DNA of 64,000 nucleotides from Sabellastarte sp. h YS-2021 (lineage: Eukaryota; Annelida; Polychaeta; Sabellida; Sabellidae): NCBI GenBank assembly GCA_964017235.1, contig OZ024929.1, positions 113,631,793 to 113,695,792 of the forward strand, given 5' to 3'. The notes below the pieces were generated by a model that saw nothing but the letters and a program-made list of their open reading frames with translations, was not told the origin of the DNA and ran no database searches. Every line of letters begins with the position of its first letter. Position 1 is the first letter of the stretch. Shown here one piece after another: positions 1 through 64,000 of the stretch. Made by a program: the position numbers and the translations under genes.

Positions 1-3000
1 GATTTACTCAATAGTGAGAACTTCAAAGTAGCTATTACTCAGCTATGCAATGAGCCACAGATCAGAAACTTCACTATGTTATAGCTGATCCCAAAATAGG
101 TGAATAACATATTGAAACAAAATACTCTAAATGCAATAGTTTCCAAGTTATAAGCGATTTACTCAACAGTGATAACCTAAAAGTAGCTATTACTCAGCTA
201 TGCAATGAGTCACGGGTCTGGAACTTCACTATGTTATAGCTGACCCCCAAAATAGGTGAATAACATATTGAAACAAAATACTCTAAATGCAATAATTTCC
301 AAGTTATAAGCGATTTACTCAACAGTGATAACCTAAAAGTAGCTATTACTCAGCTATGCCATGAGCTACAGGTCTGAAATTTTACTATGTTATAGCTGAC
401 CCAAAAGTAGGTGAACAACATATTTAAGCAAAATACTGTAAATGCAATAGTTTTCAAGTTACAACTGATTTACTCAATAGTGATGACCTAAAAGTAGCTA
501 TTACTCAGCTATGTCATGAGCTACAGGTCTGAAATTTTACTATGTTATAGTTGACCCAAAAGTAGCTGAATAACATATTTATACTAAATTCTCTAAATGC
601 AATAGTTTTCCAAGTACAACTGATTTACTCAATAGTGAGAACCTCAAAGTAGTTATTACTCAGCTATGCAATGAGCTACAGGTCTGAAATTTCACTATGT
701 TATAGCTGACCCAAAAGTAGGTGAACAACATATTAAAGCAAAATACTGTAAATGCAATAGTTTTCAAGTTACAACTGATTTACTCAATAGTGATGACCTA
801 AAAGTAGCTATTACTCAGCTATGCCATGAGCTACAGGTCTGAAATTTTACTATGTTATAGCTGACCCAAAAGTAGGTGAACAACATATTTAAGCAAAATA
901 CTGTAAATGCAATAGTTTTCAAGTTACAACTGATTTACTCAATAGTGATGACCTAAAAGTAGCTATTACTCAGCTATGCCATGAGCTACAGGTCTGAAAT
1001 TTTACTATGTTATAGCTGACCCAAAAGTAGCTGAATAACATATTTATACGAAATTCTCTAAATGCAATAGTTTTCCAATTACAACTGATTTACTCAATAG
1101 TGAGAACTTCAAAGTAGCTATTACTCAGCTATGCAATGAGCCACAGATCAGAAACTTCACTATGTTATAGCTGATCCCAAAATAGGTGAATAACATATTG
1201 AAACAAAATACTCTAAATGCAATAGTTTCCAAGTTATAAGCGATTTACTCAACAGTGATAACCTAAAAGTAGCTATTACTCAGCTATGCAATGAGTCACG
1301 GGTCTGGAACTTCACTATGTTATAGCTGACCCCCAAAATAGGTGAATAACATATTGAAACAAAATACTCTAAATGCAATAATTTCCAAGTTATAAGCGAT
1401 TTACTCAACAGTGATAACCTAAAAGTAGCTATTACTCAGCTATGCCATGAGCTACAGGTCTGAAATTTTACTATGTTATAGCTGACCCAAAAGTAGGTGA
1501 ACAACATATTTAAGCAAAATACTGTAAATGCAATAGTTTTCAAGTTACAACTGATTTACTCAATAGTGATGACCTAAAAGTAGCTATTACTCAGCTATGT
1601 CATGAGCTACAGGTCTGAAATTTTACTATGTTATAGTTGACCCAAAAGTAGCTGAATAACATATTTATACTAAATTCTCTAAATGCAATAGTTTTCCAAT
1701 TACAACTGATTTACTCAATAGTGAGAACCTCAAAGTAGTTATTACTCAGCTATGCAATGAGCTACAGGTCTGAAATTTCACTATGTTATAGCTGACCCAA
1801 AAGTAGGTGAACAACATATTAAAGCAAAATACTGTAAATGCAATAGTTTTCAAGTTACAACTGATTTACTCAATAGTGATGACCTAAAAGTAGCTATTAC
1901 TCAGCTATGCCATGAGCTACAGGTCTGAAATTTTACTATGTTATAGCTGACCCAAAAGTAGGTGAACAACATATTTAAGCAAAATACTGTAAATGCAATA
2001 GTTTTCAAGTTACAACTGATTTACTCAATAGTGATGACGTAAAAGTAGCTATTACTCAGCTATGCCATGAGCTACAGGTCTGAAATTTTACTATGTTATA
2101 GCTGACCCAAAAGTAGCTGAATAACATATTTATACGAAATTCTCTAAATGCAATAGTTTTCCAATTACAACTGATTTACTCAATAGTGAGAACTTCAAAG
2201 TAGCTATTACTCAGCTATGCAATGAGCCACAGATCTGAAACTTCACTATGTTATAGCTGATCCCAAAATAGGTGAATAACATATTGAAACAAAATACTCT
2301 AAATGCAATAGTTTCCAAGTTATAAGCGATTTACTCAACAGTGATAACCTAAAAGTAGCTATTACTCAGCTATGCAATGAGTCACGGGTCTGGAACTTCA
2401 CTATGTTATAGCTGACCCCAAAATAGGTGAATAACATATTGAAACAAAATACTGTAAATGCAATAATTTCCAAGTTATAAGCGATTTACTCAACGGTGAT
2501 AACCTAAAATTAGCTATTACTCAGCTATGCCATGAGCTACAGGTCTGAAATTTTACTATGTTATAGCTGACCCAAAAGTAGGTGAACAACATATTTAAGC
2601 AAAATACTGTAAATGCAATAGTTTTCAAGTTACAACTGATTTACTCAATAGTGATGACCTAAAAGTAGCTATTACTCAGCTATGCCATGAGCTACAGGTC
2701 TGAAATTTTACTATGTTATAGCTGACCCAAAAGTAGGTGAACAACATATTTAAGCAAAATACTGTAAATGCAATAGTTTTCAAGTTACAACTGATTTACT
2801 CAATAGTGATGACCTAAAAGTAGCTATTACTCAGCTATGCCATGAGCTACAGGTCTGAAATTTTACTATGTTATAGTTGACCCAAAAGTAGCTGAATAAC
2901 ATATTTATACTAAATTCTCTAAATGCAATAGTTTTCCAATTACAACTGATTTACTCAATAGTGAGAACCTCAAAGTAGTTATTACTCAGCTATGCAATGA

Positions 3001-5290
3001 GCTACAGGTCTGAAATTTCACTATGTTATAGCTGACCCAAAAGTAGGTGAACAACATATTAAAGCAAAATACTGTAAATGCAATAGTTTTCAAGTTACAA
3101 CTGATTTACTCAATAGTGATGACCTAAAAGTAGCTATTACTCAGCTATGCCATGAGCTACAGGTCTGAAATTTTACTATGTTATAGCTGACCCAAAAGTA
3201 GGTGAACAACATATTTAAGCAAAATACTGTAAATGCAATAGTTTTCAAGTTACAACTGATTTACTCAATAGTGATGACGTAAAAGTAGCTATTACTCAGC
3301 TATGCCATGAGCTACAGGTCTGAAATTTTACTATGTTATAGCTGACCCAAAAGTAGCTGAATAACATATTTATACGAAATTCTCTAAATGCAATAGTTTT
3401 CCAATTACAACTGATTTACTCAATAGTGAGAACTTCAAAGTAGCTATTACTCAGCTATGCAATGAGCCACAGATCTGAAACTTCACTATGTTATAGCTGA
3501 TCCCAAAATAGGTGAATAACATATTGAAACAAAATACTCTAAATGCAATAGTTTCCAAGTTATAAGCGATTTACTCAACAGTGATAACCTAAAAGTAGCT
3601 ATTACTCAGCTATGCAATGAGTCACGGGTCTGGAACTTCACTATGTTATAGCTGACCCCAAAATAGGTGAATAACATATTGAAACAAAATACTCTAAATG
3701 CAATAATTTCCAAGTTATACGCGGTTTACTCAACGGTGATAACCTAAAAGTAGCTATTACTCAGCTATGCCATGAGCTACAGGTCTGAAATTTTACTATG
3801 TTATAGCTGACCCAAAAGTAGGTGAACAACATATTTAAGCAAAATACTGTAAATGCAATAGTTTTCAAGCTACAACTGATTTACTCAATAGTGATGACCT
3901 AAAAGTAGCTATTACTCAGCTATGCCATGAGCTACAGGTCTGAAATTTTACTATGTTATAGCTGACTCAAAAGTAGGTGAACAACATATTTAAGCAAAAT
4001 ACTGTAAATGCAATAGTTTTCAAGTTACAACTGATTTACTCAATAGTGATGACCTAAAAGTAGCTATTACTCAGCTATGCCATGAGCTACAGGTCTGAAA
4101 TTTTACTATGTTATAGTTGACCTAAAAGTAGCTGAATAACATATTTATACTAAATTCTCTAAATGCAATAGTTTTCCAATTACAACTGATTTACTCAATA
4201 GTGAGAACCTCACTAGTAGTTATTACTCAGCTATGCAATGAGCTACAGGTCTGAAATTTCACTATGTTATAGCTGACCCAAAAGTAGGTGAACAACATAT
4301 TAAAGAAAAATACTGTAAATGCAATAGTTTTCAAGTTACAACTGATTTACTCAATAGTGATGACCTAAAAGTAGCTATTACTCAGCTATGCCATGAGCTA
4401 CAGGTCTGAAATTTTACTATGTTATAGCTGACCCAAAAGTAGGTGAACAACATATTTAAGCAAAATACTGTAAATGCAATAGTTTTCAAGTTACAACTGA
4501 TTTACTCAATAGTGATGACCTAAAAGTAGCTATTACTCAGCTATGCCATGAGCTACAGGTCTGAAATTTTACTATGTTATAGCTGACCCAAAAGTAGCTG
4601 AATAACATATTTATACGAAATTCTCTAAATGCAATAGTTTTCCAATTACAACTGATTTACTCAATAGTGAGAACTTCAAAGTAGCTATTACTCAGCTATG
4701 CAATGAGCCACAGATCTGAAACTTCACTATGTTATAGCTGATCCCAAAATAGGTGAATAACATATTGAAACAAAATACTCTAAATGCAATAGTTTCCAAG
4801 TTATAAGCGATTTACTCAACAGTGATAACCTAAAAGTAGCTATTACTCAGCTATGCCATGAGCTACAGGTCTGAAATTTTACTATGTTATAGCTGACCCA
4901 AAAGTAGCTGAATAACATATTTATACGAAATTCTCTAAATGCAATAGTTTTGAAGTTATAAGCAATTTACTCAACAGTGATAACGTAAAAGTAGCTATTA
5001 CTCAGCTATGCCATGAGCTACAGGTCTAAAATTTTACTATGTTATAGCTGACCCAAAAGTAGCTGAATAACATATTTATACAAAATTCTCTAAATGCAAT
5101 AGTTTTTAAGTTACAAGTGATTCTACTCATGATGGAAGTTACTGAAAAGCCCAAAAGTAGCTATTACTCACTTAGCTATTGAGACAGGCACCCAACTTAC
5201 TCACCATATTGTAGCTATGAAAAAAGTAGCTGAATAACATATTTTAACAAAATGCTCTAGATGCTACAGTTTTCAAGTTATAAATGATTT
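1..5290. repeat. 155-bp satellite array with higher-order repeats
   Basis: Tandem monomers of 155-156 bp begin with GATTTACTCAA at 1, 156, 312, 467 and so on. Variant monomers recur in a fixed order: the type with GAGAACTTCAAAG starts near 1, 1086, 2172, 3412 and 4652, so blocks of seven monomers (1086 bp) are followed by blocks of eight (1240 bp). The array is cut by the window's left edge and decays between about 5110 and 5290. No coding potential is seen. The monomer is a diverged relative of the 133-bp repeat at 16070-17265. Confidence 0.95.
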
Positions 5291-5705
5291 TGTGCATGAT
5301 TTCATGAATGTTAATGCATTAAAAATTATTAAAAAAATTTATAAAAAAAAAAGTAAGAGAGATCCAGGTCTCATACTCACACAAGAGAATCTACCTCTGG
5401 CCTAGTACATATATGCAAGATATGAGAGAAATCCCTGCAATAGTCACTGAGAAAATTGTGATAAAAAGTTGAAATTTTCACACTTTTGGTGGGGGTACCC
5501 CCCTTGTAATGTCTCTAGCAAACAGACGAACAGACAGATTTGCATGCCTTGAACAATTTTTCATCCTCGATAGATAAGGTATCTTTTAAAAAAAACAGCA
5601 CGTCTCTAGGCCTTGTAGTTTTGGAGGAGAAGTTGTTCACGCGGACGCTTTCGCCCACGCCGCAGAGTGACGACATAATGCCAGCTGACTGACAAGTCAG
5701 CTGAC
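5291..5705 (+). mobile_element. 3' tail of a satellite-bearing element, ending in a hairpin
   Basis: This unique sequence follows the satellite and closes with a perfect 9-bp stem and 4-base loop: CAGCTGACT at 5682-5690, GACA, then AGTCAGCTG at 5695-5703. A tandem-repeat core followed by a unique tail and a terminal hairpin is the layout of pearl/Helentron-type non-autonomous elements in bivalves. The left end lies outside the window, so the assignment is inferred from layout only. Confidence 0.5.
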
Positions 5706-7821
5706 ATAAAAATATATATAAATTAAACTCAATACAATTTTAATACTAGTTCAAGGTCATCTCAAACTAGGGCATACCTTGAGAAAGAGTTGTAACCAAA
5801 ACTCAAATTAAATTTAGTTTATGTTAGTACTGGGAGTTTAAGATCATTGGAATCACCCCATCAGGTCAAACACTTTCTAGTGTATTTTTATCATTGCATT
5901 GTCAGTTCAGGTTTATTTCGTCCATAATGTACTAATACAAACAATCATTTCACATTAGAAGCCATAACAGGTTGTGTACATAAAATTAATAGGGTTTCGC
6001 TTTTACAGTGGTCTCAGGTTTTTATTCTATAGTGTATAGTCTTACGTTTATTTTATCCATAGTTGTTTTTTCACCAATTCAATTTTTTCCATAATGTTCC
6101 CATACATATTAATAGTGGAAACCATTTTCATGCGAAATTTAAAATAATTTAGTTCATTCATGGGTTTGTATGGGTATCCTTAATGTTATTGCATAATGAA
6201 TTTATATAATCTTTTTTAATGGGCAATATTCTGATCTTTTGCATCATGTACTTCTAGTTTGTATAGTGCATTCTCATTATTTTAATTGTATCCATCATGT
6301 ACACGTGTATAACCATAGAAACCATTTCTTGGGAAAGCACATCACTAAAATCGTCATATTTGAATTTTGTTCATAATGTACCCATACAAACATTTATACT
6401 ATTTATATAGCAAGTAGTTTCATTGAGCATGTATTCACACAATTCATATAGGTTTACTAGTAAACTTACTTTTGGTTGTAAATTTGCTTTTGGTAGTTGT
6501 TCCAAATTGCTTCAGTTGTGAATTTCTAAATACATTTATATCATTTTAGCCGACAATGGTTCTAGTTGGTATAAAAAAAACAATTCCACATCCTCCATTT
6601 TTATGTTACATAACGTACTCATACATACAATGAAAACTTGTTTCACAAACTGTGTAAACGGATTGTGTATAATGTTTTCATATAGTAAGCATTAGTTTGT
6701 AGAAATGGTTTCACATAGTTTAACCATGGTTAGCTTTTTTAATGGTTTCACATTTTTTGTTTGTATAGGGGTAGTCACAATTGTGTCCGGGTCCTAATTA
6801 TGTCCGATTTTTTTAGTTTATTTTTTAAAGTTATTCCACAAACCAAAACAGAGTACCTTCAAGTTTGGTAAAAAAAAATAAAGGACACAATTACGACCAG
6901 GACAGAATTGTGACCACCTGTACATAATGAACCCATGCAGCGGAAATCATTGCAAACAAATTAGGAAACTTGAGGTACCTCATAATGTGTTCATACAACT
7001 CGCCCATAATGTTTTATTGTGCATAATGTTTTCACGTTTTACACATTTCAGGTTTTGATTGGCAACTGTATTATTTTTCTGGTTTCACATTTTTTTAGTT
7101 TGTACATAATGTACCCTTACAGAAACCATTTCAACAAATTTAGAAATTTAGGTGGTTCATAATGTGTTCATACAACTCATCCATGTTTTCATGTTTTGCA
7201 CATTTCATGTTTCATAGTGCATCCAGTTGTTTTTGTCCATTATGTACCCGTGAATAACAGTGTTTGTGCATATATTTAAAGCATTCTTCCATAATGCTGA
7301 ATGTGTATTTCGTGTTACATCTTTTATATGGCATGGTAAATTTCCCCATTTGTTATTGTTCATAATATATCCATACACACCATGGAACCATTTCCATAGA
7401 AGCCTGAAAGTTTGATATAAAAAAATGATGTCATATTCATCCACAATGTTCAACTTCATGTAATTTATGTTTCAGGCATCTTATATGTGCAATTTTCAGG
7501 TGTTTCGCTCAAATTACCTCAACTTACAACTACAATAAATACATAGCTACCTTGAGCTTACAACTATAGTAAAACTACAGCGACTGCCTGAAAATAGAAT
7601 TATACTGATTGCACTACAACTGCCTTAACTTTTTACAATTATACTAAATGCATCAATACTATCTTGTAACTATACTAAATACATGTACACCACTGCAGTG
7701 CATCCAGGTTTTTATTTTACTGTATCCATTCTGTTCTTCTGAATACCTGTGGATTTATTTGTTTATTTGGGGTTTTACGTCGAAACCATAGTTTTGCAGG
7801 ATACCATTTGTATTGCAAGTC
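5706..7821. other. AT-rich noncoding stretch with degenerate CATAATGT-type motifs
   Basis: Short variants of 'ttcataatgtgttcatacaac' and 'ccataatgtacccatac' recur irregularly, suggesting a very old decayed tandem repeat. From about 7520 to 7690 there are diverged copies of the 40-bp unit ('cttacaactatag...'), some 5 kb before the main array. No gene is supported here. Confidence 0.5.
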
Positions 7822-8346
7822 CAGGGGCCGATTTCACAAAGGGACTCAAGTCCAGATTTAGACTTAAATTTAAGTCTTTGGTCTTAAATTTTGTCAACAG
7901 AATGTTAAGTCTGTGGTCTTAGACTTAGCGGATTTCACAAAGCAGCTAAGTCCATGAAATTGCAAAGTCAGTGGACTTAACTTTAAGGTAGTGGGCTTAA
8001 ATTTTGTAAAGAGGATTTAAATATGGCTGCCATAAATTTTTCTCCACTTCAAAATTTGAAATGGCTGTAAATAAAGTATAATTATACAGAACACCTTACT
8101 GAAGCTGTCTTTGGGAAGTTTAATTTCAAACTGCACTTATCCTTAGATAAAATGCATTAAAATGAAGGATATAAAAGCTCACATGACACAGAAAACCACT
8201 GTGGTTATTTGATAAGCTTGGATTTAGCTAAGTCACCCCTTTGTGAAATCCATTTAAGTCCCCGGCCTAGCTAAGACTAAAGTCTTAGAATTAAGTCCAA
8301 GACTTAGCCAATAAAGGGACGAAGTCCTTTAGTGAAATCGGCCCTT
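7822..8346. mobile_element. MITE-like element with GGGCCGATTTCAC inverted ends
   Basis: The left end GGGCCGATTTCACAAAGGGACT near 7825 is matched inverted by GTCCTTTAGTGAAATCGGCCC ending near 8345. Internal sequence repeats 'aagtc...gacttag' motifs in both orientations. No ORF and no convincing target duplication are seen. A non-autonomous DNA transposon is the simplest reading. Confidence 0.6.
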
Positions 8347-8880
8347 GAAGTTTTACATTGTGCATGAGGTTTTTATACAATTCATACATGTTTTGTTGTT
8401 GAATTGTTTCAGCCTTTAGTTTTAACTGCCATCAGCTGCAATTTTCATTATGTTCACATTGTAGCCAAATCATAAGTAAATCGTCCCAGAGCAGTTTATT
8501 GTGTTTCTGCCCGTGTACGATGGTTTTAAATTTTTGTTCTATAGTGAATGCTATTTGTCCATAATGCACCAATACACACTCCAGTGAAACCATTTCAAGC
8601 TATCTCATAATTTTATTATATATTGATAGGTAATTTATTTAAACTGTTTCAGGCTTGTATTGTGTAGTGTGTCCTTGATCAATTTATTCTGCATTATTTC
8701 ATGATTGTATCTATAATGCATCCCTAGAACTACCATTTTAGCCGACAATGGCCATTTTTCTATGCAGGATTACAGCTTTTTGATTCCATAATGTACACTT
8801 ATAAGTTATAATATTACGGATCAGTTGGTTCATAACGTACCCATACATACAGTGCAAGCTATTTTTTTCTGCAATACTTT
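8347..8880. other. AT-rich noncoding stretch, no gene seen
   Basis: The degenerate 'cataatgt' motifs continue. I see no coding sequence, RNA gene or element boundary. Confidence 0.5.
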
Positions 8881-9312
8881 GGTTTGCGTATAATGTTTTC
8901 ATAAAGTTTAATCATTTCCTTTGTTTATTGTCTCACACTCGTTTTTTTTTTCATTATGTACTTTTTCATGTAGCTTTTTGTTTCATAATGTACTTTTTCC
9001 ATATAGTTGTTCATAATGCATTCATATAGCTCATCCATAATGTTTAAAAAGTTCAGTTTTTCATTTATTATCGTATTTTCATTAATAGAATCTCTGGTTT
9101 GCGTATAATGTTTTCATAAAGTTTAATCATTTCCTTTGTTTATTGTAGTCTCACACTTGGTTTTTTTTCGTTATGTACTTTTTCATATAGCTTCTTTTTT
9201 TCATAATGTACTTTTTCCAAAAAGTTGTTCATAATGTGTTCATATAGCTCATCCATAATGTTTAAAAAGTTCAGTTTTTTATTTATTATCGTATTTTCAT
9301 TAATAGAATCTC
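8881..9312. repeat. 215-bp tandem duplication
   Basis: GGTTTGCGTATAATGTTTTC begins at 8881 and again at 9096. The two copies stay closely similar through 'attaatagaatctct', with small differences in T-run length. Confidence 0.85.
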
Positions 9313-9631
9313 TAATTTATCTTTGGCTTCTTACCTGTACCAACAACTGAAACCTGTACCAACAATTGATTATGATGGGTAACGGCACAGGGTGCAGATG
9401 GTTAGATTTTGCTGGCGATCTGCATCTCCATCTGGACCAAAGATTTTTAAAGGATTTTGTATCATTGAACATAATTTGCATTTGGCTTTGGTGGATGTAC
9501 ATACTCTCAAAATACTCTTGTTCCTTCATGTACTTTATCTATTGTGTATGCATATGCATGTGTACAATGGTATCAGGTTTTTGTATCATGGTGAATATTG
9601 TTAAATCTATTACTACAATGTACCAATATAT

Positions 9632-10455
9632 ACCCAGTAAACATTAGAAACACTTTAAAATGGTTTAAACGTTTACAAAACATTTTTAAAACCTACTTAA
9701 ACCCTATCTTATGGTTTTCTAAACGTTTCCAAGTAAACTTTTAGGCTGTAATGTTTAAAAAAGGTTTTATGAACACTTTTTACTGAAAACGTTTATTAAA
9801 CATATCTAAAATAACTGAAGGTTTGACTGGAAACGTTTTTAAAACATTTATAAAATAGCTGAAGAAATGAAGGTTATTCTGGAAATATTTTTCTAGCATT
9901 CGTCATGAAATGGTTGATAAACAGTAGACATAAAATGTTTAAACAACATTGTTGACAAAATGTTTTAAAAACATTCTATCAAAAACGTTTTTTAAACCCA
10001 TATTTTCAGAATGCTTATTAAACCTTCACCTTCACACATGTCCAAACAAAGATGGCGGCGAGAAATATTAGGGGATTTTAGAGGACTTCGTCAAAAATCG
10101 CCCACAAGCAATCCCTAAAAGTAAGAATTGAATTGGGGGCACAATTTTAAAGTCACTTTCTTACAATTTTAGACATAAAAATAATATTTTTATTAGTGAG
10201 CAACATTAAAAAGATATTAAATTTGACCTCTGACCCCATTATTATTCAGACATGTTTAATGATAAAAGTTAGACAAAACATTACAGATGAATATAATAAT
10301 GTCTGAACAATAATGGGGACAAACATTTAATAAACGGTGTACATAAAACGTCTTAAAAACATTCGTATTATAAATGGTTTTCGTACCCATCATTTTCAGC
10401 CTTTGTCAAACGTTTACTATCAAACGTTTGCAAAACCCAAAAATGTTTACTTGGT
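9632..10455. mobile_element. TIR element built of AAACGTTT-type motifs
   Basis: The left end CCCAGTAAACATT (about 9634) is mirrored by AATGTTTACTTGG ending about 10454, both flanked by TA, which would fit a TA target duplication. The interior is full of 'aaacgttt' and 'aaaacatt' motifs in both orientations and has no ORF. It is probably a non-autonomous DNA transposon. Confidence 0.5.
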
Positions 10456-10970
10456 AATCCAGTGGAAACCTATTTATATAAATTTAGTTATGATCGGTTT
10501 TAGTTAATCCATTATGTATCATATATATTAAAGATTTATGGGAAACTGCTTCAGGCTTTGGTTGTTTAGTGTACCTTATAAATATAATCTAACTGCTTTA
10601 GATGGTGCATTTTGTAGTCATATGTGTTATCAGTAATAAGTCATAAAAACCTCATAAGTTTATGTTATTACTTCTGTCAAGTTACTGTAACCTCTAATTC
10701 TTATTTTATAGATAAACATACGAATACAAGACGTGAATTACTGACCATACTCCATTTTGATATATTGAGTTAATCCATGGTGTTTCTGTGTAATAATGCT
10801 TCCTTTTTTCATTTTATGGAGTGTCCAGTACAATTACAGGTTCACAATATGTATTATGTACCTAGCTATATGGAAATCTTTTTTTTCTCATTTTGTGCAT
10901 AATGTACCAATATAAATGTGGCCAGGAGTAATTTTAGCTCTAACATGTATTAGTATAGTTTACAATATTT
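10456..10970. other. AT-rich noncoding stretch, no gene seen
   Basis: Nothing recognisable is seen apart from further degenerate 'cataatgt'-type motifs. Confidence 0.4.
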
Positions 10971-10974
10971 TATA

Positions 10975-12520
10975 CAGAAGCATTGATAGAGCGCAAAATT
11001 GAGGTCAAACTTCTCATGTCCAAAAAGGGAGAGTAATAAACGAAGATGTTGTTACCAAGCAAGCACACACCAGGAAAGTGTGACTATAACAGGTGGGTAT
11101 GCCAGCTTGAACAAGTAGGCCTTCAGTTGGCCTCGAAACTCAAGACACCCTGTTACAGTCGACGATGGATTGTAGAGTTTGAAACAAGAAATGTATAAGC
11201 AATACAGGAATTTATGGATATGCATTAAATCCCAGAGATGATAGTAACAGGCACTACCAACCTTGGCTGTGACTGTCATAAGTGTTTTCTGAGACAAAAA
11301 TAATATCTATATTTCTGATGGAGATATTGAATTTTGGAGGAATGCTACAAGAAATTTTGAATAAGTGACTCTGGTATGTTTGTCACCAGTGATGATGAAC
11401 TCGGTTTTATTTGGTTTAAGTATAAAATTGACAACAGCCATCCACACCTAAACTAAATTTAGACACTCAGTGAGCTCTCCATTACTTGAATCAAAATTCC
11501 TAGAGATTATTGCTCAGTATGTTTGGGTGTCATCGGTGCACAAATGCTGAGTGACATTAAACCTTGAAATAAATTGAGGGAACTGATGTAGAGAGTGAAA
11601 AGGGGGAGGCCCAAAACAGAATCTTGGGAGCCACAAAAAGGGAGAAGGAAAGTCTAAGAAAAACCATCAAGTTTTTTGTTTGTGGTTTGTGATACAAGAA
11701 TTTATTCACATCATCACAGTGCTGTCAACAACAAACCAGTCTCTGACAGACACATAAAATGGAGTGATCTATAGCACTGAAAGCCCAGAGAGAGATGCAA
11801 CAATGTAAGAGCAACTGTTTGGCCTGAGTCACCAGATGTAATAGCAACTGTTTTGCCTGAGTCAAGAGAGGTAGATTTATTATTTTAGATCTTCAAAAGT
11901 GCCATATCTCTATTGAGTGGGAACTCGTACACAGATTGACAGATTCCTTCATGGACAATGAGCTCATTTAACTGTCTAGTCCTAACTTTTTCAATTCAGA
12001 TATGAAACTGTGAGGTCTGTAGTTTTCTAGGATATTTCTATCTAGACTTGTTTTTTTTGAGAACGGTGGGAACACACACGGTTTTCAAAATAGTCTGGGA
12101 AACTATCCTATTAGTTACTAGTTAAAACTGTGCCTTTTTGGAGTTCGCTCATTTTCGGCTATGATTCTAGAGTAATGACCTCATTTAGACTGTTCAAGGA
12201 GGAGATTGTAACAATTTACTGTGGCATAATATCTGCAACAATTGTTGGCGGAGTTGTCATGTCACCATACTTGCTAATATTTCCTCTGGAGACACTTAAC
12301 AGCAAGGATGTCAGTGTCAATGAAAGCAGTGTCAGGATGGTTTGGTACAGCTCTCTTCTTGATTGGAGTATGCTTGTCAAGAAGGTTGTACAAGGTGGTA
12401 AAATACTGGTGGCAGCAAAGACTGGTCATTTTGTATGGTCATTTAATCAGATCTTAGTGCAAGATATCAACCTGAAATCTTTTGTATTTATTTTGTGTAC
12501 TTTACAAGTATTGATGCGTG
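10975..12520 (-). pseudogene. decayed non-LTR retrotransposon (L2/CR1-like LINE), minus strand
   Basis: Read on the minus strand, broken frames give reverse-transcriptase fragments: a piece around 11052-11297 with the 'CYYHLWDL' signature of the region after the RT palm, and pieces upstream that parallel the better-preserved LINE at 60052-61712. Both start beyond the 3' end with a shared 'gatgtccaaaaaggg' motif. No intact ORF remains. The open plus-strand frame at 12130-12528 lies antisense to this relic and is not a gene. Confidence 0.65.
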
Positions 12521-12829
12521 TTGTGTGAAACAACTGTTTCAGATATTTCTGTGCAAATGATCCAGGTGTTTTATGTGTATAATTATTGCAAGTGTTTATA
12601 TGTACAATTGTTTCAGGTATTTCATGTGTTTCAGGTGCTTTATGCTTATTATTGTTTCACGTGTTGTGCATGTTTAATACACTTAAACTGCTTTAACTTA
12701 CAAGTACATCAAATACACAACTACCTTGATGGTTATATTAAATACACAACTGCCAAAACATACATTAACACATCTTATCTACCCTTAGATACCACTTCAC
12801 TATATATACCACCGCTGCCTTGATTTAAC
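12521..12829. other. low-complexity lead-in to the minisatellite
   Basis: Repeated 'caggtgtttatgtg' phrases pass into increasingly regular 'cttacaactacac' units. No gene is supported. Confidence 0.4.
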
Positions 12830-15552
12830 ACTACACTTAATACACCACCACTGCACTGCATCACAACTATACTAACAGAATATAATACCACTGAATTGCC
12901 TTACAACTACACTAACTGAATACACTACCACTGCATTGCCTTACAACTATACGAACTGAATATACTACCACTGCATTGCCTTACAACTACACTGACTGAA
13001 CACACTACCACAGCATTGCCTTACAACTACACTGACTGAATACACTACCACAGCATTGCCTTACAACTACACTAACTTAATACACTACCATTGCATTGCC
13101 TTGCAACTACACTAACTGAATATACTACCACTACATTGCCTTACACCTACACTAACTGAATACACTACCACTGTATTGCCTTACAACTACACTAACTGAA
13201 CACACTACCACTGCATTGCCTTACAACTACACTAACTGAATACACTACCACTGCATTGCCTTACAACTACACTAACTGAATACACTACCACTGCATTGCC
13301 TTACAACTACACTAACTGAACACACTACCACTGCATTGCCTTACAACTACACTAACTGAACACACTACCACTGCATTGCCTTACACCTACACTAACTGAA
13401 TACACTACCACTGTATTGCCTTACAACTACACTAACTGAACACACTACCACTGCATTGCCTTACAACTACACTAACTGAATATACTACCACTACATTGCC
13501 TTACACCTACACTAACTGAATACACTACCACTGTATTGCCTTACAACTACACTAACTGAACACACTACCACTGCATTGCCTTACAACTACACTAACTGAA
13601 CACACTACCACTGCATTGCCTTACAACTACACTAACTGAATACACTACCACTGCATTGCCTTACAACTACACTGACTGAATACACTACTACTGCATTGCC
13701 TTACAACTACACTAACTGAACACACTACCACTGCATTGCCTTACAACTACACTAACTGAATACACTACCACTGCATTGCCTTACAACTACACTAACTGAA
13801 TATACTACCACTGCATTGCCTTACAACTACACTAACTGAATACACTACCACTGCACTGCCTTACAACTACACTAACTGAATATACTACCACTGCACTGCC
13901 TTACAACTACACTAACTGAATATACTACCACTGCATTGCCTTACAACTACACTAACTGAATATACTACCACTGCATTGATTACAACTACACTAACTGAAT
14001 ATACTACCACTGCACTGCCTTACAACTACACTAACTGAATATACTACCACTGCACTGCCTTACAACTACACTAACTGAATATACTACCACTGCACTGCCT
14101 TACAACTACACTAACTGAATATACTACCACTGCATTGCCTTACAACTACACTAACTGAATATACTACCACTGCATTGCCTTACAATTACACTAACTGAAT
14201 ATACTACCACTGCATTGCCTTACAACTACACTAACTGAATATACTACCACTGCACTGCCTTACAACTACACTAACTGAATATACTACCACTGCATTGATT
14301 ACAACTACACTGACTGAATACACTACCACTGCATTGCCTTACAACTACAATTACTGAATATACTACCAACTGCATTGCCTTACAACTACACTAACTGGAT
14401 ACACTACCACTGCTTTGCCTTACAACTACATTAACTGAATACACTACCACTGCATTGCCTTACAACTACACTAACTGAATACACTACCAATGCATTGCCT
14501 TACAACTACACTAACTGAATACACTAGCACTGCATTACCTTACAACTACACTAACTGAATACACTACCACTGAATTGCCTTATAACTACACTCACTGAAT
14601 AGACTACCACTGCATTGCCTTACAACTACACTGATTGAATAGACTACCACTGCATAGACCTACAGCCACACTGACTGAATACACTACCACTGCATTGCCT
14701 TACAACTACAATTACTGAATATACTACCAACTGCATTGCCTTACAACTACACTAACTGGATACACTACCACTGCTTTGCCTTACAACTACATTAACTGAA
14801 TATACTACCACTGCATTGCCTTACAACTACACTAACTGAATACACTACCAATGCATTGCCTTACAACTACACTAACTGAATACACTAGCACTGCATTACC
14901 TTACAACTACACTAACTGAATACACTACCACTGAATTGCCTTATAACTACACTCACTGAATAGACTACCACTGCATTGCCTTACAACTACACTGATTGAA
15001 TAGACTACCACTGCATAGACCTACAGCCACACTGACTGAATACACTACCACTGCATTGCCTTACAACTACAATTACTGAATATACTACCAACTGCATTGC
15101 CTTACAACTATACTGACTGAATACACTACCACTGCACTGCCTTACAACTACACTGACTGAATACACTACCACTGCATTGCCTTAAAACTACACTGACTGA
15201 ATACACTACCACTGCATTGCCTTACAACTACACTGACTGAATACACTACCACTGCATTGCCTTACAACTACACTAACTGAATACACTACCACTGTATTGC
15301 CTTACAACTACACTAACTGGATACACTACCACTGCACTGCCTTACAACTACACTAACTGAATACACTACCACTGCACTGCTTACAACTACACTGACTGAA
15401 TACACTACACTGCATTGCCTTATAACTACACTGACTGAATACACTACTACTGCATTGCCTTACAACTACACTAACTGAATACACTACCACTGCATTGCCT
15501 TACAACTACATTAACTGAATACACTACCACTGCATTGCCTTACAACTACAAC
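12830..15552. repeat. 40-bp minisatellite array, block 1
   Basis: The unit is about 40 bp: CCACTGCATTGCCTTACAAC followed by TACACTAACTGAATACACTA, with variants (CTGACTGAA, TATACTA, CACACTA). Roughly 68 copies are present. A higher-order block of about 360 bp (nine units) is duplicated around 14330-15090, recognised by 'acaattactgaatatactaccaac' at about 14345, 14707 and 15067. Confidence 0.95.
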
Positions 15553-16069
15553 TAGAGGATCGCTCGCAAAAAAAAAAAGATAATGTTTTTGCATAGCAAA
15601 AACAAAGCGTCCCGAAAAGGATATAAAGGTGAGTGCTAAAGTATTAAGAAAATGCTTCGTTTCTAGCCTTGTACTGTTGTGGCAACCAAAGTCAGCGCAG
15701 TCTGCTCTATCTAGCACGGTTTTCAAGATATAAGCATTTTTGTGTTTTGCAAAAAAATAAAAAAATTAAAAATGTCCGCTATATTTGGCGAGACAAAAAT
15801 ATTTTGAAAATTGGCATGGCTACTCTGCAGAGATACCCAGCAGGTCCAAAATTTTGTTGAGTTCGCTCCATATAGCACGGTTTTTGAGATATAAGCATTT
15901 TTGTGTTTTGCAAAAACTTTGAAAATTCAAAATGGCCACCATTTTTGGGGAGACAAAAATTTTTGTCAAGACCACTGCTGTGGTGTGTATCTCCCGCCGA
16001 GCATTAAAGCAGAAGAAATAGCTTTTCCGAGATATTCACAATTTTTCATTTTCGTGTGTGAAAGGTCTT

Positions 16070-17265
16070 CCAAAAGTAGGTGAATGAGTTATTTGAGAAA
16101 AATTGGCTATCTGCAATACTATTAAGAGATAATTCACATTTACTCATTTTGAGTAGGTGAATAATTATCTATGGGTCTGAAACTTCACCAAGTGAAAGCT
16201 CTCCCAAAAGTAGGTGAATGAGTTATTTGAGAAAAATTGGCTATCTGCAATACTTTTAGAGATAATTCGCATTTACTCATTTTGAGTAGGTGAGTAATTA
16301 GCTATGGGTCTGAAACTTCACCATGTGAAAGATCTCCCACAAGTAGATGAATGAGTATTTGATAAAAATTGGCTATCCGCAATACTTTTACAGATAATTA
16401 GCATTTACTCATTTTGAGTAGGTGAATAAATAGCTATGGGTCTGAAACTTCACAGAGTGAAAGCTCTCCCAAAAGTAGGTGAATGAGTTATTTGAGAAAA
16501 ATTGGCTATCTGCAATACTTTTAGAGATAATTCACATTTACTCATTTTGAGTAGGTGAATAATTAGCTATGGGTCTGAAACTTCACCAAGTGAAAGCTCT
16601 GCCAAAAGTAGGTGAATGATTTATTTGAGAAAAATTGGCTATCTGCAATACTTTTAGAGATAATTCGCATTTACTCATTTTGAGTAGGTGAGTAATTAGC
16701 TATGCGTCTGAAACTTCACCAAGTGAAAGCTCTCCCAAAAGTAGGTGAATGAGTTATTTGAGAAAAATTGGCTATCTGCAATACTTTTAGAGATAATTCG
16801 CATTTACTCATTTTGAGTAGACGAGTAATTAGCTATGGGTCTGAAACTTCACCAAGTGAAAGCTCTCCCAAAAGTAGGTGAATGATTAATTTGAGAAAAA
16901 TTGGCTATCTGCAATACTTTTAGAGATAATTCGCATTTACTCATTTTCAGTAGGTGAGTAATTAGCTATGGGTCTGAAACTTCACAGAGTGAAAGCTCTC
17001 CCAAAAGTAGGTGAATGAGTTATTTGAGAAAAATTGGCTATCTGCAATACTTTTAGAGATAATTCGCATTTACTCATTTTGAGTAGGTGACTAATTAGCT
17101 ATGGGTCTGAAACTTCACCAAGTGAAAGCTCTCCCAAAAGTAGGTGAATGATTAATTTGAGAAAAATTGGCTATCTGCAATACTTTTAGAGATAATTCGC
17201 ATTTACTCATTTTGAGTAGGTGAGTAATTAGCTATGGGTCTGAAACTTCACCAAGTGAAAGCTCT
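16070..17265. repeat. 133-bp tandem repeat, core of the insertion
   Basis: The phrase AAAAGTAGGTGAATGAGTTA recurs every 133-135 bp. The unit shares phrases in the same order with the 155-bp satellite at 1-5290: GGTCTGAAACTTCAC, CCCAAAAGTAGGTGAA, TGCAATA and TTTACTCA. Confidence 0.9.
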
Positions 17266-17269
17266 TTGG

Positions 17270-18205
17270 GATAGCTGCTCTGCAGAGATACCCTGAAGAT
17301 AAAAAATTTCGTTGAAATCGCTCTATGTAGCACGGTTTTCGAAATATTAGCATTTTTGTGTTTTGCAATTTTTGCGCAAAAATTCGAAAATTCAAAATGG
17401 CCGCCATTTTTGGCAAGAAAATTTTTTTTGAAAATTGGCATGGCTACTCTGCATAGATACCCTGTGGGTCAAAAATTTCGTCGAAATCGCTCTATCTAGC
17501 ACGGTTTTCGAGATAGAAGCATTTTTGTGTTTTGCAATTTTGCGAAAAATTCGAAAATTCAAAATGGCAGCCATTTTTTGCGAGAAATTTTTTGTTTGAA
17601 AATTGGCAGCTACTCTGCAGAGGTACCCTGCGGGTCAAAAATTTCGTCGAAATCGCTCTATCTAGCAGGGTTTTCGAGATATAAGCATTTTTATGTTTTG
17701 CAATTTTTGCGAAAAATTCGAAAATTCAAAATGGACGCCATTTTTGCCGAGACAAAATTTTTTTCAAAATTGGGATAACCACTCTGCAGAGATACCCTGT
17801 GGGTCAAAAATTTCGTCGAAATCGCTCTATCTAGCACGGTTTTCGAGATATAAGCATTTTTGTGTTTTGCAATTTTTTGCGAAAATTTCAAAAATTCAAA
17901 ATGGCTGCCATTTTTGGCGAGACAAAATTTTTTTGAAAATTGGGAAAAGTACTCCGCAGAGATATCCTGCGGGTCAAAAATTTTGTCGAAATTGCTCTAT
18001 CTAGCACGGTTTTTGAGATATAAGCATTTTTGTGCTTTGCAATTTTTGCGAAAATTTCGAAAATTCAAAATGGCCGCCATTTTGGGCGAGACAAAATTTT
18101 TTTGAAACTTGGGAAAACTACTCCGCAGAGATACCCTACGGGTCAAAAATTTCGTCGAAATCGCTCTATCTAGCACGGTTTTCGAGATATAAGCATTTTT
18201 GTGTT
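17270..18205. repeat. about 167-bp tandem repeat with AAAATGGC/GCCATTTT inverted core
   Basis: The phrase CGAGATATAAGCATTTTTGTG recurs at spacings of 166-169 bp (for example 17509, 17675, 17844). Each unit contains AAAATGGCNGCCATTTTT, an inverted repeat. About six copies are here and two more at 15700-16040. Confidence 0.9.
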
Positions 18206-18593
18206 TTCCTTATTTGGAAAATTCGTAATGATTAATTAATCATTAATTACTCGGCCATTTCTTGACCAATCAATGCCAAAATCTAATGATTTCCAGATTT
18301 TAATAGAATGAATGTATTTGCCAAGTTTCAGGTGAATTGATAAAATTCCTTTCAAGTTATCATCCGGACAAGCTTCCCCATCGAAAAAAGACATTTTTGG
18401 TCATGTGACATCTCTGATTGGTTGAAATGTCACTGCAGCATATTCAAAAAAATTCCCCAAGCCTACTGCCTAAACCTGCCAAATTTGAAAAGAATCCGCC
18501 TAACGGTTACAGAGTTATAAGGAAAACAAAATGCGGAGCCGGCGGAGCCAGAAGCTCTCCCATACACAAACAAGCGTCCCTTGCGGGACGCTT

Positions 18594-21500
18594 AATTACT
18601 GAATATACTACCACTGCACTGCCTTACAACTACACTAACTGAATACACTACCACTGCACTGCTTACAACTACACTGACTGAATACCACTGCATTGCCTTA
18701 CAACTACACTGACTGAATACATTACCACTGCTTTGCCTTACAACTACACTAACTGAACACACTACCACTGCATTGCCTTACAACTACACTGACTGAATAC
18801 ACTACCACTGCATTGCCTTACAACTACACTGACTGAATACATTACCACTGCTTTGCCTTACAACTACACTAACTGAACACACTACCACTGCATTGCCTTA
18901 CAACTACACTAACTGAACACACTACCACTGCATTGCCTTACAACTACACTGACTGAATACACTACCACTGCATTGCCTTACAACTACACTGACTGAATAC
19001 ACTACCACTGCATTGCCTTACAACTACACTGACTGAATATACTACCACTGCATTGCCTTACAACTACACTAACTAAAAACACTACCACTGCATTGCCTTA
19101 CAACTACACTAACTGAATACACTACCACTGCATTGCCTTATAACTACACTGACTGAATACATTACCACTGCATTGCCTTGCAACTAAACTAACTGAATAT
19201 ACTACCACTGCATGGCCTTACAACTACATTAACTGAATACACTACCACTGCATTGCCTTACAACTACAATTACTGAATATACTACCACTGCACTGCCTTA
19301 CAACTACACTAACTGAATACACTACCACTGCACTGCTTACAACTACACTGACTGAATACACTACCACTGCATTGCCTTACAACTACACTGACTGAATACA
19401 TTACCACTGCTTTGCCTTACAACTACACTAACTGAACACACTACCACTGCATTGCCTTACAACTACACTGACTGAATACACTACCACTGCATTGCCTTAC
19501 AACTACACTGACCGAATACATTACCACTGCTTTGCCTTACAACTACACTAACTGAACACACTACCACTGCATTGCCTTACAACTACACTAACTGAACACA
19601 CTACCACTGCATTGCCTTACAACTACACTGACTGAATACACTACCACTGCATTGCCTTACAACTACACTGACTGAATACACTACCACTGCATTGCCTTAC
19701 AACTACACTGACTGAATATACTACCACTGCATTGCCTTACAACTAGACTAACTAAAAACACTACCACTGCATTGCCTTACAACTACACTAACTGAATACA
19801 CTACCACTGCATTGCCTTATAACTACACTGACTGAATACATTACCACTGCATTGCCTTGCAACTAAACTAACTGAATATACTACCACTGCATGGCCTTAC
19901 AACTACATTAACTGAATACACTACCACTGCATTGCCTTACAACTACAATTACTGAATATACTACCACTGCACTGCCTTACAACTACACTAACTGAATACA
20001 CTACCAATGCACTGCTTACAACTACACTGACTGAATACACTACCACTGCATTGCCTTACAACTACACTGACTGAATACATTACCACTGCTTTGCCTTACA
20101 ACTACACTAACTGAACACACTACCACTGCATTGCCTTACAACTACACTAACTGAACACACTACCACTGCATTGCCTTACAACTACACTGACTGAATACAC
20201 TACCACTGCATTGCCTTACAACTACACTGACTGAATACACTACCACTGCTTTGCCTTACAACTACATTAACTGAATACACTACCACTGCATTGCCTTACA
20301 ACTACAATTACTGAATATACTACCACTGCATTGACTTACAACTACACTAACTGAATACACTACCACTGCACTGCCTTACGACTACACTAACTGAATACAC
20401 TACCACTGCACTGCTTACAACTACACTAACTGAATACACTACCACTGCATTGCCTTACAACTACACTGACTGAATACACTACCACTGCATTGCCTTACAA
20501 CTACACTGACTGAATACACTACCACTGCTTTGCCTTACAACTACACTGACTGAATACACTACCACTGCATTGCCTTACAACTACACTGACTGAATATACT
20601 ACCACTGCATTGCCTTACAACTACACTAACTGAATATACTACCACTGCATTGCCTTACAACTACACTAACTGAATCTACTACCACTGCATTGCCTTACAA
20701 CTACACTAACTGAATATACTACCACTGCATTGCCTTACAACTACACTGACTGAATATACTACCACTGCATTGCCTTACAACTACACTAACTCAAAACACT
20801 ACCACTGCATTGCCTTACAACTACACTAACTGAATCTACTACCACTGCATTGCCTTACAACTACACTGACTGAATACACTACCACTGCATTGACTTACAA
20901 CTACACTAACTGAATATACTACCACTGCACTGCCTTACAACTACACTAACTGAATACACTACCACTGCATTGTCTTACAACTACAATTACTGAATATACT
21001 ACCACTGCATTGCCTTACAACTACACCAACAGAACACACTACCACTGCATTGCCTTACAACTACACTGACTGAATACACTACCACCGCATTGCCATACAA
21101 CTACACTAACTGAACACACTACCACTGCATTGCCTTACAACTACACTGACTGAATATAATACCACTGCATTGCCTTACACCTATACTAACTGAATACACT
21201 ACCACTGCATTGCCTTACAACTACACTAACTGAAAAGACTACCACTAAATTGCCTTACAACTACACTGACTGAACACACTACCACTGCATTGCCTTACAA
21301 CTATACTGACTGAACATACTACCACTGCATTGCCTTACAACTATACTGACTGAATACACTACCACTGCATTGTCTCACAAATATATTGACTGAATACACT
21401 ACAACTGCATTGCCTTACAACTACACTAACTGAATACACTACCACTGAATTGCCTTACAACTACACTAACTGAATACACTACCACTGCATTGCCTTACAA

Positions 21501-22350
21501 CTATACTGACTGAATATACTACCACTGCATTGCCTTACAACTACACTGACTGAATACACTACCACTGCATTGTCTTACAACTACACTGACTGAATACACT
21601 ACCACTGCATTGCCTTACAACTACACTGACTGAATACACTACCACTGCATTGCCTTACAACTACACTGACTGAATATACTACCACTGCATTGCCTCACAA
21701 CTACACTAACTAAAAACACTACCACTGCATTGCCTTACAACTACACTAACTGAATACACTACCACTGCATTGCCTTATAACTACACTGACTGAATACACT
21801 ACCACTGCATTGCCTTTCAACTAAACTAACTGAATATACTACCACTGCATGGCCTTACAACTACATTAACTGAATACACTACCACTGCATTGCCTTACAA
21901 CTACAATTACTGAATATAATACCACTGCACTGCCTTACAACTACACTAACTGAATACACTACCACTGCATTGCTTACAACTACACTGACTGAATACACTA
22001 CCACTGCATTGCCTTTCAACTAAACTAACTGAATATACTACCACTGCATGGCCTTACAACTACATTAACTGAATATACTACCACTGCATGGCCTTACAAC
22101 TACATTAACTGAATATACTACCACTGCACTGCCTTACAACTACACTAACTGAATACACTACCACTGCACTGCTTACAACTACACTGACTGAATACACTAC
22201 CACTGCATTGCCTTACAACTACACTGACTGAATACATTACCACTGCTTTGCCTTACAACTACACTAACTGAACACACTACCACTGCATTGCCTTACAAGT
22301 ACACTAACTGAATATACTACCACTGCATTGCCTTACAACTACACTAACTA
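18594..22350. repeat. 40-bp minisatellite array, block 2
   Basis: This is the same 40-bp unit as block 1, about 94 copies. A long higher-order unit of about 680 bp (17 units) is visible: the 'aattactgaatatactaccactgcactgcc' junction recurs near 18600, 19270 and 19950. Confidence 0.95.
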
Positions 22351-23992
22351 ACAAGAGTGAAGTGGTTGGCCTTCACCCAACCAGAAAGTCGAATCTTAGG
22401 ACAGCACTGGGTGTTGAAATCTGTAAACTCTGTATTATCGCCCGCATTTCCAAACCGCAGGGAAGTTTTCAGATTTGTATCGCGAGATGGGTATTTGTAG
22501 TGACGTGATGTGAAAGGTTTACAAATATAAAGGGTCTGTAGATGCACAGTTTTACAGGGCTGGTTTAAGATGAAAACCACCAGCACAGACTTGCCTCATT
22601 AATATTAATGAGCAAACATGCGCAGTCACGGCAGTTCTTTGTGGGGGTTTCCTGATATTATTCTACAAGGCCGGTTTAAGATGAAAACTACCAGCATATT
22701 TCCTGTTCGCGGACTTGCCTCATTAATATTAATGAGCAAATATGCGCAGTCACGGCAGTTCTTTGTGGAGGTTTCGTGATAATATTTTACAAGGCTGGTT
22801 TAGGACGAAAACTACCAGCATATTTCCTGTTCACGGACTTGCAGTTTGAAATTTGATTTTGAAATGAGAAGACATATTTCAATTTTCAAGCGTGGATATA
22901 TAGTACTGTATATGGATATTTTACAGAAGCAAATTGTAAGTATTTAAATAAAATAATCGTGTGTTGTTTCTACAATGAGCGAAAATAGGGAGCCACAGAT
23001 TATGCTGTATTTTACCGATGACAATTATGTTTTACAAGGCTGGTTTAAGATGAAAACTACCAGCATATTTCCTGTTCTCGGACTTGCCTCATTAATATAA
23101 ATGAGCAAATATGCGCACGGCCATTCTATGGCTTCCAAATTGTTTTATATTTACAAAATAAACCAGTTCGTCAGTAAAAGATCTACGTACTATATAAAAT
23201 ATTGTCAGGAAATACCAGGGGAAATCCGTGACCTCATATCTTCTCATGAATATTAATGACTTGAGTGCTATCGCCGGGAGTTCTGTACGTAGCTTAAAGT
23301 ATTTGATCTTTGTTGAAACGTCCATTTTATAAAATATTGTCAGGAAATAAGATTAGCGAACTGGTTTATTTTGTAAATATACTTTAAAAGAAACGGATTG
23401 ACAGAAAAATGAAATCACCTGATAACTTCTAGGACATGCAAAAGCACCTTCGAGTGGTCGAATGTAAAACTACGGAGTTTGAATATTTTCATTGTCTCTG
23501 ACAGAGGTATTCTCGATTCTGATTGGCTGAACTACAAATGTGTAGTACTACTGTGACGTCACTTCATTAATTTCTTTGCGGTTTATTTGTTTGACAAATG
23601 GGTAGATGCGCAGACAACAATGTTACATTAACAGTGACTGCGTGATAAACTAGCAGACAAATAAATTAATTGGGGTTTCACGTCTAGAAACCAGCAGACG
23701 AAACGGTTAAAAAAGACTCCTTCGAGTAGACCACTACAATGGGTAACACAATAGTTTCTAGGACATACGGGTTCTTAGAGAAAGCCAGACGTAGTGCCAG
23801 ACATGCTTTTTACTTTATAAAATATAACTGAATAAAAGCATTAAAAATCTTCAAAATGGCAGAGTGTATACTATACACCTTAATGTACAGATACGTGAAG
23901 AAAATATTATGCAGAATTGATATTTAAGGGCTTAAACGGCCAATTTAAAATCGTGACCGCAACTCAGTACATAACTCGAATCAAAGATTCGA
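22351..23992 (+). mobile_element. second Helentron-like insertion in the minisatellite
   Basis: The block ends in a perfect hairpin TCGAATC-AAA-GATTCGA (23976-23992) followed by CTAA. The arm TCGAATC also occurs about 38 bp from the 5' end (22389-22395). The inside contains three to four partial copies of a unit of about 110 bp with 'aaggctggtttaagatgaaaac' and 'gcctcattaatattaatgagc' (22553-22850 and 23029-23120). No coding sequence is supported. A CTA or ACTA duplication at the ends is possible, but the repeat context makes it ambiguous. Confidence 0.6.
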
Positions 23993-26900
23993 CTAAAAAC
24001 ACTACCACTGCATTGCCTTACAACTACACTGACTGAATACACTACCACTGCATTGCCTTACAACTACACTAACTGAATACACTACCACTGCATTGCCTTA
24101 TAACTACACTGACTGAATACACTACCACTGCATTGCCTTACAACTACACTAACTGAATACACTACCACTGCATTGCCTTATAACTACACTGACTGAATAC
24201 ACTACCACTGCATTGCCTTGCAACTAGACCTGACTGAATACACTACCACTGCATTGCCTTACAACTACACTAACTGAATATACTACCACTGCATTGACTT
24301 ACAACTACATTAACTGAATACACTACCACTACATTGCCTTACAACTACACTAACTGAATATACTACCATTGTATTGCCTTACAACTACACTAACTGAACA
24401 CACTCCCACTGCATTGCCTTACAACTACACTAACTGAATAGACTACCACTACATTGCCTTACAACTACACTGACTGAACACACTACCACTGCATTGCCTT
24501 ACAACTACACTGACTGAACACACTACCACTGCATTGCCTTACAACTACACTAACTGAACACACTACCACTGCATTGCCTTACAACTACACTAACTGACCA
24601 CACTTACCACTGCATTGCCTTACAACTACACTAACTGAATATACTACCATTGTATTGCCTTACAACTACACTAACTGAACACACTCCCACTGCATTGCCT
24701 TACAACTACACTAACTGAATAGACTACCACTACATTGCCTTACAACTACACTGACTGAACACACTACCACTGCATTGCCTTACAACTACACTGACTGAAC
24801 ACACTCCCACTGCATTGCCTTACAACTACACTAACTAAACACACTTACCACTGCATTGCCTTACAACTACACTAACTGAATATACGACCACTGCATTGCC
24901 TTACAACTACACTGACTGAATACACAACCACTTCATTGCCTTACAACTACACTAACTGAATACTACACTGACTGAACACACTACAACTGCATTGCCTTAC
25001 AACTACACTGACTGAACACACTCCCACTGCATTGCCTTACAACTACACTAACTAAACACACTTACCACTGCATTGCCTTACAACTACACTAACTGAATAT
25101 ACGACCACTGCATTGCCTTACAACTACACTGACTGAATACACAACCACTTCATTGCCTTACAACTACACTAACTGAATACACTACCACTGCATTGCCTTA
25201 CAATTACACTAACTGAATATACTACCACTGCATTGCCTTACAACTACACTAACTGGATACACTACCACTGCATTACCTTACAACTACACTGCCTGAATAC
25301 ACTACCACTGCATTGCCTTACAACTACATTAACTGAATACACTACCATTGCATTACCTTACAACTACACTAACTGAATATACTACCACTGCATTGACTTA
25401 CAACTACATTAACTGAATATACTACCACTGCATTGACTTACAACTACATTAACTGAATACACTACCACTACATTGCCTTACAACTACACTAACTGAATAT
25501 ACTACCATTGTATTGCCTTACAACTACACTAACTGAACACACTCCCACTGCATTGCCTTACAACTACACTAACTGAATAGACTACCACTACATTGCCTTA
25601 CAACTACACTGACTGAACACACTACCACTGCATTGCCTTACAACTACACTGACTGAACACACTACCACTGCATTGCCTTACAACTACACTAACTGAACAC
25701 ACTACCACTGCATTGCCTTACAACTACACTAACTGACCACACTTACCACTGCATTGCCTTACAACTACACTAACTGAATATACTACCATTGTATTGCCTT
25801 ACAACTACACTAACTGAACACACTCCCACTGCATTGCCTTACAACTACACTAACTGAATAGACTACCACTACATTGCCTTACAACTACACTGACTGAACA
25901 CACTACCACTGCATTGCCTTACAACTACACTGACTGAACACACTCCCACTGCATTGCCTTACAACTACACTAACTAAACACACTTACCACTGCATTGCCT
26001 TACAACTACACTAACTGAATATACGACCACTGCATTGCCTTACAACTACACTGACTGAATACACAACCACTTCATTGCCTTACAACTACACTAACTGAAT
26101 ACACTACCACTGCATTGCCTTACAACTACACTAACTGAACACACTACCACTGCATTGCCTTACAACTACACTAACTGAATCTACTATCACTGCATTGCCT
26201 TACAACTACACTGACTGAATACACTACCACTGCATTGCCATACAACTACACTGACTGAATATACTACTACTGCATTGCCTTACAACTACACTGACTGAAT
26301 ACACTACCACTGCATTGCCTTACAACTACACTAATTGAACACTACCACTGCATTGCCATACAACTATACTAACTGAATACACTACTACTGCATTGCCTTA
26401 CAACTACACTAACTGAATCTACTACCACTGCATTGCCTTACAATTACACTAACTGAATATACTACCACTGCATTGCCTTACAACTACACTGACTGAATAC
26501 ACTACCACTGCATTGCCATACAACTACACTGACTGAATATACTACTACTGCATTGCCTTACAACTACACTGACTGAATACACTACCACTGCATTGCCTTA
26601 CAACTACACTAATTGAACACACTACCACTGCATTGCCATACAACTATACTAACTGAATACACTACTACTGCATTGCCTTACAACTACACTAACTGGATAC
26701 ACTACCACTGCATTACCTTACAACTACACTGCCTGAATACATTACCACTGCTTTGCCTTACAACTACACTAACTGAATACACTACCACTGCATTGCCTTA
26801 CAATTACACTAACTGAATATACTACCACTGCATTGCCTTACAACTACACTAACTGAATCTACTACCACTGCATTGCCTTACAACTACACTGCCTGAATAC

Positions 26901-29045
26901 ACTACCACTGCATTGCCTTACAACTACACTGCCTGAATACACTACCACTGCATTGCCTTACAACTACACTAACTGAATATACTACCACTGCATTGCCTTA
27001 CAATTACACTAACTGAATATACTACCACTGCATTGCCTTACAACTACACTAACTGAATCTACTACCACTGCATTGCCTTACAATTACACTAACTGAATAC
27101 ACTACCACTGCATTGCCTTACAACTACACTAACTGAATCTACTACCACTGCATTGCCTTACAATTACACTAACTGAATATACTACCACTGCATTGCCTTA
27201 CAACTACACTAACTGGATACACTACCACTGCATTACCTTACAACTACACTGCCTGAATACACTACCACTGCATTGCCTTACAACTACATTAACTGAATAC
27301 ACTACCATTGCATTACCTTACAACTACACTGCCTGAATACACTACCACTGCATTGCCTTACAACTACATTAACTGAATACACTACCATTGCATTGCCTTA
27401 CAACTACATTAACTGAATACACTACCACTGTATTGCCTTACAACTACACTGACTGAATACACTCCCACTGCTTTGCCTTACACTACACTAACTGAATATA
27501 CTACCACTGCATTGCCTTACAACTACATTAACTGAATACACTACCATTGCATTGCCTTACAAGTACACTAACTGAATACACTACCACTGCATTGCCCTAC
27601 AAATACACTAACTGAATACACTACCACTGCATTGCCTTACAAATACACTAACTGAATATACTACCACTGCATTGCCTTACAACTACATTAACTGAATACA
27701 CTACCATTGCATTGCCTTACAAGTACACTAACTGAATACACTACCACTGCATTGCCTTACAACTACATTAACTGAATACACTACCATTGCATTGCCTTAC
27801 AACTACATTAACTGAATACACTACCACTACATTGCCTTACAACTACACTGACTGAATACACTACCACTGTATTGCCTTACAACTACACTGACTGAATACA
27901 CTCCCACTGCTTTGCCTTACAACTACACTAACTGAATATACTACCACTGCATTGCCTTACAACTACATTAACTGAATACACTACCACTGCATTGCCTTAC
28001 AACTACACTGACTGAATATACTACCACTGCACTGCCTTACAACTACATTAACTGAACACACTACCACTGCATTGCCTTACAACTACACAAACGAAGCACA
28101 CTACCACTGCATTGCCTTACATCTAAACTGCCTGAATACACTACCACTGCATTGCCTTACAACTAAACTGCCTGAATACACTACCACTGCATTGCCTTAC
28201 AACTACACTGACTGAATACACTACCACTGCATTGCCTTACAACTACACTAACTGAATACACTACCACTGCATTGCCTTACAACTACACTAACTGAACACA
28301 CTTACCACTGCATTGCCTTACAACTACACTTACTGAATACACTACCACTGCATTGCCTTACAACTACACTGACTGTATACACTACCATTACATTGCCTTA
28401 CAACTACACCAACGAAGCACACTACCACTGCATTGCCTTACAACTACACTGACTGAATACACTACCACTGCATTGCCTTACAGCTACACTGACTGAACAC
28501 ACTACCACTGCATTGCCTTACAGCTACACTGACTGAACACACTACCACTGCATTGCCTTACAACTACACTGACTGAATACACTACTACTGCATTGCCTTA
28601 CAGCTACACTGACTGAATACACTACCACTGCATTGCCTTACAACTACACTGACTGAATACACTACCACTGCATTGCCTTACAACTACACTGACTGAATAT
28701 ACTACCACTGCATTGCCTTACAACTACAATTACTGAACACACTACCACTGCATTGCCTTACAACTACACTGACTGAACACACTACCACTGCATTGCCTTA
28801 CAACTACACTGACTGAACACACTACCACTGCAATGCCTTAGAACTACACTGACTGAGCACATTACCACTGCATTGCCTTACAACTACACTAACTGAATAT
28901 ACTACCACTGCATTGCCTTACAACTACACTAACTGAATATACTACCACTGCATTGCCTTACAAGTACACTAACTGAATACACTACCACTGCATTGCCCTA
29001 CAAATACACTAACTGAATACACTACCACTGCATTGTCTCACAACT
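23993..29045. repeat. 40-bp minisatellite array, block 3
   Basis: About 126 copies of the 40-bp unit. A block of several hundred bases containing the 'accacacttaccac' variant is duplicated (about 24350-24990 and 25490-26100). Open frames here, such as 26613-26816, are translated repeat. Confidence 0.95.
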
Positions 29046-29505
29046 ACACTAAAGACACCAGTTTTACAGTTCCACTAAATCTACCTCTGTTGTGTTTGTT
29101 CAGTTTTGTTATTTAATAAAGTTGTAAACTACATTGATTCATAAATACACTCAAACAATAATTGTACAAATGCAAGGTTTTAAACTACAACCAATAAACT
29201 CAAACTGTGCCACTGCAATGGATTACAACAAAACTCAATGAACTATAATTGTACTTCCTTTTATACTCAATATACTACAACACTAATGGCCAACAACTAC
29301 ACACAAAGTCTCAGTGCATTTGTTTAAAGTCATGGTCACACTATAACTACAACTGCATTGCATCAGGACTTCACTCCAACTACTAGTGTGTTGTTACAAT
29401 GTAAACCATAAATAACCGAATAAATTTGTTTCATTACTAAACCAACCCAATAAAGCAAATTTATAAGTAAATGTTGAAAAAAAAAAGAGTTCATTTTCTC
29501 TAAAA
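29046..29505. other. unique flank left of the Maverick
   Basis: AT-rich single-copy sequence between the minisatellite and the transposon. No gene is seen. The undisturbed site would join this sequence to 52570 with one copy of GAAATG. Confidence 0.6.
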
Positions 29506-29511
29506 GAAATG
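29506..29511. other. target-site duplication, left copy (GAAATG)
   Basis: The six bases GAAATG directly precede the left TIR and are repeated exactly at 52564-52569 after the right TIR. Confidence 0.95.
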
Positions 29512-30800
29512 AGTAGTATATACCGAGTGTATATCGAGTCGAGTTTCCCATCAATCATGTCACTTTTTGACAGCTGTGCAGCTGCCTGGGGCAGATGGTA
29601 GATGGATGGCTAGGTAGGGCAGGGTCGATACTAGCTCTATACAGGTGATTGGGCTCTATACAGGTTCTTGAGACTGGCTCAATGGGGACTTTTGTTTTAC
29701 TTTGATAGTTTATAGCTATTACTCAGCTGAATCATCACACAGCTGTGCTTTTTTAATGGGTGCAGCTCTTTGTCTGATTTTTTTTTTTAATGGGTTAGCA
29801 CAGCTGTGTTTAATGGGGCTTTGTCTGCTAGCTCCAAGCTTTGTTTTAATGTGGCTTTGTCTGCTAGATCTCGTGGCATTGTCAAATCAGCTGTGTTTTA
29901 ATGGGGGTTATGTCTGCTTAATGGCAGTGTGTGCTTTTTAATGGGCAAGCTCTTTGTCTGATTTTAATGGGGGAATAGCACAGCTGTGTTTAATGGGGCT
30001 TTGTCTGCTAGCCCCAGCTTTGTTTTAATGGGGGCTTTGTCTGCTAGATCTCGTGGCAGGGTTAGAACTGTTTTAATGGAACCTTTATCTGCTACAAATG
30101 TTTAATGGGGCTTTGTCTGCTAGCCAAATTTTTAATGGGGCTTTGTCTGCTGGCCATGCTTTGTTTAATGGCTAGCACAGCTGTGTTTAATGGGGCTTTG
30201 TCTGCTAGCCAATCTTTGTAAATGGGGCTTTGTCTGCTACCCATACTAGTTCACAGCTGTGGTTTTTTGAATGGAACTTTAATGGGGCTTTGTCTGCTGG
30301 CCATGCTTTGTTGTTTAATGGCTAGCACAGCTGTTTTTAATGGGGCTTTGTCTGCTAGGCCAAGCTTTGTTTTAATGGGGATTTGCTAGCCAAATTTTTT
30401 AATGGGGCTTTATCTTCTAGCCTACTGCATGATATTACTACTGAAAACTGAATCATCTAATAGCCCTTTTTTCTGCTGATGGGGGCTTTGTCTGCTAGCC
30501 CATACTAGTTCACAGCTGTGGTTTTTTTAATGGAACATTAATGGGGCTTTGTCTGCTTAATGGGACTTGTTTTAATGGGCTAGAACTGTTGAACTGTTTT
30601 AATGAGACCTTTGTCTGCTGCAAATGGTTAATGGGGCTTTGTCTGCTACCCATTTTTTAATGGGGCTTTGTCTTCTAGCCTACTGCATCATATTTCTACT
30701 GAAAACTGAATCATCGCACAGCTGTGTTGTTTAATGGGTCTTTTTCTGCTAGAACTCTTGTAATGGGGCTCTGTCTGCTAACCATTTAATGGGGGTTTTG
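29512..30800 (+). repeat. left terminal inverted repeat of the Maverick
   Basis: The outer 370 bp or so is nearly identical to the inverse of the right end. Further in, it is built of an imperfect repeat, TTAATGGGGCTTTGTCTGCT(AGCC), mixed with CACAGCTGTG motifs. The left arm has about 245 bp of extra repeat units (about 29881-30125) and a longer inner section than the right arm. Open frames such as 29702-29941 are translated repeat. Confidence 0.9.
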
Positions 30801-30895
30801 TATGCTACCCTACTGGAACAATATCACTTGTGAAAAAATGAATTATCGAAGCTATATTTGATTTATCACACAATGTATGCTAGTTACATTAGAGC

Positions 30896-31050
30896 TCTGT
30901 TGAAAATCCCATTCCCAATTAAAATTAACGGGAAATTTCGAACCTCAGAGTAAGCACACGAACGCAATATCTCGCCTCATATACAGTCGCAGTTTAATCT
31001 CATACTTTCATATACACTTTTGATTAGGGTTAGGGCTTTGGGGTTAACTA
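30896..31050 (+). repeat. Maverick-specific repeat, long form (left)
   Basis: The 60-bp core runs from CTGTTGAAAATC through AATTAAAATTAACGGG and GAAATTTCGAAC to GTAAGC. It is followed by about 90 bp ending TTAGGGTTAGGGCTTTGGGG. The same composite lies inverted just inside the right TIR (51345-51562) and inside an intron (37550-37735), so it extends the inverted-repeat symmetry of the element. Confidence 0.8.
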
Positions 31051-31111
31051 ATAATCAGTGAATCCTGTCTTTTTCTTTGGAAAACTGCTGAATACTAGAA
31101 TTTTAACAGTC

Positions 31112-31119
31112 TATATAAA
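31112..31119 (+). promoter_or_regulatory. TATA box of the BIR gene
   Basis: TATATAAA lies 75 bp before the ATG at 31187 with no ATG in between, which favours that ATG over earlier non-ATG starts in the same frame. Confidence 0.65.
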
Positions 31120-31186
31120 CGCAAAAATTCAACTTATAAACTTAATTGGTTTTCCAACTATCAAGCTAACAGCATCTTCTAGCAAC

Positions 31187-31720
31187 ATGTTTTCTAATAC
31201 TGCATCCAACATAACTGATAGGGATAGTGAGATAGTTCATCCAGCAAGTAAACCAGTGGAAGACCAGACTGATGCTAGGTCATCTTATCTACAGTCTGCC
31301 TCTACTCAATCTGCAGCCTCGGTTGGAGGCTTTTCATTGAATTCTTCAGCTAGATATAACTCCAATCCAAGAATTCAACCACCCTGTGGTAACTCTGCTG
31401 GGTTACATTTATGTCATAAACCCACACCCTATGTGGGAAGATGGATATTTAAGGTTCCTGATTATTCTGGATATGATGAGAGATATGCTACATTTAGAAC
31501 ATGGCCGAAGTCTCACCCCATTCGCCCAGATGCCCTAACTCGTGCTGGTTTCCTCTATACAGGGGAGGGGGATAAGGTTACCTGCCCCTGGTGTAAAATA
31601 TCTCTTATTGAATGGGAGACATATGATGTACCAATGGACGAACATAAGAGGCATGCACCCACCTGTGAATTTGTGAAAATGATAATGCCCAAAAATAGTT
31701 TTTTCTCTCCTACCTCCTGA
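31187..31720 (+). CDS. BIR-domain (IAP-like) protein
   Basis: A 177-residue protein with one baculoviral IAP repeat in its C-terminal half. The BIR pattern is clear: an R..TF..WP start (TFRTWP), then AGFLYTGEGDKVTCPWC, WETYDVPMDEH and the closing RHAPTC, which supplies the Cys2-His-Cys zinc ligands. BIR proteins bind caspases or other IAP-binding-motif proteins and can block apoptosis; that role here is inferred. The N-terminal 80 residues are Ser/Asn-rich and look disordered. No RING follows in this frame, but a separate RING gene lies 1.5 kb downstream. The frame is open upstream to about 31058 without an ATG, so an upstream exon cannot be excluded. This is a cargo gene, not part of the Polinton core. 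Confidence 0.88.
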   Translation: MFSNTASNITDRDSEIVHPASKPVEDQTDARSSYLQSASTQSAASVGGFSLNSSARYNSNPRIQPPCGNSAGLHLCHKPTPYVGRWIFKVPDYSGYDERYATFRTWPKSHPIRPDALTRAGFLYTGEGDKVTCPWCKISLIEWETYDVPMDEHKRHAPTCEFVKMIMPKNSFFSPTS

Positions 31721-31764
31721 AGATAAAGAGACATTAAAATTATTGAATGAATTGAATAGTTACG

Positions 31765-31930
31765 AGATGCTACCTTACACAGATGGAAGAAAGACACCTG
31801 TGAATTTTAGAAGAATACTCTACCTAAGACAGATGGAAGACAGTCAGCTGTGAATTTTACAAAAATACTCTACCTAAGACAGATGGAAGACAGACACCTG
31901 TGACTTTAGAACAGTACTCTACCAATGATA
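31765..31930. repeat. about 60-bp direct repeat, three copies, after the BIR gene
   Basis: 'ACAGATGGAAGA' and 'CACCTGTGAATTTTAG' phrases recur at about 60-bp spacing in the 3' region. A likely AATAAA polyadenylation signal for the BIR gene lies at about 32102. Confidence 0.75.
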
Positions 31931-32289
31931 AATCTTCATTATGTTCTAAAATCCAAGTAGATGAAAACTTATTTATAAATTCTAGTTAGACACAGATGTA
32001 AAGGATGGGCAGATGTCTGTCTGATATACTAACCTTTTTGTCACTTTAACTTTACAATTATTAAGTAATAAACTTGTCTGTTTTATCTGCATTTAATTAT
32101 CAATAAAATCTGTTTTTAATTACTATTGTAGTTTCTGTGTTCCCTTTAATGATCAGTTATACTAGTCTGTTTTAAGTCTCCTCACACAAAACCTTTGCTG
32201 AGTAAGTAATTTTTCCTACACAAAGCTTTTGCTGAGTAAGTGATCCTATATGCTGAATCTTGATATATTCTCCCCCTCACCTCAAAGTC

Positions 32290-32297
32290 TATAAAAA
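32290..32297 (+). promoter_or_regulatory. TATA box of the PC4-like gene
   Basis: TATAAAAA lies 91 bp before the ATG at 32381; no ATG intervenes. Confidence 0.65.
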
Positions 32298-32380
32298 GCC
32301 ACCCTCTCGCTCTAACCCTTACACATCATCTGAAGCTGTAATCTAGGAATTAAAAAATAGGACAAAATCATTCACTGAAT

Positions 32381-33070
32381 ATGGCAGAGGCTCAAGTTTT
32401 AGGGAAACCTGCTCTGAAGAAGAATAAGAAAGATCTATCTCTACAGATTAAAAATAAGAAGAAAGATCATCTTATAGAACCTCAAAGCCATGGGGCGATG
32501 TCCGCAATGAACTATTCAGAGGCATCTCTATCTGTCACCTATAGAAGAACCTTTCATCTAGGCTCCAAGAAGTATGTGGTGTTTCATGGTGAAACTGGTC
32601 AAGTGCAGACTATTCATTTAAAGGAATGGGATGGTCAGAATGTCACCAACCCAGGGATCAAGATCAATATCTCGAAATTGGTTGTATTAGTTCATTTTTC
32701 TGAACTAATTAACCATGCACTGCAGGCTATTCTTAAAGGAGACAAAGGAATAGAGAAGAAAGTACATATAGGTGGCTCCTACTATGTAGCCTGTAATAGT
32801 CCCTATAAATCTGTAGGTATCAGGAAATGGAAGACCAATGCCAAGGGAGACTTGTTTCCCACCACTGAAGGGCTATCCTGCAAACCCAAAGAATGGGAAG
32901 AATTTTTGAAAGTATGTAACCAGATGTATAGCGAACGTATGGAAATATATACATATGTTCCATGTTTAATTCAACCTGATCAACCTAACCATGCAAAATT
33001 GACATGTGAGGAATGTTCGCATTTAGATGAATCAGCCAAAGGGGAGGTAGACGTGGAAATACCCCTTTAA
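32381..33070 (+). CDS. protein with two PC4-like domains (putative ssDNA-binding/transcription cofactor)
   Basis: A 229-residue protein. After a lysine-rich N-terminus (about 1-35) come two segments that each read like the PC4/Sub1 fold. The first is about residues 57-115 (FHLGSKKYV, then IHLKEW, then GIKINISK). The second is about 125-185 (VHIGGSYYVA, then VGIRKW, then PTTEGLSCKPKEWEEFLK). In known PC4 proteins this fold binds single-stranded DNA and assists RNA polymerase II transcription; a role in viral-type transcription or replication here is inference. The C-terminus has a CEECSHL motif and an acidic tail. The gene has its own TATA box, lies between the BIR and RING genes, and shows no intron. 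The assignment rests on pattern recognition, not a profile search. Confidence 0.6.
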   Translation: MAEAQVLGKPALKKNKKDLSLQIKNKKKDHLIEPQSHGAMSAMNYSEASLSVTYRRTFHLGSKKYVVFHGETGQVQTIHLKEWDGQNVTNPGIKINISKLVVLVHFSELINHALQAILKGDKGIEKKVHIGGSYYVACNSPYKSVGIRKWKTNAKGDLFPTTEGLSCKPKEWEEFLKVCNQMYSERMEIYTYVPCLIQPDQPNHAKLTCEECSHLDESAKGEVDVEIPL

Positions 33071-33153
33071 TTATTCAGGGACAAATTGACATTAAATCAC
33101 TTTTTTATTTTTAATTATCAGATAATGGCAACAGCTTTCAACCCAAAATTTCA

Positions 33154-33162
33154 CTATAAAAC
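33154..33162 (+). promoter_or_regulatory. TATA box of the RING gene
   Basis: CTATAAAAC lies about 78 bp before the ATG at 33232, with no ATG between. Confidence 0.6.
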
Positions 33163-33231
33163 CCCGCATCAAACCCATTCTGGGCCCCAGAATTTTACTG
33201 AATCAAAATAGGCTGTTCAATTAATCTCAAA

Positions 33232-35005
33232 ATGGATAACTTTGTACAAATTGGCAGAAGAATTGATCTCTTTCGACCCAATCATCTGATTTCCAATATG
33301 ATAACCATTTGTGAACTACTGATGCTGATTGACAATGGACACTACCAGCAGGCGATGGTTTGTTACATCCTGCTCAACGACATTCTACCGGCCTTTATTG
33401 TGTAAGTACCAAATATTTATTTGTTTTAATTTTTTACATAAAATTTTAGAGAGGACTTATTCCAATGTAACGAGGTGGAGCTGTGAGGCTATTGTAGAAC
33501 TAGCTTTGTATAGACCCCCTCCTGAGCGTAACACCATTCATTCAAGTAAGAATTTTAATGAAATGTTAATAAATGTCAATAAATTATCTTCTCTCATGAC
33601 AGCTATAATAAAAAAACCAACTGGGTGAAATTTAGGGTCTAGTTAGATAAATCTCCTAAATTTGATGTATTTCCTTATTCTTTAAACTATCTCAATTAAT
33701 TTTTATTTTTTATATTAATGAAGCTTTTTGGTTAAAACATCTGTAATTTTTCATTGAGAGATAATATACGAAAAGGGTTTCTCTACCCTCAATATGCAAA
33801 TTGTCAATGTTAATTTTAATTGAGAATGGAGATTTTCAACATTATTCCTCTGATATACTTGCTCTCACAGCATCCACAGAGATTGAGAAGGCATAAGCTC
33901 ATTAATATGTATGTCAAGCTGCTTACCTTCGGGTTCGAAATTTCCCGTTAATTTTAATTGGGAATGGAGATTTTCAACAGTATTCCTCATACTTGAGTAT
34001 ACTTGCTCACAACATCCAGAGAGGTTGAGAAGAATTAAGCTCATTAATATGTATGTCAGGGTGCTTACCTTCGGGTTCGAAATTTCCTGTTAATTCTAAT
34101 TGGGAATGGACATTTTCAACAGAGAATCATAGCTCTGCAATACTGCAGTATTCTGACAAACAATCGGAGGCATTTCCCTAGGGTGAGGACTGTTGATAAT
34201 CTCCAATCACAATAAGCAATAACGTGAAATTCGAACTCCCAGGTATGCACAGGAACACAATTTCTTTTTCTCAACCCAATTTTGTATTGACTAATCTCTG
34301 CTATTTAGTCAAATAACTAAAATTTCTCTAATTTTTATATTTTTCAGCCGGAAATATCCAGATTTCGTTCAATTTGTGAGCCAATTCCTAGAAAAAGCTG
34401 AATGTGCTATCTGTAAAGACGCCTTAGATCAGGCAGACATCATACTGACCAACCCATGTGGACACTTGCTCTGTGTGGAGTGTTCTTGTCAGTTATCAAG
34501 GATGTGGCAGGATGGGGCTGAGGCTGAACTGAGGTGTCCCATATGTAGGACCATACTTTTAGAACACAAATTTACAAAGGCCTACTCTATCCGCAGTTCA
34601 AAAATGAGCACTACCTCACTATTTACATGGGTCCCCACTTCCATGTACATGAATACCAGTTATGACCAATTGCTGATCGAGGCTCTAACTAATAGAGACC
34701 TCGAGATGGCTTTTGGGTGCGCCTTTTTTCTAGGCAAAAGCCCAGAAGATGTGGAAACTATGATAGCTCCTCAGTGGGCTACATATTACCAGCAACGAGC
34801 CAACAACTTAACATGCGCCTGCTGCAAAATAGACCTACCATTAACAAGGGCTTTTATGAGCTCTTGTTATCACTTTTATTGTACAACATGCTCAGCACTA
34901 ATATCCGGTAATTTAGCACATCATCCGAGTAGGTGTTTAGAGTGTAACACCCAATGGCATGTTGACCCTAGTGGTTGCAGCATGTTGCGTCCTACAAACA
35001 CCTAG
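33232..35005 (+). CDS. two-exon protein with two RING-type zinc modules
   Basis: Exon 1 is 33232-33401, the donor GTAAGT is at 33402, the acceptor TTTTTCAG ends at 34347, and exon 2 is 34348-35005. The junction is phase 2 and keeps one frame of 275 residues. Without splicing, exon 2 has no ATG near its start. Exon 1 and the start of exon 2 encode an all-helical region of unknown fold. A C3HC4-type RING follows: CAIC, then PCGHLLCVEC, then CPIC (about residues 76-127). A second, shorter zinc module lies near the C-terminus: CACC, then CYHFYCTTC, then CLEC. RING proteins are usually E3 ubiquitin ligases, and IAPs often combine BIR and RING. Here the two are separate neighbouring genes. The intron holds three tandem copies of the Maverick-specific repeat. 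Confidence 0.82.
33402..34347 (+). other. intron of the RING gene, containing three tandem repeat copies
   Basis: GTAAGT...TTTTTCAG boundaries. Copies of the 60-bp repeat, antisense to the gene, lie at 33806-33841 (partial), 33921-33980 and 34062-34122, spaced by about 142 bp, with 'cattaatatgtatgtca' between them. The open frame at 33329-33628 crosses the donor and is not thought to be real. Confidence 0.8.
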
Positions 35006-36811
35006 TGGTCTACAATCTCAAAATTTTTTTTTAAAAAAAATTTTTTTATTTCTAAATTTGGTCTGAATGAATGGGGTGCCTCCTCAGTCTTCATCCTTTT
35101 TCTCCTGTCATATCCCTAAAAATTGACTAGGTTACATTCTGCACAGAGCCAATCAAGCCATATGTCATCAATAACAGAAGGATACCCAGAATAAATCTGA
35201 GCAACTGTCATCATCAACAGCATGAAACCATTGGGATAATTAATAAGACAAGGAGCTCGGCATATATCAAAATGATAGAGGGACTGAGATATCACTTAGA
35301 CAATCTTATAGAATTTTTATAAAACCAGCTGAATGTGTAATAGAGGGAATAAAAAACTTTGAAAAAAGGTAAATGTCAAAAAAAAATCTCTGTAATTATA
35401 ATTTGCAAGAGTTTGAATAATCTGAAGTTTTTTTAAATCATTTAATATTTGGAAGCTAATGTAAATATTTTTCACTTAGTATATGATTATTCCTGTAGAT
35501 CCTTAGTAATTTATATTATTTTGTCATATGTCTTTAATCTACTAAAAAACAATGATCTTGTTAAGAAATGATTTTATTATAATAACTGAATACATGAAGG
35601 TTTCAGATGCTTTTTTGACTAAGGTAGCACTTCCTCATAATTTATATGCATCCTTAAGTCAATATTTAAACAAGTCTGCATGACACGCCTTTTGTGTGGT
35701 GACTGTACAATCAAGCTGATTTATGGTTTTTACTCTGTATGAGATCTTCTGTGTAATCAGAAGAACGCTCTGTACAGTCATCTCTCAAAAGAATTGTTCA
35801 GCGTGCAAGGTCATAATTTATCTTGTTAAAGGAGGTGTCTTAACCTATTTTTATTTTAATAAAATAAACCATTTCAAAAGAATTTCGACAATATGAGCTC
35901 ATCATATGTCTCCATTTACAAAGTACTGGTATTTATTTAGCTTTTTCTTTGCAATCAATCAGCGACACCAGTCATTGCAATGGAGAAGTCTGCTCTGCTT
36001 TTTTGTAAATGTTAACATAATAAATTGGATGTATGACCAGTCTATTTTTCTCAAAAGATTTTTAAAAAAATATTTTTCTGTTACACCTTCAATTCCATTC
36101 AATGTGACTGGTTTTTTACTTTTCACTGTGTGACGCTGAATTTTTAAATTTTTTTAAAGTCATTCTATGTAGAATCCTCTGTTAAAGATATCATTAATAT
36201 GCTCTACGCCATGATACCTGTATAGGATTTTTTATTGAAATTCTTATGTATATATTGTTTGAAAGGGTTATATGGTTATTTGACAATAAAAGATGGAAAA
36301 TTATCACATATATTATTCTTTATGAACTATTCTCACAAGAAAATTACATATATGTATATATCAGAGAGACATAATAATAATCAAAGGATGATAATTGGTA
36401 CAATTAAAAAGAATTAAATATATAATATTCTTCCAAAAAAATTCTCTGAAGAGATATGTCTGACTAAATTGTCAGAGATGATATGAAATTAAAAAAGATA
36501 AATTAGAATAAAATTTAAAGAAACACCTCTCTCTCTATCTATACCTCTTTCATTTACTAAGTCATATCAATTTACAGTGTAACTAATCTATAACCATTCA
36601 CATGTCATTTAAATATTATAAAACCACTCTAAAAGAAATGTTCAAGTAAAAATATCTGACTTCAAAAGATATAAAATTACATAATAATATATAATATTTT
36701 TTCTGCAAAGATCTCTCTGAATTACAGATCAAGAAATCACGTCAAATTAAAGTATCTGGACAAGTCCTTAACTATAAAATACAATACAATACAAAATGTC
36801 TGTCTATAATT
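35006..36811. other. AT-rich gap between the left cargo genes and the membrane-protein genes
   Basis: Very AT-rich sequence, with a T8A8T7-like run at about 35025-35050. Short open frames at 35906-36133 and 36235-36417 have AT-driven composition and no domain, TATA box or family resemblance. I see no gene. It separates the plus-strand cargo genes from the minus-strand pair that converges on it. Confidence 0.5.
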
Positions 36812-38243
36812 TTACTTTTTTAATATAAAGACTTTCTTGTATCTTCGACCAGATCTGGTCTCGATGAAACTGGTTTCTTGCAGATCAGAAACCTGGTCAG
36901 ATTCATTTGATACATCTACAGATCTCAGGACTGAGAGATCATCCATTTCTATCTCAAAATCTGTAGACTTAGTGTCAGATACCTGAGTGGCCTTATCAAG
37001 AACCTCAACGATACTTGAAGATAGATCTGTAGTAATTATCCTCTCCTCCCCTATATTTTCAAATATTTTCCTAGCATCAGTCTGTATCCGATCATTCCAG
37101 GTATCACCGGATACTGAGGACTCAGGATAGGTGGAACTTAATTCATCTGATGAAAATTTCAGATTAACAAATCTTTCCTTAGGACAGGTAGATTCAACAG
37201 CTGTGCTATCAGTCTCAGCCATGTGAGATTCATTTCCCTCATCACTCCCTAGACAGTCAAATATTCTATCCAATAGTATGAACAACAACCTGTCTTTGAA
37301 GCGACGAATGATGAAAACTGCGACCCCACCCAGAAATCCTAGAATAGGAATGACTAGAAGTCCATACAAATCATCGTCATCATCATCATCATCAATATCT
37401 AAATCATCAGCATCATCGTAATTGTCATAGTCCTGGTCAGTTTCTTTATGATCTGATGTCTGATCTAAAACACAAAACCAGGAAAATATTATATGAACTG
37501 GCTATTACACCCTGTGCTTCAAATATTATGATTATATTTGATGAATTTTCATCTCTAACCCCAAAGCCCTAACCCTAATATGCATATCACTAGAGAGATA
37601 CCATAGAGAGCATTGGTCACTCGAATTGCTTTCATAAAATGTGACTGAAAATCTTCAGAGATATTGCTTTCGTGTGCTTACTCTGACGTTCGAAATTTCC
37701 CGTTAATTTTAATTGGGAATGGAGATTTTCAACAGGGCTGCGCATTGCTAATAAAATAACTGGCTGATAAATGTAATTCCTCTCCAAAATAACTAGTGCA
37801 TAATATCAAAGGCCTAAGGTGATATATAATTATATATCCATATTTACATATACCTGGAGACATTAAACCTCCCAAAACGTCCCAAAAATAAGACCAAATA
37901 TATCGTATCACTTACCCGAGTTACATCCAATGACAGTGACTATGCTATCTGAGTATTCACATTCCCCCTCACAGTTCCAGTATAGGATTCTGAGCTTAGC
38001 ATAATTCTTAAGAATAGTTCTAAGGGGTAAGATGATCTTTCCAATGTAACATTTCTCGTATATCAAAACGTCTAGGTCATAATCACCACATTTTTCACCG
38101 TAATTTTCAAAGTCCTGCATCGACCTCAAGCCCACAATATGCAATGTGCCTGTCTCCTCGTGGAAATTACACTCCACATGATAACAGTTTGTAGTTGTTG
38201 TAAGAAAACAAACAAAAATCAAAATAAAACTGAAATACGCCAT
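36812..38243 (-). CDS. two-exon type I membrane protein with LRR-like ectodomain (gene 2)
   Basis: Minus strand. Exon 1 is 38243-37916 (donor GTAAGT at 37915), the acceptor TTTTAG ends at 37465, and exon 2 is 37464-36812. The intron is phase 1 and the frame stays open for 326 residues. Exon 1 encodes a signal peptide (MAYFSFILIFVCFLTTTTNC) and a short Cys-containing ectodomain with a leucine-rich-repeat-like stretch (AKLRILYWNC). Exon 2 starts with a strongly acidic stalk containing an Asp run, then one membrane segment (LLVIPILGFLGGVAVFII), a basic stop-transfer (RRFKDR) and a cytoplasmic tail of about 190 residues rich in Ser, Thr, Asp and Glu. It shares its architecture with gene 1 upstream. 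I do not know its function. Virion or cell-surface glycoprotein and decoy receptor are both conceivable. Confidence 0.75.
37465..37915 (-). other. intron of membrane-protein gene 2
   Basis: It contains the long form of the Maverick-specific repeat (about 37550-37735), including CCCTAACCCTAAT and the 60-bp core at 37674-37735, here in the gene's sense orientation. Confidence 0.75.
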
Positions 38244-38290
38244 CCTTCCGTAAAATATAAACAGAAATATATGATTTCAAGGCGTCAAAA

Positions 38291-38356
38291 TACGTCATAG
38301 GGTTTCTAAATTACGTCACAAGCTATGGAGGCATGTTTCCGTGTAATGTGACGTCA
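38291..38356. promoter_or_regulatory. cluster of CRE/ATF-like sites upstream of gene 2
   Basis: TACGTCAT (38291-38298), TTACGTCAC (38311-38319) and the full palindrome TGACGTCA (38349-38356) lie within 66 bp. They sit in the 173-bp gap between the 3' end of gene 1 and the ATG of gene 2. These match the known CREB/ATF consensus; function is inferred. Confidence 0.55.
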
Positions 38357-38416
38357 CAATTCGTTTTCTCGCAGGAAAACTATTAATTGAAGAATATTAA
38401 TTTATATTTCTTACCT

Positions 38417-39625
38417 TTATGGGTTGATTTCAGTGTCCTCATCAGTCCTAAGTCCTACATCTCTCATTTCTATCCCATTGCCCTCGTTTTCCAAATCTCT
38501 GTTAAACCTAGAGCAGAGTAATTTTTTCTTTAGGATCCATGCGATTAGAAATGCAGACAAAATGCATGAGATGCCGGTTGAGACCATAAGCCAGTAGCAT
38601 CTTAGGATGTGTGAGCTATTGTTTGCTGTAATTTTTGTCATATTATAGACAGATCCTTTGGATGAATACTGGGCAGTGCTAGTGGAATTCCAGAGATCTG
38701 TTGATGAGACTGAGGAATGGTTAAGATTCCATATCTCTCTCGCTGTTGTAGCTAATTAAGAAATAATAGTCAAAAATTACACTTTGTTATAATTCACCAT
38801 TGACATTAAATACTAACAGGAAATAGCTAAAAGCTGAACCAATGAAGGTTAGCTCTGTCATTACAGACCTACGAGGACTGTTGAAAATCTCCAGTCCCAA
38901 TTAAAAATAACAGGAAATTTCGAACCCGAAGGTAAGCTTGATAAAACATATTAATGAGGTATTGCTGCTAGTGCGTCGCTTTGGACGCAATGACAGTAAG
39001 CTCTGGATGTACAGAATGTGGAGGTCTGTTGAAATTCTCCATTCCCAATTAAAATTAACAGGAAATTTCGAACCCGAAGGTAAGCACCTCATACACATAT
39101 TAATGAGGTATTGCTGTTACTGCGCCTGTTTGGACGCAATGAGAGTAAGCTGTGAATGTACAGACTGTGGAGGTCTGTTGAAATTCTCCATTCCCAATTA
39201 AAAATAACAGGAAATTTCGAACCCGAGGGTAAGCATCCCAAAGCCATTTTTTCTCTGAATATTACATTATAATTTTAACTACATAGGATAATATACTCAC
39301 CTTTCTGGACATTTTCTGTGCACATATTAGTGACTACTATAATTTCCACCGGAATTTCTTTAATCCTAGTGCAGTTGAGGTACATTATATCCAATATTGT
39401 CCAATATTTTAAAGAGGGAAAATTTTCCAAGACTAGATAGATATCTAGAAATTCCAACTTTTTTAAATATAAAATACGGATTTTTGGATTATAGGTAAAT
39501 TTCACCCATACAACATCTATACATACAGCCATATCTTCCTCACAGTTACACATTCCCTGGAAACAAGCTTTAGATTTCAATAATCCGGGTAAAAGGGCTA
39601 AGAGGATAAACATTTGTGTCTGCAT
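38417..39625 (-). CDS. two-exon type I membrane protein with LRR-like ectodomain (gene 1)
   Basis: Minus strand. Exon 1 is 39625-39301 (donor GTGAGT at 39300), the acceptor TTAATTAG ends at 38752, and exon 2 is 38751-38417. The intron is phase 1 and the joined frame has 219 residues. Exon 1 encodes a signal peptide (MQTQMFILLALLPGLL), a Cys cluster like an LRR N-cap (CFQGMCNCEEDMAVC) and two or three leucine-rich-like strands. Exon 2 begins with a Ser/Thr/Asn-rich stalk with several N-glycosylation sequons (NHS, NST, NMT, NNS), then one membrane segment (about 38610-38540, ending AFLIAWIL), a KKK stop-transfer and an acidic tail of about 35 residues. The start at 39625 is chosen because it opens the signal peptide; the frame extends slightly upstream without ATG. 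Function unknown. Confidence 0.75.
38752..39300 (-). other. intron of membrane-protein gene 1, containing three repeat copies
   Basis: Three copies of the Maverick-specific repeat (38877-38938, 39024-39086, 39173-39234), antisense to the gene, are separated by about 87-bp spacers with 'catattaatgaggtattgctg'. The open frames crossing this region on both strands are repeat artefacts. Confidence 0.8.
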
Positions 39626-39655
39626 TTTGACATTTGTATGTACTCTATGCGACAA

Positions 39656-39830
39656 CAGTACATGAGAACAATACAGGCAAAACTCTTTGTGTAGGATATC
39701 TGGCAGGTATTGGGGTATCTGGCAAGCAGGCGAATGTAATCTTGGCAGGTGAAATAATATAAATAGAGAGGAGACTAAACAGCTTTCTGATTGTTTACCG
39801 TGTGACTAAGGAGATAAGATAGTGATAACA
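39656..39830. promoter_or_regulatory. divergent promoter between gene 1 and the packaging ATPase
   Basis: ATATAAATA at 39758-39766 lies 65-73 bp before the ATPase ATG. Toward gene 1, 'tatctggca' recurs near 39700 and 39716, and 'cttggcag' near 39741. No clear TATA box for gene 1 is seen. Confidence 0.55.
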
Positions 39831-40451
39831 ATGTTCAAATTTTTTTCACCCACTACTGCAATGATTACAGGTCCTACGGGCTCTGGAAAGACAAAGTTTG
39901 TGTTTAAGCTATTGGAGAATTTAAATACTATGTTTGATGTTCCAGTGGATAAGGTGTACTATTTTTATGGGGTATGGCAGGATTCTTTTGATAACAAAGT
40001 AATTGAAAATTTGGAATTTATTCAGGGACTTCCTGACGAGACTCGAATTAAGCAAATTGCTGACTCTAAGCATAATCTGATTATTATTGATGATTTACAA
40101 ATGTCAGCAGTGAATAGTCCCTCCATTACCAATCTATTTAGTAGGGATTCACATCATAGAAAACTCAGCGTCTTTTTAATACTACAAAATCTGTATCATT
40201 CTGGAAAGTACAGTAGAGACATTACCCTGAATACTCATTATTTTATTTTGTTTAAAAATCCTAGGGATATAAATCAAATAAAAATTTTAGGAAATCAGTT
40301 AGGAATGTGTGATAAGGTCTGTCTGGCCTATGAGGACGCCACTACAGAATCTTACAGTTACTTGCTGATAGATCTGTCTCCTACCAGGGATAAGAGCTCA
40401 TGGTTACGCACCCATATATTTCCTGATGAATACCTAACTATATATAAATAG
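39831..40451 (+). CDS. ATP: FtsK/HerA-type genome-packaging ATPase
   Basis: A 206-residue P-loop ATPase of the A32/FtsK-HerA type found in Polintons and related viruses, where it pumps DNA into the capsid. The Walker A motif is GPTGSGKT (about residues 14-21) and Walker B is LIIIDDLQ (about 83-90). A polar Q motif follows about 35 residues later (VFLILQNLYH, about 118-127), as in this clade. The ATG at 39831 is preceded by a TATA box at 39758 and an ATG-free leader. It opens the plus-strand core gene cluster. Its stop codon is embedded in the TATA box of the next gene. Confidence 0.95.
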   Translation: MFKFFSPTTAMITGPTGSGKTKFVFKLLENLNTMFDVPVDKVYYFYGVWQDSFDNKVIENLEFIQGLPDETRIKQIADSKHNLIIIDDLQMSAVNSPSITNLFSRDSHHRKLSVFLILQNLYHSGKYSRDITLNTHYFILFKNPRDINQIKILGNQLGMCDKVCLAYEDATTESYSYLLIDLSPTRDKSSWLRTHIFPDEYLTIYK

Positions 40452-40460
40452 CTATAAATA
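40441..40460 (+). promoter_or_regulatory. double TATA box overlapping the ATPase stop codon
   Basis: TATATAAATAGCTATAAATA contains two TATAAATA matches. The TAG stop of the ATPase (40449-40451) lies inside it. The next ATG is at 40489. Confidence 0.65.
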
Positions 40461-40488
40461 CTTGCTAGATCAAAGACTACTGATCAGT

Positions 40489-40797
40489 ATGTCTTCTAAT
40501 CTCCTTAGATCAAAGCATTTTCTAAAGGTTATATTGGATAACAATAAAAATTTAAATAAGTATATGTTCTCAGAGGCTAATCAGTCACAAATAAAAGCCA
40601 TTGCAGAGATTTTCTTCAATATTGTTCGTCTGCCACTAAGTAAAAAGACCAAGGCAAAATTTGACAAGTATTCAGCCTTGATTAAACGATTTCTAAGAAG
40701 GGTTAGAGGGCGGCTTCAATTACTGAAGAGACATCACAGAATTTTTACAGATTTATTATATACCATAAGGAATTATATCAAACAAATTTTACAATGA
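40489..40797 (+). CDS. small basic Polinton-conserved protein of unknown function
   Basis: A 102-residue, Lys/Arg-rich, all-helical protein. Its pattern is an N-terminal leucine-rich helix, an 'IKAIAEIFFNIV' helix, then LSKKTKAKFDKY and a long basic helical tail. This resembles a small ORF that commonly accompanies capsid genes in metazoan Polintons; the match is from memory of the pattern, not a search. The frame extends to 40462 only through a TTG codon, so the ATG at 40489 is used. Its TGA overlaps the next ATG (ATGA at 40794-40797). Confidence 0.6.
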   Translation: MSSNLLRSKHFLKVILDNNKNLNKYMFSEANQSQIKAIAEIFFNIVRLPLSKKTKAKFDKYSALIKRFLRRVRGRLQLLKRHHRIFTDLLYTIRNYIKQILQ

Positions 40798-41162
40798 ATA
40801 AATTTGTAATGATACCTCATGAACAATTTTTAAAATTTAAAAAATATCTCGAGAGTGAAAAGCAGAACGCATATAAAGACAAAACTACTGAGCAGGAATC
40901 AGAGCAATCTGAAAATGCTGTAACATCATCCAAGGCTGAGACTGGAAGCAATGAGAGCCTATATATGTCACCACCACCAGGAATACCTGAGATCAGTGTA
41001 GACAAACGATTCAGTGATGATGAAAAATCCCCAACTAATTCAACTGGAGGAAGGGTTAAACAGCAAGGAGGAACGGCTACAAAACAGAGGGGAGGCAGCA
41101 GGGAGTCTATCAGAGAGCGCAAACCAAAATGGATTAAATTCTGGAATAAAAATCTCTCCTGA
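40794..41162 (+). CDS. Polinton-conserved protein with PPPGIP motif, unknown function
   Basis: A 122-residue protein beginning MNKFVMIPHEQFLKFKKYLE, then a Glu/Ser-rich linker, a PPPGIPE motif (about residues 61-67), a Gly/Gln/Arg-rich stretch and a KPKWIKFW end. Short proteins starting with a similar 'M..FV.IP...' segment and carrying a PPPG motif occur beside the integrase in other Polintons (my recollection). It starts at the ATGA overlap with the preceding ORF. Its last 146 bases overlap the integrase start in another frame. Confidence 0.6.
   Translation: MNKFVMIPHEQFLKFKKYLESEKQNAYKDKTTEQESEQSENAVTSSKAETGSNESLYMSPPPGIPEISVDKRFSDDEKSPTNSTGGRVKQQGGTATKQRGGSRESIRERKPKWIKFWNKNLS
40960..40968 (+). 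promoter_or_regulatory. TATA-like element for the integrase, inside the preceding ORF
   Basis: CTATATATG. With initiation about 30 bp downstream, the first ATG reached is 41017, the proposed integrase start, because 40970-41016 has no ATG. Confidence 0.45.
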
Positions 41163-42288
41163 TGTGGAGGTACTCCTTAAAGATGCATATTATAACCCCA
41201 GTAGTCCTGCCTCCTTCAGCGGGGTTGAAAAATTGTACAATTTCGTGAAAAAAAATGATCAATATAAGATTTCAAGGAGATCTATTAAACAGTGGCTAGC
41301 TAAACAGGAGACCTATACTTCACATCATCCTGTCAGGAGACGTTTCAAGAGACCCAAGGTCCTTTCCTTCTCCAAAAATTATCAATGGGATACAGATACT
41401 GCTAATATGGTGAAATACAGAAAATCGAATGATAATTATGGCTATTTTGTGGTTTTTATCGATATATTTACTCGTTATCTCTATACCAAACCAATGTATA
41501 CTCTCACAGGAAAGGAAATGAAGCAAGTCATGTCTAATATTTTTGAGGAATCAGGGGTGAAACCACAGAAAATAAGAAGTGATCAAGGTAGTGAATATAA
41601 AAATTCAGAGGTGACCAAATTTTTGAGAACCTCAAAGGTGGATCAGATATTTACTTATTATGAAACTAAAGCTAATTACGCAGAGAGAGTAATAAAAACA
41701 ATTAAACTCAAGATATTCAAATATTTAACAGCTAGAGAATCCTTCAGATGGGTAGATAATTTACAAAACTTTACGGCTAGTTACAACAATGCCAGCCATA
41801 GATCTATTAAGATGACCCCCACAAAGGCTCAGAGTTCAAACCAGTATGATATATGGTCTTATCAATACGGCCTCAAAACTAAGGGTATTAAGAAAGACAA
41901 AAGCATGAAGAAGACCAGACCTAACCCTAAAAGGGTGAAATTTATGTATAAGGTTGGTGATAGGGTTAAAATAAGTTATCTAAAGAACAGTTTCGATCGA
42001 GAATATGCTGAAAAATGGTCTGGTGAGATTTTTACAATCATTGATAGAAAACTAAATCAAGATATCCCAATGTATCAACTAAAAGATTATCAAAATGAGG
42101 TCATAACGTCATATTTTTATGAGCCTGAATTACAACTAGCATTTTTGGATGAAAATATGGTCTACAAAATAGAAAAAATTCTTAAAAAAAGGAAAAGAAA
42201 GGGGATATCAGAGATGCTGGTAAAATGGAAAGGATGGCCAAGCAAATTTAATTCCTGGATACCAGAGACAGCTATGGAAGAACTATAA
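41017..42288 (+). CDS. INT: retroviral-type integrase with C-terminal chromodomain
   Basis: A 423-residue rve-superfamily integrase, which inserts the element and creates the 6-bp target duplication. Catalytic acids are seen in WDTDTA (about residue 124), RSDQGSEY (about 187) and NYAERV (about 221), with 33 residues between the last two. The N-terminal 100 residues are helical and basic. The C-terminal 50 residues form a chromodomain (YKIEKIL, then LVKWKGWP, then NSWIPE), which in other elements reads modified histone tails. The frame has a stop at 40999, so the ATG pair at 41017/41020 is the earliest start unless an intron is used. It overlaps the preceding ORF by 146 bases. Confidence 0.95.
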   Translation: MMKNPQLIQLEEGLNSKEERLQNRGEAAGSLSESANQNGLNSGIKISPDVEVLLKDAYYNPSSPASFSGVEKLYNFVKKNDQYKISRRSIKQWLAKQETYTSHHPVRRRFKRPKVLSFSKNYQWDTDTANMVKYRKSNDNYGYFVVFIDIFTRYLYTKPMYTLTGKEMKQVMSNIFEESGVKPQKIRSDQGSEYKNSEVTKFLRTSKVDQIFTYYETKANYAERVIKTIKLKIFKYLTARESFRWVDNLQNFTASYNNASHRSIKMTPTKAQSSNQYDIWSYQYGLKTKGIKKDKSMKKTRPNPKRVKFMYKVGDRVKISYLKNSFDREYAEKWSGEIFTIIDRKLNQDIPMYQLKDYQNEVITSYFYEPELQLAFLDENMVYKIEKILKKRKRKGISEMLVKWKGWPSKFNSWIPETAMEEL

Positions 42289-42292
42289 ATAG
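42284..42292 (+). promoter_or_regulatory. TATA box of the minor capsid gene, overlapping the integrase stop
   Basis: TATAAATAG contains the integrase stop TAA (42286-42288) and lies 66 bp before the ATG at 42350. One ATG at 42334 precedes the true start in another frame but has a weak context (T at -3), so leaky scanning is expected. Confidence 0.65.
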
Positions 42293-42349
42293 CCAATGCT
42301 GCCCTGTGTTTGTGTTAAAGCTTTCATAATTGAATGAAAAAGAGGGAGA

Positions 42350-42763
42350 ATGACAGAGGGAGACTTTTACATTTTCTTAAGTTCGAAGGATTCCTTAAGG
42401 TTTCATCCTGGTAACAAGGGTTATAACTTCACTGTGGAACTTCCTGAGAGAGTGGAATTGAGGGGAAATTGGAAAGTGGCGCTCTGCGATATTTTTTTAA
42501 ATGAAAAAATATCAGAGACCCTCATGGTTTTTTCAGATATCTGCGATTATAGTTTTGTTAGAGATTCCTTAGAACCAATTTTAAGAATGGTAATGCCAAA
42601 CAATAAAAGAAGCCAATTATTTCCAGACAGGTTTTATTTGGGGGTGAGGCAGTCGAATTTAGGTCGAATCAAAATCTATATAAAAGATAGCTCCTTTAAC
42701 AATGCTCTAGCATTAAAGGGGGAGATACAGCTCACATTACACCTTAAAAAAGAAAATGGATAA
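42350..42763 (+). CDS. minor capsid (penton) protein, single jelly-roll
   Basis: A 137-residue protein with the N-terminal pattern shared by Polinton penton-like proteins: DFYIFLSS, then NFTVELPERVEL, then GNWKVALCDIF. These are the first strands of a single jelly-roll. The protein would form the five-fold vertices of a capsid built by the major capsid protein downstream. The C-terminal half is less recognisable (FYLGVRQS, then LTLHLK). It is short for the family, and I cannot exclude that it is a partial domain. Its last codons overlap the start of the next ORF. Confidence 0.85.
   Translation: MTEGDFYIFLSSKDSLRFHPGNKGYNFTVELPERVELRGNWKVALCDIFLNEKISETLMVFSDICDYSFVRDSLEPILRMVMPNNKRSQLFPDRFYLGVRQSNLGRIKIYIKDSSFNNALALKGEIQLTLHLKKENG
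42677..42686 (+). promoter_or_regulatory. internal TATA box for the lysine-rich ORF
   Basis: TATATAAAAG inside the minor capsid ORF. After a start site near 42707 the first ATG is 42756. Confidence 0.55.
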
Positions 42764-43160
42764 ATATTTAAACTTTTGCAAGAAATGTATTGAGGGAAGA
42801 GTCGCATATAACCCAAATTTTTATGAATTAAATCCTAAAAATTCAGAAACAGATAGGGTTAATGACAAACCGGTGGAGGTTACATTAGTTACACCTACAG
42901 AGGCAGCAGTGGAGCAGGCCAAGAGTGAGATAAAATTGAAAAAGGGTATAAATAGCATGGTTGGAACCCACAAAGGTCAAACTGGTGGGAAGACTAGAAA
43001 GAGTAAGATTACAAAGAAATCCTCAAGAAAAATTTCTTCCAAGAATAAAAATAAAACTAGGAAAGGTAGCAGCACTAAGAGATCATCAACATCTGTCCAG
43101 AAGGGGTTGAAAGTAAAGAGTAAGAAGAAAAAATTCAATTCTCACTCATTATGGATATAA
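42756..43160 (+). CDS. lysine-rich basic protein, putative DNA-condensing core protein
   Basis: A 134-residue protein. The N-terminal third has a Cys pair (CKKC) and mixed sequence. From about residue 65 it is dominated by Lys, Ser, Thr and Gly, with runs such as KSKITKKSSRKISSKNKNK and KVKSKKKK. It resembles nothing I recognise as a folded domain. Position between the two capsid genes and the histone-like tail suggest a virion core protein that packs DNA, as adenoviral core proteins do; this is inference. It overlaps both neighbours (ATG within the minor capsid stop; stop within the MCP start). Confidence 0.7.
   Translation: MDKYLNFCKKCIEGRVAYNPNFYELNPKNSETDRVNDKPVEVTLVTPTEAAVEQAKSEIKLKKGINSMVGTHKGQTGGKTRKSKITKKSSRKISSKNKNKTRKGSSTKRSSTSVQKGLKVKSKKKKFNSHSLWI
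42947..42955 (+). promoter_or_regulatory. internal TATA box for the major capsid gene
   Basis: TATAAATAG lies inside the lysine-rich ORF, 196-204 bp before the MCP ATG. From about 42962 to 43150 no ATG occurs in any plus frame, so the MCP start would be the first one met. Confidence 0.6.
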
Positions 43161-44458
43161 TTCAAACACCTTTAACCATCTTCCAGCCACCACCCATAGA
43201 TAAGACGATTCAGAAAGAATATTGGGTGGAGTTCAATCCAATTGCCGCTATCACAGATAGCAGTGTAATAGAATTTAATATCCCAGGGACCTCAGTAGAT
43301 TATATCAATTTAGCTAAAACCAGGTTACATGTAAAATACATCATTACAGATGAGAAGGGGGTTCCTATTCATAATAAGCCACCATCAGCTGGTCAACCTG
43401 CAACCCCTAGTCACCAGGTGGCGCCTATAAACTTGACCCTCCATTCAATTTTTAGACAGGTTGATATTGCATTAAATCAAAAAGTAGTATCCTCAGATGT
43501 GGGTGCTAATTATCCGTATAAGGCAATGATTGATTTTCTTCTATCAACCAACAACAACATGGTTCAATCAGAGGGTGAGGCAGCATTGTTTCATAAAGAT
43601 CAACCAGGGGCCATGGAGGCTATCACCTACACAGGGGGTAATCCAGGCTTTACAGAGAGAGGCAGACCAACTAGAAGTGGAGGAACGGCTAGTGTGGAGG
43701 GTTTACTTTATACAGACTTTGGAATAGATCAACCCAGGGCTATAATAAATGGGGTGGCGGTTACCTTGAAGTTTTTTCAATCCTTCAATGAGTTCAGATT
43801 AATGAGAGATGGGAAAGAAAAGTTGAGGTTAAAAATCACAGAGGCTATTTTAAAAGTTTGTTATATCTCTTTGAATCCAGATATGTTAGTCGCTCATAAT
43901 GAGGCTTTGAAAACAAGTCCTGCACTCTACCCCTTCTGGAGAAGTGATATTAAAAGCTTCAGTATTGCTAAAGGATCTCACACATTTATGACTGATAATA
44001 TCTTCCATGGTAAGGTTCCCAGCAAGATTGTGGTTGGTTTAGTTTCAAATGCTGCCTATTCTGGAGATTACACTAAAAATCCGTTTAACTTTCAAAATAT
44101 GGATCTCAATTATATGGAATTGAGTGTGGATGGACAGCCTGTACCAAATAGACCCTTTAAACCCAATTTCAATGAAAAAGATTATGTAGCCTCTTATCTA
44201 AGTCTGGTACCAAACGATTCTGATCGGAAAAATGGTTTGATTATTCAACTTTCAGATTATCCCAAGGGATATGCATTGTACCAATTCGACATACAGAGTT
44301 TCCTATCTGGTCAGGTGATGACAACTTCCGGAAGTGGACATGTGAGATTAAGTCTAAGATTTGGGACTGCCCTTCCAGAAACTATAAATATTATTGTCTA
44401 CGCAAAATTCCCTGAAATATTAAAGATAGATCAAGCTAGAATGGTAAATGTTGGGTGA
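43151..44458 (+). CDS. MCP: major capsid protein, double jelly-roll
   Basis: A 435-residue protein with the features of Polinton double jelly-roll capsid proteins. The N-terminal section carries EYWVEFNPIAAITDSSVIEF followed by a PGTSVDYINL turn. A central segment (PYKAMIDFLLS) and the late GLIIQLSDYPKGYALYQFDI region follow. Trimers of such proteins tile icosahedral shells in adenovirus-like and polinton-like viruses. The length is in the usual range for Polintons (about 400-650), toward the short end. The frame is intact. The gene overlaps the preceding ORF by 10 bases. Its stop forms TGATG with the next start. Confidence 0.93.
   Translation: MDIIQTPLTIFQPPPIDKTIQKEYWVEFNPIAAITDSSVIEFNIPGTSVDYINLAKTRLHVKYIITDEKGVPIHNKPPSAGQPATPSHQVAPINLTLHSIFRQVDIALNQKVVSSDVGANYPYKAMIDFLLSTNNNMVQSEGEAALFHKDQPGAMEAITYTGGNPGFTERGRPTRSGGTASVEGLLYTDFGIDQPRAIINGVAVTLKFFQSFNEFRLMRDGKEKLRLKITEAILKVCYISLNPDMLVAHNEALKTSPALYPFWRSDIKSFSIAKGSHTFMTDNIFHGKVPSKIVVGLVSNAAYSGDYTKNPFNFQNMDLNYMELSVDGQPVPNRPFKPNFNEKDYVASYLSLVPNDSDRKNGLIIQLSDYPKGYALYQFDIQSFLSGQVMTTSGSGHVRLSLRFGTALPETINIIVYAKFPEILKIDQARMVNVG
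44383..44390 (+). promoter_or_regulatory. internal TATA box for the protease gene
   Basis: TATAAATA lies inside the MCP ORF. Downstream, the first ATG (44441) opens only the last five MCP codons and ends in the TGATG that starts the protease, so reinitiation after a minimal ORF is plausible. Confidence 0.5.
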
Positions 44459-44907
44459 TGGATAGCTACGAAATTGCAAAGTATATGAGGTTGGATGAAA
44501 AAATTCGAGATCAATTCTATGGCGTATATTCCCTAGACCTTATCCCTAAAAAACTACCCATTCCCTCCCTAGTTATTGTTAATCTGGATTACTCCACTGA
44601 CAAGGGAAGCCATTGGGTGGTATTGCATCGGGTGAATAATGAGGTTGTGGAACAATTCGATTCAGCAGGAAAACAACCAAAGAGAGACATAGTTAATAAT
44701 TTATTCAGTAATGCATTATCATACAAATACAATAATAAGAGAGTGCAAAATTATCAGACAGATACATGTGGATTATTTTGTTTGTATTATAGCTATCACA
44801 GTAGCAGAGGAAGAAGCATGCAAAGTATTTTATCAGATTTTTCAGTAAACCTAAAAAGTAACGAGGAGATGATCATTAGATTTTTTAATAATAACTTTGT
44901 AAAGTAA
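44458..44907 (+). CDS. PRO: adenain-like cysteine protease
   Basis: A 149-residue C5/Ulp1-type cysteine protease, the Polinton maturation protease expected to cleave capsid precursors. The catalytic His is in GSHWVVLH (about residue 51), the acid in EQFDSAG (about 67), and Gln and Cys in NYQTDTCGLFCLYY (about 99-107). The ATG at 44458 shares bases with the MCP stop (TGATG). The frame also runs three bases further up through a GTG, which is not needed. An AATAAA polyadenylation signal follows at 44923-44928 and is the first clear one after the core plus-strand cluster. Confidence 0.93.
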   Translation: MDSYEIAKYMRLDEKIRDQFYGVYSLDLIPKKLPIPSLVIVNLDYSTDKGSHWVVLHRVNNEVVEQFDSAGKQPKRDIVNNLFSNALSYKYNNKRVQNYQTDTCGLFCLYYSYHSSRGRSMQSILSDFSVNLKSNEEMIIRFFNNNFVK

Positions 44908-44922
44908 CGATTCACTATAAGA

Positions 44923-44928
44923 AATAAA
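44923..44928 (+). terminator. polyadenylation signal for the core cluster
   Basis: AATAAA lies 16 bp after the protease stop. I saw no comparably placed signal between 40451 and 44907, so several transcripts with different starts may share this 3' end. Confidence 0.5.
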
Positions 44929-45065
44929 TGGTATTACATTAAAATATATTTTCTCTGTTATTTCTTCAAAAAAAACATTTACATACTTGAATCATCTGTG
45001 TCCTGCTCAACAGAGTTCCTCAGTCAGTACTACCACAAAACGCTGACAAGTATTCAGAGCAAATG

Positions 45066-45255
45066 CGTTCGGGTGCTTACCTTCGGGTTCGAAATTTCCT
45101 GTTATTTTTAATTGGGAATGGAGATTTTCAACAGAGTTCCTCAGTCTGTACTGTCGCAGCAAAAAGTGACAGGAATTCAGAGGCAATGCGTTGGGGTGCT
45201 TACCTTCTGGTTCAAAATTTCCTGTTAATTCTAATTGGGAATGGAGATTTCAGTA
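45066..45255 (-). repeat. two tandem copies of the Maverick-specific repeat at the convergent 3' ends
   Basis: Cores lie at about 45073-45134 and 45197-45253, with a spacer of about 62 bp. They fill the gap between the protease and polymerase 3' ends. The second copy contains the polymerase stop codon: its CCCAATTAG supplies the last Pro-Asn and TAG. Confidence 0.85.
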
Positions 45256-48200
45256 GAAAATTTTCGACAGCAATCCATAATTAGCTCACCCATGATGTTA
45301 TTTCCGGCTAGAGAATTAGGGGGAAGCACAGAAATGAGTTTAGTGGGGTTACTGACACCCCAATAGGCCTCATCCTCTCTACTATAATTAGGCTGCTTAT
45401 AATAAATAGCCTTATCATTAACAGATACTAGTCTATCTCGAAAATTTTGACACTGCCTAAATTTTTCAGAGACACATAGGTGCATAATATCCTTCTTAAT
45501 TTCTTCATTTCTACTTTTTGAGATAAATGTTTTGTCAAGATGATTGTATACATTAAGGGGATCTGTTTCCAGCAAAATCTTATGACAAAGTGTAATATTT
45601 TTGTAATGTTTGGCTAAAAGGTGATAAAACATTTGTTCAATTGAATGATAAGATAAGGCGTCTACTCTCATCTGAGAATAGTACAGATTAGATAGGGGAT
45701 CCTGTACCTCTGATACAACCAGGGATTCTCTTTCCCATGGTGAGAGGGTTATATTTAAAGGTCTGGTTGTGATCCCATCATCTTGCACCTCTCTCTTACA
45801 ATAAAAATAATTGAATCCTATTTTAGTTTGTGAATAGGTAAACATATTAGCATCCCTCATTCTAAATCCTAAATTGGTGGAGAAACTTGTCTCTCCAGTG
45901 CTTAGAGTGTGAGTAAATTTAGCCATAGCATCAGTTAAATTTTTTTTAGAAATACCTTTAGAAGATATTTTCTGTTTACCATCCTGATCCTCTATGATAT
46001 AGGATTTTGAACAGAGTGATAACATTCGAAATCCAGAGAATTCTTTCTTAAAAATCCCTGGGATTTTCTTATCTATGGTGATATGGTGGGAGCAGCAGCG
46101 TCTTGGAAACCAGAGTGCATTCAACTCATCAGAACAGGACCCAAAAATTTCCTTATGATATTTCTGTCGGTATCTTCCCCTAACACAAAGATCTAGATCA
46201 GATTGATTTATAGCCATATACAGACTATCGGTGTCAGTTTCCGTTAATTCAAATGACTGGGGTCTAAGGTATTTCAGTAAGCAGTCATAATAAAATTCCA
46301 ACATTCTTAACTTTGCATATTGTAAAATAAAAAAACCAATTTGTATAGGGTTATCCATCACAATTCTAGACTTATAGGTCTCTACCTCAAAAACTCCATT
46401 AATATCCTGCATATCTTTAAAAATGCAAGAGTTTATTATTTTTCGGACTTTATTCTTATCCACTAGATATCTCACATTAGAATGTTTAGTTTTATTCATG
46501 AGAAAGGAACCATAACTGGAATTACTTATCAATTTGAAGGTGTCCCCTATAATTGCTTTATCCGTCTCTAATTCACCCTGAATCCTGTGATGGGTCACCT
46601 TATCTATGAATGAAGTGAATGAGGGTTTGGGTTGAAATTCGATTATCTGATAGATTTTTGAGACTTGACATTTATTTTTCAGATACCACTGCAAAAGGGG
46701 GGTGGCAAGTAAAATTTTGCGAGCCTTAAGCCCACTAATCAGAAGTCTTTTACTTTTAAATTGAATGTCATTGGCGTTACAATAGGAGAGCATATGTGAA
46801 CCTATTACCTCCATTGGTACCTCACAAGTAGCAAAAAAGGGGGGATATTCTTGAAAGAAATCTTCATGCCCCTCCTCCACCTGGATATCTACCTCTAATG
46901 CACCAAACAATCTTCCATTTTTAACATCTGTTAAGATCTTTGAGTGTGTTAAATCCCCCTTATTTTTCCTGTAGTAAGAAGGGAGGTAATGTTCATAAAA
47001 TCGGAGGCATTTGGGTTTTATTTTGGAGATAAATTGACATTGCTGAATAGCCACAAATTTATAACCCTGTGAAATTATGTAGTTCTTTCTAGCTTTATCC
47101 CTCTGTTGCACTTTTTTCAGTCTTTCTGACCAGGTTTTGTTTTTTAAATTTTTAACTATAAAGCAGTTAAATTTACAACCGTGGTAATAACATCCGTTAA
47201 ATTCATAAACTGTTTTATTTTGATAACAAAAACCATCTACCCTAAAGTTCCCTATTCTCACCTCTTTTTGATTATTTAATTTATGTCGAATTTTTATTCC
47301 CTCTTTACAGCTGAGATAATCTAACCAAACGTATGAATCTATGTACCTTTCGCTAACCTCTGGTCTAAAATGGTTTTCAGGGAATCTTCTTACATACACA
47401 CCGGCTGGCATTAGTTGCTTGATAGCATAGGAATAGAGGCCATTACAGTCATAACCCACCACGCTCTCACATAAGTTATTTTCTACATTTTTAATTTTTG
47501 TTACCCCTTTTTCTTGATATCTGCTAAAAATTATGCTAGGACCTCCCACAATATTTTGTTTAAATGTATAGTATAGGTCTGCGTTATCTGAATTGAAGAG
47601 TGCAAAATTACTCTCTGAGGAGGTATAGATCATTTTTCTGGCTACACCAGGCAAGGTGATGTAATCTTTAAAAATATCTATCCCTTCCGATACATAAAGA
47701 TCTATGAAAGTAGTGAGGGCTTCACAGAAGGGTCCAGTATCTAGATTATTGTAATGTATTAAATAATCCCTAAAAGTCCTCATACCATTCTTATTCCAAA
47801 GATTTCTAAGCTCTTCATACTCAGACTCAGATTCTAATGGGTTAGACATCTTCATTTTAGAATAGAAATCTTTCATTTCCGGTAAGCAGGTGCAGTCTAA
47901 TTTTTCAAGAGAATCAAACCATTCATAAGGAAATACACCTTTTGGAATGTCACAACCATAGGCTTTAAGAAACTTCTCATAGGAACATCCAGCTGCTAAA
48001 TAATTAGAAATATCTAAAAATTTCATATGTGGAGTACCTATGGTGAGATAGCTGTTTTCTTTTTTGATGGTGAAGATTTCATTTTCTGTGTAATTTAAAC
48101 TTATATACTTGAGAATATCAGTCTTAATTAAATTCAGATCGTATCTACCTGAATTAAATCCAATAACAGGTAGTTGGGTAATGTAAGTAAGAAACTCTTT

Positions 48201-50048
48201 CTTAACTTGTTGAATATTGGATATGAAATGTGACAGAATCTTTTTACTTGGAGTAAAGACAATATTGGATTCTGAATCAGATTCGTCCGACTCGAGTTCC
48301 TCTTCCCAGTCCTCTGATTCGAAATCCGAATCCGCCTGCTCCCCATCCTCTTTATATTTCTGAATGAGCTCATCCAGTTCATATAAAACATGAAAATATT
48401 TGCAGGAGATTTGTTTACGAGCGGCTATACTAATCAGTCTGAGATATTCCATCATATTTTGAATCAAAATTGTCGGATCCGGATTGATAAAACATCTCGG
48501 TGTTTCAAAATTGGTTATGTTAGAAGCTACACTCACACTAATGGGAACATGTTTGGATATCCAGTTCAATTTACTCGTGGTGCTGTGGTTCGTTTTTTGA
48601 AGCATGGCCTCCATATCCCACACTGCAAAGAGTTTATAATATCTAGATTGCTCAGAGGTATGTATTCCTAGAGATTCGAGTTTTTCGAATATGGTTAAGG
48701 GTGACTTATGGAAGCCACCTGGAAAATGGTAGATAGTTCTATCATAGCATACTTTGTAGTGTCTTTGCATGTTCCACTCTCTTGTGAACAACTTAAGACA
48801 CTTCTCGCATTGAAATTTTTTAGCGAATTTATTTATATCTACAATATAACTAAGGTGGTTTTCATGTACATTAAGATACATCTTACTATCATAATTATTT
48901 ACAGATTTATACAGATTACAGACAACTCCATCTGGTGACAGAGAATATATCAAAATTTTTACATTAAAACATCTTTCTAGATCCATCATCTCATCCATAG
49001 TCACACCAGTAAATTGTCCAGTAGAATTTCCTAATTTTTCTGATTTTTTAAAATTCATCCATACACGAAAATATTCGAGGAAATCTTTGTTACCATTAAA
49101 ATGTTGTCGAAGACATCTGAAGAAACATAAATTGTCTGTATATGGTTTGCCCGTCCATTTGTCTATATACATTGTCTTCAGATTCCTATTCTGTTTGATG
49201 TAATCTGGCAGGTCTTCAGCATTTCCCAATGGAAACTCTGTTTTAAAAACTACATACTGCACATTAGTTATGAAGGCGAGGCTCCAGGCAGTAGAGGGTC
49301 TATCTGATCTTGCTTGTGTAATTATATCGATTCCAGCTAACTTATTCATCAAAAAACGAATACTATTCATATTCGAAATTCGAAAAGGATATTGAAGAAT
49401 CTTACTGTTGTAATGTGGAACAAAATATCTGTATTCCCTTGTTTCATTGTTAAATAAAATGGTTCCAAAGGCGAGATTAATCCTGAAGGCATTGTGTAGG
49501 TTCTGATAGATTTCCCTCACCTGGGATCGAATCTCCCTGTAACCCCCATGCAGATTATTGGTTGGAAAATTGTAGATATTCTTTAGTTCAGTCTCTTGAT
49601 GGTTAGCCTGTATGTGATCTATGTTTGTAACGTAAATCTCACGTAAATTTTCGTCATCATTATCTACAATAAAGGCTGGTAGGACAGGGTCATCATTGTT
49701 GCCTCCATGTTGTCTCATTCTATGCGTGTACAGGGCCCTCCTACCCTCAAAATTGCATTTACAAATGCCACATCTGTAAGATTTAGCAGCTGTAGATTTC
49801 TTATGAAATGTCTCCACATGAAAGTTGAGGGCCTCTGTTGTAAGAAATGGAAGATCACAGCTCCTACAGATATATTTTCCACATTTTTGAAGATGTAAAC
49901 ACAAGGCCTGGTTATCATGGAATTGTCGATCACATATCCTGCATTTCTCTTGTATCTTATCTGTTACTTGGTGACAATACTTCTGGTGATGAAGTAGATT
50001 TTTCTGATTCAGTAGGTTAGAACCACATAAATAACATCTACACTCCAT
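45231..50048 (-). CDS. POLB: protein-primed family B DNA polymerase with N-terminal zinc fingers
   Basis: A 1605-residue intact polymerase, one exon. Residues 5-115 hold about four C2H2-type zinc fingers. Around 305-400 an OTU-like segment has DNLCFFRCL and a later NHLSYI, followed by another Cys/His cluster (about 413-433). The 3'-5' exonuclease motifs are WDMEA (about 477), GFNSGRYD (about 631) and YNNLDTGPF (about 767). Polymerase motif A is YDCNGLYSYAI (about 866), B is KLISNSSYG (about 1174), C is DTDSLY (about 1271) and KSYI is near 1347. Between A and B, VDGFC...VYEFNGCYYHGC (about 930-955) looks like the endonuclease-type insert common in metazoan Polintons. It replicates the element, presumably from a terminal-protein primer. 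The TATA box lies 63 bp upstream. The last residues (TEISIPN) and stop come from a dispersed repeat. Confidence 0.97.
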   Translation of the reverse strand: MECRCYLCGSNLLNQKNLLHHQKYCHQVTDKIQEKCRICDRQFHDNQALCLHLQKCGKYICRSCDLPFLTTEALNFHVETFHKKSTAAKSYRCGICKCNFEGRRALYTHRMRQHGGNNDDPVLPAFIVDNDDENLREIYVTNIDHIQANHQETELKNIYNFPTNNLHGGYREIRSQVREIYQNLHNAFRINLAFGTILFNNETREYRYFVPHYNSKILQYPFRISNMNSIRFLMNKLAGIDIITQARSDRPSTAWSLAFITNVQYVVFKTEFPLGNAEDLPDYIKQNRNLKTMYIDKWTGKPYTDNLCFFRCLRQHFNGNKDFLEYFRVWMNFKKSEKLGNSTGQFTGVTMDEMMDLERCFNVKILIYSLSPDGVVCNLYKSVNNYDSKMYLNVHENHLSYIVDINKFAKKFQCEKCLKLFTREWNMQRHYKVCYDRTIYHFPGGFHKSPLTIFEKLESLGIHTSEQSRYYKLFAVWDMEAMLQKTNHSTTSKLNWISKHVPISVSVASNITNFETPRCFINPDPTILIQNMMEYLRLISIAARKQISCKYFHVLYELDELIQKYKEDGEQADSDFESEDWEEELESDESDSESNIVFTPSKKILSHFISNIQQVKKEFLTYITQLPVIGFNSGRYDLNLIKTDILKYISLNYTENEIFTIKKENSYLTIGTPHMKFLDISNYLAAGCSYEKFLKAYGCDIPKGVFPYEWFDSLEKLDCTCLPEMKDFYSKMKMSNPLESESEYEELRNLWNKNGMRTFRDYLIHYNNLDTGPFCEALTTFIDLYVSEGIDIFKDYITLPGVARKMIYTSSESNFALFNSDNADLYYTFKQNIVGGPSIIFSRYQEKGVTKIKNVENNLCESVVGYDCNGLYSYAIKQLMPAGVYVRRFPENHFRPEVSERYIDSYVWLDYLSCKEGIKIRHKLNNQKEVRIGNFRVDGFCYQNKTVYEFNGCYYHGCKFNCFIVKNLKNKTWSERLKKVQQRDKARKNYIISQGYKFVAIQQCQFISKIKPKCLRFYEHYLPSYYRKNKGDLTHSKILTDVKNGRLFGALEVDIQVEEGHEDFFQEYPPFFATCEVPMEVIGSHMLSYCNANDIQFKSKRLLISGLKARKILLATPLLQWYLKNKCQVSKIYQIIEFQPKPSFTSFIDKVTHHRIQGELETDKAIIGDTFKLISNSSYGSFLMNKTKHSNVRYLVDKNKVRKIINSCIFKDMQDINGVFEVETYKSRIVMDNPIQIGFFILQYAKLRMLEFYYDCLLKYLRPQSFELTETDTDSLYMAINQSDLDLCVRGRYRQKYHKEIFGSCSDELNALWFPRRCCSHHITIDKKIPGIFKKEFSGFRMLSLCSKSYIIEDQDGKQKISSKGISKKNLTDAMAKFTHTLSTGETSFSTNLGFRMRDANMFTYSQTKIGFNYFYCKREVQDDGITTRPLNITLSPWERESLVVSEVQDPLSNLYYSQMRVDALSYHSIEQMFYHLLAKHYKNITLCHKILLETDPLNVYNHLDKTFISKSRNEEIKKDIMHLCVSEKFRQCQNFRDRLVSVNDKAIYYKQPNYSREDEAYWGVSNPTKLISVLPPNSLAGNNIMGELIMDCCRKFSTEISIPN

Positions 50049-50110
50049 GGTACAGGGTATTCAGATATGAAAAATAAGGAGATATTATAATATGTTGAAG
50101 ATTTTCCAGT

Positions 50111-50118
50111 TTATATAG
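50111..50118 (-). promoter_or_regulatory. TATA box of POLB
   Basis: TATATAAA on the minus strand, 63 bp before the ATG at 50048. No minus-strand ATG intervenes. Confidence 0.65.
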
Positions 50119-50175
50119 GGGAGTGTCTTGCAATTATTATTGATTTTGTTGAAGATTTCAGATGATTAATGAGTT

Positions 50176-50583
50176 CTAGACAGAGTGAATGCCTTCGTCT
50201 TCAGAGTCTGAATCATTGATTTCCATACCCATCTGTCTCATAACCTGTCTACGCATTCTCTGACCTGAAACCATTCTATTAAGCATAATTCTTCGCATTT
50301 GCTGAGCCTGAGTCGAATATGTTTTCATCCTCTTTCTCCATCCTAAATAGGATTTAATAAGTTTGTTCTTGTAGGCTCTAAAGGCTGTAAGAAGAATCCT
50401 GTGAGTATAGGATGGATAATGCCAGATGAAGCATGAGACATAAAACAATGACACCCCTAGGCATGTACAATTTTTAATATGAAAGGTATTGAGTGCCATC
50501 TCTAAAAAATAATCTGGGTGCTGAAGGTTCATATCTCCCACCTGTAGAAATAGATCCCTAAGAGTTAATCCTGATTGAGACAT
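50176..50583 (-). CDS. uncharacterised 135-residue protein
   Basis: Minus strand. The first ATG is at 50583; the open frame continues a few codons upstream without ATG. The N-terminal half is mixed, with a Cys-rich hydrophobic stretch (CTCLGVSLFYVSCFIW) that could be buried helix or membrane-associated. The middle is rich in Arg and Lys with repeated Met/Arg/Gln pairs (QQMRRIMLNRM, QRMRRQVMRQM). The tail is acidic (DSDSEDEG). I do not recognise a family. It lies just upstream of POLB and runs in the same direction, with a TATA box at 50678-50685. A 19-codon upstream ORF (ATG at 50644) ends just before its start, suggesting translational control or an unseen splice. Confidence 0.6.
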   Translation of the reverse strand: MSQSGLTLRDLFLQVGDMNLQHPDYFLEMALNTFHIKNCTCLGVSLFYVSCFIWHYPSYTHRILLTAFRAYKNKLIKSYLGWRKRMKTYSTQAQQMRRIMLNRMVSGQRMRRQVMRQMGMEINDSDSEDEGIHSV

Positions 50584-50677
50584 TTCTAACAATTCTTTTT
50601 TATATCAAAATAATTTTTGCAGAATTCCGCAAGAGTGATAAGCATTTAATATTTCACAAAAACAGATTTCCCAGGGG

Positions 50678-50685
50678 TTTATATA
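50678..50685 (-). promoter_or_regulatory. TATA box of the 135-residue protein gene
   Basis: TATATAAA on the minus strand, about 95 bp before the ATG at 50583. Confidence 0.55.
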
Positions 50686-50689
50686 GCGA

Positions 50690-51340
50690 CTGGGGAGTTT
50701 ATAATTACTATAGAAAAGATTTAGTCTTATCAGCAATTTTAGTAAATGTGTTGAAAAGAGTGTCAGGATCCTTATGTCAGAGAAAAAATTTTATAAAAAA
50801 AAGCAAGCTCAGCATTTCATTACCAGTATAAATAGCCCGTGTTACATAAAACAAGAGTTATTAGACAGATGTGAGTGAAAGGAGAAAGTTTAAATATAGG
50901 AAAATAAAGTTAAGGCAGTCTTTGTGCTAGACAGGTATTTGTCAGTTAACGTGTGAGCTCCCAATGACAGTCACATAATGAGATAGAGGTGAGAAATACG
51001 AAAGGGTGGGTTTGAGGGGGGGTTGGGGAGGTCTTTGTGAGGGCTATAATATTTATGTAAAAATTATGATAAAAATAAGTGACACATTTTTAATAATAGA
51101 ACAATGGGCCTTCTGTCAAAGATGCAGATGTGGGAAATATAAAAGGGAACAGGTGAGAGGGTAACAGATTGGCTGGAAACCATACAAAGGAAATAAAGTA
51201 ACAAAGGAGAGTAGATTCAGATTTGATATTAAATTTTTTTTATCTAGTGCATTATCTGATTTAATGGTCTTTGTGATGTAAAGAAAATTAGGATTTGCAT
51301 GCAAATGAGATTTACTTTATCTAGGAGTTTGTTCAATTAA
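50690..51340. other. noncoding stretch between the last gene and the right repeat
   Basis: It contains a plus-strand TATAAATAG (50828-50836) with no convincing ORF after it, and a palindromic octamer ATTTGCATGCAAAT near 51292-51305. The minus-strand open frame at 51116-51304 lacks any support. Confidence 0.45.
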
Positions 51341-51344
51341 GATT

Positions 51345-51562
51345 TTTCATCTCTAAACCCAAAGCCCTAACCCTAATAGCCATAACATTAAAGATTCAGT
51401 ATAATAAGTGAGAGATACGATAGAGAGCAATTGTTTTGTTTTCATAAAGCCATATCACTAAACAAGTGATACTGAGAATGTATATGAGGAATTGCGTTCG
51501 AGTGCTTACCCTGGGGTTCGAAATTTCACGTTAATTTTAATTGGGAATGGAGATTTTCAATA
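51345..51562 (-). repeat. Maverick-specific repeat, long form (right)
   Basis: Inverse counterpart of 30896-31050: CCAAAGCCCTAACCCTAAT at about 51360, then about 120 bp, then the 60-bp core at 51502-51562. It differs from the left copy by indels. Confidence 0.8.
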
Positions 51563-51599
51563 GACCTCCAATGTGGCTAGCTGTGTTTAGCATGATGGT

Positions 51600-52563
51600 T
51601 GGGAGAGCAGTTTTCAGTAGTAATATGATGCAGTAGGCTAGAAGATAAAGCCCCATTAAAAAATTTGGCTAGCAAAGCCCCATTAAAACAAAGCTTGGCC
51701 TAGCAGACAAAGCCCCATTAAAAACAGCTGTGCTAGCCATTAAACAACAAAGCATGGCCAGCAGACAAAGCCCCATTAATGTTCCATTAAAAAAACCACA
51801 GCTGTGAACTAGTATGGGCTAGCAGACAAAGCCCCCATCAGCAGAAAAAAGGGCTATTAGATGATTCAGTTTTCAGTAGTAATATCATGCAGTAGGCTAG
51901 AAGATAAAGCCCCATTAAAAAATTTGGCTAGCAAATCCCCATTAAAACAAAGCTTGGCCTAGCAGACAAAGCCCCATTAAAAACAGCTGTGCTAGCCATT
52001 AAACAACAAAGCATGGCCAGCAGACAAAGCCCCATTAAAGTTCCATTCAAAAAACCACAGCTGTGAACTAGTATGGGTAGCAGACAAAGCCCCATTTACA
52101 AAGATTGGCTAGCAGACAAAGCCCCATTAAACACAGCTGTGCTAGCCATTAAACAAAGCATGGCCAGCAGACAAAGCCCCATTAAAAATTTGGCTATGCC
52201 ACGAGATCTAGCAGACAAAGCCACATTAAAACAAAGCTTGGAGCTAGCAGACAAAGCCCCATTAAACACAGCTGTGCTAACCCATTAAAAAAAAAAATCA
52301 GACAAAGAGCTGCACCCATTAAAAAAGCACAGCTGTGTGATGATTCAGCTGAGTAATAGCTATAAACTATCAAAGTAAAACAAAAGTCCCCATTGAGCCA
52401 GTCTCAAGAACCTGTATAGAGCCCAATCACCTGTATAGAGCTAGTATCGACCCTGCCCTACCTAGCCATCCATCTACCATCTGCCCCAGGCAGCTGCACA
52501 GCTGTCAAAAAGTGACATGATTGATGGGAAACTCGACTCGATATACACTCGGTATATACTACT
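51600..52563 (-). repeat. right terminal inverted repeat of the Maverick
   Basis: Inverse of the left TIR. A segment of about 240 bp (around 51650-51830) is repeated at about 51890-52070, so the copy number of the internal subrepeats differs between the arms. The open frame at 52073-52288 is translated subrepeat. Confidence 0.9.
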
Positions 52564-52569
52564 GAAATG
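52564..52569. other. target-site duplication, right copy (GAAATG)
   Basis: Exact match to 29506-29511, immediately after the terminal ACTACT of the right TIR. Confidence 0.95.
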
Positions 52570-53060
52570 CGATGATTCTGTGGCTTGTATTCATATACTG
52601 CACCCACATATGACCAAAATGGGACCTGAAACAAAGAAGGAGAACTAAAATTTGAACAAATCTTGTTTACATTGTATGTAAAGAATGAAAAATAGCATTG
52701 AATGTGCCCAAACCCAAAAACCCCAGGGAAATAGCATTGGACACCGTTACATATAGAACTTATGAACTGAGTTACGCAAAAGTACAGAAGCAATATCATG
52801 GAGAAACAAGGCAGCAGAAACACAGCAGAGCGAAGGGCAAAGGTTACATCAAGGTCACACTATAACACCTATACCCAACAACCAATGTCCCCATCAAATT
52901 CCTACATTTATAGTTTGAGATATACTAGTAACCCAGACAAGATATTAAAGGTCAAGGTCATCCCAGTTGAACCGACAGAGGCAGCAGCCCACCTGAGTTT
53001 GTGAGATACAGACAAACTGTTTTTCCCTTCCCACCTGCCCATGTCATGGGTGAAAACAAT
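52570..53060. repeat. right flank with a single diverged copy of the AGGTCA-type repeat
   Basis: From about 52830 the sequence (AAGGTTACATCAAGGTCACAC, then 'ccaatgtccc', then AAAGGTCAAGGTCAT) matches the unit tandemly repeated at 59335-60035. No gene is seen; the frames at 52458-52823 (minus) and 52798-53004 lie in TIR and repeat sequence. Confidence 0.6.
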
Positions 53061-54325
53061 ACCTACCTACACAGCCTTGAAATGATGTGGGGTAAAAATG
53101 TTATAAACTAATTTTGGTCTACATTGCACATAAATAATGAAAAAAAACTAAATAATTTTTAAACCAATACTCAAAATTTAGATGCAATGTAAATATAAAC
53201 TAGAAAATAGAGCCCCACACCAGGGAGCTAAAGGGTCAAAAATAATACATGACAAAATATAAGAACCTTTGTGAATATTTTGAACTGACAAGAACATTCA
53301 GCATTATTTCATTTTTTTAAACCTTCCTAGAGCTAAGTTTGATTTCCCATGGTGTCGCAACTCAAAGCCAGTTCTTGTTAATGAATGGAAAATTTTGCAA
53401 CTCTAACAAAGATACATGAAGTAGATATTAAAGGAAGAGCATAATGTACAGCAGCAAAAAACAAGACCCAAAACAATATCTTAAGGGATAGCCAATTTGC
53501 CATGATTGGAAAAAAAACACTGATTGTTTTCCTTTTTGGCAAAAAAAGAGACTCAATTTTTCCATGGGGTATGAGATGTGAAAGTTACCGTTTTACATGC
53601 TGTTCAAAAACTAAGATGATTATAATGTTTGAAGAATTCCATTTAACATATATACACTGTGTTTAACAGACATTGGGTCAAACTTTACCTTTATCTCTGT
53701 GTACCATTTTCTAATTGAGATAGAATTGTACAGATGAAATGAAAATAGAAATATTAAAATAGTTTAACATCTATATTGTTGTACCACTTTGTCATAATGA
53801 TTTCTGTCTTTAAACGTCTACTGAAAAGATCAAATACTGATATATGTTATTTAGTAATAAGACATGATTGACATTTAAATTTACAAGAATATTATATCAC
53901 TGTAACCATGAATACGCTTCACAAATTAAAATACATCAGAACTAGAATGTGTACGAGCATTGCACAACAGCAGTTTCTTTTGTTGCATAGAGCACTTCAA
54001 ACATGAATATGGTAAAGAAACTCACAATTTGCAAATAATGATCCACACCCATAGAGAAGAAAACCAAGTGAATAAATGGCCAACTTGCTCACTGAGGCCT
54101 ATGTTTCGAGAAATAAGACATTTAATTGGAACACACATACAATTTTCACCTCTATACCAAAGTTCAGTAGTGTTTCCAATTGAAATCTGAGGTCACATTA
54201 TGCAGGGCAAGCTTTCGGAAAATCAGAAATATTAGAATAGTACTCACAACCTCAGTAGTGAGAACCAGTATTTAGTTTGCCAAATAGAATAACCCAAGGA
54301 CCAAACTTATGCATTAACAAACAAT
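53061..54325. other. AT-rich noncoding stretch, no gene seen
   Basis: No domain, promoter or element boundary could be supported. Short open frames have no recognisable features. Confidence 0.4.
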
Positions 54326-54578
54326 ACATTAATCACTACGAACACTGGGTCAAACATACAGGCATTACTTTAATCACTACAAACACTGGGTCAAACATAC
54401 AGGCATTACTTTAATCACTACAAACACTGGGTCAAACATACAGGCATTACTTTAATCACTAAAAACACTGGGTCAAACATACAGGCATTACTTTAATCAC
54501 TACAAACACTGGGTCAAACATACAGACATTACTTTAATCACTACAAACACTGGGTCAAACATACAGGCATTACTTTAA
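54326..54578. repeat. 41-bp tandem repeat, about six copies
   Basis: The unit ACTTTAATCACTACAAACAC followed by TGGGTCAAACATACAGGCATT repeats almost perfectly. A lone 'cattgggtcaaac' near 53672 may be the source phrase. Confidence 0.95.
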
Positions 54579-57480
54579 TTTTTACAGTTATGATGTTGAT
54601 ACCTACTCAACTGTGATAAAAGTTCCTTACAGGTGAACTGAAAATACAAAATGTTATAACAGGTAGATTATGTATACTGTTATACAACTATTGTAATTAA
54701 AATATCTTTGATTTAAACCAGTACTAAAATAATTAAATGTTGAAACTTTAAGGGCAACTGTTATACAAGTACAGATATAATGAACTGTTAATTGAAATCA
54801 CAAGAATACTTTAATATTTTACAAACTAAAGCTTGTTGTGCATTGTAAACACCTTAAACCTTATTGGCATATTACTTATGTCTCGCACAATATTCACATT
54901 TGAAGTGGTTATGAATTCTGTAAAATAACTAAATATTTCCCGTGCCCACAAAATAATGCCCAGTTTTTGAATAAGTGACATGTAATTTATTGTCAACCAC
55001 AATATTATCCAGTTGCCTTAAAAGCCTTAACTAGCAGTGGTGTTTCTAAGCAGCCTTATCTAGCTCAAAAGCCTTATCTTTGCAGTGGATTTTTGTGGCC
55101 CTTAACCTCAGCATGGCAGACATAAATTTCATGTCACAATATTTAGACATTATTATTTATGATTGTAGCACTTACAGGAGAAGAACTTGTGAGAACTTCA
55201 AATGCCAATATATATTTTATTTCATACTCATTTTTATAATTTTTAATTTGTCAAATGTTACATGTAACACAAGTATTAAAACAGTGATACTTCCATTTTA
55301 ACAATAGCTTCCCCAACAGAAAACCAGAGCCCTCCCTTCAGGTTCAATGGCTTCTGAAAATACATTGAAACTTGTGTAAGCTTTTCTGAAAATATGTAGC
55401 CACTTAAAAGAAACTTTTCACATAGTACACCTACCACTTCCCTGTAAATCTACCGGTAAAAATACACAAAAACCATTTAAAAGTAAGACAATTTGTCTCA
55501 AATTTGCATCAGGGGAGATCAGAAGACCAATATAGTCACAAAAATCACAAATAGGAAAAAATTTCCAACAAGTTGAAAAAAATTAAAGGGGGTTTCTTGA
55601 CTGGTGAGATGTAAATTTCACTTTCTTACTTTGCACTTTCAATGTTAAATAATAGTTGTATGCGACTGTATCATAAGCTTAAGCCTATTGCACTCTGAAA
55701 TGAAGAGAAATTTTCAGAATTCTTTTAAAATATATTTATGTGAGAAACAAGTTTGTACAAGAGGAGTATCAGTGGTTCATATTGGAAAGTTTTCTTATTT
55801 TCTCACTATTATGCATACAGTAAGATATATTTTGCAGTTCAATTCACACAGAATACAGTTTTTATGCACAATAAAAAGGCCACTGCCATTGCATTTATCC
55901 CCTGCCAGGTATTCTTATTGTGTGAATCCAGGAAATAGAAGTGAAATCCACCATGTAGTTTTTAATAGTAATCATTAATATGGAGACGATTTACTCAATG
56001 GCAATATGTCAAAGTAGCCATTACTTTAGCTATACAACTACAGCTCTCAAAATTTACCATGACACAGAATATCAAATAGTAGTTCACAAAAATAATCTTA
56101 CTTTAACACTTTTGTTGTTGGAAGTTGTTTACTCAATGATGAGACAGACTTACAATGCTAGACAGAAGTGAAATATCTGAGGCAAGAAAATAACATGAAA
56201 GACAGCACATTATCATGCGTATTGTCCACCCCACCCAAAATTCGAAATGGTGGATGAAATTCAGAAAATACATAATTTTTCAGAGGCACTATCCCTAAGG
56301 TCTCTAATACGAAAGCCAAAGGTCTTAAATTTGCTCAAAATCACAGTATCTCTAATCCTTTTTGAGTTAGAAAACATTTTTGATTTTCTTCACAATCCAA
56401 GATGTTGGTTGACATTCAGAAAATTTAATAATTTTCATGTCAAAAATCTGCTAATATTGCTGTATCTCTAATGGTTTTTGAGATAAACAACATTTTTGAT
56501 TGTGACAGAAATATCGGAAAACTTAACTTTTCAGAGGCACTATACCTAAAGTCTCTTATACCTAACAGGTCAACATTTTTTATTTCCTCCATAATTCTAT
56601 AGCTATAATTGAATTAATCTTTGTGATAAAAGTCCAACATGATAACCATCTGTAGCTACAGAGAAAGAATCTGGACCACTTATTTTGTGAAAATGCGATA
56701 AATGGTTTGGTTTTCATGATATAAGCAACTTTCTCAACTGCGAGATTATAAAAGTTGATATTACTTACACATTTAGCAAGCCCATCTGAAAATTTTCTGT
56801 GACAGTTCATAAAAATTGGGTGAATAACATGTTTGAAAGAAATTGCGTACCGCCTGCATTTCTTATAAGTATTTACTCATTATGGTAACTGCTGTAGCTC
56901 AGTGGCTAGCCTATTATGCAACCCAATAATCTTCATAATAAAATTTTGTTCAAAAGTCTTTTTCTTTAAATGCACAGAAACTAAATTTCTATTGAAAATA
57001 GCTAATTAGCCCTTACTCAGCTATACAGTTTTAATAACTAAAAACACTACCAAGCAAGTTATTAAACTGAATATCAGATTTAGTAAAGATAGCTGAAATA
57101 CCTTTTATTACCCTGCAGATCAAAAACTTGGTCAAAATCACTTTATCTGTTATGGTTATCTGTTATTATTTATCTGTTATTTAGAAATTATTTGTGTTGA
57201 TATCTAATTAAAGTAAAAGGAACTACTATTCACATACTTACAGTGATAGATTTCTATCTCAGTGACAACACTGTAGCTTGGATAAAGTAGGTCAGCCTGT
57301 AACCAATAATTTGCAATAATTGAATAGTTCATCGATACATATTAACATATTTGCTCAAAATGGCTAATTAGCTATTAATAACATAGCAATAGCCTTTAAC
57401 ACCCCAAAACAACACCAAACAAGCTATGGACCCAATAATCCTCCATACTAAATAAGGTTAAAATATTTTCTGTATTTTCC
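54579..57480. other. noncoding stretch with scattered satellite-like phrases
   Basis: From about 55980 phrases like those of the 155-bp and 133-bp repeats appear (TTTACTCAATGGCAATATG, 'gccattactttagctatacaac', 'gggtgaataacatgtttga', 'ttagcccttactcagctatac'). This suggests an old, decayed copy of the same element family. No gene is supported. Confidence 0.45.
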
Positions 57481-57604
57481 TTTAAGTGAGCAGAAAAATA
57501 AGTGTTACTCAAAATGGCTACTCATGTAGCCAAGAGGCTAAAAGAATTTACGAACGTCTGGGGACACAAAGAAATTCCAACTCAGACACATCCCACAGCT
57601 GGTC

Positions 57605-57668
57605 TAGAACTCAGACGGTCACCCATCTAAGTACTAACGTAGCCCATTGCCGCTTAACTTCAGTGAGC
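57605..57668 (-). pseudogene. 5S rRNA-derived fragment (SINE3-type head or 5S pseudogene)
   Basis: Read on the minus strand the order is GAAGTTAAGC, GGGC, GTTAGTACTTAGATGGGTGA and CCGTCTGAG. This is the 3' half of eukaryotic 5S rRNA (GTTAGTACTTGGATGGGTGA in the known consensus), including the internal box C region of its polymerase III promoter. The 5' half of 5S is not evident beyond 57668. It could be the head of a 5S-derived SINE or a lone pseudogene. Confidence 0.7.
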
Positions 57669-57729
57669 AGACAAATACTCATAATGCTGCGCCACAATTC
57701 ATGAAAGTCCAGAGACAAAAAAAAAGTGA

Positions 57730-58403
57730 TCTGTAGAAGCGCGAGCTCTTTCGAGGCTTGCGCTTTAAAAAAATAGCATCAAGAGATTACCATACCCCAC
57801 ACCACGGGCAAATATCATTAAGCACCACGTGATATAGAAGATACGAAAGAGTGTAAAGGTCAGAAAACTTTCAGAAAAGGCAGTATAAGTTATGTAAAGG
57901 TGCTGGGGAAAATAACATGTAAGAGCAAATACGTATGTAAAGACACAGTATCAAAAGAAGGAAATTCAATAGCAAGATTCTAATTCTAATTGGACTTTTA
58001 TAGTACTTAATCTCCCCTATTCAAAGGGGACTCTAAGGTGCAACAAAACAAAAACAGTCAACCAATTTCAATATCCAGGGACAGAAAAGATGACAGCATT
58101 ATAAGTTAACTAAAAGTTATGAAGCTGTAAAATTTCTTAAGTATAGCTGCCCAAAGAGGTAGCACAATTGGTACTGTGTCAATTCGACACAGTGCATCCG
58201 TAGATGGGACATTGTATAATCTAATGGAGAATTCCGCCATTTTGAATGCGGCATTTTATATTTTTGCTAAAATTCAAGATGGAGGCCAGAATTCAGAAAA
58301 AAATAGCATCAGATATCCCCTTACCCCAAAGCCCAGAGAATTACTTCTCGACACCATGAGATATAGAAGAAATGAAACAGTACAAAATTCAGGAGACTTT
58401 CCC
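57730..58403. other. noncoding stretch with a degenerate internal repeat
   Basis: 'aaaaaatagcatcaagagattacc...gatatagaagatacgaaa' (about 57768) is echoed at about 58300-58380. The open frame at 58176-58412 crosses this repeat and has no other support. Confidence 0.4.
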
Positions 58404-59335
58404 AGCAAATGACATCAGTTATGTAAAGATCCGAATAATGTCAGTAGAGAAAATAACATTTAAGAGAGAAAATAATTGTAAATTATGAAGCTGTAAAATT
58501 TAGTAATTGAAGTATAGCACAATTAAGCACATATAATAATCGTTTACAGCAAATCCACATATCTTTGTCATAAGAGAAAATAAGTCTAAATTATGGCAGG
58601 TGAATACAATTTGGCAGAGCCAAGGTTTAAAGATCGCACCATGATTTAGCATACCTGCACCCCCAACCAATGACTCATCCAAGAATCAACTTTCTACACC
58701 TTCTACAACTTTCTCTTCTTACAGTTTCAGAGATATGACCCAGACAATATTTTAAAAGTCAAGGTCACCACAAACAAGGTTAATTGAGGATTGTTAGTCA
58801 CCTATGCCTTCTAACCAATGTCCAGCAAATGACATCAGTTATGTAAAGATCCGAATAATGTCAGTAGAGAAAATAACATTTAAGAGAGAAAATAATTGTA
58901 AATTATGAAGCTGTAAAATTTAGCAAATGACATCAGTTATGTAAAGATCCGAATAATGTCAGTAGAGAAAATAACATTTAAGAGAGAAAATAATTGTAAA
59001 TTATGAAGCTGTAAAATTTAGTAATTGAAGTATAGCACAATTAAGCACATATAATAATTGTTTACAGCAAATCCACATATCTTTGTCATAAGAGAAAATA
59101 AGTCTAAATTATGGCACGTGAATACAATTTGGCAGAGCCAAGGTTTAAAGATCGCACCATGATTTAGCATACCTGCACCCCCAACCAATGACTCATCCAA
59201 GAATCAACTTTCTACACCTTCTACAACTTTCTCTTCTTACAGTTTCAGAGATATGACCCAGACAATATTTTAAAAGTCAAGGTCACCACAAACAAGGTTA
59301 ATTGAGGATTGTTAGTCACCTATGCCTTCTAACCA
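58404..59335. repeat. local duplication: 97-bp unit three times, 325-bp unit twice
   Basis: Unit A (GCAAATGACATCAGTTATG to 'ctgtaaaatttag') occurs at about 58404, 58826 and 58923. Unit B follows the first and third copies with an offset of 518 bp and near identity. The paired minus-strand frames at 58500-58682 and 59018-59200 are copies of the same noncoding sequence. Confidence 0.9.
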
Positions 59336-60035
59336 ATGTCCCTAACAAATATCAACTTCCTACACCTCACGGTTTCTGAGATATAGCCCGCACAAAATTT
59401 GTAAGTTCATGGTCATTACGGCGAAGGTCAAAGGTCAAATCAAGGTCATACCTTGACACTACATAGCCAAACCCCTAACTAATGTTGATACCAATTAACT
59501 TTTTACACCTCACAGATTCTGAGATAGAGTCTGGACAAGATTTTAATGGTCAAGGTCACTACAGCAAGCTCAGACAAATGAAGCTCACACCATGAAATTC
59601 CACACCAGCATTCCCTAGCCAATGTCCCTACAAAGTGTCAACTTCCTACACTTTACAGTTTCTGAGATATAGCCCGGACAAGATTGTAAAGATCAAGGTC
59701 ACTACAGCAAGGTCAAAGGTCATCTAGGTCACACCATGACACTGCATATCTACAACCCCTAACCAATGTCTCTACCAAGTATTAACTTCCTACACATTAT
59801 GGTTTCTGACATATAGCCTAGAAAAGATTTTCAAACTCAAGGTCACTATGGCAAGGTCAAATCAAGGTCACACCATGATGATGCACAATTACACCCCCCC
59901 TAACCAATGTGCCTACCAAGTATCATCTTCCTACACCTTATGGTTTCTGAGACATAGCCTGAACAAGATTTTCAAACTCATGGTCACTACGGCAAGGTCA
60001 CAAGTCAAATCAAGGTCACACCATGACGTAAGTAA
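59336..60035. repeat. about 125-bp tandem repeat rich in AAGGTCA
   Basis: Each unit has 'ccaatgtccctaccaag', 'cttcctacac', 'tttctgagatatagcc', 'gacaagatt' and then one to three TCAAGGTCA or AGGTCAAAGGTCA motifs. Five to six diverged copies are present. These match half-sites and DR1-type pairs known for nuclear receptors, but the motif may simply be part of an abundant repeat. Confidence 0.8.
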
Positions 60036-60051
60036 GGAGCATTTATAAAGT

Positions 60052-61712
60052 GCCAAAATTTATGTAAACATCCTCTAAAGCGCTGATGTCCAAAAAGGAA
60101 TGGTCCAGTTCCGAAAAGGAGGTCAGTTTCCATATTAGTGTCAGGTAGGGCAGATAGGCAATGGTTGAGGATAGACTAATATCAAAAGATACGTTTTCAA
60201 CTGTTTTCTGAATCCAGAAATACTTTCCATGGTTCTAATGGCCTGAGGGCCATCAGTTTGGATGAGGAAATTGATAGGCGATTTCCAGGTGTGAGATTGC
60301 TCCATTTAATTAGAGAGGACAGATATGGAGGTTGGCTAATATTTATTGCTTTATAAGTGAGAAGGTTGTATTTGAACAATATAGAGTAATGAATGGGAAG
60401 CCAGTGTAGTTTGTGCAGGAAGGGTGTGACACGACTAAATTTATTTAGTTTGCACAGAGTATGACATACGGCATGTTTAACTCTTTGTAGTCTGACAGAA
60501 TATGCCTTTTTTGTGTGATAAAGCAGTGAACTACAGTAATTCAGGCAACTGCTTACCAAGGCATTTGCCACCTTCACAGCTGTTTCATGATTTAAATACC
60601 TGTGGACCCTTCCTAGTTCCCAGAGATGGTAGTAACATATGTGACATAGGTTAGCCATGCGTCTTTGCATTGAGTTGTCAGCATCCAGAATGACAGCAAG
60701 GTTTTTGACAGATTCAGCTGGTTCCATGATATTACCAAGAAACCTACTGGGAATGATGACTTCAGGGAACTTCTGATTTGATCATCACCAATCAATGTGA
60801 CTTCTGTCTTGTCAGGATTTAAGTTTGTTATTTCCCCATCCAAGTCTGCACAGCCTCAAGGCATTCTGTCAATTCAGTGGTACTAGAATCAAAGTTCCTA
60901 GAGTCAAGTTCAAAGTAAATTTGTGTATCATCTGCATTTAGGTGATTGGTAACACTGAATGTAGATATGACTGAACTGAGAGGGGTTGTATATAGGGTAA
61001 AAAGGAGTGGGCCCAGCACTGAGCCCTGAGGAACCCCATAAGGTAGTTGGAAAGCACCTGAAAGATGTCCATCTATTTTGATCCCCCTGTTTCCTACAGT
61101 TCAGGTATGACTGAACCCCTTTAAGCACAACCCCCATCAATGCCATACCAATGTACCAATAGGATTGAGTGGTCTATTGTGTCAAATGCTGCGGATAAGT
61201 CCAGAAGGACTAATCCAACAGCAGTACCCTGGTCCACTGAGGTGGCAATGCCATTTTGTATTTTTAGCAATGCCGTTTCAGTAGAGTGAAAAGCTCTATA
61301 TGCAGACTAATTAATGTTGGATATACCCTCCTGAGCAATGGGCATATTTAATTGCTTAACCACAGCTTTCTCTAGAAGTTTGGAGATACAGCTGAGGTTG
61401 GATACTGGTTCGAATTAATACTAATTCTTCAGAGTATTTCTGTCAAGACTAGCTTTTTTAGCGAGGGTGTGACATGTGTAGTCTTGAAACAGGATGGAAA
61501 ACTGCCCTGCTGTAGGGAGTAGTTCACAAAATTTGTAACAGGGGTCAAGACTACACTGATACAATCAAAGACCAAAGATGTTGGGATTGGATCCCAGTCA
61601 CATGATTTATTTGGTGTAGACTTAATAATTTTGAGAATTTTGTCCTCTGACAAGATCCGGAAAGAAACAATTTATTCTTGTAGGAACCTGGGACAGGAGG
61701 ATCAGCATCAGT
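60052..61712 (-). pseudogene. decayed L2/CR1-like LINE reverse transcriptase, minus strand
   Basis: Read on the minus strand, fragments appear in order. First is an RT start region (NKSCDWDPIPTSLV, about 61600). Next is an SAFDTIDH-type region in broken frame around 61150-61320, then GPLLFTLYTTPLSSV and the catalytic box NADDTQIYF (about 60920-60990). Last is the C-terminal part (VKNLAVILD, CYYHLWELGRVHRYL, LNYCSSLLY, LHWLPI) at 60197-60727. Several frameshifts separate them, so it is dead. The 5' part is cut where a Helentron-like element begins (about 61719). Confidence 0.85.
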
Positions 61713-61718
61713 AGACAA

Positions 61719-62780
61719 CTAGAGGATCGCTCGCAAAAAAAAAGATAATGTTTTTGCATAGCAAAAACAAAGCGTCCCGAAAAGGATATAAAGGTGAGTA
61801 CTAAAGTATTAAGAAAATGCTTCGTTTCTAGCCTTGTACTGTTGTGGCAACCAAAGTCAGCGCAGTCTGCTCTATCTAGCATGGTTTTCAAGATATAAGC
61901 ATTTTTGTGTTTTGCAAAAAATTCGAAAAGTCAAAATGTCCGCTATATTTGGCGAGACAAAAATATTTTGAAAAATGGCATGGCTACTCTACAGAGATAC
62001 CCAGCAGGTCAAAAAATTTGTTGAGTTCGCTCCATGTAGCACGGTTTTCGAGATATAAGCATTTTTGTGTTTTTCAAAAACTTTGAAAATTCAAAATGGC
62101 CACCATTTTTGGGGGAGACAAAAATTTTTGAAAAGACCACTGCCGCGGTGTGTATTTCCCGCCGAGCATTAAAGGAGAAGAAATAGCTTTTCCGAGATAT
62201 TCACAATTTTTCACTTTTGTGTGTGAAAGCTCTTCCAAAAGTAGGTGAATGAGTTATTTGAGAAAAATTGGCTATCTACAATACTATTAAGAGATAATTC
62301 ACATTTACTCCTTTTGAGTAGGGGAGTAATTACCTACGGGTCTGGAACTTCACCAAGTGAAAGTTCTCCCAAAAGTAGATGAATGAGTTATTTGAGAAAA
62401 ATTGGCTATCTGCAATACTTTTAGAGATAATTCGCATTTACTCATTTTGAGTAGGCGAGTAATTAGCTATGGGTCTGAAACTTCACCATGTGAAAGCTCT
62501 CCCACAAGTACATAAATGAGTATTTGATAAAAATTGGGTATTCGCAATACCTTTACAGATAATTAGCATTTACTCATTTCGAGTAGGTGAATAATTAGCT
62601 ATGGGTCTGAAACTTCACGGAGTGAAAGCTCTCCCAAAAGTAGGTGAATGAGTTATTTGAGAAAAATTGGCTATCTGCAATACTTTTAGAGATAATTAGC
62701 ATTTACTCATTTTGAGTAGGTGAGTAATTAGCAATGGGTCTGAAATTTCACCAAGTGAAAGCTCTCCCAAAAGTAGGTGG
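61719..62780 (+). mobile_element. second copy of the CTAGAGGATCGC Helentron-like element, 5' part
   Basis: From CTAGAGGATCGCTCGC it follows 15553-16400 closely, with AAGCGTCCC at 61770-61778, the 167-bp type unit and about four 133-bp units. At about 62780 it leaves that similarity. The 3' hairpin of the first copy is not reached inside the window. Confidence 0.75.
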
Positions 62781-62960
62781 AACTGAAGTCAGATTTAAAA
62801 AGGAAAAGTCACGCTTTCCTTTTTAGGCCTAAAATAAGCAGGTTTTGGCACTTTTGCTGCAAAACAATGAAAAACACTTTTGAAAACTGGACTTTTCATG
62901 ATCAAAAATGTAAATATCAGCATTTGAAAGCCAAGAAATTGTCTAAAATAGAAAAACAGC
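62781..62960. other. unique spacer before the palindromic repeat
   Basis: AT-rich sequence with no recognisable gene; the short frame at 62777-62968 has no features. Confidence 0.4.
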
Positions 62961-64000
62961 CTTTCTAGAAAGGATGCGTCCTTTTCACAAAAACTGCAAA
63001 TCTTTGCTTTTCTAAAAAGGACGCATCCTTTTCACAGTAACTACAAATCTCACTTTTGCAAAAGGGACGCATCCTTTTCACAGAAACTATAAATCTCAAA
63101 TTTTCTGGAAATCTTCAATTTTGTAAAAAGGACGCGTCCTTTTCACAGAAACTGCAAATCTTCACTTTTCTAAAAAGGACGCGTCCTTTTCACTGAAACT
63201 GCAAATCTTCACTTTTTTAAAAAGGACGCGTCCTTTTCACAGAAACTGCAAATCTTTAATTTTGTAACAAGGATGCGTCGTTTTCGGAGAAACTGCAAAT
63301 CTTCAATTTTGTAAAAAGGACGCGTCCTTTTCAGAGAAACTGCAAATCTTCACTTTTCTAAAAAGGACGCGTCCTTTTCAGAAAAACTGCAAATCTTCAG
63401 TTTTCCAAAAAGGACGTGTCCTTTTCAGAGAAACTGGAAATCTTCACTTTTGTAAAAAGGACGCGTCCTTTTCACAGAAACTGCAAATCTTCACTTTTCC
63501 AAAAAGGACGCGTCCTTTTCACAGAAACTGCAAATCTTCACTTTTCTAAAAAGGACGCGTCCTTTTCACAGAAACTGCAAATCTTCGCTTTTCTAAAAAG
63601 GACGCGTCCTTTTCACAGAAACTGCAAATCTTCAATTTTCTAAAAAGGACGCGTCCTTTTCAGAGAAAACTGCAAATCTTCAGTTTTCTAAAAAAGACGC
63701 GTCCTTTTCAAAAAAACTGCAAATCTTCAGTTTTGTAAAAAGGACGCGTCCTTTTCACAGAAACTGCAAATCTTCACTTTTGTAAAAAGGACGCGTCCTT
63801 TTCAGAAAAACTGCAAATCTTCACTTTTCCAAAAAGGACGCGTCCTTTTCACAGAAAGTGCAAATCTTCACTTTTGTAAAAAGGACGCGTCCTTTTCACA
63901 GAAACTGCAAATCTTCACTTTTGTAAAAAGGACGCGTCCTTTTCAGAAAAACTGCAAATCTTCACTTTTCCAAAAAGGACGCGTCCTTTTCACAGAAACT
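62961..64000. repeat. 47-bp tandem repeat with an 18-bp perfect palindrome, runs off the window
   Basis: The unit is AAAAAGGACGCGTCCTTTTC followed by 'acagaaactgcaaatcttcacttttgt', about 22 copies. Each unit contains AAAAGGACGCGTCCTTTT, a perfect palindrome. The earliest copies are diverged (GATGCGTCC, GACGCATCC) and later ones are nearly uniform. The frame at 63416-63643 is translated repeat. Confidence 0.95.

Follow-up and report, generated by a model that had tools for sequence, protein, structure and literature searches.

The stretch of DNA analysed here (the window; 64,000 nucleotides of contig OZ024929.1 of Sabellastarte sp. h YS-2021) holds a Maverick/Polinton element of 23,052 bp at window positions 29512–52563, bounded by a 6-bp target-site duplication (TSD; GAAATG) and carrying AGTAGTATATACC at both ends, with terminal inverted repeats of ~1 kb that show internal repetition. 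AGTAGT is found at both element ends, corresponding to the (AGT)2 end motif described for vertebrate Mavericks in the available text of PMC8097293. Matches above cut-off to PF00665, PF00385 and PF04665 identify an rve integrase, its chromodomain and an A32-type packaging ATPase, and these, with the TSD, the inverted repeats and the (AGT)2 ends, bear out the initial annotation in placing the genes described below within a real Maverick.

From the left, the plus strand carries a BIR ORF, an ORF that matches PC4 below threshold and a RING ORF; genes B and A follow on the minus strand, between the RING gene and the packaging ATPase; the ATPase, two small ORFs, the chromodomain-bearing integrase, two further ORFs (141 and 147 codons), the putative capsid ORF and an ORF with a weak Peptidase_C48 match come next, all on the plus strand; and the right end is occupied, on the minus strand, by a 1609-codon putative polymerase ORF and a 142-codon ORF (Table 1). 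The putative capsid ORF is of the right size and in the right place, with no Pfam match and no PDB match at E 1; the putative polymerase ORF, also in the right place, matched no polymerase model or solved chain, and carries putative PolB motifs. A NADAR domain (PF08719, 39.4 bits against a cut-off of 35.1), of a fold linked to ADP-ribose removal, closes the latter ORF, with no mention of NADAR found in a literature search at title and abstract level. Left of the element, long stretches at about 12000–30000 of the window show strong GC skew (to about −0.6), and are probably satellite-like repeats.

Table 1. Features of the Maverick element and of the A–B locus, in window positions.
Feature	Positions	Strand	Remarks
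BIR (inhibitor-of-apoptosis domain) ORF	31055..31720	+	domain match
RING protein ORF, left neighbour of the A–B pair	34295..35005	+	domain match
Divergence island	36000..39000	.	left border 36.0–36.8 kb, right border about 38.9–39.0 kb, varying with the copy compared
Gene B exon 2	36815..37464	-	acidic stalk, predicted membrane segment then RR, tail of ~165 residues
Gene B phase-1 intron	37465..37915	-	one copy of the A-intron repeat, orientation opposite to the gene
Gene B exon 1	37916..38243	-	hydrophobic leader and Cys-bearing putative ectodomain
Gene A exon 2	38420..38751	-	Ser/Thr-rich stalk with N-glycosylation sequons, predicted membrane segment then KKK, short tail
Gene A phase-1 intron	38752..39300	-	three spacer-repeat copies spaced by about 149 nt; the island has its right border here
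Gene A exon 1	39301..39625	-	hydrophobic leader and putative ectodomain with six Cys (21, 26, 28, 35, 85, 102)
A32-type packaging ATPase ORF, right neighbour of the A–B pair	39810..40451	+	
rve integrase with chromodomain	41002..42288	+	
Putative major capsid protein ORF	43124..44458	+	by place, size and conservation
Putative type B DNA polymerase ORF	45231..50060	-	zinc-finger-like N terminus, NADAR at C terminus

The coordinates, starts, donors, acceptors and stops first annotated for both genes were recovered exactly. Gene A opens with an ATG at 39625, reaches a GT donor at 39300, resumes at 38751 and ends in a stop codon at 38419–38417; gene B opens at 38243, reaches its donor at 37915, resumes at 37464 and stops at 36814–36812. 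Exon 1 is 325 nt long in A and 328 nt in B (remainder 1), and exon 2 is 332 and 650 nt (remainder 2), from which it follows that both introns are in phase 1; the claims of matching phases, and of two tandem split genes sharing one exon plan outside the core gene set, hold. The signal peptide and single membrane segment proposed for each product are likewise predicted here, by hydropathy and sequence: all 36 exon 1 reads score 2.1–3.3 for the best KD12 in the first 30 residues, and the best KD19 is 2.01–2.63 in 13 intact copies of A exon 2 and 2.43–2.67 in 11 intact copies of B exon 2. With an N-terminal leader, one membrane segment and positive residues on the tail side, both products appear to fit a type I topology under hydropathy and the positive-inside rule.

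The fold of the ectodomains is less readily assigned. None of the window's A and B exons matches a Pfam or NCBIfam family at its cut-off, and the short LRR-like ectodomain initially ascribed to the pair could not be confirmed. Among 16 members, one A sequence gave weak matches to LRR_4 (E 0.081) and LRR_8 (E 0.12), and the best PDB match of the A profile was an LRR region at E 0.046, with another LRR chain at E 1.6 and non-LRR chains at E 0.82–1.1. The arrangement C-x4-C-x-C-x6-C after the A leader, which we take to be an LRRNT-cap-like motif, and these weak alignments recall extracellular LRR proteins with an LRRNT cap, whereas the window's own A has no LRR match at E up to 10, and B matches no Pfam family in 14 members at E 10 and no LRR chain among its PDB matches. 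Structure prediction of both exon 1 products identified no fold; the AlphaFold models (pLDDT 36 for A and 41 for B) are too poor for use, that of B alternating strands and helices at low confidence. An LRR fold is thus only hinted at by the sequence of A, and is unsupported for B.

Neither BLASTP nor profile comparison supports an origin of A and B by ancient duplication, as had been suggested from their shared plan, the A–B profile score being reached by 4/100 and 6/100 column-shuffled controls and the hhalign probability being 0.2–2%. Viral contigs searched with the exon 1 alignments of A and B and with the capsid ORF yielded no relatives; protein searches returned relatives of both first exons, 14 for A and 20 for B, all with ENA as their source, and three contig sizes common to both lists (856879, 35967 and 2535186) suggest that relatives of A and B may be paired on one contig.

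Within the 1.786 Gb genome of Sabellastarte sp. h YS-2021, A exon 1 has at least 151 matches, the best among 691 first-look candidates (150 scored), with 72–100% identity among the matches listed, and A exon 2 has at least 150 matches, at 46–100% identity among those listed; exon 2 lies downstream on the same strand for 135 of 150 listed exon 1 matches, across a gap of 213–714 nt. The best 95 capsid matches, out of 2057 candidates, are each reported as 99 or 100% identical. These copies, at least 95 in number and 15 of them at the top score, lie on many chromosome-sized contigs, and their near-identity indicates a recent burst. Ten capsid copies of equal score (C1:110676718 and nine on C3, C4, C5, C6, C7, C8 and C19) bear one in-frame TAA each, as if one defective copy had multiplied.

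Retention of gene A was assessed against this set. Both A exons are present, where expected and in the expected orientation, in 85 of the 95 listed capsid copies of ≥99% identity (a count that takes in the copy of the window); the remaining listed elements have exon 1 only (three) or exon 2 only (seven), none having neither, so that one or both A exons occur at the same spot in 95/95. Further comparison covered 20 regions of 9.9 kb picked for divergent A exon 1, six of 3.3–3.8 kb picked for unusual combinations of A exon 1 and exon 2, and three left arms of 5 kb, two of them (L035, L036) being the left arms of L012 and L026. Synteny is kept in 18 of the 20 larger regions, with RING and ATPase flanking the A–B pair; in L016 and L027, A exon 1 is present without any detectable A exon 2 or B. 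A search for the pair in other Mavericks, as initially advised, thus finds it recurrent in the same genome.

The donor GTGAGT of A stands in the same position in 19/20 fetched regions (the exception being L027), and an AG followed by N(T/A)ACAAC is readable at the matching place in 17 of the 18 regions with exon 2, the exception, L014, having an exon 2 match that starts late; the automatic picker took a different AG for A in L014, L017 and L021. The GT donor of B is in place in all 18 regions with B, and the acceptor of B is the best in-frame AG chosen by script, which makes the regularity of this acceptor partly a matter of construction. The splice positions are kept across diverged copies, and the gene plan is beyond chance.

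On sequence comparison, the A–B pair behaves as an allelic cassette, swapped against a near-constant capsid; the force behind this exchange is something that we infer. Where capsid ORFs are near-identical, elements differ at ~40–60% of residues in A exon 2 and in B, and A exon 2, found in 92 of the 95 listed capsid-matched elements, is ≥90% identical to the window's in 33 and 40–59% identical in 59. Regions L012 and L026 share with the window a capsid and a RING ORF at 100%, the BIR ORF at 100 and 99.5% and the PC4-like ORF at 99%, against 58 and 55% for B exon 1 and 47 and 48% for A exon 2. Sliding DNA identity places the right border of the resulting island inside the A intron, within the repeat array; in both regions, identity is ~81–99% from 39.0 to 41.2 kb (A exon 1 and ATPase) and mostly 97–100% only from about 41.3 kb rightward, the intermediate stretch therefore implying more than one border, and some RING-to-B stretches do not align between copies. 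A mirror case is seen in L021, with RING at 74%, yet B at 91–94% and A exon 2 at 88%.

Such mosaics recur among the region pairs: capsid dS below 0.05 accompanies a B exon 1 dS above 1 or saturated in 34 of 171 region pairs, and the reverse pattern occurs in six, all between L019/L020 and L024–L026, which may reflect one event. When sequences are clustered at 90% DNA identity, or at 93% for A exon 1, seven classes emerge for B exon 2, six for B exon 1, six for A exon 2, five for A exon 1 (three of them single-member) and five for RING, against two each for ATPase and capsid, the second in both cases being the degraded L027 alone, and one each for integrase and the 141-codon ORF. Class combinations are shuffled among elements; the RING alleles are shuffled too, and variability is therefore not unique to A and B. 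Separate histories of A exon 1 and of the block formed by A exon 2 and B, exchanged between Mavericks, are supported by these sequence classes, and the earlier idea of phase-1 exon shuffling, raised as a capture of host exons, stands in this form, which had not been proposed.

Both introns carry copies of a repeat whose 49-nt core occurs eight times in the window at ≤3 mismatches, all within the element, and not once in 100 shuffles. At ≤7 mismatches, 25/25 A introns contain it (1–3 copies, always sense), as do 24/25 B introns (the exception being L011), where its orientation follows the B exon 1 class; in the same copies and at the same threshold it is absent from the exons and from the A–B spacer. 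This spacer repeat family, located at 30909–30968, 33894–34131, 37649–37744, 38798–39243, 45048–45266 and 51477–51572, recurs between genes and in both introns across the element; it contains GGTTCGAAAT, which we take to be reminiscent of a pol III B box, and Rfam and tRNA scans of 29500–53000 returned nothing.

An exon-exchange system, in which the intron repeats of two surface-protein genes would serve as recombination sites and one capsid backbone would be re-clothed with combinations of ectodomain, stalk and tail, is a tentative proposal that we consider rather unlikely; if true, it would amount to serotype-like diversity generated by intron recombination inside a DNA virus. The divergence island has the repeat at its right border, which is blurred because the intron repeats align to each other, and none at its left border (36.0–36.8 kb). 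As sole recombination sites, the repeats offer a partial fit only, given this repeat-free left border and the pairing of class b of A exon 2 with three classes of B exon 1 (b, d and e) despite the repeat-free A–B spacer.

Selection was estimated as the median pairwise omega over unsaturated pairs with ≥5 silent differences (19 to 27 loci by gene), giving 0.16 for capsid, 0.18 for ATPase, 0.31 for integrase, 0.12 for RING and 0.20 for the 141-codon ORF. By the same measure, exons 1 and 2 of B (0.20 and 0.26) show purifying selection, as would be expected of a constrained protein with old alleles, and exons 2 and 1 of A stand at 0.64 and 0.73. Set against the adjoining ATPase, A gives Fisher p < 0.05 in 7/8 chosen comparisons (L018, 0.11), which share ancestry and are not independent; on these counts amino-acid change in A is fast compared with change at silent sites, and the omega of A may reflect low dS, as is found in exon 1, or relaxed constraint rather than adaptation. 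By script, exon 2 is intact in 13/18 regions for A and 11/18 for B; two of the five excluded A copies (L014 and L021) are open, and fall short by the chosen acceptor. In-frame stops interrupt B exon 2 in all three of the 9.9 kb regions that belong to class f (L024, L025 and L026), and no in-frame ATG was found for B in L021.

The reading that we prefer, with a probability of roughly one half, is that the infected cell bears A and B as accessory type I surface glycoproteins, E3-like in role, with alleles reshuffled by recombination. Both would be made from spliced nuclear transcripts of the Maverick virus, directed by their leaders into the secretory pathway and displayed on the infected cell with the ectodomain outside and the tail inside, there to meet a variable partner, which could be an immune receptor of the host, a ligand for adhesion or the route by which a second Maverick enters. 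The two proteins would act like adenovirus E3 membrane proteins, by analogy of role and with no claim of relatedness; as the partner varies, the element population would keep several old alleles of the pair, reshuffled by recombination partly at exon level within the A intron. Splicing within cells, membrane topology, display at the surface, the partner and the function are all points that we infer. The tail of B has conserved blocks, with a conserved C-terminal ETRSGxxYxKxF, as if it met a fixed partner inside the cell, and the same arm of the element carries the BIR and RING ORFs, which by type are presumably host-facing. A conserved plan, a constrained B tail, variable outward parts and the company of BIR and RING would together suit proteins that face the host from the surface of the infected cell.

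The same proteins might instead be virion glycoproteins, with a particle that gains a membrane, A and B attaching to a receptor or helping entry, and allele classes equivalent to serotypes. Two membrane-protein genes kept in one element with serotype-like alleles would agree with this, as would the putative fusogen reported for nematode Mavericks in the available text of PMC10680173; however, the predicted ectodomains are small (~140 residues in A and ~120 in B) and match no fusogen in Pfam or PDB, and we regard a virion role as doubtful. Superinfection exclusion or kin recognition, whereby infected or carrier cells bearing A and B would block the entry or spread of Mavericks of the same class, so that rare classes gain and many persist, would account through frequency-dependent selection for the several old allele classes that coexist in one genome with near-identical cores; the same coexistence of classes with near-identical capsid ORFs makes exclusion within the host lineage incomplete, nothing here separates the idea from immune evasion, and its likelihood is low. 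Passive cargo, that is, drifting genes without a role whose divergence is merely old, would suit the omega of A and the common damaged copies, but is very improbable given the low omega of B with dS near saturation, the splice sites kept over that divergence, and the retention of A exons in every listed capsid-matched element.

The exchange of A–B alleles bears on the question of whether Mavericks of animals have a life as infecting viruses: a multi-allele membrane pair against a near-constant capsid, with B constrained, is expected of a pathogen under pressure from hosts or rivals, and less of a pure transposon. According to the available text of PMC8097293, animal Maverick particles had not been observed. 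As a test set, this single genome offers at least 95 elements that match in capsid and differ in their putative surface cassettes. A literature search, mainly at title and abstract level and covering few subscription journals, found no split, allelic membrane-protein pair in Mavericks. The unsplit BIR ORF also travels with the element, being present in L016, L035, L036 and L037; in a clam genome, scattered intronless single-BIR genes have been interpreted as retroposed, in the available text of PMC7831173. Some of these clam genes might be Maverick cargo of this kind.

Adenovirus E3 membrane proteins (CR1 family) are accessory and variable between types, and A and B are predicted to resemble them as type-variable accessory membrane proteins of a DNA virus. 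In the available text of PMC11321000, E3/49K of species D is described as a surface transmembrane immunoevasin. A and B differ from the E3 proteins in that Pfam scans give no sequence match between them, in their two-exon plan with phase-1 introns, and in residing on a Maverick, which integrates and has exchangeable allele cassettes. Nematode Mavericks, compared here by the description in the available text of PMC10680173, likewise have an extra membrane-active gene, a putative fusogen, whereas A and B are short, paired and multi-allelic, and have no fusogen match in Pfam or PDB. Vertebrate Mavericks, as portrayed in the accessible portion of PMC8097293, share with the present element the 6-bp TSD, the (AGT)2 ends, the core gene set (with capsid and polymerase putative here) and accessory regions flanking that core; no introns were observed there in the genes of intact elements, whereas A and B are, as read from their sequence, split at conserved sites by introns that carry a repeat found elsewhere in the element, and split genes thereby enter a group described as intronless in vertebrates.
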